64,000 nt of DNA from Candidatus Brocadia sinica JPN1 (GCF_000949635.1 NZ_BAFN01000001.1:3903052-3967051); one strand, 5' to 3'; positions 1-64,000 are shown, counted from the stretch's first letter. Notes: generated by a model from the sequence alone, not told the origin. Program-made: numbers and translations.

Positions 1-1
1 C

Positions 2-664
2 ATTGTGGTTGCGAATCGCACCTTTGAACGCGCTCAGGAGATTGCCAATGCCTTTCAGGGACAGGCCATTAAATACGAATTACTGGGTGAATACCTTGCA
101 AAGGCCGATATTATCATTAGCTCAACCTCTGCTCCGCATTATGTAATCCATGTCGACCAGGTAAAAGAAGCCATCAGGCATCGAAGGGGTAATCCCATGT
201 TCCTCATAGACATCGCCGTGCCCAGGGATATTGAACCCGATGTCGCCAACATTGATAATGTCTATCTTTACAATATCGATGACTTACAATCTGTTGTGAA
301 CCAGAATATTGACGAACGAACCAGAGAGGTGGAGAAATGCCGTTCTATCGTTGAAGAGGAGGTTGAACATTTTATGGCAAAACTTGAGGAAATGAAGATA
401 GAACCTGCGATAACCCAATTACGCAATCATTTTCATAGCGTTGGGAAAGAAGAGTTAGGGCGTCTAAGGTCCAAACTAAAAAGTATCGACAATGGAGATT
501 GGGAGCAAGTTGTTTACACTATGGAACGCACCATAAATAAACTCCTCCATCATCCTGCAAAAGTTGCTAAACTAGAGGCAAAGAACGGCGGTGGATACCG
601 GTATGTAGAAACCATCAAAAAATTATTTGGTATATTTCACCACGCGGAACACCCACCACATTAG
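2..664 (+). CDS. hemA: Glutamyl-tRNA reductase, C-terminal part (5' end outside window)
   Basis: This is the C-terminal part of glutamyl-tRNA reductase, which reduces glutamyl-tRNA(Glu) to glutamate-1-semialdehyde in the first step of C5 tetrapyrrole synthesis. The frame is open from base 2, so the N-terminal catalytic domain lies upstream. Visible pieces are the end of the NADPH-binding Rossmann domain (VANRTFERA, then IISSTSAPHYVI and FLIDIAVPRDIEP) and the helical dimerisation domain from about residue 90 to the end. The gene converges with the diguanylate cyclase gene 57 bp away. Tetrapyrrole synthesis fits the cobalamin operon just downstream and the heme-rich metabolism of anammox cells. 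Confidence 0.93.
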   Translation: MVVANRTFERAQEIANAFQGQAIKYELLGEYLAKADIIISSTSAPHYVIHVDQVKEAIRHRRGNPMFLIDIAVPRDIEPDVANIDNVYLYNIDDLQSVVNQNIDERTREVEKCRSIVEEEVEHFMAKLEEMKIEPAITQLRNHFHSVGKEELGRLRSKLKSIDNGDWEQVVYTMERTINKLLHHPAKVAKLEAKNGGGYRYVETIKKLFGIFHHAEHPPH

Positions 665-720
665 AGCTGGAACGAAAGGTTTTCCCTCTGACCCTCCTCA
701 AAACGATCATTACAGCACTA

Positions 721-2418
721 TCATAATACCAAAAAATCCGCAGATTTTGCAGATTTTAAGGATGCATTAAACTCATATTCGCAGACCCTGTTTCCACCTA
801 GCTTTTTTGCCTTATACATTGCTTCATCTGCATTAACAAGCAATGCCTTCGCATTATTATAAGGACCAAGTTCAGCGATACCAATGCTTATTGTCTTTTG
901 AATCGTTTTATTCTCCAGAGGGACTCGGAATTTAATATTCCTGAAATCGTTGAGTATCCGATTGGCAATGGTAATGGCGCTCCGGTTTGTGGTTTCCGGC
1001 AATATTATGGTAAACTCTTCCCCACCGTATCGGCATGGTATATCGATTCCCTTCCTGATTTGTTCTGTTACTAAATTTCCCAGGCGTTGTAATACTTTGT
1101 CGCCGGCAGCGTGCCCATATGTATCGTTAAAGTGCTTGAATTTGTCAATATCGATAAACAACAGGCTTATATTATGTTGATGGCGCCTTGCCCTCAGTAC
1201 CTCTTTTTCTAAAATATCATCAAAATACCTTCTATTGTACAAACCTGTCAGTTTGTCCGTAATCGATAACCTTTCAAGTTCATCCTGAAGTTGTTTCCTT
1301 TCTGTAATGTCTCTGAGGATTTCCAACTTGGAAATATGCATATCTCCATTTACAAAAGGCACAATAATAGAATCGTAAACCTTTCCCTGAATAGTCCTTT
1401 CCATTTTTACTGTCTGCCCCTTCAGTGTTTCCTTTATCCCACATTGATGACAGAGGGTTCCCCGGTTACATATTGCATCGTAACAATACCTTCCTACTGC
1501 ATACCCGTATTCGTTCGAAGCCGCATTGTTCATATACTCGATTTTGTTTTCTTTATTCATTATAAAAATCATATCCTTTGTGTTTGAAAGGATGGTGTCA
1601 AAAAATTCCTTTTGCTCTTTAATGGTTTTATATGTTTGAGCAAGTTTCCTGTTCGACGTATTCAATTTTAAAGATATCGTATTAAAGGCATTGAAAAGTT
1701 CTTCTATTTCGGCAGATGATTTTGTCCTGAGTATTATATCGTATGACCCATTGGCAATTTTTTTTGTTGCAGCGCTCAATAAATTCAACGGCTTTGTTAC
1801 GTACCTTGTTATACGATATGCATAAACAATGCAAAAAATGACTGCTATTGCCACAACGATATACGTAGAAAGCCAGCAGTTTTTTTCTACTTTTTTTGAA
1901 TAAGCAACAGCCTGCTTATATGCCAAAGTAATCGTTTCATCGAAGACTGCTAACACTTTAGTAAGCCTGGATACGCCTGTTTCATACGTTTTCATTACTT
2001 CATCCATTTTTATTGTCTTGAATATATCCTTACCCATCCCAGGGTACCTTTGCATCGTAGTATCTAATTTCCCAAGACGGTGGAAAAGCCGCACAATTTC
2101 GTTTAAGAGGTCACCGGCATCCTTCTCGTAGATACCTAACTCTATGTCTTTTATTTTCTTTTCTATAGACGTTTCTAATTGCTCATGATAATCTGCATGC
2201 GATATATCTCTTTCTTTTACAATCTCTTTTACTGTTATGAGCCAATATTCTATATGCTCTCGTAACTCTTTGAAGTTCTTTCTGTTAGAGGTATGGACAG
2301 CAACTGTTTTTTGTGTTTCGCTAATCCTATGAAGAAAAAAGGAGACACAAAAAACTGTTCCTATTATTAATACCAGGATAATGCCAAAACCCAGTCCCAA
2401 CCGTTGTCCGACTCGCAT
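721..2418 (-). CDS. Membrane-bound PAS-GGDEF diguanylate cyclase
   Basis: A 565-residue inner-membrane sensor predicted to make c-di-GMP. TM1 spans about residues 8-30, a helical extracytoplasmic region runs to about 180, TM2 is about 183-201, a HAMP linker about 202-255 and a PAS domain about 272-375. The GGDEF domain (about 385-545) has an intact GGEEF signature at 465-469 and FIDIDKFKHFND upstream. The PAS domain holds a cysteine cluster (C312, C317, C323, C326) that could bind metal or sense redox state; that role is inferred. The inhibitory RxxD site is degenerate (K456-G-I-D459), so product inhibition may be weak. It is a single gene, convergent with hemA. Confidence 0.9.
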   Translation of the reverse strand: MRVGQRLGLGFGIILVLIIGTVFCVSFFLHRISETQKTVAVHTSNRKNFKELREHIEYWLITVKEIVKERDISHADYHEQLETSIEKKIKDIELGIYEKDAGDLLNEIVRLFHRLGKLDTTMQRYPGMGKDIFKTIKMDEVMKTYETGVSRLTKVLAVFDETITLAYKQAVAYSKKVEKNCWLSTYIVVAIAVIFCIVYAYRITRYVTKPLNLLSAATKKIANGSYDIILRTKSSAEIEELFNAFNTISLKLNTSNRKLAQTYKTIKEQKEFFDTILSNTKDMIFIMNKENKIEYMNNAASNEYGYAVGRYCYDAICNRGTLCHQCGIKETLKGQTVKMERTIQGKVYDSIIVPFVNGDMHISKLEILRDITERKQLQDELERLSITDKLTGLYNRRYFDDILEKEVLRARRHQHNISLLFIDIDKFKHFNDTYGHAAGDKVLQRLGNLVTEQIRKGIDIPCRYGGEEFTIILPETTNRSAITIANRILNDFRNIKFRVPLENKTIQKTISIGIAELGPYNNAKALLVNADEAMYKAKKLGGNRVCEYEFNASLKSAKSADFLVL

Positions 2419-2640
2419 CTTTATCCCTTTATTTTAATATAAAGTTGCTCAGTTTTCTGTAACAGAACTCGTTTCGTTCTTTAACTTGAATCACGAGAAT
2501 AAAGATTTGGATTACTATGTTTTTGTATTTTTATGGTAAAAATGACATATTCAGCATCAATTGACAACACGAATATCGCATTCTTTACATAAGTAATGGA
2601 AATATTTAAGGAGAAAAAGCAGGGAAGATGAATAAAAAAA

Positions 2641-2781
2641 GCGAGAATAGGGCATTCAAGGGTAAATACTGGCTATTTTAACGGTATTATTGATGATGTT
2701 CATCTTTATAACCGTTCCCTGAGTGATCAGGAGGTGGAGGATATTTTTAACATTCATGAATTTTTCATGAATACAGTTTGA
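2641..2781 (+). pseudogene. Remnant of a LamG/concanavalin-like domain protein
   Basis: The 380-bp gap between the cyclase and cbiL contains a short plus-strand frame whose translation includes GYFNGIIDDVHLYNRSL, followed by SDQEVEDIF and a stop at 2779-2781. This is the characteristic last strand pair of LamG/LamG-like jelly-roll domains (FNG-x-IDDVRIYNRALS-type motif). Only about 46 codons remain, the frame is closed upstream by a TGA at 2629, and there is no start with a ribosome site, so I call it the 3' stub of a lost surface or carbohydrate-binding gene. The rest of the gap (2419-2640) shows nothing recognisable. Confidence 0.7.
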
Positions 2782-2798
2782 AAATTGCAACCATTGGA

Positions 2799-3509
2799 TT
2801 AATGCCTTATTCCCTTTACAATCAGAACGGACATGTACCCCCTTCCGCTGCCCTTTAACGATATAATATCACAGGTAAGATAGGCGTCTCTTTGTCCGAT
2901 ATAAGAGGCGAATAAGGCATTTTCAGAGAGCTGCATCTCTTCGAGTAATTGAATTACTTCATCCAGTTTCTTGGCTACCTTCATCAGAACAACTGTATCA
3001 AATGCTTCTATAATGGAGCGCAATTCCGTAATATCCTTTGGCACAGGAATCACTGCCAGCCGCTCGTCGCCCATTAATAAAGGAAAATTGGCTGCACATG
3101 CAGCCGCATTATATGAAGTAATACCGGGTATTGTATGGATGGCGTGTTCTGGCAGCAGGGTATTCAGTTGTCGCAATAAATAGATATAGGTGCTAAAGGT
3201 CATGGGATCCCCTAAGGTCAGATAAGCCACATTGTTTCCGTTTATAACCTCAGCACGGATCTCCTCAGCATATTTAAGCCATGCACTCTTGAGCACGGAT
3301 TTGTCCTTTGTCATAGGGTAGACCTGTTCGGTTACCCTTTTCCCTCTTACATAATCCTGAACGATTTCCAATGCTAAGCTGTCTTCTTTCGTGTTCGACT
3401 TTGGGACAAAGATACAATCCGCCCTTTGAATGATATGAATCGCCTTCATTGTAAGAAGTTCCGGATCGCCGGGACCCAAACCAATACCGTAGAAATTACC
3501 TGGTTTCAT
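2799..3509 (-). CDS. cbiL: Precorrin-2 / cobalt-factor-2 C20-methyltransferase
   Basis: This SAM-dependent tetrapyrrole methylase (236 aa, normal family length) adds the C20 methyl group in corrin ring synthesis. The N-terminus YGIGLGPGDPELLTMKA is the family's glycine-rich signature, and later segments (LTLGDPMTFSTY; IPGITSYNAAA) match the SAM-binding fold. It is the last gene of the minus-strand cobalamin operon and starts 2 bp after the cbiE stop. Because cbiD and cbiX accompany it, the cobalt-early (anaerobic) pathway is likely, so CbiL is a better name than CobI. Confidence 0.9.
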   Translation of the reverse strand: MKPGNFYGIGLGPGDPELLTMKAIHIIQRADCIFVPKSNTKEDSLALEIVQDYVRGKRVTEQVYPMTKDKSVLKSAWLKYAEEIRAEVINGNNVAYLTLGDPMTFSTYIYLLRQLNTLLPEHAIHTIPGITSYNAAACAANFPLLMGDERLAVIPVPKDITELRSIIEAFDTVVLMKVAKKLDEVIQLLEEMQLSENALFASYIGQRDAYLTCDIISLKGSGRGYMSVLIVKGIRH

Positions 3510-3511
3510 TT

Positions 3512-4156
3512 TTAATATTTTTTTATAATCACTACAGATGCACCGTTTGTTTTTAAATGTACCGCTGAGACTAAATCTGTCTCACGAACAGATTCTTCCG
3601 GAAGAGAAAGATTTTCACACACAAACATCTGCCTCTCCTGGATTCCGCTTTTTAATATCTGACGGGCAATAACAGCAGGTGTATTTTCACGGTCTGTCAG
3701 AATTCCGACCTTTTCATAATCCCTGACCTTTTTAATGAGTTGATCATATTCGCCGTTTCTTCCGTGCAAACTAACAAAGCAGGCATCATCCCAGCTTTCC
3801 CCAACGGCCGCAAAGGCAAGCTGTATGCTGCTGATTCCCGGAATAATTGTGCATGATTCACGCCCTATCTTCTTTACAATCATTTTTGCATAACTGAAGA
3901 AACAAGGATCACCACTCACCAGAACCACAACCTGTCTTTTGGCACGCCAGTCAGCGATCTTTTTTACTAAAATACTATAATTTTTCTCTAAAATTATTTT
4001 TTCAGCATCCACGCCGGGAAAAAGCTTTAATAAGCGTCTGCTTCCCACAAGGATATCAGCCTTTTTAATGCTGTAAATGGCCTTGGGAGAAATATAAGCC
4101 TTCAGTCCCGGCCCGCAACCTACGATGATGACTTTATTTTTATAAGATTCAGCCAT
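3512..4156 (-). CDS. cbiE: Cobalt-precorrin-7 C5-methyltransferase
   Basis: A 214-residue SAM-dependent methylase of the CbiE type. It carries VIIVGCGPGLKAYISPKA near the N-terminus, VLVSGDPCFFSYAK in the middle and GISSIQLAFAAVGESWDDA, the usual CbiE/CobL-N motifs. It methylates C5 of the corrin ring; the decarboxylating C15 methylase CbiT is not fused and is not in the window. Its start overlaps the 3' end of cbiD by 37 bp, suggesting translational coupling, and cbiL follows after 2 bp. Confidence 0.88.
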   Translation of the reverse strand: MAESYKNKVIIVGCGPGLKAYISPKAIYSIKKADILVGSRRLLKLFPGVDAEKIILEKNYSILVKKIADWRAKRQVVVLVSGDPCFFSYAKMIVKKIGRESCTIIPGISSIQLAFAAVGESWDDACFVSLHGRNGEYDQLIKKVRDYEKVGILTDRENTPAVIARQILKSGIQERQMFVCENLSLPEESVRETDLVSAVHLKTNGASVVIIKKY

Positions 4157-5358
4157 ATCCGTGCACTATCAGAAATACCCACTATTGAACCTTTCATATC
4201 GAATAAAATTACACCGACCTCTGTAAGGGCAAACTGCTGTTCCCCCTTATAAAATGCCCGTACCTTATTCTCAATCATTTCTGCAACTTTATCCATTATA
4301 GATAAAAGTTTATAATCTCTTAATAATTCAACGATTCCTTCTACAGTTGAAACATCCTTTAGACGATTGAGTATTGCATTTGGTATGGGAGTACTTCCAA
4401 CAATAGTATTGGTACGAAAATACCCCTCACCTTGACCCTCTCCCTCAAGGGGCGAAGGAATCTTCCCTCCTTGCGAAGGAGGGGATTGAGGGGTGGTCAA
4501 TTGGTTGCGGCAATGTTGTGCTATAATATCTATTAAGATATCGTTCGCTGGCTTAGAAACTGCACTGTGAGTATGAAAATCACCACGCAACAACTTGACC
4601 AATTTACCCGGATGCCCTGCAAGGATGATCTTTTTAAAATGTCTTTCCCGGGCCGCATCCAGCATAAAACCAACAAAATTGCTTATCTGAATAATCTGAT
4701 CTTTGGGGATATTCACCAGATTCAAGAGAGAGCGTTCACCCAGACTACCCGGCACCAGTACAACGGTTTCGTATCCGATTCCCCTCGCGATATTAAGCCC
4801 GCATAACAGAGAGGTCTTGAAGGCGTCTTCTGACATGGGTCGCACAATCCCTGTGGTTCCGATAATAGAAATGCCTCCCATGATGCCGAGCTTTGGATTG
4901 AATGTCTTCTCGCCTAAAACCCTTCCATTGGGCACAGAGATTATTACCTTCGTCCCAACACCATTACCAATAATTTCTCTGATCGCATTCTCAATCATGC
5001 GCCTTGGTACAGGGTTAATCGCTGCATGCCCCACAGGTACCTGCAATCCCGGTTTTGTTACTCGGCCAACGCCTTCACCGCCATCAATCACAATGGTTTC
5101 GTTGAAATTTCGTTCAACCCGTGCATACACCATGCATCCATTGGTCACATCGGGGTCGTCCCCGGCATCTTTCTGTACCGCACATCCTGCCGCATTATCA
5201 GATAATTGCTTATCGAGTATTTTCAGTCTCAGTTTTATGCCCGCAGGGGTATCAATTTCTACCTCATCAGGAATGCTTCCTCTAAATAACCCGATTGCAG
5301 CCGCCTTTGCCGCGGCAGTTGCGCAACTTCCCGTTGTATAGCCGGACCGTAAAGTCAT
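4120..5358 (-). CDS. cbiD: Cobalt-precorrin-5B C1-methyltransferase, with an in-frame repeat insertion
   Basis: CbiD methylates C1 of cobalt-precorrin-5B in the anaerobic B12 pathway. I chose the ATG at 5358 because the protein then begins MTLRSGYTTGSCATAAAKAA, the family signature; 17 extra codons upstream are possible but have no support. The 412-residue product is longer than usual CbiD (about 350-380). The excess is a Pro/Gly/Glu-rich stretch coded by 4421-4497 (SPPSQGGKIPSPLEGEG) that reads as a translated intergenic palindromic repeat. The frame is kept through it, so the gene may still work. It lies between the cbiX-cbiC fusion (126-bp gap) and cbiE (overlap). Confidence 0.9.
   Translation of the reverse strand: MTLRSGYTTGSCATAAAKAAAIGLFRGSIPDEVEIDTPAGIKLRLKILDKQLSDNAAGCAVQKDAGDDPDVTNGCMVYARVERNFNETIVIDGGEGVGRVTKPGLQVPVGHAAINPVPRRMIENAIREIIGNGVGTKVIISVPNGRVLGEKTFNPKLGIMGGISIIGTTGIVRPMSEDAFKTSLLCGLNIARGIGYETVVLVPGSLGERSLLNLVNIPKDQIIQISNFVGFMLDAARERHFKKIILAGHPGKLVKLLRGDFHTHSAVSKPANDILIDIIAQHCRNQLTTPQSPPSQGGKIPSPLEGEGQGEGYFRTNTIVGSTPIPNAILNRLKDVSTVEGIVELLRDYKLLSIMDKVAEMIENKVRAFYKGEQQFALTEVGVILFDMKGSIVGISDSARIWLNLIKIKSSS
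4421..4497. repeat. Palindromic repeat inserted in-frame in cbiD
   Basis: A 77-bp segment inside cbiD differs from its surroundings: it is rich in CCCTC and GAGGG runs and is bounded by an 8-bp inverted repeat (acccctca at 4422-4429 and tgaggggt at 4487-4494), with an inner stem ctcctt/aaggag. A similar C/G-run palindrome sits in the noncoding gap at 20344-20384. The length and phase leave the cbiD frame open. I read it as a small non-autonomous repeat that has been captured as protein. Confidence 0.65.
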
Positions 5359-5484
5359 AAATGACCTTAAAAAGAATGATGAGTGAGAAGAAAAGGGGGA
5401 AAAAGGCATTACAAATAAAATTTAAGAATCCCTTCTACCCCTTTTTCTCCACTTCTCCATCTTCACCTTTTCACCTTGTTTTCA

Positions 5485-6495
5485 TTAATATTCTTTTGCT
5501 AATTTTATAATAGCATTTACGATAGATACAGCCACGGCGCTGCCGCCTTTTCGGTTGGTGTTGGTTATGTAAGGTATGGAAATATCCTTTAACGCATGTT
5601 TTGCCTCGACTGCCCCTACAAAGCCCACAGGAATACCCACTACCAGGGCGGGTTGTGCTAATCCCCTTTTTATCAGGTCAATAAGCTCAAATAAGGCAGT
5701 GGGGGCATTGCCAATGACCACAATACCGCCTTTCATATCATCTGTGGATTGTTGCATTGCTACGATGGCGCGGGTCTTACCTTGGCGTTTGGCCTCGTCA
5801 ATAACAGATTTATCCGAAATCTTGCAAACGATCTTACCCCCGAATTTTTCGACAGGCCCACTGGTGATCCCAGCCTTCACCATATTTACATCGGTAATAA
5901 TATTTTTACCGCTTTTGATTGAGCGGATACCTGCATCAACAGCCTTAGGATGGAAGATTAAATTGTATGCATATTCTGTGTCGCCCGTAGCATGAATGGC
6001 GCGCTGAATAATTGGCCTGTGCAGTTCAGGCATTGACTCCAAATCGACCAGTTTATTAATGATTTCAAAACTCTCGTCAACAATAGCTTGCGGTTGTTCA
6101 ATACGATCCCTGTTTCCATACTGTTTTTCTGTCAAAACCTCGTGAATGCGGTCGGCTGCAATGAGGGCAATCCGCTCATCTGCGCCGATGTTATTGGAAT
6201 AGATAAACTCGACCTGAGGATGTTTCTTTTTTTCAATTTCCAACATCTCCGGGATGTCTTTATAGACGTGATTCCCTTTAAACAACAGGAGTGGCACTAC
6301 CACAAGTCGATTTATACCGCTCTCCACGATCTTTTTCACCACTTCTGGGAATCCAGGTTCTGCCAATTGCAGAAAGGCGGCGTCCACGATGTCCCATCGG
6401 TTCATCGCACGGAGCATGTCCGCCACCTGAAATAATCCATCGTTGCCACTGCTCAGTTTACTGCCATGCGAAATTAATATGACACCTGTTTTCAT
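5485..6495 (-). CDS. CbiX-CbiC fusion: sirohydrochlorin cobaltochelatase + precorrin-8X methylmutase
   Basis: Two B12 enzymes in one 336-residue chain. Residues 1-125 match the small CbiX chelatase (MKTGVILISHGSKLSSG; VVVPLLLFKGNHVYKDI with the metal-binding His) that inserts cobalt into sirohydrochlorin. Residues 130-336 are CbiC, which moves a methyl group from C11 to C12 (RPIIQRAIHATGDTEYA with the catalytic His; TDVNMVKAGI; VGIPVGFVGAVEAK). A good ribosome site (gagagg) precedes the ATG. It is the first gene of the minus-strand operon. The fusion joins an early and a late pathway step, which is unusual compared with separate genes. Confidence 0.92.
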   Translation of the reverse strand: MKTGVILISHGSKLSSGNDGLFQVADMLRAMNRWDIVDAAFLQLAEPGFPEVVKKIVESGINRLVVVPLLLFKGNHVYKDIPEMLEIEKKKHPQVEFIYSNNIGADERIALIAADRIHEVLTEKQYGNRDRIEQPQAIVDESFEIINKLVDLESMPELHRPIIQRAIHATGDTEYAYNLIFHPKAVDAGIRSIKSGKNIITDVNMVKAGITSGPVEKFGGKIVCKISDKSVIDEAKRQGKTRAIVAMQQSTDDMKGGIVVIGNAPTALFELIDLIKRGLAQPALVVGIPVGFVGAVEAKHALKDISIPYITNTNRKGGSAVAVSIVNAIIKLAKEY

Positions 6496-6510
6496 TTTTT
6501 CCTCTCTGTT

Positions 6511-6646
6511 ATTTAGACAGGATTTACAGGATGTTTTGATTTCATTTTATCTACCCTATTCTGTACAACTTGTTTCATTTTTCATAAATTTAAAACTTTT
6601 CTCTTTCTTACTACTATCTTGTTCATCCTGTTAATCCAGTCTAAAT
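6511..6646. repeat. Imperfect 23-bp inverted repeat pair flanking 90 bp
   Basis: Arms at 6511-6533 and 6624-6646 are inverted copies differing at 2 of 23 positions (core acaggatttacaggat). The enclosed 90 bp are AT-rich with no gene. The pair fills most of the 199-bp gap between dusB and the cobalamin operon. The shape suits a small non-autonomous element or a large hairpin in the operon leader. No cobalamin riboswitch was recognised here. Confidence 0.6.
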
Positions 6647-6694
6647 GAAAATCCTGATAATCCTTGTTCATCTGCGTCCCCAATGAAATAATAA

Positions 6695-7663
6695 TTATGC
6701 AGCAACATGTTTCTGAATACGGTCAAAATGAGAGATAATAAGATCGATAATTTTCTCAGAACTATTGCAGGTTACAAGATGTGGGCGTAGCTCCGTTGCG
6801 TTCGGCATGCCCATAATATACTTGATTGCATGTTTGCGGAAAAGGACAATGCCGATATCACTTCCATAGTATTCCAACATGTGCGATAGATGTCGCCGGA
6901 TGAGTTCTATCTTGTCGGAAGGTATAACCTGATTTCTGTCCTTACGCTGAAAAATCCAGGGATGACCTATTGCAGCCCTACCAATCATTACCCCATCGCA
7001 TCCTGTATTCTGTTTGATTCGCTCAATATCTGCCGCACACTTCACATCTCCATTTCCAATTATCGGGATCTTTACGGTCTGCCTGACTTCAGCAATTGCA
7101 TCCCAATTGGCCCTGCCGTTAAAGAATTGCGATCTCGTTCGGCCGTGAACGGCTATGAGAGAGGCGCCGTTGTCTTCAAGAATCCGGGCAACCTCCAGAT
7201 AATTGCGCGATTTGTCATCCCATCCCAATCGGATTTTACCCGTTACCGGGACCCGGAGGGTTTTTGAGAGTTTATGAAAAATGCGACCAATTTTAGCAGG
7301 ATTTTTCAGGAGTCCCGCGCCAGCCCCCTTGCCAGCTATATCCGATACAGAGCAACCCATATTAACATCAATAATGTCCGGTCCCAATGCCTCTATTATT
7401 TGACAGGCTTCGACGATCCTGTCTTCATCATTACCAAGAATCTGAAAGATGACAGGTCTCTCTCTCGGCCTGAAATCAAGGAGTCTAAAGGTCTTTTTGT
7501 TTTTCCAGAGTATCCCATCCATGGAAATTACTTCTGTGTAACTCATTGCCATGCCAAATTCCCGGCAGATAAGCCGAAACGGAACATCTGAAAAACCGGC
7601 CATAGGGGAGAGGATCAAGTCTCCATATATAGGGATATTTCGTACAAAGAAGCTAGGAATCAT
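6695..7663 (-). CDS. dusB: tRNA-dihydrouridine synthase (DusB family)
   Basis: FMN-dependent reductase that turns uridine into dihydrouridine in tRNA. At 322 residues it matches the usual length. Signatures are LSPMAGFSDVPFR near the N-terminus, the catalytic-Cys segment DVNMGCSVSDIAGKGAGAGL, VTGKIRLGWD and the FMN phosphate site GVMIGRAAIGHPWIF. It is divergent from the outer-membrane gene at 7824 and appears monocistronic. DusB is the closest subfamily by motif; the exact tRNA position is not decidable here. Confidence 0.92.
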   Translation of the reverse strand: MIPSFFVRNIPIYGDLILSPMAGFSDVPFRLICREFGMAMSYTEVISMDGILWKNKKTFRLLDFRPRERPVIFQILGNDEDRIVEACQIIEALGPDIIDVNMGCSVSDIAGKGAGAGLLKNPAKIGRIFHKLSKTLRVPVTGKIRLGWDDKSRNYLEVARILEDNGASLIAVHGRTRSQFFNGRANWDAIAEVRQTVKIPIIGNGDVKCAADIERIKQNTGCDGVMIGRAAIGHPWIFQRKDRNQVIPSDKIELIRRHLSHMLEYYGSDIGIVLFRKHAIKYIMGMPNATELRPHLVTCNSSEKIIDLIISHFDRIQKHVAA

Positions 7664-7823
7664 CGTACACCGTACTTTCGCAACAAGAGTATTGCCTGAA
7701 TAGTTTATTCAATTATTTTTAAAGAGTTATTATAACATAGTAATGACGAATATCATTTGTTTTTTGGAATTAAATTTGATTCATAGTGATTTAGTTATTT
7801 TTAAACTATCAAAAACCGCAAAA

Positions 7824-9320
7824 ATGTTTAAATATTATACAATTTGTCTAATTTTTGTATTAGTACCATCCCGCGCCTTCCCGGAAACTTCGTATGATTT
7901 ATCTCCGGATTTAAAACTTTCTGTAGAAAGCCATTTACGCATATCGGGAAATACCTTAGGTAACAATCTCGATCTGGATAATGATAAGAGCGACGGTGTT
8001 ATCTACATGGGATATACCTATGATATGAAATTTCATCTGGAATATAAAGATGTTCTCGCGTCTTTTCTTAAATTGGAAAGTAACGGACCCTTTGACTTTG
8101 ATGCCCCGATTATGTCTGATAATAAAATTGATACTTTTTATGGAGAGATCAATAACTATAGCATTCCAGAGGTGATTCCAAGAGTCGAAGAATACTGGGT
8201 AGATTCATTACTGTTTAACCTGCCGTTAAAGTTCAGGATAGGCCAATATCCCTATCAGGTAGGGAATGGATATGCACTTTGTGGATACTATGAGAATTAT
8301 GGCCTCAGTGTCTACAGCGCTGATGAAGATTTCAAATGGACGGTATATTACGCCAAGCCAGACCTGGTAAATAAAATTATTCTGGGACCTCAGGTTCCGC
8401 AGGAAAAGGCATTGGATGTAGAATACGATTCAAACGCCCAGTTTATGAGTTTTGACACCATTATTGCATGGAATGGATATTCGTTTCAGCCGTATATTGG
8501 CCTCTTGCATGACACAACGTCCCCCGATCACCGCGTCAATTCTTATCCTAGTCCTGTCAACGAAGATAATCTTGGGACTATTGGCATCGATATTGATAAG
8601 AACATTGATAAGCTGAACTTTGGATTCGAAGTAGCGCGGAATTTCGGCAAGGCAAATATCATAGGGGAAAGTTCGGATATAATCCATAAAGGATATATGG
8701 GATACGCTGATGTTTCTTATAGTTTTGAAAAAATTACCCCAAGGTCAAAACTGCTCGTAAGTTCGGGTAACAAAATGAATGCAGATGATGTAGTGAATGG
8801 CCGTTTTCATTCCCATAGCAATTATGCATTTTCCGTTTATTCTCCCACAAATGCCAATCTTTCTGATACTATTTATCCGGCGGCATACGGTCCTTATCTG
8901 GCAACGGGAGGCGGTTATGCTCTGAATTATGGCATCGCAAGGCCAAGTATCTTTGGTGATGCCTATCAATTAAATGATCTCATATTACCCAATATCGGAG
9001 TAGACATACAGATAACAGACCAATGGTCTGTATCAGCAGACTATTGGTATCTCAGGAGTTTTGAACACGCCATAGGGACACAGGATGGTCGTGCGATTGC
9101 GTTAAGCTCTGATCTCGGCCATGAGTTAGACTTTTACAGCAGCTACGATCTAACGGAACATATCTCTTTTAATCTCCTGACAGGTATATTTTTCCCGGGA
9201 AAGTATTATTACGAAAAGCGGGATGATGGGGATATTCTAGGCCTGGCTCCGGCCCCCCGTTTTGACGGGGGGGCAGACATTGCTTACCAAATTGAATTTG
9301 CAACGGAGATTACATTTTAA
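7824..9320 (+). CDS. Outer-membrane beta-barrel protein (porin-like)
   Basis: About 498 residues from the ATG at 7824, chosen because the protein then starts with a clean signal peptide (MFKYYTICLIFVLVPSRAF, cut near Ala-Phe-Pro). The rest is alternating polar/aromatic strands with many Tyr, Gly and Asn and ends in EFATEITF, a typical terminal barrel strand with C-terminal Phe. No family name is certain; AlgE-like or carbohydrate-selective porins are the nearest shape. It precedes the PotD-like protein by 86 bp on the same strand, so it may be the uptake pore of that signalling set. Confidence 0.72.
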   Translation: MFKYYTICLIFVLVPSRAFPETSYDLSPDLKLSVESHLRISGNTLGNNLDLDNDKSDGVIYMGYTYDMKFHLEYKDVLASFLKLESNGPFDFDAPIMSDNKIDTFYGEINNYSIPEVIPRVEEYWVDSLLFNLPLKFRIGQYPYQVGNGYALCGYYENYGLSVYSADEDFKWTVYYAKPDLVNKIILGPQVPQEKALDVEYDSNAQFMSFDTIIAWNGYSFQPYIGLLHDTTSPDHRVNSYPSPVNEDNLGTIGIDIDKNIDKLNFGFEVARNFGKANIIGESSDIIHKGYMGYADVSYSFEKITPRSKLLVSSGNKMNADDVVNGRFHSHSNYAFSVYSPTNANLSDTIYPAAYGPYLATGGGYALNYGIARPSIFGDAYQLNDLILPNIGVDIQITDQWSVSADYWYLRSFEHAIGTQDGRAIALSSDLGHELDFYSSYDLTEHISFNLLTGIFFPGKYYYEKRDDGDILGLAPAPRFDGGADIAYQIEFATEITF

Positions 9321-9405
9321 GCAGGAGCAGGGCATTTGTCAACTATGGGATTCAGGCTACGAAATTGAATCAGCCTCCGTGATTAAAAAATAAGGAAAAC
9401 GAAAA

Positions 9406-10509
9406 ATGAAAAGCATGTATACAATAAAAGGTGTTCCTGTCCTTATTTTTAGTATATGGTTTGGGATCTGCATTGGTAATGTATGCAGTCCGGATACAAA
9501 CACCATTGAATCAGGTGTCAGGAACTATACTCATGCCGAACAATCTGTGCTTAACGTGTATGCTTGGATAGACTACCTCGACCCAAAGATTATTTCAGAC
9601 TTTGAAAAAGAATTTCGCGTGAAAGTACATGTAGATTTTTACGAAGACGAGGAAGAAATGTTTTCCGCCGTTCAGTCTGATCACGGGCAATACGATGTTG
9701 TTTTTCCTACCGATTACATGGCAGATTTAATGATGAAAACGAATTTATTACTAAAACTCGATCTGGACCAAATTCCTAACATCCAGAATATAGAATCAAG
9801 ATTTAAGACCCTTATAAATAAGAAATGGAAAGGGTATTTCGTAACCTTGGACTGGGGCGGTGTAGGTATCGCATATAATAGTAAATACGTAAAGGAAACT
9901 ATTGATAGCTGGCGTATTTTTTTGGATACGAAATACAAGGGACAAATGGCGCTGGTGAATAATGGCAATGAGGTTATGTCAATAGGACAAAAGCTGTTGG
10001 GTTACCCATTGAATCCAACCGATCCAAAGGTTATGGATGAGGCCCTGAAGATATTAAAGAAAATAAAACCATTGTTGCAAAATGAAAAATTTATGGCGTA
10101 TAACAAGATCAGGGAAAGACTGATCAGCGAGGAATTATGGATTGCCCAGTGTTACAATGCTGATGCCTCTATTGCTAATGAAGAAAATCATGCCGTAAAA
10201 TTTGTAATACCAAAAGAAGGCACAGGTTACTGGGTGGAAGGCATGGCAGTTCCCGTAGGCGTAAAAAACAAGACCCTTGCAGAGGCATTTCTTAATTTTA
10301 TGCTTCATCCGGAAATAAGCGCCAGGCATACCAATTATTCTCATTATGCCAATTGTAATAACAAGGCGTGGGCATTTGTCGATAAGGGAATTTTAAGAAA
10401 TCCTTATATTTACATGAAGGTAGCGGGCAAATTTGATATCTATGAAATACTGAAGCCTGACGTTCAACAAAAATTCAACGAGTGCTGGGCAGAACTGATT
10501 TCAGATTAG
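9406..10509 (+). CDS. PotD-like periplasmic substrate-binding protein
   Basis: A 367-residue extracytoplasmic solute-binding protein of the spermidine/putrescine (PotD/PotF) type. After a hydrophobic export segment (about residues 8-27) the mature domain opens with LNVYAWIDYLDPKIISDFEKE, and YDVVFPTDYMADLM plus LDWGGVGIAYNSK are family motifs. No permease or ATPase genes are nearby. Instead the hybrid kinase gene starts 3 bp after the stop, so the protein probably hands a ligand signal to that kinase; this role is inference. The ligand could be a polyamine or another small cation. Confidence 0.85.
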   Translation: MKSMYTIKGVPVLIFSIWFGICIGNVCSPDTNTIESGVRNYTHAEQSVLNVYAWIDYLDPKIISDFEKEFRVKVHVDFYEDEEEMFSAVQSDHGQYDVVFPTDYMADLMMKTNLLLKLDLDQIPNIQNIESRFKTLINKKWKGYFVTLDWGGVGIAYNSKYVKETIDSWRIFLDTKYKGQMALVNNGNEVMSIGQKLLGYPLNPTDPKVMDEALKILKKIKPLLQNEKFMAYNKIRERLISEELWIAQCYNADASIANEENHAVKFVIPKEGTGYWVEGMAVPVGVKNKTLAEAFLNFMLHPEISARHTNYSHYANCNNKAWAFVDKGILRNPYIYMKVAGKFDIYEILKPDVQQKFNECWAELISD

Positions 10510-10512
10510 AAA

Positions 10513-13266
<2,754 letters not shown>

Positions 13267-13569
13267 TGGTGAGGAATTTCAATTACCCCCCATAATCCCC
13301 GCCGTAAACAGGAGGGAACAGGGAATAGGTGTTAAGTTAAGCGATTTGAGGTGCATGGACAAGCCGTGTTCATCCGTGCCTGCTTGCGACTCACCAGGGT
13401 ATGAAAACTGCTGGAGATGTTGCAATCCATTGTCCCCCGCCAGCGGGGGACATGAAGGATTCAATGCAAACAGGAAATTAACAGTGATTATTGATTCTTT
13501 AACTTAACTTCTACGGGAAACGGGGGAAGTCGTCTAAGACCTGGTTTATAATGACACAGAGGAGGATAT
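13267..13569. other. Intergenic gap between hybrid kinase and Hpt gene
   Basis: No convincing gene. A 10-bp perfect hairpin with a 2-base loop lies at 13431-13452 (tgtcccccgc / gcgggggaca), with looser matching arms (caatcc / ggattc) outside it, giving a roughly 45-bp palindromic element. An open frame at 13253-13507 overlaps the kinase end, has no ribosome site and has low-quality composition, so it is not called. The Hpt gene has its own strong ribosome site (gaggagg) near 13559. Confidence 0.6.
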
Positions 13570-13923
13570 ATGGAAAAAGAGAACTTTAACATAAACGAGG
13601 CATTATCCCGATTGGATGGTGATGCGGGGTTACTGAGGGAGCTCGCTGGATTATTTCTTGAAAACTATCCGGCGCAATTAGAAGGGATACAAAGCGCCGT
13701 TGCGCAAAACGACAGCAAAGCATTGGAAAACGCTGCCCACAACATCAAAGGTTCTGCAGGAGTCATTTGCGCGAAACCTGTTTTTGAGGTGGCGCAGAGA
13801 TTGGAAATTATGGGAAAGGAGAATAATTTGACCTCTGTTAAAGAAATATATGCTACGCTCGAAAAAGAGCTAGGGCGTCTCAGGTCAAAGTTGGAAGCTA
13901 TTATAGTGGAGAACCCACTATGA
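13570..13923 (+). CDS. Stand-alone Hpt phosphotransfer protein
   Basis: A 117-residue histidine phosphotransfer domain. The motif AAHNIKGSAGVI carries the phospho-accepting His, and LRELAGLFLENYPAQLEGI is the helix before it. It would relay phosphate between the receivers of the upstream hybrid kinase and a final regulator. Its stop overlaps the start of the HDOD-GGDEF gene (ATGA, 13920-13923), so those two are translationally coupled. A ggagg ribosome site precedes the ATG. Confidence 0.92.
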   Translation: MEKENFNINEALSRLDGDAGLLRELAGLFLENYPAQLEGIQSAVAQNDSKALENAAHNIKGSAGVICAKPVFEVAQRLEIMGKENNLTSVKEIYATLEKELGRLRSKLEAIIVENPL

Positions 13924-15455
13924 CAAGGGATGATATCTTAAAAATTGTCCTAGAATCGCCTTCTTTGCCTACCTTGCCTGTAGTTGCATGTAAGCTTCTT
14001 TCCATTTCATCGAATGAAAAAACAGGTATGAAGGAGATTGCAGATATGGTTTCAAAAGATGTTTCCCTGTCTGCAAAGGTATTAAAGACGGCTAATTCCG
14101 CCTTTTACAATCTTCCCCATAAAGTAAGTACAATACACCAGGCAGCATCAAGACTCGGAATAAATACAATCAGAAGCATGCTCCTTTCTTTTTCTTTTTT
14201 ATCCATAAGGGCTAAGGATAAAAATGACACCTTTAATTACGAAAAATTCTGGGAGCAATCACTCGCCAACGCAGTAGCGGCAAAGCTTATCATAACAGAG
14301 ATCGTCAAATCCGATTGGGAAGAGATCTTCGTCTCCGGACTTTTAGAAAATATCGGAGAACTGATTATAGCCCTTTCATTTCCTCAAGAATATGAACAAG
14401 TATTATCAGAGGCGTCCGGGAGTGATAAGGATATCATTGAATTGGAACAGCAAATTATAGGAGCAGACCATGCCTTTATCGGATACGAGGTTGCCAAAAA
14501 CTGGAATTTTCCCGATATATTATTGACTCCCATACACTATCACCATTGTCCGGAAAATTATAAAGGTGACGACAAAAAGCTTAAGGTTATCGTTAACGTT
14601 GTCTATCTGTCGGATCTGCTTACCAACATTCTTTACTCAAACAAGCCACTGGAATATCATCAAAAATTTCGAAATGAATCCGAGGCAATACTTGGGTTCG
14701 ATGATACAATCATTGACAGGATATTGGAACATGTTACTTCAGAAATCAGGAAAACCGCCGATGTATTTGGTTTTCATATTGAAAATCAAAAATCGATAGA
14801 ACAAATCCTGCAAGAGGCAAATGCAGCCCTGAGTATCATAAACCTGACGTGCGATCAGACGAACAGAAAGCTCGTTGATGCCCTGGTGCAATTGCAAAGA
14901 CTCACCAAAGATCTGGAAGAAAAGAACAACCGGCTCGATAAACTCGCACAATTGGACAGCTTAACAGAAGTATATAATCATGGTTATTTTCAGGGCTATC
15001 TTGAAAATGAGATTAGTCTTTCAGCCCGTAAAGGTACCACCCTCAGTCTCATCCTGGCAGACGTCGACGATTTCAAAATATTCAATGACAAATATGGACA
15101 TCAAACCGGCGATTTTATTTTGAAAGAACTGTGCAAAGTAATAAGACAATCGCTCAGAAGCCATGACATAATCGCCCGTTATGGCGGAGAGGAATTTGCG
15201 ATTATCCTTGTTGAAACGACCGGAAAAGATGCTCAAAGCGTGGCAGAAAAACTTCGTCAATCAATCGCCCTGCATAATTTTATCTATAAGGACAAAAACT
15301 ATCATGTAACAATATGTTGCGGCATTGCTGAAATAAGGCCTGCCGTAGATCCTTTCACGAAAAACGATCTCATTGATTTTGCAGACAAGGCCTTGTTCGA
15401 GTCGAAAAAGAAAGGACGTAATTGTGTCACATTGTATACACAAAGAAATAAATAG
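13920..15455 (+). CDS. HDOD-GGDEF signalling protein
   Basis: A 511-residue cytoplasmic protein. Residues about 8-210 form an HDOD domain (SLPTLPVVACKLLSI; DVSLSAKVLKTANSAFYNLP), a helical linker follows, and a diguanylate cyclase GGDEF domain (about 340-508) has an intact GGEEF signature (IIARYGGEEFAIIL) and a complete RxxD inhibitory site (RSHD). It should make c-di-GMP under control of the HDOD module. It overlaps the Hpt gene by 4 bp, tying the phosphorelay to c-di-GMP output; how the signal passes is inferred. Confidence 0.92.
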   Translation: MTRDDILKIVLESPSLPTLPVVACKLLSISSNEKTGMKEIADMVSKDVSLSAKVLKTANSAFYNLPHKVSTIHQAASRLGINTIRSMLLSFSFLSIRAKDKNDTFNYEKFWEQSLANAVAAKLIITEIVKSDWEEIFVSGLLENIGELIIALSFPQEYEQVLSEASGSDKDIIELEQQIIGADHAFIGYEVAKNWNFPDILLTPIHYHHCPENYKGDDKKLKVIVNVVYLSDLLTNILYSNKPLEYHQKFRNESEAILGFDDTIIDRILEHVTSEIRKTADVFGFHIENQKSIEQILQEANAALSIINLTCDQTNRKLVDALVQLQRLTKDLEEKNNRLDKLAQLDSLTEVYNHGYFQGYLENEISLSARKGTTLSLILADVDDFKIFNDKYGHQTGDFILKELCKVIRQSLRSHDIIARYGGEEFAIILVETTGKDAQSVAEKLRQSIALHNFIYKDKNYHVTICCGIAEIRPAVDPFTKNDLIDFADKALFESKKKGRNCVTLYTQRNK

Positions 15456-15775
15456 TTCCTTACAAAAAATATTTTAACATTTCCAGCAAAAATATTTTTA
15501 TCAAAAACCGGAATACCAGGTAATATCAAGAACGTATGAGCTAATTTTTAAGGTAACGAACTTTTAAGGTTTTTAGAAGACTAACTCGAATGAGTCGGAA
15601 GAAAACCTATAATAATACAGGAGATTCCGAAACAAGTTCGGAATGAAAAAACGCAATTCGGAATGACAAAAGCGGAAAATGTCATGCTGAATCCTGATCT
15701 TCATCAGGACACGCTTATTTCAGCATCTCCTATCAAAAATACTCTTCTGATTCGTTCGGGAAAGGAGTAAATTTT
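15456..15775. repeat. Gap with palindromic intergenic element
   Basis: No gene. From about 15619 to 15733 there is a repeat-like stretch: aggagattccgaaac, two tandem variants of attcggaatga, and gtcatgctgaat then tcagcatctcct, whose ends (ggagat/atctcc) are inverted. This resembles the dispersed tcattccga/gtcatgctga-type palindromes common in large bacterial genomes. A second hairpin (gact...agtc within aggtttt...aaaacct) lies at about 15568-15610. A ribosome site (aaggag) for the next gene is at about 15762. Confidence 0.5.
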
Positions 15776-16171
15776 ATGGCAAAAATACTTATTGTCGATG
15801 ACTCTGCCCTTATGAGACACACCTTGCAACACATTGTTGAGAAAGCGTGCCATGAAGTCGTAGGCTTAACCGGGGATGGAAATGAGGCAGTAAAGCTATA
15901 CAAGGAACTCAAACCTGACTTGGTAACAATGGATATCCTGATGGGGGAGAGCGATGGAATTCAGACATTAGCGGCTATTAAAAAAGAGGATCCCGGCGCA
16001 AACGTAATAATGATTACTGCGCTTGGCTGGGAGAATAAGAAGGAGGATGCCCTCAGGTTAGGCGCCAAAGGATATATCAAAAAACCTTTTGATGCGCAAG
16101 AAATCAGGAAGGAAATAGAGAGAGTAGTAGGGAAAAGTCAGATAGAGACGCTTCGAACAATATTAAATTAG
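15776..16171 (+). CDS. CheY-like single-domain response regulator
   Basis: A 131-residue receiver domain with no output domain. It has the acidic pair D8-D9 (ILIVDDSALMR), phospho-acceptor D53 (LVTMDILMGESDG), the conserved Thr (MITALG) and the Lys of YIKKPF. It is the kind of diffusible regulator that could accept phosphate from the upstream Hpt protein, but a 320-bp gap separates them. It could also act in taxis. Confidence 0.92.
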   Translation: MAKILIVDDSALMRHTLQHIVEKACHEVVGLTGDGNEAVKLYKELKPDLVTMDILMGESDGIQTLAAIKKEDPGANVIMITALGWENKKEDALRLGAKGYIKKPFDAQEIRKEIERVVGKSQIETLRTILN

Positions 16172-16291
16172 TGATCATACAGAAAACAATACATGGAGTA
16201 ACTTTTTTCAGTGCATTTCATTCTCTCTTTTCGTCGGGCTTCGTATCTTAACCCAACCGTAGCCAACGAAATTCAGGCTCTGCCATTCACT

Positions 16292-16630
16292 CTAGATTGC
16301 GGCTTCACCTGACTCCTTTGTGCGAACACGATAAGCATTTTCTACATGAGAAATGAATATCTTTCCGTCACCAATGCTTCCCGTCTGGGATTCACTAATG
16401 ATGGTATTTACAATGTTTTCCACATCGGCATCTCTTACCGTTATTTCGATTTTGATCTTTAAGAGCAGATCAATCCGGAATCTCCTTCCACGCCATATCT
16501 GACTTATACCCTTTTGATTGCCGTGTCCGTTGACCTGCGTAACAGTCATTCCCGGATAGCCCAACTGTAACAAAGCATCCTTGACAACATCAAACCTTTC
16601 TGGCCTTATTATAGCTTCTATTTTTTTCAT
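16292..16630 (-). CDS. glnB: P-II family nitrogen regulatory protein, Tyr51 replaced by Phe
   Basis: A 112-residue P-II signal protein, which binds ATP/ADP and 2-oxoglutarate and controls nitrogen targets. The start at 16630 gives the canonical MKKIEAIIRPERFDVVK; 11 upstream codons are probably untranslated. The body is standard (GMTVTQVNGHGNQKG; QTGSIGDGKIFI; YRVRT). The T-loop is not: residue 51, the uridylylated Tyr of enteric P-II, is Phe, and residue 46 is Trp. Control by GlnD-type uridylylation at this site is therefore excluded. It is divergent from the nitrite-locus sensor at 17001, so a role at the transporters is plausible. Confidence 0.93.
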   Translation of the reverse strand: MKKIEAIIRPERFDVVKDALLQLGYPGMTVTQVNGHGNQKGISQIWRGRRFRIDLLLKIKIEITVRDADVENIVNTIISESQTGSIGDGKIFISHVENAYRVRTKESGEAAI

Positions 16631-17000
16631 AATAATGCCTCCATTCATTGAGCAAAATTTCACTCTGTTACTGCCAAAATTATTAACTCATTATTCTCTG
16701 TCAAAGGCATAATCGATATTGAAATCCTACAACCAAACATTCCCCCGGGAAATTATTTTCCGGATGCGCGCTCATATTCAGACCATATCAAGCCTCTACT
16801 TTGTAAACATTTGTATACTATCTATTGACATATGATACTTTACAGATTATAATATGTCAAGTATATATTCGTATACTTAAAAAGGGCAAATAATCAGCTA
16901 CAGAGCCATTGATGAAAATGACAGCGGGACACATCTTACTGAATTTACCAATACTGATAATTTCCCGGTGATGTAATTTTTCCTTAGAAAGGGCAAGACT
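16631..17000. other. Divergent regulatory gap between P-II and nitrite-locus genes
   Basis: No gene. It holds a consensus promoter (16825-16853), an inverted repeat overlapping it and two GTATAC palindromes (16813-16818 and 16871-16876) placed 58 bp apart around it. A ribosome-like site (agaaaggg) lies at about 16985. The P-II gene would be read leftward from the other side of the gap. Confidence 0.6.
16825..16853 (+). promoter_or_regulatory. Consensus sigma70-type promoter for the nitrite-locus sensor gene
   Basis: TTGACA at 16825-16830, a 17-base spacer and TATAAT at 16848-16853 are an exact match to the housekeeping promoter consensus. A perfect 9-bp inverted repeat (ttgacatat 16825-16833; atatgtcaa 16852-16860) spans both boxes, a natural operator position. 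The start would be near 16860, about 140 bp upstream of the gene at 17001. Confidence 0.75.
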
Positions 17001-18413
17001 ATGATTGGAATATTAAAAAAACGGATTGTCGTGGTCATTATTACATTTGTGTTTTTCGGGCTATTTCCCCTGGTATTGTTCAGGATGCTTGCATTTCCAA
17101 AGGCGAGCGCAGAGTTAAAACATGGAGTAAAAAATAATCTTGAGGGTCTGCTCAATAAACAAAAAGATATGCTAACCCTATTGCGGCATGAGAGGGAATC
17201 ACATGCCAGGGCTATTTCAGATGCCATTCTTAGCACATTATTGATTCATGGTGATGAAAAATTTGTAAACCTTATAAATGGGAAAAACGAGCATGAATAC
17301 CTCAGGTTAGAAACGCAGTTGGAATGCACAAAGGCTGATTATGGATATAGAGGAATATTTATTTGTGACGGCGCAGGTATCATTCAGGCGACAACAGAAG
17401 ATGAAATATCTATGATTGGCAAGAATATTATGAAGGAAAAGGCATTCCGCAATATCCAGGAAACCTTATATGATGGAAAAACATATTTTTCCGATGTGAT
17501 TCATTATTCTTATAGCGACAGTATTAAAGAGGGAAAAGAAGACGAGATACCTTCGTTGTTTCTGTCGTATCCCATTAAAGGTGAAAACCACGATGTGATA
17601 GGAGCCGTGGTGCTATGGATGGACACCTCGATGCTGAATCAGGCCATGAAAAATGTTGTATTTGGAAAGACCGGTGAAGCTTATCTGGTAAATAAAGAAG
17701 GTATCATGATTACTCAATCAAGATTTTCAGAACACATCAAAAATACCGGTGATACTTGCAAAACATGTCATGTTGTCGCAGACCCTGATAATCAAATGAT
17801 TACAAAAGGGGTGAAAAGGTGCATTACGGAAAAGGTGAATGGCTATGATCTGAAGGGATACAGGGATTACGGTGGGTTACAAGTCGTGGGCGCATGGAGT
17901 TGGCTGAAAGATTTCAACATGGGACTCATTGTTGAAATTGATGCAGATGAAGCTTTCTGCGCCTTAAATAATATTAGCTCGATGACAAAGTCGCTTATGA
18001 TAGCGATGCTCATTCCTGCATTTGTAATGGCAATATTGACTTACAGAAAGTTAAGCACTGGTTATATGCTCAAATATTTGTCTGTACCTCACAAAGCGTT
18101 TCTGGGAGTAACAACCATCATTACCATTGGATTTGTCATAGCAGTCCTGGACGGTTATGAATTAAGGAAAGAGCGCGGGTATCTTCGGGAGCAAAAATAC
18201 AAAGTACGCAATCCTTTCAATACCCTGGGTTCCCTTGTAGTACAGAGAGATGAAGATTTCATTAAGAGTAAGATTTCCACGTTTAAGAAGAAACTTCCGA
18301 CCTTCAAATCAGAAAATACTATGAACAAGGAAAATAAGGAGAAAGGGGTTGTCGAAAACAATGCAACACAATTATTGGAAAAGTCCGTTATGGCATGGGA
18401 GATAAAACAGTAA
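17001..18413 (+). CDS. Membrane Cache-domain protein with a CXXCH heme-type motif, no output domain
   Basis: A 470-residue membrane protein. TM1 is about residues 10-28, an extracytoplasmic double-Cache sensor about 35-315, TM2 about 329-347 and TM3 about 366-384, with a charged tail ending in a possible coiled coil. CKTCH at 253-257 is a c-type heme attachment motif inside the sensor region; the related protein at 21576 lacks it. There is no HAMP, kinase or cyclase. The tail after TM3 (GYLREQKY) resembles the start of the protein at 23910. It is the first gene of the plus-strand nitrite locus; sensing of nitrogen oxides or redox state is inference. Confidence 0.8.
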   Translation: MIGILKKRIVVVIITFVFFGLFPLVLFRMLAFPKASAELKHGVKNNLEGLLNKQKDMLTLLRHERESHARAISDAILSTLLIHGDEKFVNLINGKNEHEYLRLETQLECTKADYGYRGIFICDGAGIIQATTEDEISMIGKNIMKEKAFRNIQETLYDGKTYFSDVIHYSYSDSIKEGKEDEIPSLFLSYPIKGENHDVIGAVVLWMDTSMLNQAMKNVVFGKTGEAYLVNKEGIMITQSRFSEHIKNTGDTCKTCHVVADPDNQMITKGVKRCITEKVNGYDLKGYRDYGGLQVVGAWSWLKDFNMGLIVEIDADEAFCALNNISSMTKSLMIAMLIPAFVMAILTYRKLSTGYMLKYLSVPHKAFLGVTTIITIGFVIAVLDGYELRKERGYLREQKYKVRNPFNTLGSLVVQRDEDFIKSKISTFKKKLPTFKSENTMNKENKEKGVVENNATQLLEKSVMAWEIKQ

Positions 18414-18438
18414 AAAATGTTTATGAAGGAGAATTTGT

Positions 18439-18831
18439 ATGGAGAATATACGCGCATCAACGGAGAGCGTATCAAAAACGCTTCCTGATGTAAAGGACGC
18501 AAAGGGTTGGTATGAGTATGAGCCCTCTTACGATGGCGTCATTACCCATATCGATGCCAGTGGGGCAAAGCTTTTTGGATTTCATTCAGCCGATGACGTA
18601 ATCGGTAAGCAGGTCAAAGAATTATATGCGCATCCATTTGATCATGAAAAGACATTATCTATGCTCTTTCGGGATGGGCAGGTATATGGTTATTTTACTT
18701 TGATGAAGACAAAAGATGATACCTTGTTTTACATAAAGCAAACAAGTTCTTTAATTACGGAAGGATTATATAAATGTCCTCTAAAGGTAAAGACCGAATT
18801 TAAACTGTTTCATTATCTGCACTTAAGTTAA
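18439..18831 (+). CDS. Stand-alone PAS-domain protein
   Basis: A 130-residue soluble protein that is one PAS fold (WYEYEPSYDGVITHIDASGAKLFGF; DDVIGKQVKELY; FYIKQTSSLI). It matches the PAS repeats in the protein at 21576 but diverges after about residue 105, where those continue into an FRDIT segment, so the C-terminal end may be frayed. It follows the Cache protein after 25 bp with a strong ribosome site (gaaggag), probably as its cytoplasmic partner. No output domain is attached. Confidence 0.75.
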   Translation: MENIRASTESVSKTLPDVKDAKGWYEYEPSYDGVITHIDASGAKLFGFHSADDVIGKQVKELYAHPFDHEKTLSMLFRDGQVYGYFTLMKTKDDTLFYIKQTSSLITEGLYKCPLKVKTEFKLFHYLHLS

Positions 18832-18921
18832 CAATCGTTTGAACTATGCTATTTTTATCATCGCTAACAAATCACAATTATTTCCGCATGGCGATACATT
18901 TACATTATCAGGAGATTTTTT

Positions 18922-20136
18922 ATGAATATGTCTGCAAATGAATCGATACAAACACCAAACGGCAATACAAGGGTAATGATACTTGCAACAGTGGCATTTG
19001 CATTGTGCTTTGCAGGTTGGACGTTGTTTGCTCCTTTGGCAATATATTTTCAGGAAGAATTTAATCTGTCTTCCACATCGGTGGGATTATTGCTTGCAAC
19101 CCCGGTATTACTTGGTTCCCTCGCAAAAATTCCTATGGGCATTGTGACTGACAAGTACGGCGGAAGACTCGTTTTTACGATTATGCTTCTTTTTGGGTTC
19201 GCATCTCTGTTTTTTACTGGTTTTGCGCATAGTTATGGTTTTTTGTTAGTGTGTGGATTCTTTTTCGGTTTAATAGGTTCTTCTTTCGCTGTTGGAATTC
19301 CGCACGTCTCGGAATGGTATCCAAAGAAAAAACAGGGATTTGCATTGGGGGTTTATGGCGTGGGAAACGCCGGCACTGCCCTCTCCGCTTTTGGAGCGCC
19401 ATTTATCGCAGAATCTTTGGGATGGAATAAGGCATTTATCATTTATGCATTCCCATTGCTCCTGATGGCATTTATCTACTGGTTTTTTACTTCCAATGCC
19501 CCAAAATCAACGAATGTTAAGGTTTCTACCATAAGCGATAAACTGAAACTCTTTAAATCTTCCAGACTAGCCTGGATTTTTTGCTTATTCTATTTTATGT
19601 TTTTTGGATTCTTCGTGTGCTTTTCGATATGGTTGCCATCGTATCTTTGCGATTTTTATACTATTTCACCAGTAAAGGCCGGGGGCTTCACATCGATATT
19701 TGTATTTCTTTCGTCATTTACCCGAATTTTGGGGGGGTATCTCGGCGACAGATTCAATGGAAGAAAAATAATGGTACTCCTTACGGTAATTGTACTTGTC
19801 ATAACGGTATTCCTTAATTTAAACGTATCGCTGACAACCTCACTCATGGTGTTCTACATTATGGGAACCTGTCTTGGCATTGGCAATGGTGTCGTATACA
19901 AACTCGTGGCAGAATACTTTCCAAAAGATACAGGAGCTGTAGGGGGGCTGGTAGGAGCGGCAGGAGGTCTTGGCGGCTTCTTTCTCCCAATAATTTTAGG
20001 CACAATTAAAGATTATACGAACAATTATTCTCTCGGATATATCTTTGTATCCCTCGTTTGTCTCATGTGTCTTTCATTTATGGAGGAAAAAACCCTGACG
20101 GGCACACAACGAAATGTAGCAACTGCAATGCACTGA
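18922..20136 (+). CDS. narK: NarK-type nitrate/nitrite transporter (MFS)
   Basis: A 404-residue major-facilitator transporter with about 12 membrane segments. It shows the NarK nitrate-signature glycine repeats, GVYGVGNAGTALSAFGAP in TM5 and GLVGAAGGLGGFFLP in TM11, and LAKIPMGIVTDKYGGR between TM2 and TM3. NarK proteins move nitrate and nitrite by symport or antiport. The gene has a ggag ribosome site and sits in a plus-strand run with an HPP and a FocA transporter, consistent with nitrite handling in anammox metabolism. Confidence 0.9.
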   Translation: MNMSANESIQTPNGNTRVMILATVAFALCFAGWTLFAPLAIYFQEEFNLSSTSVGLLLATPVLLGSLAKIPMGIVTDKYGGRLVFTIMLLFGFASLFFTGFAHSYGFLLVCGFFFGLIGSSFAVGIPHVSEWYPKKKQGFALGVYGVGNAGTALSAFGAPFIAESLGWNKAFIIYAFPLLLMAFIYWFFTSNAPKSTNVKVSTISDKLKLFKSSRLAWIFCLFYFMFFGFFVCFSIWLPSYLCDFYTISPVKAGGFTSIFVFLSSFTRILGGYLGDRFNGRKIMVLLTVIVLVITVFLNLNVSLTTSLMVFYIMGTCLGIGNGVVYKLVAEYFPKDTGAVGGLVGAAGGLGGFFLPIILGTIKDYTNNYSLGYIFVSLVCLMCLSFMEEKTLTGTQRNVATAMH

Positions 20137-20817
20137 AGGCAGAGGATGTATAAGACAAAAGACAGAGAATTTTTTTTAAGAACGCATCAAAAGAATGATG
20201 AGCTTGAGAGTCAAGACAAAACCTATCGGCTTTTCAAAACAGTACAGTGGCAAGGTACGCCTTGCCACTAGAGCTGGTTTGAAATTCCTTAACATTTAAC
20301 TAGGCCTTCGGCACTTACACAGATATCTTTTTACGACAAAATTCCACCCCCTTACCCCTGCTGTGAGGGGGATTAAGGGGGTGGAGAAAAGTTTGAAATT
20401 CCTCTACGCTTAACTGGCAATTTGTAAAATCATATCCCCTTATTCAGATAAATATCCACACCTGCCTTTTGGATTATTTCCAGACGAAGCGCAAAGGACT
20501 GCTTAATGAAGCATCCCTGATCACTCCATCAGCTTGTTACCATATGTTTATTTGTGCCTTCTAAATAACCGTATGTATACATAATATTTAATTGTGCAAA
20601 TAGCAATACAACACATGAAACAACCCTTCCACAATGAAAGGATCCGTTTGGTCCGATAGTTCTTCACTATTTCTGTTGATTACAATCATCATTTGTGTAA
20701 TGTGTCACTTTGCTACCTTTTATGTAAAATATGAGCGACATTTTGTTTTGCCAAAAAAATTGGCATGTATTTTGTGTAAATTTTAGTAAACGTTTGATTA
20801 CATAATGAGGCGCGCGC
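20137..20817. other. Long intergenic region with palindromes, upstream of the HPP gene
   Basis: No gene on either strand. It holds a 9-bp hairpin agtggcaag/cttgccact (20246-20269) that may end the narK transcript, though no T-run follows, and a C/G-run palindrome at 20344-20384 related to the one inside cbiD. Short direct repeats tttgaaattcct flank that palindrome (about 20279 and 20391). Another GTATAC palindrome near 20573 echoes those around the promoter at 16825. Confidence 0.55.
20344..20384. repeat. C/G-run palindromic repeat
   Basis: A 41-bp imperfect hairpin: ccaccccctta at the left and taagggggtgg at the right, with cccctg/gaggggg-type bases between. It is similar in character to the in-frame insertion at 4421-4497 and is probably a member of the same dispersed noncoding family. 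Confidence 0.55.
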
Positions 20818-20982
20818 ATGGAAAGGAAATTGTGGATGGTCAAAAAGAGGCAAACAGCAGAGGAAAAGAAGGTCTTGGACGTTGCATTTGAAGTACAAAA
20901 GGATACCGAAGAAGACAAAAGAGGTATTTCGGTGTATCTTACTGATTTTATCAGAAAATACTCAAATAAGGAGAGGGATAAA

Positions 20983-21519
20983 ATGCCATTCACAGAAAGG
21001 ATTAACAAGGTTAGCTCAGTTATAAAAAAATTACCGATGACTCCGCATTCTGCGATTCCTTCAAGAGAAGTATGGCTTTCCTTATGGGGCGCATTTTTGG
21101 GCATAGGGTTTACCGCATTGCTTGCCTATCTCTGGAGGTTCCCTATGCTCCTGGGGCCGTTCGGCGCCAGCTCTGTGTTGATTTATGGCGCCTATAAGTC
21201 TCCGCTGGCACAACCGAGAAATGTTCTTCTGGGACATTTCGTTTCAGCGTGCATTGGAATAGTCGTTCATGATTTCTTCGGCGCTACGTTTTGGTCTATT
21301 GCGCTTGGTGTTGCCCTTGCCCTGGTACTTATGACAGTAACCTATTCAATTCATCCGCCAGCCGGCGCAACGGCATATATAGCCGTTCAAACAGGCGGGT
21401 TAGGCGCTGCATATATGTACATCTTCAATCCGGTTACTCTGGGCGCCTTTATTTTGGTATTAATTGGTGTGATTTTCAATAAACTGGGGAAAAGGGAATA
21501 TCCTACACACTGGTGGTAA
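20983..21519 (+). CDS. HPP-family membrane protein, candidate nitrite transporter
   Basis: A small membrane protein with four to five membrane segments and the family's HPP motif (YSIHPPAGATAYIAV). Some plant and cyanobacterial HPP proteins carry nitrite across membranes, which fits its place between narK and focA. I prefer the ATG at 20983 because aaggagaggg lies at the right distance; this gives 178 residues, the usual length. The frame is open to an ATG at 20818, which would add a charged 55-residue N-terminus without a good ribosome site. Confidence 0.82.
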   Translation: MPFTERINKVSSVIKKLPMTPHSAIPSREVWLSLWGAFLGIGFTALLAYLWRFPMLLGPFGASSVLIYGAYKSPLAQPRNVLLGHFVSACIGIVVHDFFGATFWSIALGVALALVLMTVTYSIHPPAGATAYIAVQTGGLGAAYMYIFNPVTLGAFILVLIGVIFNKLGKREYPTHWW

Positions 21520-21575
21520 AACTTCTCAAGAGGTAGCGCATTACAACCTTTGGTTCAATTTACGGAGAAAAACGA

Positions 21576-23864
21576 ATGTACATATCGATTAAAAATCGAC
21601 TTATTCTTTTCCTGATACTATTTACCCTGTTACCGTTTGTTTTGCTCAGAATTATAGCCTATCCACGGATACAATCCGATGTTCAGGAGGTGCTCATACG
21701 AAATCTCGATGGTATTGGCCACAAGCAAGCGCAATTAGTAACGAATTGGATCAATGAAAGGATGAAGAACGCACGGATAATTGCAAATAATCCATTGATG
21801 ATCAGGTGCGTAAAAATTACAAAAGAGGATAAAGAGTATCCAGATATTGTTCAATACATAGAGACTGTAAGAAATGAGTGTGGTTATAAGGGTGTATATA
21901 TCAGCAACGATAAGGGATCGGTCACTGTTTCCACAAGAGCAGAAGAAATAGGAAATGACATTTCAAAAACAGATTATTTTCGCGAAGGGATACAAGGAAA
22001 TACTTTTGTATCGGGTATTATGCCATCTGAAATTCCGCTGACAAACGAATTTGGCCAGAAAGAACTCGGCATGCCTACCATGTTTGTTTCAACACCGTTG
22101 AAAGATACGGATGGAGGTATAATCGGCGTTGTCTCTGTCAGAGTAGATGTAAATAACCTGAATGAACTGATGCTCAGCCTCAATTTAGGGAAGACAGGCG
22201 AGACTTATCTGGTAAATAAAGACGGATATATGGTCACGGAATCACGGTTTGCTGCCCACCTCAAAGAAATGGGACTCGTGAAAAAGAGATGCGCTTTAGA
22301 ACTGAAACTCATTGATCGGGAAACTGGTGAATTAACGAAAGGTGTTCAGATCTGTGTTTCGGGCATCAATGGTTTTGATGCAAAGGGCTACAAAGATTAC
22401 AGCGGCGTAACGGTGTTAGGCGCATGGCGCTGGCTGCCCGAATATAATTTGGGTGTACTATCAGAAATCGACAGGGATGAAGGCTATGGAGCCGCTTATA
22501 ATCTGAATTCTATTGTAAGTTTTGTGTTATTAATCCTTGCGTTCCCCTTTGCATTGGCAGCATATTTTATCGGGAGAAAGACTTCGATACCGATTATCAG
22601 ACTTACTGAAGCAACTGAGAAAATGGCTTCAGGAGATTTAACCCAAAGGGTAGATATCAGGAGAGAAGATGAAATTGGTATGTTGGCAAACTCCTTTAAT
22701 GCTATGGCAAAGTCTTTAGATGAGAAGACAAAAGAAATAGCAGCATCCGAAAAGCGGTATAGGGAATTGTTTAACTCTCTAAAGGAAGGGGTGTATCAGT
22801 CTGAGCCGGGGGTAGAGGGTGTGTTTACTTTTATAAACAATGCAGGTGCAGAAATCCTGGGGTATAGTTCTCCGGAAGAAATAATTGGAACGAGGGTAAA
22901 AAACATTTATGGAGACCCGGAAGACAGAAGACGGCTTTGCGAGAAGCTTGAGAAGGATGGGATATGGAGGGAATTTGTATCCCTTTGTAAAAGGAAGAAC
23001 GGTGAGAGTTTTTATGCAGAACGCACAAGCAATTTGCTCAGAGATGAAAGAGGGAATCCAATTGCTATCCATGGGGTATTCAGGGATATCTCAGTGAGAA
23101 AGAAAGCGGAGATGGAAGTTGTTGAGTCCGAGAAGAGATACCGTGTGTTATTCGATTCGCTCAAAGAAGGGGTATATCAGTCTGAACCAACAGAGGACGG
23201 GGTATTTACCTGGATCAACCAGGCAGGGGTAGAAATTCTTGGTTATAAGTCTCCAAAGGAAGTGATTGGGACGAAGGTAAAGGATATGTATGTGAATCCT
23301 GATGACCGGAGAAAAATAGTTGAGAAGTTAACGCTTGAAGGTGTCTGGAGGAATTTTACCACCTTATGCAAGAGGAAAAATGGTGAGCGTTTTTATATGG
23401 AACGCACATCAAACCTGGTTTCAGACGATAAGGGGAAACCGGCGCGCATAGATGGGATATTCAGGGACATTACTGAGCGGAAGAGGTTAGAAGCGGAGTT
23501 GCAGGAATCCGAGAGACATTACAGGGAATTGCTGAATTCATTAAGAGAGGGAATATATCAATGTGAGCCAACTGAAGATGGAGTATTTACCTGGATTAAT
23601 CAGGCAGGAGCAGAGATACTTGGTTACAACTCACCCGAAGAAGTGATTGGAACACGGGTAAAGGATGTGTATGTGAATCCCAATGATCGAAAAGAATTAA
23701 TTGTGAAGTTGGAAAAGGAAGGGGTCTGGAGGGAATTTACTTCGTATTGTAAGAGGAAAAATGGAGAGCGTTTTATTTCTGAGAGGACATCCACTTTTGA
23801 ATGGGATGAAAGCGGTAATCCAATCAGAATTACAGGTGTATTTAGAGATATAACAGAAAGATAA
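21576..23864 (+). CDS. Cache-HAMP sensor with three tandem PAS repeats and no output domain
   Basis: A 762-residue membrane protein: TM1 about residues 8-27, extracytoplasmic double Cache about 35-300, TM2 about 310-332, HAMP about 333-386, then three PAS units of about 126 residues each (about 392-515, 518-640, 644-762). The repeats share YQSEP/YQCEP, INNAGAEILGY-type, VKDMYVNPDDR and FRDITER segments and are alike at DNA level too, so they are recent duplications. It stops right after the third FRDITER, where a kinase or cyclase usually begins. The equivalent of the CXXCH site of its relative at 17001 is absent. Confidence 0.88.
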   Translation: MYISIKNRLILFLILFTLLPFVLLRIIAYPRIQSDVQEVLIRNLDGIGHKQAQLVTNWINERMKNARIIANNPLMIRCVKITKEDKEYPDIVQYIETVRNECGYKGVYISNDKGSVTVSTRAEEIGNDISKTDYFREGIQGNTFVSGIMPSEIPLTNEFGQKELGMPTMFVSTPLKDTDGGIIGVVSVRVDVNNLNELMLSLNLGKTGETYLVNKDGYMVTESRFAAHLKEMGLVKKRCALELKLIDRETGELTKGVQICVSGINGFDAKGYKDYSGVTVLGAWRWLPEYNLGVLSEIDRDEGYGAAYNLNSIVSFVLLILAFPFALAAYFIGRKTSIPIIRLTEATEKMASGDLTQRVDIRREDEIGMLANSFNAMAKSLDEKTKEIAASEKRYRELFNSLKEGVYQSEPGVEGVFTFINNAGAEILGYSSPEEIIGTRVKNIYGDPEDRRRLCEKLEKDGIWREFVSLCKRKNGESFYAERTSNLLRDERGNPIAIHGVFRDISVRKKAEMEVVESEKRYRVLFDSLKEGVYQSEPTEDGVFTWINQAGVEILGYKSPKEVIGTKVKDMYVNPDDRRKIVEKLTLEGVWRNFTTLCKRKNGERFYMERTSNLVSDDKGKPARIDGIFRDITERKRLEAELQESERHYRELLNSLREGIYQCEPTEDGVFTWINQAGAEILGYNSPEEVIGTRVKDVYVNPNDRKELIVKLEKEGVWREFTSYCKRKNGERFISERTSTFEWDESGNPIRITGVFRDITER

Positions 23865-23909
23865 AAGCAATTATTTCATGCAAATACCCTGAACGAGGAG
23901 TGCAAAATT

Positions 23910-24443
23910 ATGAGAAATCAGGCGGTACATGGTTTGTCCGTTAATGCAAAGACACTTATTGCAATATTGATATTTGTGAATGTTGGCTTTGCGGCAAAAA
24001 TGCTCAATAAGTATTACACCATGAAGGAAGCAGGGTATGTCAGGGAAAAGACGTTTCAGGAGCAGCTAGCGCAAAGAGTAATGAAGTCCTTTGGTTCCGT
24101 GGAAGAGTTAAACAGGATGGTTAATGATATAACGAGACAAAAAGAAGAGGCCGAAAGGATTGCGGCTTCCTTTAAGGAACAAGGTGAACAGTTAAAAGAG
24201 GTAAATAACAAAATTGAAGATACAAAGACAAAACTGGAGGCGGAAAAGGCCCTATTACAAAAAGAGATCTGGGGTCTGGAGGATTCATTGTCATTAGCAA
24301 GAAAGACGCTCAGTAGTAAGGATTTGTCAATTCAGGAACTTATGAAAAACTTAGAAACAACTGAAAAAGAGAATGTGGCGCTCCGGAAACGTCTCGGAGA
24401 ACAAGCAAAGACACCGGAAGGATGGAGCCTGCCTCATCAATGA
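23910..24443 (+). CDS. Membrane-anchored coiled-coil protein of the nitrite locus
   Basis: A 177-residue protein with one N-terminal membrane segment (about residues 13-31, ending VGFAAKMLN), the segment GYVREKTFQEQ, then a long heptad-like coiled coil (about 60-165, rich in Lys, Glu and Leu). The TM plus GY-x-RE part resembles the C-terminal third of the Cache protein at 17001. It starts 45 bp after the PAS-repeat sensor with a gagg ribosome site and may be its partner. I recognise no family; methyl-accepting-protein-like signalling helices are one possibility. Confidence 0.7.
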   Translation: MRNQAVHGLSVNAKTLIAILIFVNVGFAAKMLNKYYTMKEAGYVREKTFQEQLAQRVMKSFGSVEELNRMVNDITRQKEEAERIAASFKEQGEQLKEVNNKIEDTKTKLEAEKALLQKEIWGLEDSLSLARKTLSSKDLSIQELMKNLETTEKENVALRKRLGEQAKTPEGWSLPHQ

Positions 24444-24652
24444 ATTCATTCCCTGTAATACGGATGAAAGATTTTACGCAAAAATGCTGAAAAAACTTTT
24501 GTAAAGAATTTCTTTATCTGCTGAAAAGAAAGGAGGTGTGCTAAATAAACTATTCCATTGCAATGAGTGATTGTATTGAGATCAAGAAGAGGGGGTAAAG
24601 AATTAGCGTTATTTTAAAACGATGTATACAACATTTGAGAGGAGAACAATTA

Positions 24653-25540
24653 ATGTTATATACCGGAAACGTAGATGCAATTGCAGCGATATCTTTAAAG
24701 AAAGCTACTGCAATGAAGCACAGTCTAATAGGCTTCCTGACGCTTTCTGTAGTGGCGGGTTTTTATATTGGATTTGGTGTCCTTCTCATGGTTATTTCGG
24801 CTGCTCCTGTTGCAGCGCTAAACCCTGGAATAGGGAAAATCGTTGGAGGCGCAGTATTTCCTATCGCTTTGATATTGGTAGTTATTGGCGGGGCTGAGTT
24901 GTTTACCGGATATAACTTACTGATATTAAAAGGTACTTTTCGGGGCACAGTATCATTTGGCGATGCAATGTCAGGCTGGTTTTGGACATACTTAGGTAAT
25001 TTGGGTGGATCCATGATTTTTGCGCTTTTAATTTATATGTCTGGTGTATTCGCCCCTGATCCATGGCATGCCTTCCTGAACAAGGCGGCTACCTATAAGA
25101 TGAATGCGCCATGGTGGGAATTGTTTTTCAGAGGCATCTTTTGCAACTGGCTTGTATGTTTGGGAATATGGAGCTGCTTTAGGGTTACCAACGACAGCGC
25201 CAAGATAATGATGTGCTGGTGGGTTTTGTTCTGTTTTGTTACTACAGGAATGGAACACAGCGTGGCGAATATGACGTTTTTGACAATTGCGAATTTACTG
25301 CCCCATGGCCCTGAAATTTCATGGGGTAAGATGTTTGGCCATAACCTTGTTCCTGTTACCCTGGGTAATATCGTGGGTGGCAGTTTCTTCGTTACATTCC
25401 TCTACTGGTTTGCAACGGTTATGGACGAAAAAGGGGCAAGGACTTTGGAGGCTGTAAAGGGCGGTTCTGGAAGTGCCGGGTTACCACGAGCAGGCGGGGC
25501 TCCTGAAGAGATCAAAGATATTAAGGTGAAGATGAAGTAA
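24653..25540 (+). CDS. focA: Formate/nitrite transporter family channel (FocA/NirC type)
   Basis: A 295-residue six-helix channel subunit that forms pentamers for small monovalent anions. Markers are ATAMKHSLIGFLTLSVVAGFY, GGAELFTGYNLLILKG and GMEHSVANMTFL. The ATG at 24653 is chosen because it follows gagaggagaac; an in-frame ATG 18 bp upstream would give MRGEQ and overlap the ribosome site. Among NarK, HPP and two sensors in this locus, nitrite is the likeliest substrate, but formate cannot be excluded. Its C-terminal tail is Gly/Ala-rich. Confidence 0.93.
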   Translation: MLYTGNVDAIAAISLKKATAMKHSLIGFLTLSVVAGFYIGFGVLLMVISAAPVAALNPGIGKIVGGAVFPIALILVVIGGAELFTGYNLLILKGTFRGTVSFGDAMSGWFWTYLGNLGGSMIFALLIYMSGVFAPDPWHAFLNKAATYKMNAPWWELFFRGIFCNWLVCLGIWSCFRVTNDSAKIMMCWWVLFCFVTTGMEHSVANMTFLTIANLLPHGPEISWGKMFGHNLVPVTLGNIVGGSFFVTFLYWFATVMDEKGARTLEAVKGGSGSAGLPRAGGAPEEIKDIKVKMK

Positions 25541-25665
25541 TACATCAGAAATGAATTCCTGAATAAGACAATAATCAGGAAATAGTTAGCAAAATCTTAG
25601 CGCACAAAAGGCTTCCTAGCGCCCCTTTCATCCATGGCATTAGCGTTAGAAAAGTCTCAGTGCAT

Positions 25666-25700
25666 AAAAGGCCAGCGTTGTACTGCTGGCCTTTTTTATT
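25666..25700 (+). terminator. Rho-independent terminator after focA
   Basis: An 11-bp stem (aaaaggccagc 25666-25676; gctggcctttt from 25685) with an 8-base loop, followed by a T-rich run. It lies 125 bp after the focA stop and closes the plus-strand nitrite locus. Confidence 0.85.
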
Positions 25701-25821
25701 TTTAAGTTTTATTTTCAATATTGCATTTTTTTTGTTTATAATACTTTGTATTTTTTGCATACATTAATAAAGTTCATAAATTCTGTAGCTTGATCATAAC
25801 TCATACACTCAAGGAGGTACC

Positions 25822-26412
25822 GTGCAAATCAGAAAATCTACCGAGATTAGGAGACAGCAAATTGTTGATATTATTCGAACGATTATTTCTTCCAGAGGAA
25901 TAGAACACGTTACCATAAGTGAAATAGCCGGAGAAATAGGAACTACCAAAGGGGCTATTTATCGGCATTTTAAGAGCAAAAGGGATATATTAAGTCTGTT
26001 AATAGATAATGTTGAGGAAACCCTCATGGAAGCGCTGGATAAAGCAATGGTGGAAAAAGATCCGGTACAAAATCTAAAAAATATCCTGCTTGCCCAACTT
26101 ATTCTTGCGAAAACCCGACGCAAAACATCCTTCGTTGTTATCATGGGAGCCATGCAGTTTAGTGATCCCTTCATACGAAGAAAGATTTCGCAGCTAATAG
26201 AGAAGTATCTTCGGAGAATAGAAAAGCTGCTTGCAGGCGCTCTAAAATCAGGATTGATAAAAAAAGACATTAATCCAAAGACGTCTGCAATCGTCTTTAT
26301 GGGACTCATTCAGTCCACAATAACTGTGTGGTCATATAAAAATTTCAAATTTGTGCCTCAAAAAATTCATGCGGATCTGTGGGACGTTTACAAACGTGGA
26401 ATAGGCGTTTAA
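25822..26412 (+). CDS. TetR/AcrR family transcriptional regulator
   Basis: A 196-residue regulator starting at GTG with a strong aaggagg ribosome site 4 bases upstream. The N-terminal helix-turn-helix is typical (ISEIAGEIGTTKGAIYRHFKSK); residues about 70-196 form the ligand-binding helical domain. It precedes the large MscS-type channel by 66 bp on the same strand and may regulate it; that target is inference. The ligand is unknown. Confidence 0.92.
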   Translation: MQIRKSTEIRRQQIVDIIRTIISSRGIEHVTISEIAGEIGTTKGAIYRHFKSKRDILSLLIDNVEETLMEALDKAMVEKDPVQNLKNILLAQLILAKTRRKTSFVVIMGAMQFSDPFIRRKISQLIEKYLRRIEKLLAGALKSGLIKKDINPKTSAIVFMGLIQSTITVWSYKNFKFVPQKIHADLWDVYKRGIGV

Positions 26413-26478
26413 TTTGTCAGGTGTTTATAACCAATATGCAGAAATGAAAATGAATATAAAGTGCCGGGAGAATCAATT

Positions 26479-29400
26479 ATGTCTTTGAAGTATATGACGG
26501 TAAAAAAAAGAACTATTCTCACTCTCATCCCTTTCTCCAAAAACGGTTTAGCGTTGTATCTGGGTATTTGTCTCTTTTGGTTAGGCTTCGGTATCGATAT
26601 TCAGGCACAAACTATGGGAAAAAAGGATATTGAAATAAATCTCTCGGAAATGGGTGTAACAGTAACAACAGACGACGTTAAAAGGGCTAAAATAAAAGAT
26701 GAAGAGGTGAAAACGAACGTTACAAAGTCCATGGATGAAATAAATTCCTCTATATCTAATTTAGTAAGAGACAGAAAAGCGATGGATGCTTACCTTGAGA
26801 GACTCCGGCAGGAAAAAGCGGATTACCTGGCTAAGGAAGTCAGTCAAAAGTTTTTAGAATTACTGGATAAGGAAATTGCCATAGTTAAGGAAAAAACAGA
26901 TATCGACAATGAGCAGATAGAGACATATAAGGACCGGATTGAAGTGCTCCATGATCAGTCAAAAGCTTATGACGAAATAGTTGTATTATTAAAATCGATA
27001 TTAAGGTTGGAAGAAACACTTTTAACTTCCCATGAACAAGTCCCCATAGTGAAAAAAGAGGCAGACATTGCAAAAAGTTACATTACGGCAGTGCAAGCCA
27101 GCATCAGAGAGAAGGAATCGGTGATATCCTTTTTTATGAACAGATTGGAAGAGATAAAAGCTAAGGTATCTGAAGATGAAAGGGATCTTGCAAAGTATCT
27201 GGAATCTTTAAAAACGGAGATTGGAAACACGGAACTTGCTCATACGATGCAGGAAAAAATTGATAGTATTTTATTATGGAAAAAGGCCATCGGCGCCCAG
27301 TGGATTGCCATATTTGAGACCCGGTTGGGAACGTCCAGGATTCGTTATGATAAAGCGCAGCAGGAATTGAAGAATGCAGAATTCAATGCCGCGTTTTTAG
27401 CCGAAAAGGCAACACGCTTGGAAGAGAGGCTGAGGGAAGAAGAATTAATAAGAAAACAGGCAGAATTGGAGGCGGCAAAAAGAGCCGAAGAGGAAAGCCG
27501 AAAGATTGCAGAAAGGACTAAGGCTGAAGTTGAAAAGGCCTTGCAGGAGGCAGCAAGGAAGAGTGAGGAAATTGTCATGGAGCAAATGACGACGACCTCA
27601 CCGGAAAAGAAACGATTGTTGGAGTTGGAGGCTGAGGTTCACAAACAAGTTGGGCTTATTGCCAAAAGAAAAGACGAGCTTATTACAGAGGGTGCGCAGA
27701 TATACAAAGACTTTACCGAATATAAAAAGTTAGAGGCGGATATCGGCCTTTTATTGAGCAAGGGAGGAACAACAAAAGAGATCGACGAATCACTAATAAA
27801 GATAGAGACGGAAATGAAGCGGTTCTCTGAGGCAATTACAGCAGTGGAAAGCCTTCTCCCCCTGGTAAAGGAAGAGAAAAAACTCATTTCTGAAAATATT
27901 GTCAAGTCCAAAGAAGAAATAGCAAAAATCGAAAATGAAGCGGCCTCTTTCACGGACAAAGAATTGGCGCGTCAGGCAATAGAACATGCAAACCATATCA
28001 TGAAAATGATAGAAGAACAGTCTGGACTTATATCTACGAGACTGGACAGATTACAGGAACGATTGAAAATCAAAAAAAATGCACTATTACTGCTGGAAGA
28101 GACCAAAGAAAAATTGATTACTCTGAAAGCAGCCAACGTTTGGATGAGAGTAGAAAGCACGATTTCTTTCCAGACAATTCAATCGGTGTTTAAGGACTTC
28201 GTGGATTGCTATGACCGGCTTGATTCGCTCTATCATATAATTCCGGCCCAGATAAAGAATTTTCTATCGTATACCTCCAATAAAAGACATACAGTTGCTT
28301 TTTGGATAAGATTCTGTGGATTAATAGGGATCATTGCCGTGTGGTATTTTTCAAAAAAATACATTCGCCGGTGGAGCATGTTCAAAATACAGGCATTGTA
28401 TGAAGCGGCAGGCTTATCCTACTATAAATCAAGGCTATTTCCCAGCCTTTTACTCGTGCTTCAGAAGAGTATAAATGCCATATGGCTGGCTATCCTTTCC
28501 GCATCTATACCTGGTATTCTGGGTATAAAAGCTCCCGTAATAACAGGGACAATATACGTATTAACCTTTTTTGCGGTATATAGAATCCTAAGACACCTTC
28601 TTTTTGAGTCTTTTAGCCCGGAAAAAGGGGATAGAAAGTTAGTTACCCCTTTGGCATATATTTCTCGCACACATCTTTACAAATCATTGAATATTATTGT
28701 ATTGTTTTCCTTTGTTTCTTTATCACTAATCGTCGTTCTCACTACATTTGGGTACAGGAGTGATGTAGTCGAATTACTCTGGTTTGTATACCGGATGGGG
28801 ATTTTAATCCTTTTGCTGTGGCTTGCAACTCAGAAAACACTGATATTCAAATTATTGCCGAGCGCCGAAACTCAATTTGGTAAACTTATTCATCGCATAA
28901 TAACGGTAATCTATCCAATTTTCATTACCTTTGTTGTATTGTTATTTGCGATAAGGACCCTGGGATACCCGGTACTTTCCTATGTGTTATTAAGGACATG
29001 TATAAAGAGTTTTATCATCGTGTTTATCTCTTTCTGGGTATGGAAATATTTGTATCATCGTTTGGTTCACATAAGAGAAAAGCGTCTTAAGAGAGAAAAT
29101 CTCAAAAAAGGCAGCCCTGAGGAAAAAAGATTTCATGCTGTTACGGTAATCTATCATATTTCGCTGAACTATCTCATTTCAATTATTGCGGCAATAATTA
29201 TTATCCGCGTATTGATCAGGACATTTCGTGATGCGGTAGGTTCTCCGGCTGCTCCTTATCTGGTACAAAAAACCTTTGGGCAGATAGGGATAATTTTAGG
29301 GGCGATTGGCAGCGGACTACGGTATCGTTTCTTCCTGGAAGAAGGGAGATATACAACACCGATAAAGATTATCATAGCATTAGTCGTGCTGTTTATATCC

Positions 29401-30207
29401 TTTTTTGCCGCACGGCATATAAAAAAACTGCTGGAGGAAAAGATATTTTATAAACTTCGTCTAGAACGCGGGCTGAAGCAAACACTCTCTACCCTGATAC
29501 GATATGTCGTCATAGGCATCTCGGCGCTTATTGGCCTTAATATAGCCGGAATTCCGTTAAGAAGTCTGGCTTTTTTTGCAGGCGCTTTTGGTATCGGCAT
29601 CGGATTTGGAATGCAGAATATCATCAGCAATTTTGTAAGCGGCATTATCCTTCTCTTTGAGCGCCCCATGCGTGTCGGAGATATTATTACCCTGGAGGAC
29701 GGCACATTAGGCACAATCGAAAAGATCAGTGCAAGGAGCACGACAATTAACACACCGGATGAGATTACCATAACGGTACCCAATTCAAAGTTTATTGAAA
29801 GCAGGATAAACAACTGGACACATCCATCAGCGCGTATGAGGGGTTCCGTAAAAGTGGGCGTAGCATATGGTTCTGATACAGCATTGGTAAAGAAGTGTTT
29901 GCTGGAAGTTGCCAGACTGAATCCCAATGTAAGGACATATCCGGAACCCTTTGTGCGGTTCTCCGAATTTGGTGATTGTGCGCTGAAATTTGAATTATAT
30001 TTCTGGGCAGATGATCCGGGGAAACGTTGGTTTATTATGAGTGAACTCAATTTTGCTATCGATGAAGTATTTAAAAAGAATCATATCAAATTTGCCTTCC
30101 CTCAAAGGGATATTCATATACGTTCAGTAGCACCTTTTCATCTTCAGGATATACAGGAACACGTGAAACAAGATGATCATCAGGGTAATGAACAGACAGA
30201 TGCATAA
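26479..30207 (+). CDS. Large mechanosensitive channel of the MscS family (MscK/KefA-like)
   Basis: About 1242 residues from the ATG at 26479 (ribosome site gggag), with a signal segment ending near AQA. Residues about 50-600 are a long periplasmic coiled coil with an Arg/Glu/Ala-rich part. From about 625 to 1030 there are around ten membrane segments. The C-terminal MscS core (about 1030-1220) has the pore helix GAFGIGIGFGMQNIISNF and FERPMRVGDIITLEDGTLG. MscK-type channels open on osmotic downshock. The next gene overlaps its end by 35 bp in another frame. Confidence 0.9.
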   Translation: MSLKYMTVKKRTILTLIPFSKNGLALYLGICLFWLGFGIDIQAQTMGKKDIEINLSEMGVTVTTDDVKRAKIKDEEVKTNVTKSMDEINSSISNLVRDRKAMDAYLERLRQEKADYLAKEVSQKFLELLDKEIAIVKEKTDIDNEQIETYKDRIEVLHDQSKAYDEIVVLLKSILRLEETLLTSHEQVPIVKKEADIAKSYITAVQASIREKESVISFFMNRLEEIKAKVSEDERDLAKYLESLKTEIGNTELAHTMQEKIDSILLWKKAIGAQWIAIFETRLGTSRIRYDKAQQELKNAEFNAAFLAEKATRLEERLREEELIRKQAELEAAKRAEEESRKIAERTKAEVEKALQEAARKSEEIVMEQMTTTSPEKKRLLELEAEVHKQVGLIAKRKDELITEGAQIYKDFTEYKKLEADIGLLLSKGGTTKEIDESLIKIETEMKRFSEAITAVESLLPLVKEEKKLISENIVKSKEEIAKIENEAASFTDKELARQAIEHANHIMKMIEEQSGLISTRLDRLQERLKIKKNALLLLEETKEKLITLKAANVWMRVESTISFQTIQSVFKDFVDCYDRLDSLYHIIPAQIKNFLSYTSNKRHTVAFWIRFCGLIGIIAVWYFSKKYIRRWSMFKIQALYEAAGLSYYKSRLFPSLLLVLQKSINAIWLAILSASIPGILGIKAPVITGTIYVLTFFAVYRILRHLLFESFSPEKGDRKLVTPLAYISRTHLYKSLNIIVLFSFVSLSLIVVLTTFGYRSDVVELLWFVYRMGILILLLWLATQKTLIFKLLPSAETQFGKLIHRIITVIYPIFITFVVLLFAIRTLGYPVLSYVLLRTCIKSFIIVFISFWVWKYLYHRLVHIREKRLKRENLKKGSPEEKRFHAVTVIYHISLNYLISIIAAIIIIRVLIRTFRDAVGSPAAPYLVQKTFGQIGIILGAIGSGLRYRFFLEEGRYTTPIKIIIALVVLFISFFAARHIKKLLEEKIFYKLRLERGLKQTLSTLIRYVVIGISALIGLNIAGIPLRSLAFFAGAFGIGIGFGMQNIISNFVSGIILLFERPMRVGDIITLEDGTLGTIEKISARSTTINTPDEITITVPNSKFIESRINNWTHPSARMRGSVKVGVAYGSDTALVKKCLLEVARLNPNVRTYPEPFVRFSEFGDCALKFELYFWADDPGKRWFIMSELNFAIDEVFKKNHIKFAFPQRDIHIRSVAPFHLQDIQEHVKQDDHQGNEQTDA

Positions 30208-31375
30208 GTTAAGATTTTTCTTTCTTTTATTAGCATATGTATGTCTTATGGATAGGGCAATTTCTGATGAGATAAAAACGATCGACGGCGATATTATCGA
30301 GGGAGAAGTAGTGGATGTCGATGAGGAATATCTTTCTATAAGACACAGTGGAGACAGCATTAGTTTTCTTCAATGGCGCATTATCAGCCTTATTTCGAGA
30401 GATAAGGAGGTCATTATTGTAAACCGTGACGAAACTCAGAAAAAATTTTCTATTCTGAAAACTGCGAATAGTTTATCTGCTAAAGACATAAATCTTACGG
30501 CAACAGATAAGATATCGGATATTTATCCTAAAGAAATGATGGAGCGTCATCCTTTCTTTGAACGAGGAGTGAAACAATCCGTACAAACAGACGATGCTCG
30601 TCCCAATGTTCCAGATACGAAAAAAACAGGGAAATCAGAACAGTCAGGCTCTTCTCCTGGCACTTTCGATACAAAAGTTGCGTCTGCGCAGAGTCCTTCC
30701 ACACCACCGAAGACGTGGAAAGGGAGTGTTGGCGCTGGTATTAATATTAAAGACGGAAATACAGAATCAACTTCGACACATGTAAAGGGAGGGTACACGA
30801 ATGAACGAAAACGGGATAATATCTATTTTGATGCGCTCGCCCTTTATGAAGTAGTGACTAACAAGGCTACAGATGTAGATGAAGAAACTGTTAATGAACA
30901 ACGGGCTACTGCGAAATACGAATATAAGCACACCCTCAGGTTATATTCCTTTTTCAATCAGTACTTTGAGCATGATGAAATCGAGAATTTAAATTACCGC
31001 TTCATTTCATCGCCAGGTATGGGTTACCGGTTTGTTCTTAAGGATGCCTTAAAATATAAGGTAGAAGGCGGACCAGCATATGCCCGCGAAAGATTTCGGG
31101 GGGGGATTATAGAGGAAACATTGGGTATAAGGATAGGACAATATTTTGATTGGAAAATCCTTCCTACGACTGCGTTTTATGCAAAAACTGAATATGTACA
31201 GAGCGCAGAAGAAGCTGCTGATTGGCGATTGGATTCAGGCATGGGAATAAAGCATAATCTTACAAAGTCTTTATCACTGAACCTGGAATTACTTGACCAG
31301 TACGACAATACACCAGGTGAGGGTAAAGAAAAGGAGGATAGGGCGGTAATTGGTAGCGTGGGATATAATTTCTGA
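30173..31375 (+). CDS. Exported DUF481 family outer-membrane protein
   Basis: A 400-residue protein with an export signal (hydrophobic stretch RFFFLLLAYVCLMD), an N-terminal part resembling a short SH3-like repeat (IDGDIIEGEVVDVDEEYLSI), a Ser/Thr/Pro linker (about 130-180) and a C-terminal DUF481 barrel (about 185-400; GNTESTSTHVKGGY; final GSVGYNF with terminal Phe). Three nearby in-frame ATGs (30173, 30188, 30200) could be the start. It overlaps the channel gene, which suggests co-translation; a joint envelope-stress role is inference. Confidence 0.82.
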   Translation: MIIRVMNRQMHKLRFFFLLLAYVCLMDRAISDEIKTIDGDIIEGEVVDVDEEYLSIRHSGDSISFLQWRIISLISRDKEVIIVNRDETQKKFSILKTANSLSAKDINLTATDKISDIYPKEMMERHPFFERGVKQSVQTDDARPNVPDTKKTGKSEQSGSSPGTFDTKVASAQSPSTPPKTWKGSVGAGINIKDGNTESTSTHVKGGYTNERKRDNIYFDALALYEVVTNKATDVDEETVNEQRATAKYEYKHTLRLYSFFNQYFEHDEIENLNYRFISSPGMGYRFVLKDALKYKVEGGPAYARERFRGGIIEETLGIRIGQYFDWKILPTTAFYAKTEYVQSAEEAADWRLDSGMGIKHNLTKSLSLNLELLDQYDNTPGEGKEKEDRAVIGSVGYNF

Positions 31376-31392
31376 TTATCTCTGCAAAGTGT

Positions 31393-32124
31393 ATGGAAAA
31401 AAAATTGGAGTTATTAAAATGCCTTCACTGTGGCAAGACATATCAATTCGATGAATACCATCAGGATAAAGGTATGAAATGTTTTGGCTGCGGTATGGAA
31501 TTGGTTCCTCTCATTGCTGATAAAATCATCTCCAGGGATACAAAAGAGTCTTGTGTGCTATTGGGATTTTTCACGATTGTTGCCCTTTTGGGAGCGATAG
31601 GGGGCGTTATGCTGGCACATGGTTGGAACTTTTGGGTCACGTTTGCCATGGTAGGCGGAATAGTCTTTTTCATCAGTAAAATATTTATGAGTAGATATAA
31701 GATTAGTGAAATCGGTGAGTATTTATCGGGTGAAATAGCGCCAGAATATCAAGGCGCACAGCATGCAATAGTTTTCGACCGGTTTGTGGTTGATGCTATT
31801 GATGAATTGCCGCAGAAATTGAAGGACCGGCTATCAAATGTATCTATTGTTGTAGAGGATAAACCAGACAGGTATATTTTAGAAAAATTGAGGTTAATGT
31901 CGAATACAATATTGCTTGGTTTATTTCAGGGTGTGCCGCTCAGCAAGAAAAGTGTTTGGCAATCCGGTACTATGCCTGAAAGGATTACCCTATTTCAAAA
32001 AAATATTGAAAAAATCTGCCGTTCTGATGAAGAGATTAAGCAAAGAATCAAAGAAGTGTTACGACACGAAGTAGCGCATTTTGTTGGTTTTACTGAGGAA
32101 GAAGTAAGAAAATTAGGCTATTAA
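31393..32124 (+). CDS. Zinc-ribbon membrane metalloprotease (zincin-like, M-type HExxH)
   Basis: A 243-residue protein combining a four-Cys zinc ribbon (CLHCGKTY...CFGCGMEL, residues about 10-37), two membrane segments (about 54-75 and 80-97) and a C-terminal zincin domain ending in HEVAHFVGFTEEE (H225, E226, H229). The last 110 residues match the small zincin_1-type peptidase family, which normally stands alone. It starts 17 bp after the DUF481 gene. The substrate is unknown. Confidence 0.75.
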   Translation: MEKKLELLKCLHCGKTYQFDEYHQDKGMKCFGCGMELVPLIADKIISRDTKESCVLLGFFTIVALLGAIGGVMLAHGWNFWVTFAMVGGIVFFISKIFMSRYKISEIGEYLSGEIAPEYQGAQHAIVFDRFVVDAIDELPQKLKDRLSNVSIVVEDKPDRYILEKLRLMSNTILLGLFQGVPLSKKSVWQSGTMPERITLFQKNIEKICRSDEEIKQRIKEVLRHEVAHFVGFTEEEVRKLGY

Positions 32125-32220
32125 TGACGGCATAAAGGCTCAGTTTCAAAATGGTAAAAAACACTTGAAAAACAGAATTTTATATCCCGTTTTGGACATG
32201 GATTTTAAGGAGATACCAAT

Positions 32221-32715
32221 ATGGCAGAAATGCATTCATTTGACATCGTATGTAAGGTAGAAATGCACGAGGTTAATAATGCAGTTGATCAGGCCAGGAA
32301 ACAGATAGCGGTACGATATGACTTCAAGGGGAGCAAATCGTCTATTACGTTAAATATCGATAACTCAATAACATTAATTGCTGATGACGATTACAAGATG
32401 GGGTGCCTGACAGATATTTTAAAAGAGAAGTTCGAAAAAAGAGGAATCCCCCTGAAAGCGCTTAATTTTAGCAAGGCTGAGAAGGCATTAGGGGGTACCG
32501 TCCGACAGGTTCTTACCTTTCAATCGGGCATCCCAATGGAAAAGGCAAAGGAACTCGTCAAATTTATAAAAGGCTTAAAACTCAAAATACAAGCGCAGAT
32601 TCAGGAAGATAAGGTTCGGGTATCGGGACAAAAAATAGATGATTTACAGACAATAATAAAGACGATTAAAGATCAAAATTATGATTTTGCCATGCAATTT
32701 ATAAATTTTAAATAA
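32221..32715 (+). CDS. yajQ: YajQ family nucleotide-binding protein
   Basis: A 164-residue YajQ (DUF520) protein of normal length. Motifs include FDIVCKVEMHEVNNAVDQA, RYDFKGSKSSI, and the C-terminal segment DDLQTIIKTIKDQNYDF. YajQ proteins bind c-di-GMP in some bacteria and are otherwise described as nucleotide- or tRNA-binding. A strong aaggag ribosome site precedes the ATG. With two GGDEF enzymes in this window, a c-di-GMP effector role is reasonable but unproven. Confidence 0.92.
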   Translation: MAEMHSFDIVCKVEMHEVNNAVDQARKQIAVRYDFKGSKSSITLNIDNSITLIADDDYKMGCLTDILKEKFEKRGIPLKALNFSKAEKALGGTVRQVLTFQSGIPMEKAKELVKFIKGLKLKIQAQIQEDKVRVSGQKIDDLQTIIKTIKDQNYDFAMQFINFK

Positions 32716-32861
32716 CTGAGGAAGCGAGAAAGAGCTAGTGAAATGGATATAACGATAAAAAGCGGAGGGCATTGTTCTACGTGGGGAACAATGCTTTGTC
32801 CAGACTTCATCTCCATCCAGACTGAGCTTTATTTTATAACCATCAACTGAACCTGTCAAGC

Positions 32862-33206
32862 CTAACCAGACTTTCGTAATTCGCACTCAAAAACGGTTAT
32901 TTTTAGGCATGTATCGCCGTGAACCTTTTGAAGTCTTATCTCCGCCTCCGTAAGTATCGCCCATAATTTTGACCTCGAAAGAGTAACCAATTGGTCTCGC
33001 TTTCTCTTGGCTGCCTCATGATGAATATGATTCAATAATAAACTATATGTCCATAATTCGTATGAATACCCAAGTTCCAACGGCTTTTTGCATGCCAAGT
33101 TTACTATGGACATCTTGTCCTCATCAGCAATCTTTGCAAGCGCTCCAGGTCTCGGCAAAATCTTTTAACGCCACTTCTATACCCATTGAACTACATTTAT
33201 CTAAAT
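32862..33206 (-). pseudogene. Remnant of an IS630-type transposase N-terminal domain
   Basis: The frame from 33158 reads PRPGALAKIADEDKM then LACKKPLELGYSYELWT, the helix-turn-helix and linker of IS630-type transposases. A neighbouring frame upstream to about 33200 adds CSSMGIEVALKD, so the reading is shifted near 33158. The DDE catalytic domain is missing; the copy ends at 32862. Its 5' side stops at the IS66-type element that begins at 33207. It is dead DNA. Confidence 0.75.
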
Positions 33207-33275
33207 GTAACACTTTAGTTCTTTGAAAAATTAACAAGCGATTTTATAGGCCAACCCAGAAGGCGTTTTTACCGT
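33207..33275 (+). repeat. Right-hand terminal inverted repeat of the IS66-type element
   Basis: A 69-bp sequence identical, in reverse complement, to 35551-35619. It includes the stop codon and last residues (about KTPSGLAYKIAC) of the transposase gene, so coding sequence and transposition end overlap. Confidence 0.95.
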
Positions 33276-34601
33276 CAGGGCGTTTTTGGCAATTGCCAGA
33301 AGGTTTTCAACGGGATTAGCACCTTGTAATTCCGCAGAGCGAAGCAATGTCATAAGGATAGCCTGGGTATTCGCACCTTGAGCAGAACGATTTTGTTGTG
33401 AGATCTTTCGAGTCAATACCGGCTTTCGCATCTGTTGCTCAGCATGGTTATTATAGGGACTCACGCCCTCATGTTCCAGGAACGTAAAGAGTTCCTCTTT
33501 ATGGCGATTCAGACGTTTGATCAGTCTTTGTGCGTCTTTATCCTGATAGGGTGTTATCAAAAACTGTTCAAGCCGATAATGTAATCTCTTTTTCAACCGA
33601 AGAAAGCATTCTGGACTCAAATGGTTCTTTTCCTCCGATAACCGCAATGCGTCTTTGAGCACACGAGAGAGTTTTTTCCGGAAAGCTTTCCATGGAATTG
33701 ACCGATTGTATGTGTCGACTTTTACCAGTTCCGTGAACAGATGATAGAAACACCGCTGCTTTGCCAGTGCGTTTATCTTGTTATAAGCGCCCCAGAAGTC
33801 ACAAATCAGGATGCCCTTGAATAGTCTGCCTAAGAACTTTTTTATGACAGGCGATCCCCGATTGCGTGTTATGAGGTAGTAGCAGAGGGTTTTGGTGGTA
33901 AAACACCACAACCAATGGGTTTTCCCGTTCAACCGCCACCCTGTTTCATCTGCGTGTAAAACGGCACTTGCGGAGACTTTTTGTCCAATATCGTTATACC
34001 GTGATTCCAGGAGTGTTGCAAGGGACTTCCAAGCCTGGGTTAAACCACCGGCGCTTATGTGAAAGTTGAAAAATACGGAAACCATCTTTACGATATTGTT
34101 TATACTTATGCCGACTAAGTAATGAAGCCAGGCGGTAAAGACAACGAGGCGCAATCCGAGTCGGGCATTTGGCAACGCGTCTGTGACCGTAGGCTGGACA
34201 ATCTTTCTACAACAAGAACACCAGGAACCATGAACCGTATGTTCAGTCACGACCGGATCAATCTGTGGGATATCTTCGATGTATCGCTTATACGTTCTTA
34301 CCGGATTTTGCAGTGGCTGGTGGCAATCAGGACAACTCTTGAGGGTATGTGTCTGATAGGCTGTTACTGTTTCCGGCCGTTTCCGGGAAATCCCCTTATG
34401 TCCGTGTTTCCTGCCACAAGGCCGTTTTTTCCTTTTGCTTGTGGGTTTGAGATACGGCGGTGTCATGCCGGGAGGGGTAGTTGGTCTCGGTTGATCGCAG
34501 AGTCGGTCATATTTCTCTGCTTTCTCGGCCAGTATCAGGATAGCTTGAATCGCATCCTCTCTGTCCATCTCCAAAATAGCTATGGCTTCATCCCTGGTCA
34601 T
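33231..34601 (-). CDS. IS66-family transposase (TnpC type)
   Basis: A 456-residue transposase from the ATG at 34601 (MTRDEAIAILEMDRED; 72 upstream codons in the open frame overlap the DruA-like gene and are rejected). It has a coiled N-terminal region, a zinc-finger-like CPDCHQPL...CSCC segment (residues about 89-135), and the DDE core (HADETGWRLNGKTHWLW; ICDFWGAYNKI) with the C-terminal SPYNNHAEQQMRKPVLTRK. It is read after the DruA-like gene with a 14-bp overlap. The protein looks intact. Confidence 0.92.
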   Translation of the reverse strand: MTRDEAIAILEMDREDAIQAILILAEKAEKYDRLCDQPRPTTPPGMTPPYLKPTSKRKKRPCGRKHGHKGISRKRPETVTAYQTHTLKSCPDCHQPLQNPVRTYKRYIEDIPQIDPVVTEHTVHGSWCSCCRKIVQPTVTDALPNARLGLRLVVFTAWLHYLVGISINNIVKMVSVFFNFHISAGGLTQAWKSLATLLESRYNDIGQKVSASAVLHADETGWRLNGKTHWLWCFTTKTLCYYLITRNRGSPVIKKFLGRLFKGILICDFWGAYNKINALAKQRCFYHLFTELVKVDTYNRSIPWKAFRKKLSRVLKDALRLSEEKNHLSPECFLRLKKRLHYRLEQFLITPYQDKDAQRLIKRLNRHKEELFTFLEHEGVSPYNNHAEQQMRKPVLTRKISQQNRSAQGANTQAILMTLLRSAELQGANPVENLLAIAKNALTVKTPSGLAYKIAC

Positions 34602-35469
34602 GAGCAAGAAACCTCCGGAAGTTTCTCTCAAGAGGATAGAGGTAGAGTTCCTTAGGCTGTCCATGATACTGATAGCGATTGCCCCGTTTTGCATTCCCTT
34701 GGGTTTTCCCAACACGAATCCAATTGGCTGCCTGGTAGCAGGTGCCTTGAAACCGTGCGGTATCAACAAAGGTTTCAGCCAAATACACGGGATGGCCATA
34801 GACGGATTTCCAGTCATGTGACAAACGCCTCAGGGCGAGGGATAATACCTTGGATGCAAGGTGTTTGATCATAACCCAGGGTGGAATGAGAAATCGCACG
34901 TTACTTGCAATCAAATGCAAGTGTGTCCGTTTGGTAGACTCATCCCATCCGATGAAACGATCACGGTCTTTGACCTTCCATGCGGCACTTGCCCATCCAA
35001 GACAGGCAACGACCTGGTTGCCGATATGTACGATGTGCCTGATGTGTTCGCCAACAAGCCGGGGACATCCGAGGTAGTGGTAGTGATGAAGGAGATAACC
35101 CCAGAGGTACCTCTCTTGATGGTCTCTTACCACCTGGACCGTCGGGGTTTCATACTCGGTGATGGCACCTTCCAGTGTTCTTTTGACGAAAAGGGGCATC
35201 TGATCAAAGACCTTGGGTTTGAGATTGTTTTTCGGCCGTATTCGTGGCGGAAGCGAAACCAATCCCTGCTCTTCCAATCTCAGAAGGAGGTCTCGTGCTG
35301 CGTATTCTTTCAACTTGCCATTGGGCTGCATCCAGTCCCAACTCTTGCAGAGTTCTCGGGAAATATAACTTCGCCCTCTGAGAAAATGACGCTCAGTGAG
35401 AGCCTTGATAAAGGCTATATCGTCTGCATGCAGTTCTCGTGAACGGTAGTGGAATAGGATAGGCTTCAT
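34588..35469 (-). CDS. DruA-like (DUF4338) protein encoded inside the IS66-type element
   Basis: A 293-residue protein with the DUF4338/DruA core: HHYHYLGCPRLVGEHI, GWASAAWKVKDRDRFIGW, SNVRFLIPPWV, LASKVLSLALRRLSHDW and ETFVDTARFQGTCYQAANW. DruA names a component of the Druantia anti-phage system, but here the gene sits inside a transposon ahead of the transposase and overlaps it by 14 bp. I infer an accessory role in transposition rather than defence, in the slot normally held by TnpA/TnpB of IS66 elements. Confidence 0.85.
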   Translation of the reverse strand: MKPILFHYRSRELHADDIAFIKALTERHFLRGRSYISRELCKSWDWMQPNGKLKEYAARDLLLRLEEQGLVSLPPRIRPKNNLKPKVFDQMPLFVKRTLEGAITEYETPTVQVVRDHQERYLWGYLLHHYHYLGCPRLVGEHIRHIVHIGNQVVACLGWASAAWKVKDRDRFIGWDESTKRTHLHLIASNVRFLIPPWVMIKHLASKVLSLALRRLSHDWKSVYGHPVYLAETFVDTARFQGTCYQAANWIRVGKTQGNAKRGNRYQYHGQPKELYLYPLERNFRRFLAHDQG

Positions 35470-35550
35470 AATCAGATTCCTTTTCTCTGAAGCCCTTTAT
35501 ACCACAAATGGCAAACTGACGTCAGCGTTTTTTTGCGTTTTAACGCTCTT

Positions 35551-35619
35551 ACGGTAAAAACGCCTTCTGGGTTGGCCTATAAAATCGCTTGTTAATTTTT
35601 CAAAGAACTAAAGTGTTAC
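35551..35619 (-). repeat. Left-hand terminal inverted repeat of the IS66-type element
   Basis: Exact reverse complement of 33207-33275. The gene-free 81 bp between this repeat and the DruA-like start (35470-35550) would hold the element's promoter; none is clear. Confidence 0.95.
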
Positions 35620-35824
35620 AGCTTTTTTAATTCATTATATTTATCAGAAGGAAACACGAAAATACATCTAGACTAATGAGGCTTGGTAAGACCCAACAAG
35701 GAATGGCAGACAATAGCTAAACAACCCCAGCTATGCTCGAACCATTGTTTGGATGGGATGCCTCGGGGTTGGGATTAGGATACGTCTATATCCCAATAGT
35801 TTGTCAGTATCATCAACCGGTAAA

Positions 35825-36874
35825 TTATTTCGCTGTAATTGTTAAGATATTCTGCTGCCATTTCCAGGCCGAAAGCATCATGTCGTCTAATCCGTACTTG
35901 GGTTGCCAGCCTAGTTCCTTCCTCGCGAGATCGTTATTGGCATAAATTGCCATAACATCCCCGCTTCTTCTCGGTCCAACCTCGTAATTCAGCTTTTTCC
36001 CCGATACTTTTTCAAAGGATTTGATTGCTTCAAAGACCGTAATGCCGTTTCCGGTGCCAAGGTTGAATATACTGCAAGCCTCCGGATTTTTACCCTTCAG
36101 CACAAATTCAAGCGCTTTAATGTGTGCATCTGCAATATCGCTGACGTGTATGTAATCCCTGATGCAGGAGCCGTCTCTGGTTTCATAATCACCGCCGTGG
36201 ACATACATTTTCGGGATAAGTCCTGCAGCGGTTCGGGTAATCACAGGCACCAGGCTTGTAGGAGGCCCTAGCGGCAGTTCACCGATTTTTGCGCTCGGAT
36301 GAGCGCCGGCAGGATTAAAATAGCGGAGTAAAACAGATTTGAATTCCGGAGTGTATTTCGTGAATGATTTCACCATTTCCTCCCCCATCTGTTTGGTATG
36401 AGCGTATGGCGATTCAGCTTCGTGCAGTTCAACTTTTTCTGTAACCGGCAGGGTATTAATGTTGCCGTACACAGAACAGGAGGAAGAAAAAATGAAATTC
36501 CTGATTTTTTTCTCCCTGCACAGGTAAAGGATGTTTACAAGGCTTTCCATGTTATTATGGTAGTACAACAATGAATCGGCCACGCTTTCAGGTACAGACT
36601 TAAATGCAGCAAAGTGAATAATGCCCTTTACTGTATTTGTTTGTTTGAGGATGTGCATCAGATCCGCTTTGTTGCAGAGGTTAACTTTGAACCACGCCAG
36701 GCGGTTTCCCTTGCCTGTTATTTCATTTATCCTTCTGTAGGTGTCTTCGGTGGAGTTGGAATAATTATCAAGGGAAATTACCCGGTAATCCGTTTGTTCA
36801 AGAAGTTCAATAACGGTGTGAGAACCGATGTAACCGGCGCCTCCTGTAACAATGATGGTATCAGAATTATTCAT
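35825..36874 (-). CDS. galE: UDP-glucose 4-epimerase
   Basis: A 349-residue short-chain dehydrogenase-type epimerase that interconverts UDP-glucose and UDP-galactose for surface glycans. The NAD-binding GGAGYIGSHT is at residues 11-20, SSSCSVYG gives the catalytic Ser, and SPYAHTKQMGE supplies the Tyr-x3-Lys. RDYIHVSDIADAH and NLGTGNGITVFE are typical GalE segments. It is a single minus-strand gene between two mobile elements and is probably a real host gene. The 200 bp after it hold only a weak hairpin near 35774-35801. Confidence 0.92.
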   Translation of the reverse strand: MNNSDTIIVTGGAGYIGSHTVIELLEQTDYRVISLDNYSNSTEDTYRRINEITGKGNRLAWFKVNLCNKADLMHILKQTNTVKGIIHFAAFKSVPESVADSLLYYHNNMESLVNILYLCREKKIRNFIFSSSCSVYGNINTLPVTEKVELHEAESPYAHTKQMGEEMVKSFTKYTPEFKSVLLRYFNPAGAHPSAKIGELPLGPPTSLVPVITRTAAGLIPKMYVHGGDYETRDGSCIRDYIHVSDIADAHIKALEFVLKGKNPEACSIFNLGTGNGITVFEAIKSFEKVSGKKLNYEVGPRRSGDVMAIYANNDLARKELGWQPKYGLDDMMLSAWKWQQNILTITAK

Positions 36875-37051
36875 TAGTTTCCTTGAATGACTTGAAAATA
36901 CTTATAGAATCGAAGAAAATCGAAACACAACAGATCAGGAAAAAAAGTCTTTCATATTTTAGCATAAATATTCACTATTTCCATAACTTTTTTATTCTCG
37001 CAAAGTTACAGAATTATGCAGTTTTGCAAATCGTACTTGGTTCGTACCCTG

Positions 37052-38478
37052 TTAACCCGGATTTCTCACCGATATGTTAGACAACCCTCGATATTTATGG
37101 TATAAGATGTTTGTAAAGAACAGATTATACATAGCAAGAGGAGGGTTGAAGGTGAAAACAGGGTGTAAAGATGCAATAGAGTATCAAGGGTTAAGCGGAA
37201 GGAAGGTAATATCGCAATTTAATAGAGGGCAAATAACAACCGACGCCGGAGGCCTGTTACTGAGAGGATTAGAACAGGCAAGAGGTTTCATGAAAGAGTT
37301 TTCAAAGTGTTTTACCAATTATCGGGATCAGGACGCAATAGAGCATACAGTAGAAGAATTATTATCACAGAGGATATATGGGATAGCGTTAGGATATGAG
37401 GACTTGAATGATCATGATCAATTGAGGATAGACCCATTGTTGGCGGTTTTGTGCAAGAAGAAAGACCCGACAGGGCAGGATAGGCGAAGCAAGATTGTTT
37501 TGGATTTAGATGCGACGGATGATCCGATACACGGGAGCCAGGAAGGTCGTTTTTTCCACGAATGGCCTGAGGTGAAAATTGTAGTGCGGGGTGATTCGGG
37601 GTCTGCGAGGGAAGAAATCATGAGTTGGTGTGAAGCAACCATGTGGACTATCTCTTTGGGCTTGCAAGGAATTCTCGACTACAAGAAGAGATACAAGGCG
37701 AAATGGAAGAGGCAAGAAAACAATATGAGCAGACAGGAAGAGCATCCAGGGTGTATAAAGATTTTTTCTATAAAACGGTGAAGAGTTGGTCCAAGGGTCG
37801 TCGGGTAGTGGGCAAGGTGGAATATTTAGAGAAGGGGCCAAATCCCCGGTTTGTAGTAACATCACTAAAATCGGAGGAGAAAGATGCCAGGAGTCTTTAC
37901 GAGCAAGAGTATTGTGCACGTGGGGAGATGGAAAACAGGATCAAGGAACAGCAGTTACATTTGTTTGCCGACCGGACAAGTACAGAGACGATGCGTGCCA
38001 ATCAACTGAGGCTGTGGTTCTCGTCAGTGGCTTATGTGTTACTCAACGAATTAAGACGGATAGGGCTTTGTTCAACAGAATTCTCACAAGCACAGTGCAG
38101 CACGATCCGAACAAAACTGCTCAAGATTGGCGCGCAGGTAAAGGTGAGTGTAAGGAGAATCGCAGTTTGCCTGTCCAGTGCTTATCCCTATAAAGAAGTC
38201 TTTCAGCGCGCTTTTCAAAACATTCGTAAAGCGTATCCAATGCTCTGTTGAAGTTCAGAAAAGATTTACCATTGTAAGTATGATTGCTAAGCCGGACGGG
38301 AGCGCTACGCCCAAAATACGCCTTTTGATAGCATCTCCCGGGTTTTTATCAATAAAACGATGAGGATATTCAATGTTGATGCATAAAAGCAGAAAAATCA
38401 GTCTTGGATACCAAACTCATTATGTATTTTGAAACCTTTTGATATTACAAATTACCCTCTGTGAGAAATGCGGGTTAA
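37052..38478 (+). mobile_element. Decayed IS1380-type insertion sequence
   Basis: The ends are 18-bp inverted repeats with one mismatch (ttaacccggatttctcac at 37052-37069; gtgagaaatgcgggttaa at 38461-38478), typical of IS1380. The transposase inside is broken. The outer boundaries are inferred from the repeats alone; no target duplication was established. Confidence 0.85.
37152..38251 (+). pseudogene. IS1380-family transposase, internal deletion and frameshift
   Basis: Starts at GTG 37152 after aggaggg. The N-terminal two thirds (FNRGQITTDAGGLLLRG; LDLDATDDPIHGSQEGRFFH) match IS1380 transposases. The conserved block that normally follows FFH (the Tyr-rich LPLYVFCG part) is missing: the protein runs directly into EWPEVKIVVRGDSG. 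After SWCEA the frame shifts; the rest (DYLFGLARNSRLQEE; RVVGKVEYLEKGPNPRFVVTSL) continues in the frame that ends at 38251. It cannot make active transposase. Confidence 0.88.
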
Positions 38479-39016
38479 GAGAGAGTTAGTGAGGTTAAAC
38501 GTTCCTCAAGATATAAAAAATGAATTTAAAGGTTGTATTGATGTATCTATTCAACCGCTCTTAGTTCCCCTCCTAAAGTTCTTTGAAATTATCAGTAACA
38601 TTGAAATAAGACCCGTCCAACAAATATCAAAAGTATATAAAGTGCGTCGTAGTCTTTGAAATGTTACTGTTAATATAATGCTTCCTTAACCCGATGGAAA
38701 AACAGAAAGGGGTATACGTAATGAGGAAGTCAGAAAGGCAGCCTGATATGTCGGAAACGGCATATCAGGCTATTTTTATTTGTAGTTGTTACAATTTTGT
38801 TAATCTGGGTCTTCTCCCTATCATCGAGTGGGTAAAAATGAGGGGAAAAATCATAGAACCCGCTATACGATAGTGTTTTATGCTTGTTTGAGCATCCAAA
38901 AATTATGATACCTAAATTCTGCGTCACACGGAAAATATTTATAGGACTATGTTAAAATGTTCAACTGCAAAAGCATATTGCAAATTTCTCTTAAACTGAA
39001 GATTGCACAGTTAGTA
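38479..39016. other. Gene-poor spacer with a hairpin terminator-like structure
   Basis: No supported gene; short open frames here lack ribosome sites. A perfect 10-bp hairpin (gcctgatatg 38741-38750; catatcaggc 38761-38770) followed by tattttta resembles a plus-strand terminator without an obvious gene to end. Confidence 0.5.
38741..38778 (+). terminator. Orphan hairpin with T-rich tail
   Basis: A 10-bp perfect stem, 10-base loop and T-rich tail at 38771-38778. It may be what remains of a gene removed by the nearby insertion. Confidence 0.55.
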
Positions 39017-39160
39017 TTATTCATATCGAGCTATTTCTTCAAGTTTATGCAAAATATCTTTAGATGTATAATCCTTATCTCCTTCCATCATACTAGTTAA
39101 GGCATCAACAGTATCATAAAGCATTTCTAAGGTGTCTTCATTGTATTCATACGTATTCAT
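39017..39160 (-). CDS. Small acidic protein of 47 residues, unknown function
   Basis: A 48-codon frame starting ATG at 39160, preceded by the excellent ribosome site aggaggtgac. The product begins MNTYEYNEDTLEMLYD, then VDALTSMMEGDKDYTSKDIL and ends HKLEEIARYE. It is acidic, mostly helical by look, with no membrane segment or Cys. The strong ribosome site and clean codons argue for a real gene. It sits alone in a decayed region; an antitoxin or phage-type small protein is possible, but I recognise no family. Confidence 0.65.
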   Translation of the reverse strand: MNTYEYNEDTLEMLYDTVDALTSMMEGDKDYTSKDILHKLEEIARYE

Positions 39161-39608
39161 GTTGTCACCTCCTAAAAGTTTAGCGATATAAATAAAACAC
39201 GTATTTTACAGTAGCAAAGTAAATGCCGAATATACAGCTTGGAAATAAACGGCATAGATGCAACATGTAATTCTCTATTTGACATAGGGATTATTTCGCC
39301 ATTTTCTGCCATTTCTTATGGACTTTTAGAAAACTTCATTAGTTTAGATGTATTTTCATGTAAATGATTTTGTATTGATTTCTTCCTGCAAACTGCTATT
39401 ATAACCAGCCAGCAACCCTTGAAAAGGGATTTTCCCGTCTCTATTACAAACCTATTGTATAGCATATTCACCGTAATCATGATAAATTGATAATCGAACA
39501 CGTAAAGATACTTCAGTTAAGCACATTGTGTGTCTTCAGAAATACACGCGTTTTTTTTAGTATTTTTAATTTTCACCAATAAGGTTCTTATGATAAGAGA
39601 ATAAAAGA
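39161..39608. other. Gene-poor spacer
   Basis: AT-rich stretch with no supported gene. A 61-codon minus-strand frame at 39316-39501 lacks a ribosome site and a plausible protein pattern. Nothing else recognised. Confidence 0.5.
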
Positions 39609-40340
39609 ATGGCCATAAAAAATCTGAACTGTACAGTTCCCTCTGGGTGAGTTGTGATGAACTCCGCGGAGGTATGGATGCCTCTCATACAAAGACTATG
39701 TGCTGGGTTCATCAAATACATCTCTGACAAATATGCCTGAGTTCCCTATGCGCCTATTACTGTGCCCAAAGGCGCCAGCTTTAAAGACATGGTTGCCCTT
39801 AAAGGTAAACCCACCATTGGCGATGGACCTGGAAACTATTAGGGTTTTTGCCATATCAAAATTGAGTTGGATAAAAAAGCAGCAGCAAAAACTGCTCAGT
39901 CAGGAACGGGAAACCCCAAGAGAACATTTAACACGGGAAAGTCATTACTATCTGGGCAAGCGTACTTGATGAAAGTTATTGAGCATAATGCTACTCCAAA
40001 AGTTATATTAAAGCGCAGTGCTATTGCATTGTATGTAAGACCTGATACAAGCAGAGAAAAAAGGGGGGTTGTTTTGGATGAATGGTATCGCCAAAAGCTG
40101 AGGGAAATCGTTCCGGAATATATCGCCTATTGGAAGAAAAAGATGAGACTGGAAGAGGTTGAGTATGCCATAAAAAAGATGAAAACGAAATGGGGCATAT
40201 GCAATAGAGAGGCAAAAAGAATCTGGTTAAATCTTGAACTGGCCAAAAAGCCGAAAGAATGTATTGAATAAATATATAATTGTGCATGAAATGGTGCATC
40301 TGTTAGAGCGTCATCAAAAGGTAGGGTTTTGAAGAATAAA
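39609..40340 (+). pseudogene. Chimeric remnant: type I restriction HsdM start joined to a YgjP-type hydrolase
   Basis: Reading several frames together gives KKSELYSSLWVSCDELRG and GMDASHTK, then FIKYISDKYA, then VPYAPITVPKGASFKDMVAL, the N-terminus of type I methyltransferase subunits, with at least three frameshifts or stops. From about 39840 it becomes IRVFAISKLSWIKKQQ...TPREHLTRESHYYLGK, MKTKWGICN and (after a last shift at 40272) YIIVHEMVHLLERH, the YgjP/DUF45 metal hydrolase often linked to hsd genes. A deletion has evidently fused the two ends of a lost restriction locus. Confidence 0.85.
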
Positions 40341-40554
40341 CCAATAGAGGGAAGTGCAAAAGTCTCCTTTTCCGGTCTGGCGGTAGGGCAAGCGTCCCCA
40401 CTTGTCATTATGATGTCGACCGAGGATGGTTGGCCTACCGCAGGGCATTTATGGGTGTGTTTGAAACGGGTAAGACGCCTTATCCGTATAAAGGTTGTCA
40501 ACATTAGCTTTATTGAGATTCTTCAAAAAAATAAACTAATACAGAAAACAAACA

Positions 40555-40950
40555 TTATCGTTTTGTCCACTGGAAGCTCTTTCTTGCTCCCTTTTTGCCA
40601 TATTTTTTCCGCTCTTTCATTCTGCTGTCTCTTGTTAAGAAACCACCCTCACGCAAATTATCAATAAAGGCAGGGTTCGATTTGGAAAGCGCACGTGCAA
40701 TGCCGAGGGATATTGCACCTGCCTGTCCGGTTAAACCTCCTCCTTGTACAGTAACCAATACGTCAAATTCCCCCAAGGTTTTTGTGGTTTTCAAAGGAAC
40801 CTGTACCATACCTCTCTCTCGGTCCACAGGGAAGTAAGTATCCAGGTCCTTATTATTGACCATGATTTTCCCCAATCCCTTTTTTATTCTTACCCTTGCA
40901 ATAGATGATTTACGCCTACCTGTACCCCATATATATTGTTTTTCTGCCAC
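40555..40950 (-). CDS. rpsI: 30S ribosomal protein S9
   Basis: A 131-residue S9 protein with the typical GTGRRKSSIARVRI start, GGGLTGQAGAISLGIARAL, the LTRDSRMKERKKYGKKGARKS segment and the C-terminal KR that reaches the ribosomal P-site region. It starts at GTG (40950) after a strong ggaggag site. It follows rplM after 15 bp, the conserved L13-S9 pair. Confidence 0.97.
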   Translation of the reverse strand: MAEKQYIWGTGRRKSSIARVRIKKGLGKIMVNNKDLDTYFPVDRERGMVQVPLKTTKTLGEFDVLVTVQGGGLTGQAGAISLGIARALSKSNPAFIDNLREGGFLTRDSRMKERKKYGKKGARKSFQWTKR

Positions 40951-40965
40951 TTTCTCCTCCTTACA

Positions 40966-41400
40966 TTAATTCCGAATAACCAACTCTTTGGGTTGTTGTG
41001 CTTGATGCGGATGCTCTGCACCTGCATAAATCTTTAGTTTTCTCAACATATCCTTTCCCAGCCTCGATCTGGGCAACATTCTTCTTACTGATCGGTTGAG
41101 TATCTTTTCAGGCGCAGTTTCCAAGGTTTTCCCAACCATGCGTTTTCTCAGACCACTTTGAAAGCCAGTGACATAATAGTGAACCTTCTCCTGCATCTTT
41201 TTCCCAGTAAGCTTTACCTTACTCGCATTGGTAATAATAACGAAATCCCCTACATCAACATGGGGTGTGTACTCAGGTTTGTGCTTACCTTGAAGAACCC
41301 TGGAAATGGTGGTTAACATTCTTCCCAAGATCATATCGCTGGCGTCTACTATATACCAGTTTCTTTTTACAGTCTCTTTTTTTGCCATAAAAGTATTCAT
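40966..41400 (-). CDS. rplM: 50S ribosomal protein L13
   Basis: A 144-residue L13 protein. WYIVDASDMILGRMLTTI, the KPEYTPHVDVGDFVIITNA block, and MLPRSRLGKDMLRKLKIYAG are family signatures. The ATG at 41400 has aaggaat upstream; a second ATG 4 codons in is possible. It forms an operon with rpsI. A strong terminator at 41431-41460 separates it from the upstream Cys-rich gene. Confidence 0.97.
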   Translation of the reverse strand: MNTFMAKKETVKRNWYIVDASDMILGRMLTTISRVLQGKHKPEYTPHVDVGDFVIITNASKVKLTGKKMQEKVHYYVTGFQSGLRKRMVGKTLETAPEKILNRSVRRMLPRSRLGKDMLRKLKIYAGAEHPHQAQQPKELVIRN

Positions 41401-41430
41401 TGCTTTGTATTCCTTAAACTGTGAAAATCA

Positions 41431-41460
41431 AAAAGCGCCTTATCACAATAAGGCGCTTTT
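41431..41460 (-). terminator. Rho-independent terminator between Cys-rich gene and rplM
   Basis: A 13-bp perfect stem (aaaagcgccttat / ataaggcgctttt) with a 4-base loop. On the minus strand it is followed by a T-rich run. It ends the transcript of the small gene at 41498-41659. Confidence 0.85.
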
Positions 41461-41497
41461 GAGTTATAAAATCGTTAAATTAAAAAATTTAAGACTA

Positions 41498-41659
41498 TCA
41501 ATGCTTACAAATACAGGGATCCGTCTTTCCCTTTTCACAACCTTCTTTACACTTTATATCTTTCGGGCAACCACAAGGCGCAGCGTAAATAGTGGTGACA
41601 CATGCACTGATCATTAATGCACCAACAAAGGCCATCATAATACCAGTCCTTTTTAACAT
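41498..41659 (-). CDS. Small exported Cys-rich protein (53 aa)
   Basis: ATG at 41659 preceded by aggagatt. Residues 1-24 form a signal peptide or lipoprotein-like leader (MMAFVGALMISACVTTIYAA), and the mature part has six Cys (CGCPKDIKCKEGCEKGK, then CICKH). The spacing suggests metal binding. The gene lies 54 bp downstream of a second Cys-rich gene of similar design. No family is recognised; a small metallothionein-like or metal-relay protein is possible. Confidence 0.75.
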   Translation of the reverse strand: MLKRTGIMMAFVGALMISACVTTIYAAPCGCPKDIKCKEGCEKGKTDPCICKH

Positions 41660-41713
41660 TTTTAATCTCCTTTCGGATCATTAAAGGTAATGAGCTCATG
41701 TACGGTACTTAAA

Positions 41714-41884
41714 TTATTTGCAGTTACAATCCCTGCCTTTTCCTGAACAATGACTGCACGGGCAGCCTTCCTGGCACTGGCATGTGCCAGCAATCACTGA
41801 TTTTACAAGAGTTGATACATTTACTAAACCAATTCCAAGCAGTAGTGCACCAGATACCATAAAGGGAACATACAATTTTCTCAT
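41714..41884 (-). CDS. Small exported Cys-rich protein (56 aa)
   Basis: The ATG at 41884 follows aaggaggtg at ideal spacing; 11 upstream codons are rejected. A hydrophobic N-terminal segment (about residues 3-33, GALLLGIGLVNVS) is followed by a short tail with seven Cys: CQCQEGCPCSHC and CNCK. This resembles known small metal-binding tails. It and the gene at 41498 look like a tandem pair acting outside the cytoplasm. Function is unknown. Confidence 0.78.
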   Translation of the reverse strand: MRKLYVPFMVSGALLLGIGLVNVSTLVKSVIAGTCQCQEGCPCSHCSGKGRDCNCK

Positions 41885-42052
41885 TAACATCACCTCCTTG
41901 TTGCAAACATTGTACAAAAAATCTAAATTTTATTCTTAAGCCAACCTTAGATTTTTTCTAAAACGTACAAGATTGAGTTTTTATATCAAAATATATTGTA
42001 GTTGTCAATTATATTTTTGTTTGATAATTTTTTTTGCTCAATTAGATTTTCA

Positions 42053-42081
42053 TTGACATGGTAACAAATCATCATTAATAA
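42053..42081 (+). promoter_or_regulatory. Candidate promoter for the FabZ-like gene
   Basis: TTGACA (42053-42058), 17-base spacer and TAATAA (42076-42081). Transcription would start near 42088, downstream of the longest ATG (42083), which supports the ATG at 42149 as the true start. Confidence 0.5.
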
Positions 42082-42148
42082 TATGGAATACATAAAACGT
42101 TACACTTTATTTACTGGGTTCTACAAAATAAATTTTTCGTGTATCATC

Positions 42149-42622
42149 ATGCCACAGGACATTTTAACTGATTTAAACAATTTAGATTTAAATAAACCGA
42201 CAGTGGATATCGAGGCTATTCGTACCGTCATACCGCACCGATATGAGATGGAACAATTGAACGGCATTATAAAATTTGATCCTGAAAATAAAATTATAAT
42301 AGGTTATAAAGATATTTCAAATAGTGAATTTTGGGTGCGGGGACACATTCCTGGTCGTCCCTTGATGCCTGGGGTAATTATGCTTGAAGCGGCTGCACAG
42401 TTATGTACCTACTATTACAAAAAAATCACCCAGGACGACCGCTTCCTTGGCTTCGGTGGTATCGACAAAGTCAAATTCCGTGGGAAAGTTATCCCTGGCG
42501 ACAAACTCATTCTCATTGCAAAAAACAAGGAATTGCGTTCGCGCAGGGCCGTTTTTGACACTCAAGGTGTGGTAGATGGAAAACTCGTATTTGAAGGAGT
42601 TATTATTGGTATGGTAGTGTAG
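42149..42622 (+). CDS. FabZ-like beta-hydroxyacyl-ACP dehydratase
   Basis: A hot-dog fold dehydratase of about 157 residues from the ATG at 42149. The catalytic segment RGHIPGRPLMPGVIMLEAAAQ has the conserved His, and IPHRYEM and DKVKFRGKVIPGDKLIL are family features. It removes water from 3-hydroxyacyl-ACP during chain growth. It stands alone on the plus strand, 11 kb from the second FabZ (52682) in the ladderane-type cluster. The candidate promoter at 42053 supports this start over 42083. Confidence 0.85.
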   Translation: MPQDILTDLNNLDLNKPTVDIEAIRTVIPHRYEMEQLNGIIKFDPENKIIIGYKDISNSEFWVRGHIPGRPLMPGVIMLEAAAQLCTYYYKKITQDDRFLGFGGIDKVKFRGKVIPGDKLILIAKNKELRSRRAVFDTQGVVDGKLVFEGVIIGMVV

Positions 42623-42637
42623 TGAAGTATGGGCGTC

Positions 42638-43360
42638 TTACAATCGGTCGATTGGTAAATAATCCACGATTTTTAATTCTAAAAGGTCTTTAATGTGTTC
42701 GATAGAATAATCAGGTTTGATGTATTTGGATGTCTCTTTTCGATATGCTTTATAATGTCTTCCGTGTTTAAACATCACTGTAACCATCCTCAAAGACTTG
42801 CTGGCAGTTAATTCATCATCTATCTTGTCTCCCACGCAGATAATTTCTTCAGGATTCAAATTATGGCGTTGCATGATTTCCTGGAAGCAATCCCTTTTTG
42901 TATGGCCATTATTCCTATCCGTAATCAGAATCTCATCAAAGTAACTGTTATTTAAACCCAGTAGATCAATTTTCTTTCTTTGAATTTGTTTCTCCCCGGA
43001 AGTGACGAGGATTAGTTTGTAACCTTGCGTTTTCAGTTGTTTCAGGGTGTCTGTTACGTCAGAAAAGAGGGTAATATTGGAGATGTCTACATGAATAAAT
43101 TCTTCTAATAATTCCTTTGCGTATGCATTTGGAAGGTTGTAGAGCGATACAATCTTTTTGTAGACGTTACTTTGTGTTCCATACATTTTCTCCATATTCA
43201 ATTGTAGGTTATATGCCTCATCTTCAGTGCAGTTGATCATCATGGCAATCGTTTTAGCAACCTGCCTTCGGCCCCGTAATACAAGTGTACCACTGCAGTC
43301 ATAAAGGGTGTCATCCAGATCAAGGATGATAGCTTTGATTTTTTGGGAATTTTTCCGCAT
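42638..43360 (-). CDS. HAD-family hydrolase
   Basis: A 240-residue haloacid-dehalogenase-type phosphatase. Motif I is ILDLDDTLYD (nucleophile and acid Asp), motif II LVTSGEKQ, and motif IV GDKIDDEL. The cap domain is of the helical C1 type between motifs I and II. It is 4 bp downstream of the glucan phosphorylase and probably co-transcribed; sugar phosphate is a possible substrate but not shown. Confidence 0.88.
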   Translation of the reverse strand: MRKNSQKIKAIILDLDDTLYDCSGTLVLRGRRQVAKTIAMMINCTEDEAYNLQLNMEKMYGTQSNVYKKIVSLYNLPNAYAKELLEEFIHVDISNITLFSDVTDTLKQLKTQGYKLILVTSGEKQIQRKKIDLLGLNNSYFDEILITDRNNGHTKRDCFQEIMQRHNLNPEEIICVGDKIDDELTASKSLRMVTVMFKHGRHYKAYRKETSKYIKPDYSIEHIKDLLELKIVDYLPIDRL

Positions 43361-43364
43361 GTAT

Positions 43365-45062
43365 TTATCTTATATAGGCTTCAGTCACATATCGGCGCAT
43401 CATACGATGGGTATTAAAATAATATGCGATTTTACCAATAGAATTCTTCATAACCTTTATCCAGTGACTTTTATCTTTATAATACATGGGAATAATAATA
43501 TTTTCCAATTTGTTGTACAAATCCTCAGCATCTGTCATGTCGTTAACATTTACAAGAGAGGATTCTAACGGCTTGGGACCAATAGACCAGCCTGTAATTC
43601 CTTCAATATGCCCCTCAATCCACCAACCATCCAGGATACTAAAATTGATTACACCGTTATGTGCTGCTTTCATGCCGCTGGTACCCGATGCCTCTCGGGG
43701 GCGCAACGGTGTATTGAGCCAGACATCCACTCCGGAAACCAATTTTAAGGCTTTTTCCATATTGTAATCTTTTAAAAATATAACTTTTATTTTATTGTCG
43801 ATTGTTTTTGTAAACTCAATAATTTTTTTTATGATGTCTTTGCCAGGGATATCTTTTGGGTGTGCCTTTCCTGCATAAACAATTTGAAACCTTCCCTTTT
43901 CACCCACTTTTAAAAGTCGTTCCAGATTGGAAAATACCAAATCGGCCCTTTTGTAGGAAGCAAACCTTCTCGCAAATCCGACGGTTAACACATCTGGATT
44001 TAACTCTATGCCGGCAATATTTCTCACAAAATGAACTAGATCGTTTTTTGCGTGAAGATGAGCCGCCCACAATTCCTCATCGGGAATATTTTCGGCACGG
44101 ACAAGCAACTCGGGTTCATTAGCCCAGCCAGGGATGTATTTGTCGTACAATTGCTTAAAACTTTCACACGTCCAGGTAAACGAATGAACACCGTTTGTAA
44201 TGGCATTGATCTCGTAACCAGGGAATAAGGTTTTAGAAACCTCGCCGTGCTTTTTGGCAACGCCATTTATATATTTACTCAGGTTCAATGCAAGGAGCGT
44301 CATATTCAGATAGTGTTCACCTCCTAGCCTTTTCAGTAACTCCAACGGAACGACCGCACCCAGAATTTTATTTACAAGGTCATAGGAAAATCGATCATGG
44401 CCTGCCTCAATGGGGGTATGGGTCGTGAACACACACAAGTCTTTCACCGTGTCTGTGTCCCATATCCATCGTTCATCCCAAACACTTTCAACGTCTTTCT
44501 TGTGCATCAGGAGCAGTTCCAGAACCAATAAGCTGGCGTGCCCTTCGTTCATATGATATTTTTTGATATGGAATCCAAGGGCATGAAGCATGCGTACTCC
44601 GCCAATACCGAGTACGATCTCCTGCTTTAGCCGGTAATGCACATCGCCTCCATACAAAAAGGCGGTAATCTCCCGGTCTTCTTTTGTGTTTTCCTCAACA
44701 TCCGTATCGAGATAGAGGACATCCACTTCTCCGCCAGTGATGCTTTGCACCTTATAGCGCCAGGCTTGAATATAAACATTGCGCTCCTCGATTTGAACCT
44801 TAACTTTTCTGGATAGACGTACCATAAATTTGGATGGGTCCCAAACCACCGGGTATTCAACTTGTCTCCCATCGCTGTCAATATCTTGACGAAAGTATCC
44901 CTTTTTTGAGATCAGCGTAACGGCAATAAGTGGTATCTTAAGATCGGCGCTAGATTTTATGGTGTCCCCAGCAAGGACGCCCAGGCCGCCGCTGTAGGTT
45001 GGTATGTCATTGGAGAGACCAATCTCCATGGAAAAATAGGCAATCTTTGCTTCGTTATTCAT
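43365..45062 (-). CDS. glgP: Alpha-glucan (glycogen) phosphorylase, short type
   Basis: A 565-residue phosphorylase that releases glucose-1-phosphate from glycogen-like glucans using pyridoxal phosphate. MEIGLSNDIPTYSGGLGVLAGD at the start, MNEGHASLLVLELL, TNGVHSFTW, and the PLP-lysine block EASGTSGMKAAHNGVINFS are visible. It belongs to the short alpha-glucan phosphorylase family without the long N-terminal regulatory part. Glycogen stores are known in anammox cells. It pairs with the HAD gene downstream. Confidence 0.94.
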   Translation of the reverse strand: MNNEAKIAYFSMEIGLSNDIPTYSGGLGVLAGDTIKSSADLKIPLIAVTLISKKGYFRQDIDSDGRQVEYPVVWDPSKFMVRLSRKVKVQIEERNVYIQAWRYKVQSITGGEVDVLYLDTDVEENTKEDREITAFLYGGDVHYRLKQEIVLGIGGVRMLHALGFHIKKYHMNEGHASLLVLELLLMHKKDVESVWDERWIWDTDTVKDLCVFTTHTPIEAGHDRFSYDLVNKILGAVVPLELLKRLGGEHYLNMTLLALNLSKYINGVAKKHGEVSKTLFPGYEINAITNGVHSFTWTCESFKQLYDKYIPGWANEPELLVRAENIPDEELWAAHLHAKNDLVHFVRNIAGIELNPDVLTVGFARRFASYKRADLVFSNLERLLKVGEKGRFQIVYAGKAHPKDIPGKDIIKKIIEFTKTIDNKIKVIFLKDYNMEKALKLVSGVDVWLNTPLRPREASGTSGMKAAHNGVINFSILDGWWIEGHIEGITGWSIGPKPLESSLVNVNDMTDAEDLYNKLENIIIPMYYKDKSHWIKVMKNSIGKIAYYFNTHRMMRRYVTEAYIR

Positions 45063-45091
45063 TAGAGATTTTTATCAAATTCATGGCGAAT

Positions 45092-46525
45092 TTACAAATG
45101 TATTGGTTTATCAACGACTGCATGGGCGGCTTCAGAAATGGCCTCAGATAAGGTGGGATGGGGGAATATCGTATTCGACAACTCAAAAGCCGTCCCCTCC
45201 AAAATTGCGTTCAGTGACATACCCCACATTAATTCACCCACGTTTGGTCCTATAGCATGCATTCCTAATATCTCACCGTATTTCTCATCAGAAATGATTT
45301 TTACAAACCCATCTTCATATTCACCATCAATAATGGCTTTACTATTGGCAATGAGCGGAATTTTTCCTACTCTTGTTTTGTACCCTCTTTTTTCTGCCCC
45401 TTCTTGAGTAAGTCCTATACTTGCTGTCTGCGGAAGGCAATACGTCACTCCCGGCATGTTCTGATAATTTATTGGGGTGGTTTCCTTGCCTGTGATGTGA
45501 AGGACAGCCAGTACTCCTTCGCGTGAAGACTTATGGGCAAGAAGGGGGGGGCCTGTAATGTCTCCAATGGCAAAGAGTCCATCCTGATTGGTTTCCATAA
45601 CCTCATTGGTTTGCAGAAATTTTCCTTTAAAATGTAAGGACAATTTTTCTATCCCGATATCTGCTAAGGCTGGTCTTCTGCCTAAAGCGAGAAGCAAACG
45701 ATCTGCTTTTATAAATTCCCTGTTTTCTGCTGAGGCGGGGGGGGGAGGCGTGTTACTTTTTCGCTGTATCTCCACGTTAACGCCATTATCAATGACAACC
45801 TTTTCTAAAGAGGTATTTGTCAAGATATCGATACCTCTTTTGTTGAAAATTTTTCTTAAAGCGGCGCTGATTTCTCCGTCTTCTGCAGGAAGGATGTCAT
45901 TCAGAAGTTCTATGATGGTTACCTTAGTTCCAAGGACATTAAAAAGATGGGCGAATTCTACTCCCACAGCACCTCCACCGGCAATAATGATAGATTTGGG
46001 AATTTCTTCCCACAGCAAAATGTCATCACTGGTAAGCACGTACTTTCTGTCGTGTGGGATCTTATCAGGAATGAGCGGAACAGAACCCGTAGCCAATATA
46101 ACATTTTTTGTAGTTATTTTGCCAATGTCCGTTCCATTTTTTTTGATTAAAACATTGCTTGATGATGTAAGCTGTCCCTCACCTGGAAAAACTTCTACGC
46201 CATTTTTCTTAAGGAGAAATTGCGTCCCCTGAAATAGCCGTTTAACGACTGCCTCTTTTCTCCGATGAAACTGTGGATAATTAATCCCTAATTTATCGAC
46301 GGTAATTCCAAATTCATTTGCCTTGAGAAATCGCAGGTAGAGATCTGCGGAATGGAGGAGTGCCTTTGTTGGAATGCAACCCCTATGTAAACACGTACCG
46401 CCAACCCTGTCTTTTTCTATGAGAGCAGTTTTTATTCCTAACTGAGCAGCTTTTATAGCCGCTACATAACCACCTGGTCCGCCACCGATGATTACAAGCT
46501 CAAAGGTAGAGTTTCCTTCAGGCAA
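45092..46525 (-). CDS. lpdA: Dihydrolipoyl dehydrogenase
   Basis: A 477-residue FAD flavoenzyme that reoxidises dihydrolipoyl groups of 2-oxoacid dehydrogenase or glycine cleavage complexes. FAD site VIIGGGPGGYVAAIKAAQLG; redox disulfide GGTCLHRGCIPTK; NAD site GGGAVGVEFAH; C-terminal His-Glu motif FPHPTLSEAISEAAH. It starts at TTG (46525) right after the stop of a tiny upstream ORF (TAATTG). Two 8-base G/C tracts lie in the gene (near 45544-45551 and 45727-45734), the latter in an odd Pro-rich insertion (NTPPPPASAENRE). Confidence 0.94.
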   Translation of the reverse strand: MPEGNSTFELVIIGGGPGGYVAAIKAAQLGIKTALIEKDRVGGTCLHRGCIPTKALLHSADLYLRFLKANEFGITVDKLGINYPQFHRRKEAVVKRLFQGTQFLLKKNGVEVFPGEGQLTSSSNVLIKKNGTDIGKITTKNVILATGSVPLIPDKIPHDRKYVLTSDDILLWEEIPKSIIIAGGGAVGVEFAHLFNVLGTKVTIIELLNDILPAEDGEISAALRKIFNKRGIDILTNTSLEKVVIDNGVNVEIQRKSNTPPPPASAENREFIKADRLLLALGRRPALADIGIEKLSLHFKGKFLQTNEVMETNQDGLFAIGDITGPPLLAHKSSREGVLAVLHITGKETTPINYQNMPGVTYCLPQTASIGLTQEGAEKRGYKTRVGKIPLIANSKAIIDGEYEDGFVKIISDEKYGEILGMHAIGPNVGELMWGMSLNAILEGTAFELSNTIFPHPTLSEAISEAAHAVVDKPIHL

Positions 46526-46654
46526 TTATCCCTCCTTTTTCCAGGTGAATAGGATAACGAATATAAGCGCAATGGCGATAACCATAATCGCTTTTGGACT
46601 AATGTCCGGGATGACTGATTTTTCCATAGACAGGGATAATAATTTACCTATCAT
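46526..46654 (-). CDS. Tiny membrane protein (42 aa) coupled to lpdA
   Basis: ATG at 46654 with ribosome site aaggagg. The product starts MIGKLLSLSMEKSVIPDISP and has one membrane helix (KAIMVIAIALIFVILFTW) and a KKEG tail. Its TAA directly abuts the TTG start of lpdA, and its last codons (AAAGGAGGG) form the ribosome site for lpdA, so translation is likely coupled. No family is recognised. Confidence 0.7.
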   Translation of the reverse strand: MIGKLLSLSMEKSVIPDISPKAIMVIAIALIFVILFTWKKEG

Positions 46655-46696
46655 GATAATTTGCCTCCTTTTCAAATGAAAGATTTTTAGTAAAGA

Positions 46697-47122
46697 TCAT
46701 GTGCTCAAAAGATACTTATCAGAATGTGTTACTCTATGTAAATCCATAATATTTGTTATCTTTATCGTTAGTTGATACTCTTCTTGCGGATATTCTTTTT
46801 CAATCTTCTCTAACTCAGGTGCATAACCATTCAAAACAGCAACGATACTCTTTGAAACTGCCTTACCGATAATCTGATAACCCGTATCAGACTTTGCATC
46901 ATAAATGGCGATGGATATATTCGGGGCTTTTTGGATATTTTCAATTGTTTTTTTGCAAAACCACGACTTGAAAGCTATATGCTTTGTATCAGGTAAAAAA
47001 ATCAAGTCTTTCACTACTGCAAGATGTACCTCTCCCTTTTGATCAGAAGTTGCCACATAAAAGAGTTCTACTCTTTCAATAAAATTTTTAATTCGGCACA
47101 GAATATCTTCCGCTGATCCCAT
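46697..47122 (-). CDS. Pyridoxamine-5'-phosphate oxidase-like FMN-binding protein
   Basis: A 141-residue split-barrel flavoprotein-like protein (start MGSAEDILCRI; 7 further codons upstream overlap a terminator hairpin). Segments FYVATSDQKGEVHLAVVKDL and IENIQKAPNISIAIYDAK are typical of the PNPOx-like superfamily that binds FMN, heme or F420. The exact activity cannot be given. It is read in the same direction as the ladderane-type cluster but after a terminator. Confidence 0.75.
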   Translation of the reverse strand: MGSAEDILCRIKNFIERVELFYVATSDQKGEVHLAVVKDLIFLPDTKHIAFKSWFCKKTIENIQKAPNISIAIYDAKSDTGYQIIGKAVSKSIVAVLNGYAPELEKIEKEYPQEEYQLTIKITNIMDLHRVTHSDKYLLST

Positions 47123-47141
47123 CGAATATAAAATCCATAAC

Positions 47142-47182
47142 ACAAAGGCACATCAAATGCATAACGATTGATGTGCCTTTGT
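47142..47182 (-). terminator. Terminator hairpin at the end of the ladderane-type cluster
   Basis: A 15-bp perfect stem (acaaaggcacatcaa 47142-47156; ttgatgtgcctttgt 47168-47182) with an 11-base loop, 36 bp after the radical SAM stop. The T-tail on the minus strand is modest, so it could also work in both directions. Confidence 0.7.
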
Positions 47183-47217
47183 AACCTTCTTATTTAGGAA
47201 TACATAATTTGTTTATA

Positions 47218-48678
47218 TTATGTAGTGACGGCTTCCATAATGGGTTTTAAAACAGGCGCCGCACTTGATTTGTAACAATCTTTATAATAATCGCCGGAGT
47301 CATACAATTCTTTTAAATTCTGCAGGACCTGTTCGAACACTTGTTTCCAGTCAGAGCCTACCCTGAACGCAAACATGGAGTTTCTTGGATTTTTCGTTGT
47401 TTTAATAGAATTTCTGAAACGTGTTCTCAAGTTATCACCTGCGTAAACATGATCATAAACATATTGCATGCCTTCAATAAAGTCTTCTAACGTCATATCC
47501 ACTAACCGATGAACCACATGGGCAGTATCATAGTATTGCCAATCCTCCGGGTAATTTTTCCTGAAGATTCTCTTTTCTGAATCCAGTCTGGCGTAGAGTT
47601 GTGTCTTTGGGAACGGACAGTTGATGCCGAAGGTAAGAATATCAATATTATTCTCCAATATGAAATCAGTCATTCTTTTAAAGGAGTCTTTATCATCTCC
47701 ATCGGCTCCAAACACTACTGATCCCCAAACAACTAAACCAGCGTCGTGTATCTTTTGGATACAATCAAAATAACTATCAGTACCCAACTTAAGATTTACC
47801 CGCTTATTCATCTTCTGTAAAACGGCCTCATTGGTAGATTCGATACCGATAAGCATACCAAAATTACCACTCTTGGCCATATAACCCAGAGTTTCTGGAT
47901 CTTGGGAAATATTCAAGGCTGTGAACCCCAGCCAGTCTTTATGAATGCCGCGCTCTACCATGCCCTTGAAAAGATCCCGCGCCCTCTCGTTTGATTTTTT
48001 GCCATGCCCGTAAAAGTTGTCCTCCGCCAACATTAAACCTTTATAATCCGTTGCCGCCATCTCATCAAGAACATCCTCATAAGGTCTTTCCCTGAATTTT
48101 CTGCCTTGGAATGTGGGTACACTGCAGAAATCACAGTAGTTTGGACATCCTTTCGTTGTTACAATGGAGGAGAATTTATAATTATATTTTTTCTTCATGA
48201 GTTCTCGATTTGGATGTACCTTTTTCATCAGGCTGAGGGGGGGGAGCCCGCCTTGGTATACCTTTTTCAGTTTTCCTTCTTCAAAATCTTTTATGACCTG
48301 TGGCCACACCTCTTCTGCTTCACCCACAAAAACAGAATCAACGTAATTTGCTGCTTCTTCGGGCATTACGGATGCGTGTATTCCACCCATGATTACTGTC
48401 ATCCCCTTTTTCCTACACGCAGCAGCAATCTTATAAGCTCTTGGAGATTGATAGGTAACCGATGTAATGCATACAAGGTCAACAGGTTTAAAGGTGATTT
48501 CATCGTTATCATCTATTGCCAATTCGAGATTTTCGTCAATAACGTCAAATTCCCAATCGCCTGGTGTAAGGGCGGCAACGTAGGCAAGATTCAAAGGCAT
48601 CTGGACGATTACGGTAATACTCTCTTCACCATGCCTACCAGGCTTGTGTGGGTTAATCAACATCATTTTTCTTTTCAT
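47218..48678 (-). CDS. B12-binding radical SAM protein of the ladderane-type cluster
   Basis: A 486-residue enzyme with an N-terminal B12-binding-like Rossmann domain (about 1-150; VDLVCITSVTYQSPRAY, GGIHASVMPEEA, VFVGEAEE) and a radical SAM barrel with the 4Fe-4S cysteines C178, C182 and C185 (CPNYCDFC). The C-terminal 130 residues are family-specific. Such enzymes do methylation or carbon-carbon bond chemistry, and one is expected in ladderane assembly; the reaction here is inferred from context. It is the last gene of the minus-strand cluster, 4 bp after the desaturase. A run of 8 G lies in the gene near 48237-48244. Confidence 0.9.
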   Translation of the reverse strand: MKRKMMLINPHKPGRHGEESITVIVQMPLNLAYVAALTPGDWEFDVIDENLELAIDDNDEITFKPVDLVCITSVTYQSPRAYKIAAACRKKGMTVIMGGIHASVMPEEAANYVDSVFVGEAEEVWPQVIKDFEEGKLKKVYQGGLPPLSLMKKVHPNRELMKKKYNYKFSSIVTTKGCPNYCDFCSVPTFQGRKFRERPYEDVLDEMAATDYKGLMLAEDNFYGHGKKSNERARDLFKGMVERGIHKDWLGFTALNISQDPETLGYMAKSGNFGMLIGIESTNEAVLQKMNKRVNLKLGTDSYFDCIQKIHDAGLVVWGSVVFGADGDDKDSFKRMTDFILENNIDILTFGINCPFPKTQLYARLDSEKRIFRKNYPEDWQYYDTAHVVHRLVDMTLEDFIEGMQYVYDHVYAGDNLRTRFRNSIKTTKNPRNSMFAFRVGSDWKQVFEQVLQNLKELYDSGDYYKDCYKSSAAPVLKPIMEAVTT

Positions 48679-48682
48679 AAAT

Positions 48683-50143
48683 TTACCTCCAATTCTCCTT
48701 CTCCATAATTAAATTCGCTACACCCCATCCGGAAGAAACAACAGCACAAATTCCAGGGCCAGGCCTTGTCCAATGACCAGCCAGATACAGATTATCAATC
48801 GGCGTCTGATGGGGAAGTCTATTATCCCATATTTGATCCACACCGACCTCCCAACCATAAGCGGCCCCATTGGTATTTAACGTGTACCGCTCCAGGGTTT
48901 TTGGGGTGGCTGCATCTTTTACTTCGATATATTTTTTTATATCAGGAACATATTCTTCCAGTCGATTTGTTGTCTTTACTATCATGCTTTCTTTAAAAGA
49001 TTTCCAATCAGTAATATCTTTATATTTCTCTTTTTCCATATAAACAACTACAGAGATTATTTGTTTGCCCGCAGGGGCAAGATTTGGACATATCTTTGTC
49101 GGAATTGATACATACATCCACTCGGCATTCCCGTAACTTGCATCTGTGGCAGTATGATAAAATCCCCTTTGTAATTTGCTTAAATCTATGCCTTCACCTA
49201 TGCCCAAATACAAAAGGAAAAAGGAACAGCTTTCCTTCATTTTTCGAATTCTTTGAAGGAACGGTGTATCTAATTTACATTCTAACAATTCAAAAAAAGT
49301 CTGTCGGGCATCAATGTTTGAAACAACCAGGTTTGAGTATATTTCTTTCCCTTCTTGTAACTTGACACCAACAGCAGTTTTGTCGGTACATAAAATTTTT
49401 TCGGCTTTGGATGATAACATAATATGCCCGCCAAAATCAATAAATTTCTTAAAAATTGCATTAGCAAACTCTTGTGTACCGCCAGCAGGAAAAAAGGCGC
49501 CATCTTTGAGATAATTGACCATCATCTGACACATACCAATAGCAGAAGTCTGAGCAGGGGGGAGCCCTATGTAACCCCATTGACCGGAAAGTATCATCTT
49601 GAGCTCGTCATTCTTTAAAAAAGCATTTAGCATCTCACCATATGTCTGGTTTCTGTATTTATCTATAATTTGGCTTTTCTCATTATTAAATGTAGCACGG
49701 TAGAGTTTTAGAAAATCCTGAAAGAAATGTTTAATACTATCTTTTTCCGATGGATAGCGACTCTGCAAGCGTACGATATAGTTGTCCAAATCGGCTGGAA
49801 TTTCTATGGTAAAGTTGGGGAAGATCAAATGGTCCATTGGGTCGAGAGGATAAAAATCCATCTCTATCCCCAAAGTTTTAAGGCAACGCCCTACAATACC
49901 CCATTTTCCACAACCCCCAATATGATGAACTGCCGCATCAAAATTGAAACCCTTCCTTTTAAATGAAGTGCAATAACCGCCCGGGATGAAATGCTGCTCC
50001 ACTACGAGTACTTTTTTCCCGTGTTTGGCAAGGAATGTACCGCAAACCAGACCTGCGATGCCCGCGCCAATCACAATTGCATCATAATAAGGATAGAGCC
50101 TATCCTTATTAGTGGATTGAATGCATCGATTGGAAGATATCAT
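48683..50143 (-). CDS. CrtI/phytoene-desaturase-like FAD oxidoreductase
   Basis: A 486-residue flavoprotein of the phytoene desaturase/carotene isomerase family. The N-terminal FAD motif YDAIVIGAGIAGLVCGTFLA is followed by EQHFIPGGYCTSFKRKG and DAAVHHIGG; the C-terminal FAD motif is LYLAGHWTRPGPGICAV. In this cluster the likely substrate is an acyl-ACP-bound polyene or cyclobutane intermediate rather than a carotenoid, as no carotenoid genes are nearby; that is inference. It begins 3 bp after the KS-beta stop. Confidence 0.9.
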   Translation of the reverse strand: MISSNRCIQSTNKDRLYPYYDAIVIGAGIAGLVCGTFLAKHGKKVLVVEQHFIPGGYCTSFKRKGFNFDAAVHHIGGCGKWGIVGRCLKTLGIEMDFYPLDPMDHLIFPNFTIEIPADLDNYIVRLQSRYPSEKDSIKHFFQDFLKLYRATFNNEKSQIIDKYRNQTYGEMLNAFLKNDELKMILSGQWGYIGLPPAQTSAIGMCQMMVNYLKDGAFFPAGGTQEFANAIFKKFIDFGGHIMLSSKAEKILCTDKTAVGVKLQEGKEIYSNLVVSNIDARQTFFELLECKLDTPFLQRIRKMKESCSFFLLYLGIGEGIDLSKLQRGFYHTATDASYGNAEWMYVSIPTKICPNLAPAGKQIISVVVYMEKEKYKDITDWKSFKESMIVKTTNRLEEYVPDIKKYIEVKDAATPKTLERYTLNTNGAAYGWEVGVDQIWDNRLPHQTPIDNLYLAGHWTRPGPGICAVVSSGWGVANLIMEKENWR

Positions 50144-50146
50144 GAA

Positions 50147-51388
50147 TTACGGCTTGTATTTGGAGATAATTAAGGATGAGTTGTTTCCCAATCGCGAGAA
50201 GGTGTTGATAAGGACATTTTTGACTGGCAAGACTCTTGCGGTATTGGCTACATAATCTAAATCACATTCAGGATCACGTTCCTTATAATTAATTGTGGGT
50301 GGAACTGTGTGTGTATTCATGGACATCACTGCGGCTATTGTCTGCAATGCTCCTGAGGCATCATAACATTCACCTGTCATAGACTTTATTGCTGTAACAG
50401 GGATGAGATTTGCCCTCATGCCGAAGACTTCTTTAATAACGCTGGTTTCCATTGCATCACCATAAACTCCAGAATAAGCATTGGCAGATATGTAAGAAAT
50501 ATCATTCAACGTCAGGTTTGCGTCATGAATGGCACCCGTGATAGCTCTTTTATTGCCGTCTATTTGATAATCTCTGCTAACAGTCATCTTAGGGTCAAAT
50601 GCGGTTCCGTAACCCTTGATTTCTGCATAAATATGCGCATTTCTCCTGAGTGCATCTTCTAAGGTTTCAAGAATGACTAAAGCCGATGCTTCGCCAATGA
50701 TCATCCCATTGCGCCTTTTGTCAAAGGGTGCACAAATTTCCTCAGTCCCATCCTTACTTCCCGATAATATTTTAGAATTATGTGCTCCCCAAAAGATGTC
50801 GTGGGTTAATCCGTGCACGCCTCCGGCAACTACAGCCTTTACCCGACCCATCCGAAGGAAATCAGAGGCGTAAATAATTGCATCGATGCTACTTGTTACG
50901 CCGTTTGAGATTGTTGTATTCAGTCCTGTTGCCTTGCAAAAAATAGAGGCACGGCTTGCCGGCGCATTCAGGACGGTGTTAGGAAAGTCCATGGGATTAA
51001 CATAATTAGGGCCTTCACGCAAAGACTGAAAATCGAAAGAACTGATGCTGTCAATACTTCCATACGTAGAACCAACGACAATACCTAATTCGTCACCGTT
51101 GTAGGTATTATTTTCCAAGTTAGCATCCTTAATGGCAAGAACCGTTGCAGATGATACAAGAAGGGATGTTCTGTCAATATGACGAATTCCCTTTTGGCCA
51201 AGGTAGACCTTTGCGTCAAAATCAGAAATCTCGCCGGCTTGTTTACTGTGAAATTTACTTACGTCAAACAAGGTGATGGGTTTAATGCCCGATACCCCAT
51301 TGGTTAAATTCTTCCAAAAAATTTCCTTATTACTCCCAATAGATGAGATAACTGAAACACCTGTAACAACAATCCTCGTTTTTTCCAT
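50147..51388 (-). CDS. Ketosynthase-like protein lacking all catalytic residues (KS-beta / chain-length-factor type)
   Basis: A 413-residue FabF-fold protein. Aligned with its neighbour at 51443, the nucleophilic Cys is Val164 (TTISNGVTSSIDAI in place of [13 protein letters not shown]), the first His is Asn (SANAYSG in place of SAHGTGT) and the second His is Glu (IKSMTGECYD in place of [10 protein letters not shown]); the Lys of IKSM remains. It cannot condense acyl chains by itself. The pairing with an intact ketosynthase copies the KS-alpha/KS-beta heterodimers of type II polyketide synthases, where the dead partner sets chain length. Confidence 0.88.
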   Translation of the reverse strand: MEKTRIVVTGVSVISSIGSNKEIFWKNLTNGVSGIKPITLFDVSKFHSKQAGEISDFDAKVYLGQKGIRHIDRTSLLVSSATVLAIKDANLENNTYNGDELGIVVGSTYGSIDSISSFDFQSLREGPNYVNPMDFPNTVLNAPASRASIFCKATGLNTTISNGVTSSIDAIIYASDFLRMGRVKAVVAGGVHGLTHDIFWGAHNSKILSGSKDGTEEICAPFDKRRNGMIIGEASALVILETLEDALRRNAHIYAEIKGYGTAFDPKMTVSRDYQIDGNKRAITGAIHDANLTLNDISYISANAYSGVYGDAMETSVIKEVFGMRANLIPVTAIKSMTGECYDASGALQTIAAVMSMNTHTVPPTINYKERDPECDLDYVANTARVLPVKNVLINTFSRLGNNSSLIISKYKP

Positions 51389-51442
51389 TACAAACCTCTG
51401 TTATAAGGTACTAATTCAGTTCCAGAGAACTGTTTGTTTTTT

Positions 51443-52669
51443 TCACGTTCTACCAGTAAATTTTTTTACAACTAAACAGCTATTATTACCACCAAATGCA
51501 TGAGCATTATTCAGTGCGATATTTACCGTTTGTTTTCTTGCTACATTAGGTACATAATCCAGATCACATTCCGGATCTGGTGTTTCATAATTAATCGTTG
51601 GGGGAATGATATCGTTTTGGACAACCAATGCACAGGTAATGGCTTCTATTGCACTGGCAGCGCCCATTGTATGACCAATCATTGATTTTATTGAACTAAT
51701 TGCGAGATGCTCAGGTTTATCTCCAAATACCTTTTTAATAGAGATCGTTTCAGCTTTGTCATTGGCAGGGGTTCCTGTTCCATGGGCGCTGACATACTGG
51801 ACGTCTTCAGGTTTTAGATTTGCGCTTTTTAAGGCTTTTTTCATAGCGGAGACAACGCCTTCCCCGTCGGGATGAGGGATAGTTATATGATAGGCGTCAC
51901 AGCTAAGGCCGTAGCCAATGATTTCGGCATAAATATTTGCATTTCTCTCCATCGCATGATCAAGTGATTCTAAGAGAAGCATGCCTGCGCCTTCACCAAC
52001 CATCATGCCTTTCCTGTTTTTGTCAAATGGCTGACATATCTCTGGGGCAATGGCGCCCAATCTGGCAAATCCTGTATAGGCAACCTTCGAAAAAGGGTCT
52101 GAACCGCCAGCAACCATCATATCCACACGCCCGAACTTAATCAAATCATAAGCATATCCAATTGCATAATTACCCGCTGCGCATGCTGTGGGGATAATAG
52201 TATTGGGGCCTTTGAAACCAAATTCAATGGCAACGTTAGCAGGAATATTATTACACGGATGCATAAGAAACAAATCAGGGTCTACTTTATCTTCACCCTC
52301 TTTGTGTCGTATATAATTGACTTTTTCCAGTATTTGTATTTCTCCCGCAGTAGTTCCTACAGAAACTCCAAACCTTTCTAAGTCAACGGTATGGATGTCA
52401 AGCCTGGCATCATTCAGAGCAAGCTTTGTTGCCGCAATCGCAAATTGAGAACCTTTGCCAATTTTTTTAAGGACGCCATTTTTTATATAATCGGAATACT
52501 TGAAGTTTTTTACTTCGCATCCTTTATGTACCTTATATCCGGAAGTGTCAATGCACGTCACATCATCAACACCAGATACCCCAGTGATTAGGGCACTCCA
52601 GAATGTGTCCTTTCCCGATCCGATAGGGGTGATCATACCTACGCCTGTTATAACCACACGTTTATTCAT
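51443..52669 (-). CDS. fabF: Beta-ketoacyl-ACP synthase II-type (KS-alpha)
   Basis: A 408-residue condensing enzyme with the complete Cys-His-His triad: C163 (IPTACAAG), H296 (SAHGTGTP) and H333 (SMIGHTMGA), plus K328. It extends acyl-ACP chains by two carbons with malonyl-ACP. It is followed by the inactive partner after 54 bp and preceded by FabZ (12 bp). In the ladderane-type cluster it probably builds a specialised acyl or polyene chain rather than bulk fatty acids. Confidence 0.93.
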
Positions 52670-52681
52670 AAGATAATTTTA

Positions 52682-53137
52682 TCAACTCGATATTAATGAG
52701 CTTTTATCTGCAATTCCAAAAGTCAGAGTTGCCTTAGCAACCGCTTTTTCATCAACCGCTACTGCTGCCTGAACGATGGCTCCCTTGGAGACAATCTTTT
52801 CTACAGTGATTTCTATGAAGATTTGGTCGCCGGGAAAGACGGGTTTTGTAAACCGAGCATTATTTACTGATGCCAATAAAAAAACCGTATCCCTGTTATT
52901 TTTGGTGGGGAGGCTCTTCCTGAACAGGATGATAGAAGCCTGTGCCATTGCCTCGATGATCAAAACCCCTGGCATGATGGCAAAGTCTGGGAAATGTCCA
53001 ACAAAGACTGGTTCATTGCCGGAGACATTTTTTACACAAACAATTCTCTTTCCCTCTTCAAACTCAATAACTTTATCTATAAACAAAAAAGGGTATTTTT
53101 GGGGAAGAAGAGACCGGATTTCTTCAAAAAGCATCAT
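52682..53137 (-). CDS. fabZ: 3-hydroxyacyl-ACP dehydratase FabZ
   Basis: A 151-residue FabZ with LLPQKYPFLFIDKV, the active-site block GHFPDFAIMPGVLIIEAMAQ (His), and FTKPVFPGDQIFIEI. It dehydrates 3-hydroxyacyl-ACP to enoyl-ACP. It lies between ACP and KS-alpha in the minus-strand cluster. No enoyl reductase gene is in the cluster, so a chain made here could keep its double bonds, as a polyene route to ladderanes would need; that consequence is inferred. Confidence 0.93.
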   Translation of the reverse strand: MMLFEEIRSLLPQKYPFLFIDKVIEFEEGKRIVCVKNVSGNEPVFVGHFPDFAIMPGVLIIEAMAQASIILFRKSLPTKNNRDTVFLLASVNNARFTKPVFPGDQIFIEITVEKIVSKGAIVQAAVAVDEKAVAKATLTFGIADKSSLISS

Positions 53138-53214
53138 TTACTGTAGCCCATCATCTCGTTCATCACAAAATATTAACCAATACAATATACATTCTCACCC
53201 TGTCATTTGAAGCT

Positions 53215-53493
53215 TTAAGATGAAAGTTTTCCGCTTTCTGCCAAGACAGATTTCGTTAGATCAATGGTAGCACTTAGGGATGTAATATCAACAAGCTTTT
53301 CTTCGGGGATTTGCACCTTGAATTTTTTCTCAATAAGTGCAAGAATTTCAAGGGCCAAAAGGGAATCAATCTCGAGGTCTTTAAAAAAATTTGCATCTCT
53401 TTTGTCCCAAATTTCTTTTTCATCTAGTTCTGTAACCTCAGCGACTATTGCAGTTACACCTTTTTCAATTTCTTCAGCGTTCAAAATCGTCAT
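53215..53493 (-). CDS. Acyl carrier protein of the ladderane-type cluster
   Basis: A roughly 92-residue ACP. The phosphopantetheine Ser is in the family motif (LEIDSLLALEIL). Helix I begins IEKGVTAIVAEV. The start is uncertain: ATG at 53493 abuts a ggagg and is too close, TTG at 53512-53514 lacks a site, and TTG at 53484 has the best spacing (8 bases). It is the first gene of the minus-strand cluster ACP-FabZ-KS-alpha-KS-beta-desaturase-radical SAM and supplies the tethered substrate. Confidence 0.9.
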   Translation of the reverse strand: MTILNAEEIEKGVTAIVAEVTELDEKEIWDKRDANFFKDLEIDSLLALEILALIEKKFKVQIPEEKLVDITSLSATIDLTKSVLAESGKLSS

Positions 53494-53663
53494 CCTCCAT
53501 AATAAACTGCTCAAAACAATAAAGCAACCGCCGTAGCTAAAACTCAGCGGAACATAGTAGCAGACGTAGTTTCTCTTGTCAATAATATTTTGGCAATAAA
53601 TCCGAAACGTCTGATAATGTATATTATGTTACAATGCAAAACCTCTTCTAGTTACCTTCACGA

Positions 53664-54281
53664 TTATTTACTCCTTCTGAACATCCGCTTCTCTTGCCTT
53701 GCTTCTCGCCGTCTGTATTTATCCAATTCTCTCAATGCCTTATAGAGTTGCATTTCTAGTATTGTTTCATATTCAGACAGATCCGCGATTCTGTTTTTAT
53801 TTTCGATTATTTTTAATGCCTTTAATTGTGTCAGTTCTTTGTCACTCCTTTTTCTGGTTCTAAAAAACCCTTGCTCATATTCCTGAATACATGATGACTC
53901 ATACTCCATTATCTGGCTTTCAATCCTCAAGCATCGTTTTAACCGCCAGACACTTGAAACGATACGGTCTACAATAATCGATTCTATTTCATCTGAGGGT
54001 TTCAATACATTGAGAAGTCTGTTTCTAACCTCATCAAGGTCGGCCTTGCTTTCACCTTCTATCAATATTTCACTGCTAAAGATATGCTGTTTTAAAGCAT
54101 CTTCCGTCTCCGTGGATTTTATTGATTCTGACGGCACCGCGCCTTCTCTCTTTTCCATTTTCGCAGCATGTGGTGTCTCAATTGACTCAACTATGGTACT
54201 CATTATTTTATCTACTTTTTCTTTACCGGAGGTTTCCTTATTTTTCCCCCGCAAAATATCTTCTTTTAATATTGCAGACAT
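53664..54281 (-). CDS. Coiled-coil protein of unknown function
   Basis: A 205-residue soluble protein; ATG at 54281 follows aaggagg. The N-terminal half is Lys/Glu/Ser-rich and likely disordered; residues from about 80 on are helical (DEVRNRLLNVLKPSDEIESI; then a basic C-terminal coiled region ending RQEKRMFRRSK). No enzyme motif is seen. It follows the ACP gene by 150 bp in the opposite transcription order, so it is not part of that operon by position. I recognise no family. Confidence 0.7.
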   Translation of the reverse strand: MSAILKEDILRGKNKETSGKEKVDKIMSTIVESIETPHAAKMEKREGAVPSESIKSTETEDALKQHIFSSEILIEGESKADLDEVRNRLLNVLKPSDEIESIIVDRIVSSVWRLKRCLRIESQIMEYESSCIQEYEQGFFRTRKRSDKELTQLKALKIIENKNRIADLSEYETILEMQLYKALRELDKYRRREARQEKRMFRRSK

Positions 54282-54390
54282 TGTTCCTCCTTTTCTTCTC
54301 AAAACATCTTTATTGCTTCATTATCATAAAAAACAAGGTATTTACCTTTCTACCTTTTTCTCCGCGAGAAAAAGAATCCCTCAAAAATTA

Positions 54391-55902
54391 CTACGACGGC
54401 GTAATCTGTACTTCAGGCGTTGTTACTTCTTCAGGCGTTGCCTCTTCTTTTGGAGTTACAATTTCTTTCGGGGTTGCCTCTTCTTGCGGTGTTATCCCTG
54501 CCCTTACCGGTATAACTCTTACACTGAGGTATGCTTTAAGGTCTTCAGTCATAAACCGAATAGTGGCTGGCTCTTTTTGGGTTTCCTTGACACCCGTTAC
54601 GGTAAAGACCACCTTGCCACTTGCGTCGGTTAATTCTGCGGACGACGAAAGGTCTATCTTACCACTGCCAACCTGGACAATTGCATCTACTTTGGCATCC
54701 ACAGCGGGGCTACCGTTTTCGCATATCACCTTTACCGTGACCTGCCCACTCTTTCCCTGTTCAAGCACTAACTTCTGATCGGGTTCTATCTTTATTCTTC
54801 CAGGTGTACATGCGGTTCTCCGGACTTTTACCGCTAATTTTGCGGCAAGCTTCTCTGCCGTGAATTTAATTTCCGCAAGGTCCTCTTCTGTTTTTCTATT
54901 GCCCGTAACGGTAAAAACTGCTTTGCCATCTGCGTCTGTTACAGCAGTTGCGGGAGAAAGTTCTATGGCCTTTTTCCCTTTCAGCGTAACAGCTTCAACG
55001 GTAATGCCTGCGGCAGGAATGTTGCCTTTACCTATCACCTTTACAATAACATTGACATCCTTTCCTCTCACAACCACCACCTCCTGCCCTGGAATAGTTT
55101 GTATTGCTTTTGGCTCTAACTGTGTTGTTTCTGTGCCTTCCTCTCCTGCAACCGATTTGACTTTTACATCCAGTTTTGCCTTAAGGTCTCCAGTCATAAA
55201 CCTGATTGAGGCAGGCTCCTTTTTGGTTTCCTGAACACCTGTTACGGTAAATACTGCCTTTCCGCTTGTATCGGTTAATTCTGCCGATGATGAAATGTCC
55301 ACCTTATCGCTGCCAGCCTGAACAAGTGCATCTACCTTGGCATCCGCAGATGGACTGCCATTTTCACATTTTACCTTTATGGTGACCTGACCACTTTTTC
55401 CAGGCTCAAGTACCAATTCCTTCTCTGGTTCCATTTTTATACTTCCTGGCTTGCATTCGGTTCTTCGTACCTTTACCGTTAATTTTGTGGCAAGCTTCTC
55501 TGCCGTGAATTTAATTTCCGCAAGGTCCTCTTCTGTTTTTCTATTGCCCGTAACAGTAAAAACTGCTTTGCCATCTTTGTCTGTTACTGCACTTATAGGA
55601 GAAAGTTCTATGGTCTTTTTTCCTTTCGGTGTAACAGCATCAACCGTAACGCCTACGGCAGGAATATCACCTTTGCATCTCACCATTACTGTAACATTAA
55701 CACCCTTCCCTCTTTCGACTACCAACTCCTGCTCTGGAATGGTTGTTATTTTCTTTAACACGCATTCTGCTGTTTCCGTGCTTTTTTTATCCTTGGATTT
55801 TTTTTCCTTTGCAATCGCACCATGAGGGGTGACTACTATGGTAAAGCCGCATAAAATTAGGATCGTTAAATAAAACATATGCTTATAATTCAACCTTTTC
55901 AT
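54391..55902 (-). CDS. Exported Ig-like repeat protein with internal duplication
   Basis: About 503 residues from the ATG at 55902 (ribosome site aaggag). Signal peptide about 1-28 (ending GAIA), then four Ig-like (Big_1/invasin-type) domains of about 100 residues arranged as two near-identical units of 215 residues. Each domain has a G-x-AVFTVTG strand. The DNA units are 645 bp apart and very similar, so the duplication is recent. The tail is a run of T-P-E/K-E units (about 475-503). A surface or S-layer-associated structural role is likely but unproven. Confidence 0.8.
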   Translation of the reverse strand: MKRLNYKHMFYLTILILCGFTIVVTPHGAIAKEKKSKDKKSTETAECVLKKITTIPEQELVVERGKGVNVTVMVRCKGDIPAVGVTVDAVTPKGKKTIELSPISAVTDKDGKAVFTVTGNRKTEEDLAEIKFTAEKLATKLTVKVRRTECKPGSIKMEPEKELVLEPGKSGQVTIKVKCENGSPSADAKVDALVQAGSDKVDISSSAELTDTSGKAVFTVTGVQETKKEPASIRFMTGDLKAKLDVKVKSVAGEEGTETTQLEPKAIQTIPGQEVVVVRGKDVNVIVKVIGKGNIPAAGITVEAVTLKGKKAIELSPATAVTDADGKAVFTVTGNRKTEEDLAEIKFTAEKLAAKLAVKVRRTACTPGRIKIEPDQKLVLEQGKSGQVTVKVICENGSPAVDAKVDAIVQVGSGKIDLSSSAELTDASGKVVFTVTGVKETQKEPATIRFMTEDLKAYLSVRVIPVRAGITPQEEATPKEIVTPKEEATPEEVTTPEVQITPS

Positions 55903-56253
55903 AATATCTGTCACTCCTTGTTAAATTTTTTAACTTGTGTATCACTATTAGGTTAGATCAATATTATAAATTTTATATTTCAAAATACAACTCTAAAGTA
56001 ATTATTATGCCGAAACGGTGTGCTCTGAAATTATGAACCGTTTTAGATGTTTCGCCGGTTTTTTGTAAATAGTTTTTCTTGCATTGAATCCTGGAAATTA
56101 TTTAGAATACAGACGAACCACGATCAAATAAAATCAGGAAGTACCGGTCTCCCTTTGCCACAACGGTTGCCTGCAATAGCAGGAATCCTGAGAATTTTTT
56201 TGTTATTCCGGAAAATTCCTTATTCAATTTCTTTCTCAGCAGGAGGGTATAAT
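55903..56253. other. Divergent gap between Ig-repeat protein and cysteine-cluster protein
   Basis: No gene called. The frame of the next gene is open upstream to 56047, but that stretch lacks a ribosome site and looks like noncoding DNA. Nothing else recognised. Confidence 0.5.
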
Positions 56254-56547
56254 GTGAAATGTAGAATAGGATGTGGCGCCTGTTGTATTGTACTATCGAT
56301 TTCATCTCCCATTCCCGGAATGCCAAATGGCAAACCCGCCGGTGTTCGATGCCAGCAACTCAGTCCGGATAACCGCTGCATCCTCTTCGGCAAACCGGAA
56401 AGGCCTGCAGTTTGTTTGAGCCTTCAATCGTCGGAAGAGATGTGCGGACAAACTGCTGAAGAAGCATATGCCTATCTGGAATTTCTCGAACGATGTACTG
56501 CTCCCTCCTGCTCTTCTAATCACGAACTTTTAATTTTAAACAGATAA
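56254..56547 (+). CDS. YkgJ-type cysteine-cluster protein
   Basis: A 97-residue protein starting at GTG (56254), 5 bases after aggaggg. Eight Cys fit the YkgJ/CxxCxxCC zinc- or iron-chelating family: CRIGCGACC at the start, then RCQQL, NRCILF, RPAVC and C-terminal CTAPSC. Members of this family bind a metal, and many have no known reaction. It is a short, possibly minimal member. Confidence 0.82.
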   Translation: MKCRIGCGACCIVLSISSPIPGMPNGKPAGVRCQQLSPDNRCILFGKPERPAVCLSLQSSEEMCGQTAEEAYAYLEFLERCTAPSCSSNHELLILNR

Positions 56548-56555
56548 TTTCCAAA

Positions 56556-56585
56556 TTGACATGAGTTGTGCTGAAATGCTATAAA
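56556..56585 (+). promoter_or_regulatory. Promoter for the carbonic anhydrase gene
   Basis: TTGACA (56556-56561), 18-base spacer and TATAAA (56580-56585), about 80 bp upstream of the start at 56667. A good candidate, not proven. Confidence 0.6.
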
Positions 56586-56666
56586 GAAGTAAAATATGGA
56601 TAATATTTGTTATCTTATACCAGAGTAGCTTTATAAACTTAATCAATATTTTTGTAAGGAGGCAAG

Positions 56667-57446
56667 ATGAAGACTTTTCAATATATTCTTTTAATGTCTG
56701 CTTTTGTATTCCTTCCCTTTATTGTAACAACATCTTTGTTCGCTGGCGTTGGTGAGCACATTCCTTCTGATCATTGGAATTACGAAGGTGAACAGGGTCC
56801 CGATCATTGGGGTGAGCTAAAACGCGAATATTGCAAGTGCAAAACTGGAGACATGCAATCACCAATCGGTATTTCTGTAACTGAAAAGGCCAAAATGGAT
56901 GACATAATTTTTCATTATTACCCAACCCCGTTAAAAATCATAAATAATGGTCATACCATTCAGGTCAACTATGGAAAAGGAAGCACAATATCCATAGGTC
57001 ACAAGAAGTTCGAACTTATACAGTTTCATTTTCATACACCGAGTGAACATATCATACACGGAAAACATTACGATATGGAAGCGCATCTTGTGCATAAAGG
57101 TGAACATGGAGAACTCGCAGTTATCGCTGTACTCATTGAGGCAGGCAAAGAAAATGCATTCATAAAAACCTTGTGGAGTAATTTTCCAAAAGAAGTGGGT
57201 AAAGAGCATATAGTCCCTGATATAAGGATATGTGCAAGCCAACTTCTTCCAAAGAATACGCAAGGATATTATAACTATACCGGTTCGCTTACCACCCCTC
57301 CTTGCAGTGAAATTGTGAATTGGTTTATCTTAAAGGCGCCGGTTGAGGTATCAAAAGCAGGGATAGGCAAATTTAGTTCAATATTTAGGTATGACGCAAG
57401 GCCGATTCAACCTGTTCATGGTCGGGTTGTCAGGGAAAGTTATTAA
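56667..57446 (+). CDS. Secreted alpha-type carbonic anhydrase
   Basis: A 259-residue zinc enzyme interconverting CO2 and bicarbonate outside the cytoplasm. The signal peptide is about 1-26 (ending LFA). Zinc ligands H121, H123 and H140 are in QFHFHTPSEH and EAHLVHKGEHG; SLTTPPCSE is the conserved substrate-loop block. The pair C56/C58 plus a later Cys may form disulfides. The ribosome site is aaggaggc. In an autotroph it could help supply bicarbonate or balance pH; that role is inferred. Confidence 0.95.
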   Translation: MKTFQYILLMSAFVFLPFIVTTSLFAGVGEHIPSDHWNYEGEQGPDHWGELKREYCKCKTGDMQSPIGISVTEKAKMDDIIFHYYPTPLKIINNGHTIQVNYGKGSTISIGHKKFELIQFHFHTPSEHIIHGKHYDMEAHLVHKGEHGELAVIAVLIEAGKENAFIKTLWSNFPKEVGKEHIVPDIRICASQLLPKNTQGYYNYTGSLTTPPCSEIVNWFILKAPVEVSKAGIGKFSSIFRYDARPIQPVHGRVVRESY

Positions 57447-57477
57447 ACCAGGCAGTCTTAAGTAGTTTTCCGTCATA

Positions 57478-57518
57478 CACCGAGACACTAAAAAAAACTT
57501 AGTGTCTCGGTGGTTTTT
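57478..57518 (+). terminator. Rho-independent terminator after carbonic anhydrase
   Basis: A 13-bp perfect stem (caccgagacacta / tagtgtctcggtg), 9-base A-rich loop and a run of T from 57513. Confidence 0.92.
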
Positions 57519-57666
57519 TCCTTAAATATCTAATACATAAGCAAAGTCAGCCTCTTTCTCACCGCTCCTTAAACTGAGCCTATTAATTTTTTGGGCCAAG
57601 TCTTTCATGTATGTGCAAAAAATTATTTCAGTAGATAACCTGTAGAGCCTGGGAAGAAATATCTGT

Positions 57667-57921
57667 ATGGCAAAATTAAAACTCGATCTGCACGACATCT
57701 GTAAAAAAGGATATTTAATCGAAAAAGAACTCAATCGTGTTATCTTTGAAGCCGTTGAGAAAAGGATTGCGCTGGTGGAAATCATTCCTGGAAAAGGAAG
57801 TGGGCAGTTAAAGAAGACTGTCTTACGTTTCCTTGGTCGTCCTGACATCAAAAAGCTTTATCACCGTATAGATAAAGATAGTGAAAATTTTGGAAGGCTT
57901 TTTGTGCATTTCCGGCATTAG
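57667..57921 (+). CDS. Small Smr-domain protein
   Basis: An 84-residue protein that is almost entirely an Smr (MutS2 C-terminal-like) domain: LDLHDICKKGYLIEKEL at the start and VEIIPGKGSGQLKKTVLRFL in the middle, the two signature blocks. Smr domains often nick nucleic acid or act at stalled ribosomes. It precedes the bactofilin pair by 38 bp. Confidence 0.85.
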   Translation: MAKLKLDLHDICKKGYLIEKELNRVIFEAVEKRIALVEIIPGKGSGQLKKTVLRFLGRPDIKKLYHRIDKDSENFGRLFVHFRH

Positions 57922-57959
57922 CAGCGAATGTAGTTATTAAGAAAAGAAAGGCATAGAGA

Positions 57960-58439
57960 ATGATTAGTATATTCCGAAAAGGTGCAGTATCAGAAGAGAC
58001 CAGAGGTAAGGCAGAAGCAATGATCGAACCCGGAAAGGAGACCGAAATGAGTGAAGAAAATATAACGAACTTAACATCAGATGTTGAAATCAAAGGCACA
58101 ATCAAGTTTAGCAGTATCATGAAAATTGACGGAAAGTTTGAGGGGGAGATGATAACAGATGATGGAGAGCTCATTGTTGGCAAAACGGGTAGTGTTAAAG
58201 CAAATGTTAAGGTAAAAAATGCCATAATTGAAGGTCATGTGGATGGAAACGTTATTGCGTCGGAAAAAGTTGAACTCAGAAAACTGGCGCAACTCATCGG
58301 TGATCTGAAAGCAAGAACCCTGGTTATCGAAGAAGGGGTTGTTTTTGTCGGAAATTGTAATGTAAATCCGGATGGATTCAAAACGGAAAATACAAATTCA
58401 AAGGAATGGAAAAGGGAATCGAAAAAGAATCTGGAATAA
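57960..58439 (+). CDS. Bactofilin (polymer-forming cytoskeletal protein)
   Basis: A 159-residue bactofilin. After a disordered N-terminus (about 1-35) the beta-helical domain reads VEIKGTIKFSSIMKIDGKFEGEM, ELIVGKTGSVKANVKVKNAIIEG and VDGNVIASEKVEL, the regular hydrophobic repeat of the family. Bactofilins polymerise without nucleotide and shape cell envelope or internal membranes. It may start at 57960 or at the internal MSEEN (58047). It is directly upstream of a related zinc-ribbon protein. Confidence 0.92.
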   Translation: MISIFRKGAVSEETRGKAEAMIEPGKETEMSEENITNLTSDVEIKGTIKFSSIMKIDGKFEGEMITDDGELIVGKTGSVKANVKVKNAIIEGHVDGNVIASEKVELRKLAQLIGDLKARTLVIEEGVVFVGNCNVNPDGFKTENTNSKEWKRESKKNLE

Positions 58440-58475
58440 TTTTTTGCTGTGGTTACGTCATAATAGATTTGAGTT

Positions 58476-59030
58476 ATGAATTCTAAAGCAAACGAACTGC
58501 ATGGAACCAGAGATATTGTATGTCCTTATTGCCATCACAATCTCATCGTATCGGTCCACTGTATTTCAATACCATGCCGTCATTGTAATCGGTATATCGA
58601 TGTTAAAGCGGTTCTCTCACCACCCGAAGAAAAGAAAAAACTTTCCAGGGGGGACAGAAAGATTCTTTGTTACAAGTGTGGAAAGGAAATTTTTACAAAC
58701 GCAAAGGCCCAGGCTGTGGTATGTTGTTATTGCTATCACCATAATGACCTGAGTGATTATAAGATAAAAGCCGTTTTGGGGAAAAATATTGAGACACACG
58801 GCACATTGTACCTGAAACGAAAAGGTGTAATAGAAATCTCAAGTATTCGGGTTGGGAATGCTATTATAAAAGGCAAAATTCATGGTGACCTTTATGCAAT
58901 GGGGACTGTTGAGATTTTAAAACCCGGTGAAATCTGCGGTAAAATTACGTGCCGTAAACTAATCGTAAAAAAAGGTGGAATATTTAATGGAAGTGTGCGG
59001 ATGTTAAATGCAAATACAAATATTTCATAA
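58476..59030 (+). CDS. Bactofilin-like protein with two N-terminal zinc ribbons
   Basis: A 184-residue protein. Residues about 13-100 hold two Cys-rich ribbons (CPYCHHNL...CRHCNRY; CYKCGKE...CCYCYHH). The C-terminal 75 residues are a bactofilin beta helix (IKGKIHGDLYAMGTVEIL; ICGKITCRKLIVKKGGIFNG). It starts 36 bp after the plain bactofilin and probably co-polymerises with or recruits it. The ribbons could bind nucleic acid or protein; their role is unknown. Confidence 0.85.
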   Translation: MNSKANELHGTRDIVCPYCHHNLIVSVHCISIPCRHCNRYIDVKAVLSPPEEKKKLSRGDRKILCYKCGKEIFTNAKAQAVVCCYCYHHNDLSDYKIKAVLGKNIETHGTLYLKRKGVIEISSIRVGNAIIKGKIHGDLYAMGTVEILKPGEICGKITCRKLIVKKGGIFNGSVRMLNANTNIS

Positions 59031-59101
59031 ACTGCACTATACAGTTTTGCACATCTTTTAAAGATGTGGTAATTGAAAAATTCGATCTTTTTTATTTCCG
59101 T

Positions 59102-59830
59102 TTATCTTTTCCATCGGTAGAAGGAAAGCGAATTGTTCTCGATCGCCCATTTTTTCAGCGTTATTGTCTGGATATAGATGTCTTCCTTGAGTGATAAGGT
59201 ATCTTTCGGGCTTTTTTTCTCCATCTCTGCCTCAAACTGTTCTATAAATTTTCTGACGGCATCTTTTTTCAGAATGAGCCCCCTCTCAGCCTCAACAAAA
59301 TCATCCCGCGTAACAACCTTCAGATTTATCAGACGGATAATAAACCGGTCAATCCTTGCCCTGAACAGCTCTTCAATATCACATACAAGCGATTCATAAT
59401 TATCCTGCGGGCTGTGCAAAAAGCCCAGGTAGGGATTCAGGCCAACTGCCCTCACCGTGGCGTTGATGCGGGAGAAGAGGAGGTAATATCCAAAATTTAA
59501 CAGGGCATTCATGCGGTCGGGGCTCCGCCTATCCCGCTTCAGAATACGAAAGGATTCGTCATCGATAAAGTTGTTCAGCCTCTGGTAAATCTTCTTTGCC
59601 GCAGCCCCCTCCAGGCCTCGTACCTGCTCAACATCCCCGGCCTGATACATCTGCTGCATCACCCCTTCGAGTTCATTGATAAACAGATACTGTTCCTTAC
59701 GAAATCTCTGCTGAAAAAGGGCAAGGTAATTCTGTATCTTGCCGGCGGCAAATTCCTTTGCAATACAGAGCGCCTCGGTATCCGTGAGTGAATAATATTT
59801 TTTCCCGTGTTCGTATGCAATGTCATAATA
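59102..59830 (-). CDS. cas1: Cas1 C-terminal part, downstream half of a frameshifted RT-Cas1
   Basis: The frame continuing from the RT-Cas1N ORF after a one-base shift at the T8 tract 59831-59838. It carries all three Cas1 catalytic residues, counted from the internal ATG at 59662: E18 (GLEGAAAKKIY), H83 (YLGFLHSP) and D95 (LVCDIEELF). Cas1 integrates new spacers into CRISPR arrays. Translation upstream of 59662 also reads as Cas1 (YYDIAYEHGKKYY; ALCIAKEFAAGKIQNYL), so the gene is one unit; a sequencing error, mutation or frameshifting could explain the break. Confidence 0.88.
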   Translation of the reverse strand, partial: YYDIAYEHGKKYYSLTDTEALCIAKEFAAGKIQNYLALFQQRFRKEQYLFINELEGVMQQMYQAGDVEQVRGLEGAAAKKIYQRLNNFIDDESFRILKRDRRSPDRMNALLNFGYYLLFSRINATVRAVGLNPYLGFLHSPQDNYESLVCDIEELFRARIDRFIIRLINLKVVTRDDFVEAERGLILKKDAVRKFIEQFEAEMEKKSPKDTLSLKEDIYIQTITLKKWAIENNSLSFYRWKR

Positions 59831-60815
59831 TTTTTTTTGAATCGGGCTTCACCGTTGTGATGTAATATCCGGTGCCCAGCGCAATGGTAAGCGGAATATT
59901 ACCCTCCGTACACTTCCTCAGGAGGGCTGTGGAAAGGACGGTCTTTTCCATGACCATGATCTCACTGATTCTTCGCAGGGGGATGGTCTCCACAATCTTC
60001 CTGTTCTTGCAGATGTCAATCGCATCGCCATTCAGCGATAAAAACAGATACGATTCCACAATGTACAATGGTTTTTTCAGCAGCTTGGTATCCTCCTCGC
60101 CCTCTACCACAACCGCCGACCGTTCGAACCGTATCCCCAGGAACTGAAACCCATCCTTCATGGACCTGATAGCGGTCTTTTCCTTTTTTATCTTCAACCC
60201 CAGCTTCGAGAGATACGCCTCTGTCTCCGACAAAACGTCCTCTGCATCTTTCTTCGTCTTTGTCAGAATAATGAAGTCATCCGCGTAACGCACCAACTTT
60301 ACGCCACGAGGAGTATGTGCAGGTGCAGCCCTGGATGGGGTATCCTTGCTATCAGAGGCAGTCTCACCGTGCTCATCAGGGGATAGCAAACCCCACTGCT
60401 TTATCTGTTCGTCAAAGGAATCCAGATAGAGGTTTGCAAGGATGGGAGACAGCGGACTACCCTGGGCTAACCCCTTTACCCGTTCATGATAAACGCCATT
60501 CAAAATATATCCGTTTTTTATGAACTTCAACAGGATCTTTTTCAAACAGCTATCGTTCTGCGGGATATAGGAGTCGAGCAGATGCGCCAAAATATTCAAG
60601 TCTACAGAAGGAAAAAAGTCCTCGATATCCGACTCGATCACATACTGGTACCCTTCTGCAATGGCGGCCTGAATTATCTCAATAGACCTCTGTCGCGAAA
60701 CTCCTCTCCTGAAACCTATGGACTCTGCTTCAAAAAAACGGTCGAAGGGCGCAGAAATGATCTTCAGGAGGTATTGCTGGACAATCAGGTCCCTGAACGG
60801 TATCTGTTCGACCAT
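59823..60815 (-). CDS. Reverse transcriptase fused to Cas1 N-terminal domain
   Basis: A 330-residue ORF. Residues 1-240 are a group II-intron-like reverse transcriptase: ESDIEDFFPSVD, the QGSPLSP block (118-124) and catalytic YADD (177-180). Residues about 250-330 are the Cas1 N-terminal domain (YIVESYLFLSLNGD; LRRISEIMVMEKTVLS). RT-Cas1 fusions acquire spacers from RNA in some type III systems. The ATG at 60815 cuts through the first RT motif; the frame upstream (TIKKKNGVDR) is open to 60856, overlapping the Cas6 end, so the natural protein was probably longer or fused to Cas6. Confidence 0.9.
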   Translation of the reverse strand: MVEQIPFRDLIVQQYLLKIISAPFDRFFEAESIGFRRGVSRQRSIEIIQAAIAEGYQYVIESDIEDFFPSVDLNILAHLLDSYIPQNDSCLKKILLKFIKNGYILNGVYHERVKGLAQGSPLSPILANLYLDSFDEQIKQWGLLSPDEHGETASDSKDTPSRAAPAHTPRGVKLVRYADDFIILTKTKKDAEDVLSETEAYLSKLGLKIKKEKTAIRSMKDGFQFLGIRFERSAVVVEGEEDTKLLKKPLYIVESYLFLSLNGDAIDICKNRKIVETIPLRRISEIMVMEKTVLSTALLRKCTEGNIPLTIALGTGYYITTVKPDSKKIL

Positions 60816-60838
60816 CCGATCAACACCGTTCTTTTTCT

Positions 60839-61879
60839 TTATCGTAAATGCAAGGAGTTAAAATAACCGGGAGACTCTTTGTGCATCAGATAATATCCCT
60901 GGGAATTGGAGAGTTTTGCGCCAATATGCACCTCGCTGCCCAGCAACAAAAATGGCAGGAAGTCTTTGAAATTGCCCTTGATATAGAGTTTCCCCACGCA
61001 CCCGTTGATATACTGTGTCTGGCCGGGTTGGGACACGGAGGCATGGCGTATCTCGGTATAGTTCCAGTAGTATGGAAGGATGGAAAACCGGTCATCCTGA
61101 CTGTGGTAAACAATCTCCCTGCCAAACAGCCGTGAAAATCTCCTTTCCAATGACCTGATAAAAGAGGTTTTGGCGATATAGGTGCGGGGCTTGCCTTTCC
61201 CCGGTTTAAAGGGAAGCGGGGTCAGGAATTCCAGGCAAATTTCCTCTTCTGTATGCTGAATGTCCATTTCACTAGCAACCTGCCCGATGCTGCGTTCCTC
61301 AGCTTCAGCCATTTCGACAATCTCAAAATTCCTGCCCGTTACCGGGTCAGATAGATACGACTGAAAGGCATTCCGCCACTGTCTGACATACTCAATGCCT
61401 TTTCTAAAAAAATAGATTTCGAGTGAAATCTTGTCGTACTCACGCATCTTAAAGCTGTGTTTCCTGCCCCTGGCATGAAAAATGATCAGCGGCTCATGGG
61501 TATTTCCAGCAGCCAGTCGCGCCGCCTGGAATTTCTCACCAGCCATCTCACTTCGTTCTGTTTCCTCATCCCCTATCGCCTTTTCCCCGGGCACAGGGGA
61601 AATATCCGCTGATGAGTTAGCAAATTCCCTTACCATCATCGGGGGAGGATCGGGGTGGACTGGTGCCACCTGTGTTTCAAGGTTGTGTGATGATGCGGCA
61701 GAAGGTCTTGATGAAAGGGGCAGAGAGACTCCTTTTATAATAGCCTGGAACACGGAAAAGGGGTGGGCGCACATCGCTGGCAGCGAACGAATATTCATTA
61801 CGGTCACCGACAGGCGATGCCAGCGCAGCCCGGAAAAGGGATGTGGATAGGGAGAATCCATGGGAGTCTCATGCCTCAT
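60839..61879 (-). CDS. cas6: Cas6-family CRISPR RNA endonuclease
   Basis: A 346-residue protein whose C-terminal third fits Cas6 (LPFLLLGSEVHIGAKLSNSQGYY, in place of the usual Gly-rich loop; FKDFLPF). Cas6 cuts precursor CRISPR RNA. The N-terminal part includes a Ser/Pro-rich stretch (about 55-110) not expected in Cas6. It ends just before the RT-Cas1 frame, in the order known for Cas6-RT-Cas1 fusions. No Cas2 or effector genes are in the window. Confidence 0.78.
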   Translation of the reverse strand: MRHETPMDSPYPHPFSGLRWHRLSVTVMNIRSLPAMCAHPFSVFQAIIKGVSLPLSSRPSAASSHNLETQVAPVHPDPPPMMVREFANSSADISPVPGEKAIGDEETERSEMAGEKFQAARLAAGNTHEPLIIFHARGRKHSFKMREYDKISLEIYFFRKGIEYVRQWRNAFQSYLSDPVTGRNFEIVEMAEAEERSIGQVASEMDIQHTEEEICLEFLTPLPFKPGKGKPRTYIAKTSFIRSLERRFSRLFGREIVYHSQDDRFSILPYYWNYTEIRHASVSQPGQTQYINGCVGKLYIKGNFKDFLPFLLLGSEVHIGAKLSNSQGYYLMHKESPGYFNSLHLR

Positions 61880-61944
61880 ACGAGGTAACTATTCAGCGTA
61901 CTTTCGTCCGCAATCACTACGTGTAAACGAAATAGTAATTCTGT

Positions 61945-62106
61945 AATCCCAAAGGGATGTCATTATGATAGCACACGGTTATGCAATTATGGTTAACCCC
62001 GTAGGGATGGTATGGCATCATTGATTCTTGCGATATTTCACCCCTATGGGGTTGAATATGGTGGTGTGTGTTTTTTCCTATAATCATGTCATCCCTTCGG
62101 GATTTT
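61945..62106. repeat. Palindromic element, copy A
   Basis: A 162-bp imperfect palindrome just upstream of cas6. Left half aatcccaaagggatgtcat and right half atgtcatcccttcgggatt are inverted copies; inner blocks ccccgtaggg and ccctatgggg pair as well. Copy B at 62878-63051 has the same block order. It is a dispersed non-autonomous element, not a CRISPR array. Confidence 0.75.
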
Positions 62107-62197
62107 CCCATCCGCCCGTTTCTCCTCTTAGCTCTTACAATGCAGAGAAATTATCCTCTGTCAGTTTTGCCAAATAGTTACCATACGACGGAAGAAT

Positions 62198-62386
62198 TCA
62201 TGAGGTTACCGACCTGCTGCAAAAAGAATAACAAATAAAATAACAAATCTTTGGAAGTTGTTTTATATGGTTTAGTATTTTGTTTCGAAATGGATTCGCA
62301 GCAAGAGGATTATTTTCCGCAATGAAAAGAATGATGTCTCGAAAGTCCAACCTGGCAGTGGGTGACCATTCTATTTCGGGATCCAT
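62198..62386 (-). pseudogene. Truncated ParE/RelE-type toxin gene
   Basis: The frame begins MDPEIEWSPTARLDFRDI then LFIAENNPLAANPF, the N-terminal half of ParE toxins, overlapping its antitoxin by 16 bp. After about residue 46 it becomes an unrelated Cys/Phe-rich end, so the catalytic C-terminal strands are lost. The toxin is presumably inactive while the antitoxin frame is intact. Confidence 0.72.
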
Positions 62387-62556
62387 GATGAAGATTCATC
62401 TTCAATTTGACTATGAGGAATTCCTTTCCCTTCATCCAATTCTTTTAATGCCATTCGGATTCCAGCAACAAACTCTATGCGTTCTTTGACGTCTTCCCAT
62501 GTGGCGTTATCAGGGAAGCTTTTTATGGTATCTATAGCTATTTCCTTTATTTTCAT
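62371..62556 (-). CDS. Antitoxin-like protein of a ParE/RelE module
   Basis: A 61-residue protein (MKIKEIAIDTIKSFPDNATW; VKERIEFVAGIRMALKEL; EGKGIPHSQIEDE) of the kind paired with ParE toxins. It overlaps the toxin start by 16 bp, a normal arrangement. Because the toxin is truncated, it may persist as a relic. Confidence 0.72.
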   Translation of the reverse strand: MKIKEIAIDTIKSFPDNATWEDVKERIEFVAGIRMALKELDEGKGIPHSQIEDESSSWIPK

Positions 62557-62877
62557 GGAGCGTAGTGTAGCAGATTTATTATCAAAATCAAGTCAAACAT
62601 TTTTCAGAGCAAGGGTTGTCCTCAGGACATTTTATGCGAACCAACTACCCTTCTGCAGTTATTCAATAGCCGTGGGATGCGGGTTTCAGTCCCCAGTAGT
62701 AGGAATGTCCTTTCAGAGCACGCTTATGAGAGGGAAAAGGTCACATAACGAGCATCTTAAAATTTTCGTAACAATTTAGTATTTTGAAAAATCTCAAGAG
62801 AAAGCCGTGTTTTGCTGGCTGTATCAGGGCAAATATACAGGGAGAGGCAGATTCAAAACAGGTCTTTGCAATTTCCA
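62557..62877. other. Noncoding repeat-rich gap
   Basis: No gene supported. Apart from the CRISPR-like unit R1 (62683-62717) nothing is recognised. About 40 bp after R1 (shared gagaggga and cataa blocks) resemble those after R2. Confidence 0.45.
62683..62717 (+). CRISPR. Lone CRISPR-like repeat R1
   Basis: A 35-bp unit, partially palindromic, starting gtttcagt and ending gtcctttcaga. It matches R2 and R3 at most positions but has no adjacent repeat at spacer distance. Degenerate in the centre. Confidence 0.5.
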
Positions 62878-63051
62878 AATCCTGAAAGGATGTCATGATT
62901 ATAGCCAATTGAACCATTTTTGCCCGTTAACCCCGCAGGGGTGACATTGGTTTTTTATGCCGGTGTAATGGTAATTTTATTTCACCCCTTCAGGGTTGTG
63001 CATTTTATCTGCCTATAGTTCTATAATCATTTCAGCCCTTCGGGCTTTTTT
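62878..63051. repeat. Palindromic element, copy B
   Basis: A 174-bp relative of copy A with the same blocks in the same order: aatcctgaaaggatgtcat, aaccccgcaggggtg, caccccttcagggttg and ataatcatttcagcccttc. The core is diverged but clearly shared. Confidence 0.72.
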
Positions 63052-63172
63052 ACCGCAGAACGGATTTTGTTTTTCTTGTGTGTGAATACCTCCAGGTACG
63101 CACCTGCAGAGAAAGGTGTTTTTCAAAAAGCTAAAGCCGAACAACGAATTTCGAATGATGCGGTCATCTTGT

Positions 63173-63307
63173 CCTTCGACATTCATAATTCCTTGTTCGA
63201 TATTCGTTATTTGACTTCCGGGAAAACATACCAAAAACATCTGATTGCTTGCGAAAGAACATCATTTCTATTGTTTCAGTTCCTACCGGCAGAAATGTCC
63301 TTTCAGA
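63173..63307 (+). repeat. 135-bp direct repeat, left copy
   Basis: Very similar to 63768-63902. It begins ccttcgacattca and ends with the CRISPR-like unit R2. In the right copy the same sequence holds the start of the four-helix-bundle gene, so the two copies flank that gene. Confidence 0.85.
63273..63307 (+). CRISPR. Lone CRISPR-like repeat R2
   Basis: A 35-bp unit: gtttcagttcctaccggc then agaaatgtcctttcaga. The central ttcctaccggcagaa is near-palindromic. 590 bp after R1. Confidence 0.5.
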
Positions 63308-63393
63308 TCACACTCTCTGAGAGGGAACGCTCCATAAACACTAATGTGAAATGATTGAGAAATTGAACCGTCTGATGAATATCGAATATCGCA

Positions 63394-63777
63394 TTACGAG
63401 GTTTTCTTATCCTCCTTTTGCTTCGCGGTTTTTACGCTTGTTACAAAAATCGAAATCAGCTCATTATTCTCATGAATTAAAGGTTCAAGCTTTGACGCCG
63501 GCTTTATAAGACTGGCTTTTACAATCATCAATAACCATATTCTTGTTTCACGCAACTCCTTAAGGCAGATTTTCATCTTGTGGATAAAGTCAGAACGAGA
63601 TTCTGCACTTTGAGCTTCACCATAATTGGGAGCAGGTGATGTACCGCAACGAATGAGTTGTCCGGCAATGTGATTTCCCGCCCTTGTTTTTGGCAAGGAT
63701 TCCGCTGTACGAATAATCCTGACGGCAAAATCTATTAAGCGTTCCTCAAGATCAAATATTCTCTTATCCTTCGACAT
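63394..63777 (-). CDS. Four-helix-bundle protein (S23/IVS-type)
   Basis: A 127-residue helical protein of the four-helix-bundle family often found in rRNA intervening sequences and scattered in genomes: FDLEERLIDFAVRIIRTAESL, AGNHIAGQLIRCGTSPAPNYG, KMKICLKELRETRIWLLMI. The start lies in the right-hand 135-bp direct repeat. No rRNA is nearby, so it is a free copy. Its function is unknown. Confidence 0.87.
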   Translation of the reverse strand: MSKDKRIFDLEERLIDFAVRIIRTAESLPKTRAGNHIAGQLIRCGTSPAPNYGEAQSAESRSDFIHKMKICLKELRETRIWLLMIVKASLIKPASKLEPLIHENNELISIFVTSVKTAKQKEDKKTS

Positions 63778-63902
63778 TCATTATTCCTTGTTCGATATTC
63801 GTTATTTGATTTCCGGGAAAACATACCAAAAACATCTGAACACTTGTGAAAGCACACCTCTTCCAGAGTTTTAGTTCCTACCAGTAGGAATGTCTTTTCA
63901 GA
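63768..63902 (+). repeat. 135-bp direct repeat, right copy
   Basis: Partner of 63173-63307, 595 bp apart. Includes the start codon of the four-helix-bundle gene (minus strand) and ends with CRISPR-like unit R3. Confidence 0.85.
63868..63902 (+). CRISPR. Lone CRISPR-like repeat R3
   Basis: A 35-bp unit: gttttagttcctacca then gtaggaatgtcttttcaga, with ttcctac/gtaggaa as a perfect inner palindrome. No second repeat follows before the window ends at 64000. Confidence 0.5.
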
Positions 63903-64000
63903 CCCCCTTCACTTCACAAGCTATTATTTGCCGATATCTTACATCGGCAAGATTTAGAACCTCGCCGCAAAGTAGTGTCAATGGGTCATTTTTCAGGGAG

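Follow-up and report, generated by a model that had tools for sequence, protein, structure and literature searches.

Putative output-less Cache/PAS/coiled-coil receptors, divided into parts in two ways, encoded with nitrate/nitrite transporters of anammox bacteria

We have analysed a window of 64,000 nucleotides from the genome of Candidatus Brocadia sinica JPN1 (4.08 Mb in 3 contigs), in which seven open reading frames, all on the plus strand, follow one another within positions 17001-25540. The first encodes CACHE1 (17001..18413, 470 aa), which is built of TM1, a double Cache domain, TM2, TM3 and a tail, and the second encodes PAS1 (18439..18831, 130 aa), a single soluble PAS protein with a match to Pfam PAS_9. 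They are followed by a NarK-type nitrate/nitrite MFS transporter (18922..20136, 404 aa; Pfam MFS_1) and by an HPP-family membrane protein, a putative nitrite transporter (20818..21519, 233 aa; Pfam TM_HPP). The next gene encodes CACHE_PAS3 (21576..23864, 762 aa), which has a dCache-HAMP-PAS-PAS-PAS architecture (Pfam dCache_1, HAMP and three PAS domains). TMCC, a single TM helix with a coiled coil (23910..24443, 177 aa), and a FocA/NirC family (FNT) nitrite/formate channel (24635..25540, 301 aa; Pfam Form_Nir_trans) complete the order; for the channel, the ATG at 24653, which is preceded by GGAG, seems a likelier start than 24635. A sequence-only reading of this DNA had proposed the same genes in the same order and at these coordinates, and the open reading frames and Pfam agreed with it. 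The dCache_1 family (PF02743) scored 77.8 in CACHE_PAS3 and 43.7 in CACHE1, slightly below the gathering score of 45. For NarK, the best NCBIfam match was TIGR00886, the NarK subfamily, at 222 bits versus a cutoff of 312, and the GxGNG motif was present in 49/49 homologues; the FNT channel matched PF01226 at 246 bits versus a cutoff of 34.6. The source genome holds seven FNT (FocA-type) genes, two tandem pairs among them.

The surroundings of the block were also annotated. A PII (GlnB/GlnK) gene, assigned by Pfam, is a divergent neighbour on the minus strand (16292..16663); it stays near CACHE1 or NarK in several relatives, as an association only, and PII, universal stress protein and Na+/H+ exchanger-type genes recur near the NarK/CACHE1 locus in L036, L038, L082 and L085. 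Further upstream (10513-16171) lie genes for a hybrid Cache histidine kinase, Hpt, HDOD-GGDEF and a CheY-like receiver, which are absent beside CACHE1 in the relatives examined. Downstream (25822-31375), a TetR gene precedes those for a 1248-aa protein, presumably MscS/MscK-like, and for another protein that we take to be DUF481-like; in G015 and some Brocadia, this trio is likewise found as a group next to NarK.

According to Pfam, HisKA, HATPase, GGDEF, EAL, HTH and MCP domains are absent from all four sensor-like proteins, CACHE1, PAS1, CACHE_PAS3 and TMCC, as had been stated earlier for kinase, cyclase and DNA-binding domains. TMCC has no Pfam family above cutoff, and its weak matches (SNARE, P10 and others) were dismissed as coiled-coil artefacts. 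The four proteins could be functionless, decaying remnants of kinases, considering that kinase-bearing paralogues, HKA and HKB, exist. We regard this explanation as hardly credible, because length and order are conserved family-wide, almost every full-length CACHE_PAS3 of the Brocadiaceae measuring 762 aa, about half of the residues are identical even in Scalindua homologues, and products of the corresponding Kuenenia cluster are expressed (PMC6423088). A truncation artefact was rejected as well, since the lengths are fixed across the families; the proteins are not recent truncations, and truncation was what the sequence-only reading had named as able to refute it.

Gene order was compared in loci annotated from Brocadiales relatives (Brocadia, Jettenia, Loosdrechtia and Scalindua). 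The genes fall into two operons. Operon A has the order REC_A - CACHE1 - PAS1 - NarK - SLAC1: NarK comes after CACHE1 in 33/33 distinct loci, and in these 33, PAS1 stands between the two in 28, REC_A in front in 19 and SLAC1 behind in 21, the operon extending to Scalindua (L051, L121-L123). Operon B has the order radSAM - HKB - NtrCB - HPP - CACHE_PAS3 - TMCC - REC_B - FocA, and a Cache-PAS gene is located upstream of TMCC in nearly all of 25 loci. The sensors are thus conserved with the transporters across anammox genomes, and random gene order is rejected. Fuller copies of both operons stand elsewhere in the source genome (A at C1:3011-3020k, L028; B at C1:1546-1556k, L029), and the window copy of A is without REC_A and SLAC1, that of B without the kinase, NtrC and REC_B. 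On the sequence evidence, the window block is a pair of shortened duplicates, each derived from one of two nitrate/nitrite transport operons that are conserved in anammox bacteria. The halves of its seven-gene order lie apart or convergent in relatives (L036, L039), and by this comparison the window shows copies of two distinct operons that have been joined locally; the interleaving of sensors and transporters noticed earlier holds for the window, but not as a unit for the relatives. In a scan of a genome collection, full-length CACHE1 was confined to anammox lineages, the next matches having about 30% identity or less and covering the Cache part only. We conclude that the gene arrangement is real, conserved and, in the open-access literature, previously undescribed. 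In a Scalindua-type genome (L083:8635-12059), a Cache-PAS2 gene is paired with a TM-coil gene, and a beta-carbonic anhydrase-like gene comes next.

The two parallel sets of sensors proposed earlier were supported by the homology of their parts, and the same homology changed how many sensors there are. Residues 6-50 of TMCC are homologous to residues 357-401 of CACHE1, which comprise TM3 and a KxxGYxREQ segment (18069..18203, plus strand; hhalign P 96.7, E 3.6e-10), and P did not exceed 2.2 in the controls, which were five further TM segments and one reversed sequence. A search with TMCC independently recovered the CACHE1 tails. PAS1 and the PAS domains of CACHE_PAS3 belong to the same subfamily (hhalign P 99), as against P of about 3 or less between PAS1 and the PAS domains of HKB, and the Cache domains of both sets are homologous. 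Instead of four sensors, the parts would form two split receptors: set A would be composed of a Cache-TMcoil protein and a PAS protein, and set B of a Cache-HAMP-PAS3 protein and a TMcoil protein, each giving one composite receptor that is predicted to be output-less. A Scalindua-type protein (L087:8360-9124, minus strand) joins the TM-coil to a CACHE_PAS3-type PAS domain, and with it all three pairwise fusions, Cache-PAS, Cache-TMcoil and TMcoil-PAS, are found. The existence of all three suggests that, in each set, the three parts come together in one complex. On the one hand, the parity of the helix count places the CACHE1 tail outside the cytoplasm; on the other hand, a coil inside is favoured by the TMcoil-PAS fusion and by the charges flanking the TMCC helix, at odds with that parity. 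We offer these proteins as a case of one receptor divided into parts in two different ways.

CACHE1 carries CKTCH at residues 253-257 (17757..17771, plus strand), a CXXCH c-type haem attachment motif that falls in a loop region within the membrane-proximal Cache module. CXXCH was found in 23/33 distinct CACHE1 homologues, including 7/7 of the window-type clade, with C, C and H fixed and the inner residues variable, and was absent from all Cache paralogues compared. A model of the Cache part (residues 1-348, from 92 sequences) reached a pLDDT of 87, and a full-length model from 17 sequences a pLDDT of 40. The former has the dCache fold, its TM-scores by target length reaching 0.77 for Tlp3, and is similar to dCache sensors of amino acids and dicarboxylates. 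None of its top structural matches is labelled a haem protein, a profile search of the PDB with the CACHE1 sequence gave no match, and CACHE1 had no Pfam match to DUF3365/Tll0287 (sCache_heme) at E 0.1. We consider that CACHE1 is a probable c-haem double-Cache sensor, in which covalent haem is predicted.

NO is an anammox intermediate. CACHE1 might be imagined chiefly as a haem protein outside the cytoplasm that is active in redox or binds NO, serves the transporter locus and is not a signalling receptor. According to a preprint, c-haem single-Cache proteins are capable of NO binding or have redox roles, and in sCache_heme/DUF3365 (Tll0287) a CXXCH is inserted in an outward-facing Cache fold as in CACHE1 (PMC12889525). 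However, those proteins have a single Cache domain and belong to another family, whereas CACHE1 is a dCache_1 protein whose haem is only predicted. The invariance of C, C and H in the homologues that keep the motif fits the haem-protein explanation, but CXXCH was lost several times with the gene order unchanged, indicating that haem is not the core function. We judge this explanation improbable.

A conventional signal route exists around the full operons, which come with Cache kinases, NtrC, receivers and sigma-54-like promoters. HKA and HKB, encoded elsewhere in the source genome, are Cache-HAMP-PAS-HisKA-HATPase kinases adjoining NtrC/sigma-54 activators; the full operons are linked to a kinase and regulator, either HKB-NtrCB or HKA-NtrCA near by, and the window copies are without such a link. 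The acidic pocket is complete in REC_A and partly degenerate in REC_B. Upstream of REC_A, GG-N10-GC was found in 16/16 operon-A leaders, mostly at -54 to -71, the two departures from this spacing stemming from start-codon calls, compared with 0.01 expected and with 0-2 of 15-35 leaders in other well-sampled gene families. This leader has been lost from the window copy of set A. Upstream of HPP, TGG-N10-GT was found in 17/23 leaders against a background of 0.0025 per 470 nt, and the window is included with the pattern match TGGCATGTATTTTGT (20761..20775, plus strand), a sigma-54-like -24/-12 element. This pattern has 4 matches genome-wide, of which 2 are the two HPP leaders; the other two, inside a gene or facing a gene end, were taken as chance. 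Set B has a variant -12 element, with GT at its end where GC is usual. RpoN is present in the genome, and for operon A, with GG-N10-GC, RpoN and an NtrC activator, the predicted promoters are sigma-54-like. In both operons, the -24/-12 element is closely preceded by a palindrome with a T run behind it (before REC_A in L028, L048, L051 and others; before HPP in L029 and others), even though operon A has differing upstream genes; the palindrome is a candidate terminator, insulator or activator site.

As both receptors lack an output, the signal from each is probably received by a partner kinase or else by the transporter. We lean to the former, with close to an even chance that the output-less composite receptors are split co-sensors feeding a two-component/sigma-54 circuit for nitrate/nitrite transport. 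In this case, the receptor would read an extracytoplasmic nitrogen-oxide or redox signal, set A perhaps through covalent haem c, and would modulate its cognate Cache-HAMP-PAS histidine kinase, HKA or HKB, by hetero-association. The kinase would then act through NtrC on sigma-54 transcription of the transporter operons, and direct contact with the transporter may be a second effect. Considering that receptor and transporter come from one operon, flux and sensing would be matched. Gene presence was compared in 29 genomes: HKA and NtrCA were found in the same 12, REC_A in 11/12 of these versus 0/17 of the genomes without them, and PAS1 in the 12 plus one more, receiver and kinase having thus disappeared jointly. 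The presence of HKA involves about four changes on the HKB+NtrCB tree, at least three by well-supported branches.

However, CACHE1-NarK is retained in G002, G007, G008 and G010 without HKA, NtrCA, REC_A and PAS1, and Scalindua retains HPP-CachePAS-TMcoil and FocA without an HKB orthologue. These kinase-less sensors, the window copies with no adjoining kinase or receiver, the GT variant of set B and the conflicting indications on TM-coil topology stand against the co-sensor model. The four genomes that keep CACHE1 without any PAS1 form one clade, and the loss of PAS1 may be a single event.

GlnK is known to act on AmtB by direct binding and gating. In a similar manner, CACHE1 might bind and gate NarK, and CACHE_PAS3/TMCC might do so with HPP/FocA, a possibility that we find doubtful but that is the chief competitor of the co-sensor model. 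It would explain why CACHE1 adjoins NarK in every locus, even where the kinase set is gone, and why duplicate copies retain the sensors with the transporters and shed kinase and receiver; moreover, CACHE1 has almost no cytosolic portion that a kinase could read. On the other hand, close orthologues of NarK and FocA stand without adjoining sensor genes (L049, L084, L085), no sensor-transporter fusion was seen in the loci examined, and in L083 the Cache-PAS/TMCC pair precedes the carbonic anhydrase gene, which indicates that the coil follows the Cache protein and not the channel. The co-sensor model accounts for the promoters and the shared losses, and the transporter-contact model for the remaining linkage. 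A further model, which we hold to be unlikely, is a kinase-free module in which a split Cache/PAS/TM-coil receptor on nitrate/nitrite transporters, in set A with covalent haem c, directly adjusts their flux according to NO, nitrite or redox state, the two-component link being a later addition.

A direct transport-sensing complex had been put forward as new. Transporter-sensor complexes are already known: in DctA-DcuS of E. coli, a sensor that has Cache/PAS outside the cytoplasm and a further PAS in the cytosol is tied to the transporter of the sensed anion, through contact at the TM2-PAS linker (PMC8307970). DcuS itself is a kinase, whereas the transporter-linked anammox proteins are kinase-free and the kinase is a separate gene; the conserved sensor-transporter link here, CACHE1-NarK, is one of gene order. 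In the same bacterial group, Ks-Amt5, an ammonium transporter-kinase fusion of Kuenenia, ties a transport fold to signalling (PMC5764959), but as one fused protein, whereas the sensor and transporter genes here are unfused. The preferred co-sensor reading has a parallel in NreA of Staphylococcus NreABC, a nitrate receptor that lacks an output and modulates a kinase distinct from it (PMC8199190). NreA, however, is a soluble GAF protein, whereas the anammox receptor would be made of a membrane Cache, PAS and coil. We know of no homology between them.

Nitrite supply is the key variable of anammox, and what we know of its sensing by anammox cells comes from expression data. By gene order (HPP, Cache-PAS, TM-coil, REC, FocA), Kuenenia kuste3050-3055 is the same operon B, and CACHE_PAS3, TMCC and REC_B would correspond to kuste3052, kuste3053 and kuste3054. 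Hu et al. described kuste3050-3055 as a nitrite transporter gene cluster, and all its genes were down when NO replaced nitrite, 3.0 to 36.5-fold, with kuste3055 down 36.5-fold and kuste3052-3054 3.0 to 5.0-fold (PMC6423088). The HPP gene, kuste3051, was up under nitrite limitation (PMC7438415). The proteins of kuste3052, 3054 and 3055 were detected (PMC6423088), so that, assigned by gene order, two sensor-set proteins would be among them. In both papers (PMC6423088, PMC7438415) the sensor genes are entered under hypothetical or unknown, and neither their nature nor the parallel with operon A appears there; in the open-access literature, we found no description of these proteins as receptors. 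Our analysis accounts for genes listed merely as hypothetical in transcriptome papers, puts names to the genes and parts, and to the predicted promoters, through which the main nitrite transporter operon may be regulated, and would add a probable c-haem double-Cache sensor. Among the relatives, a single protein with cNMP-binding, sigma-54 activator and 4Fe-4S membrane domains is encoded upstream of a Cache-PAS3 gene (L089:6432-9083), and the SLAC1-type anion channel has double length in Scalindua (L051:13026-15407, L121, L123), with two Pfam SLAC1 stretches in one protein in L051.
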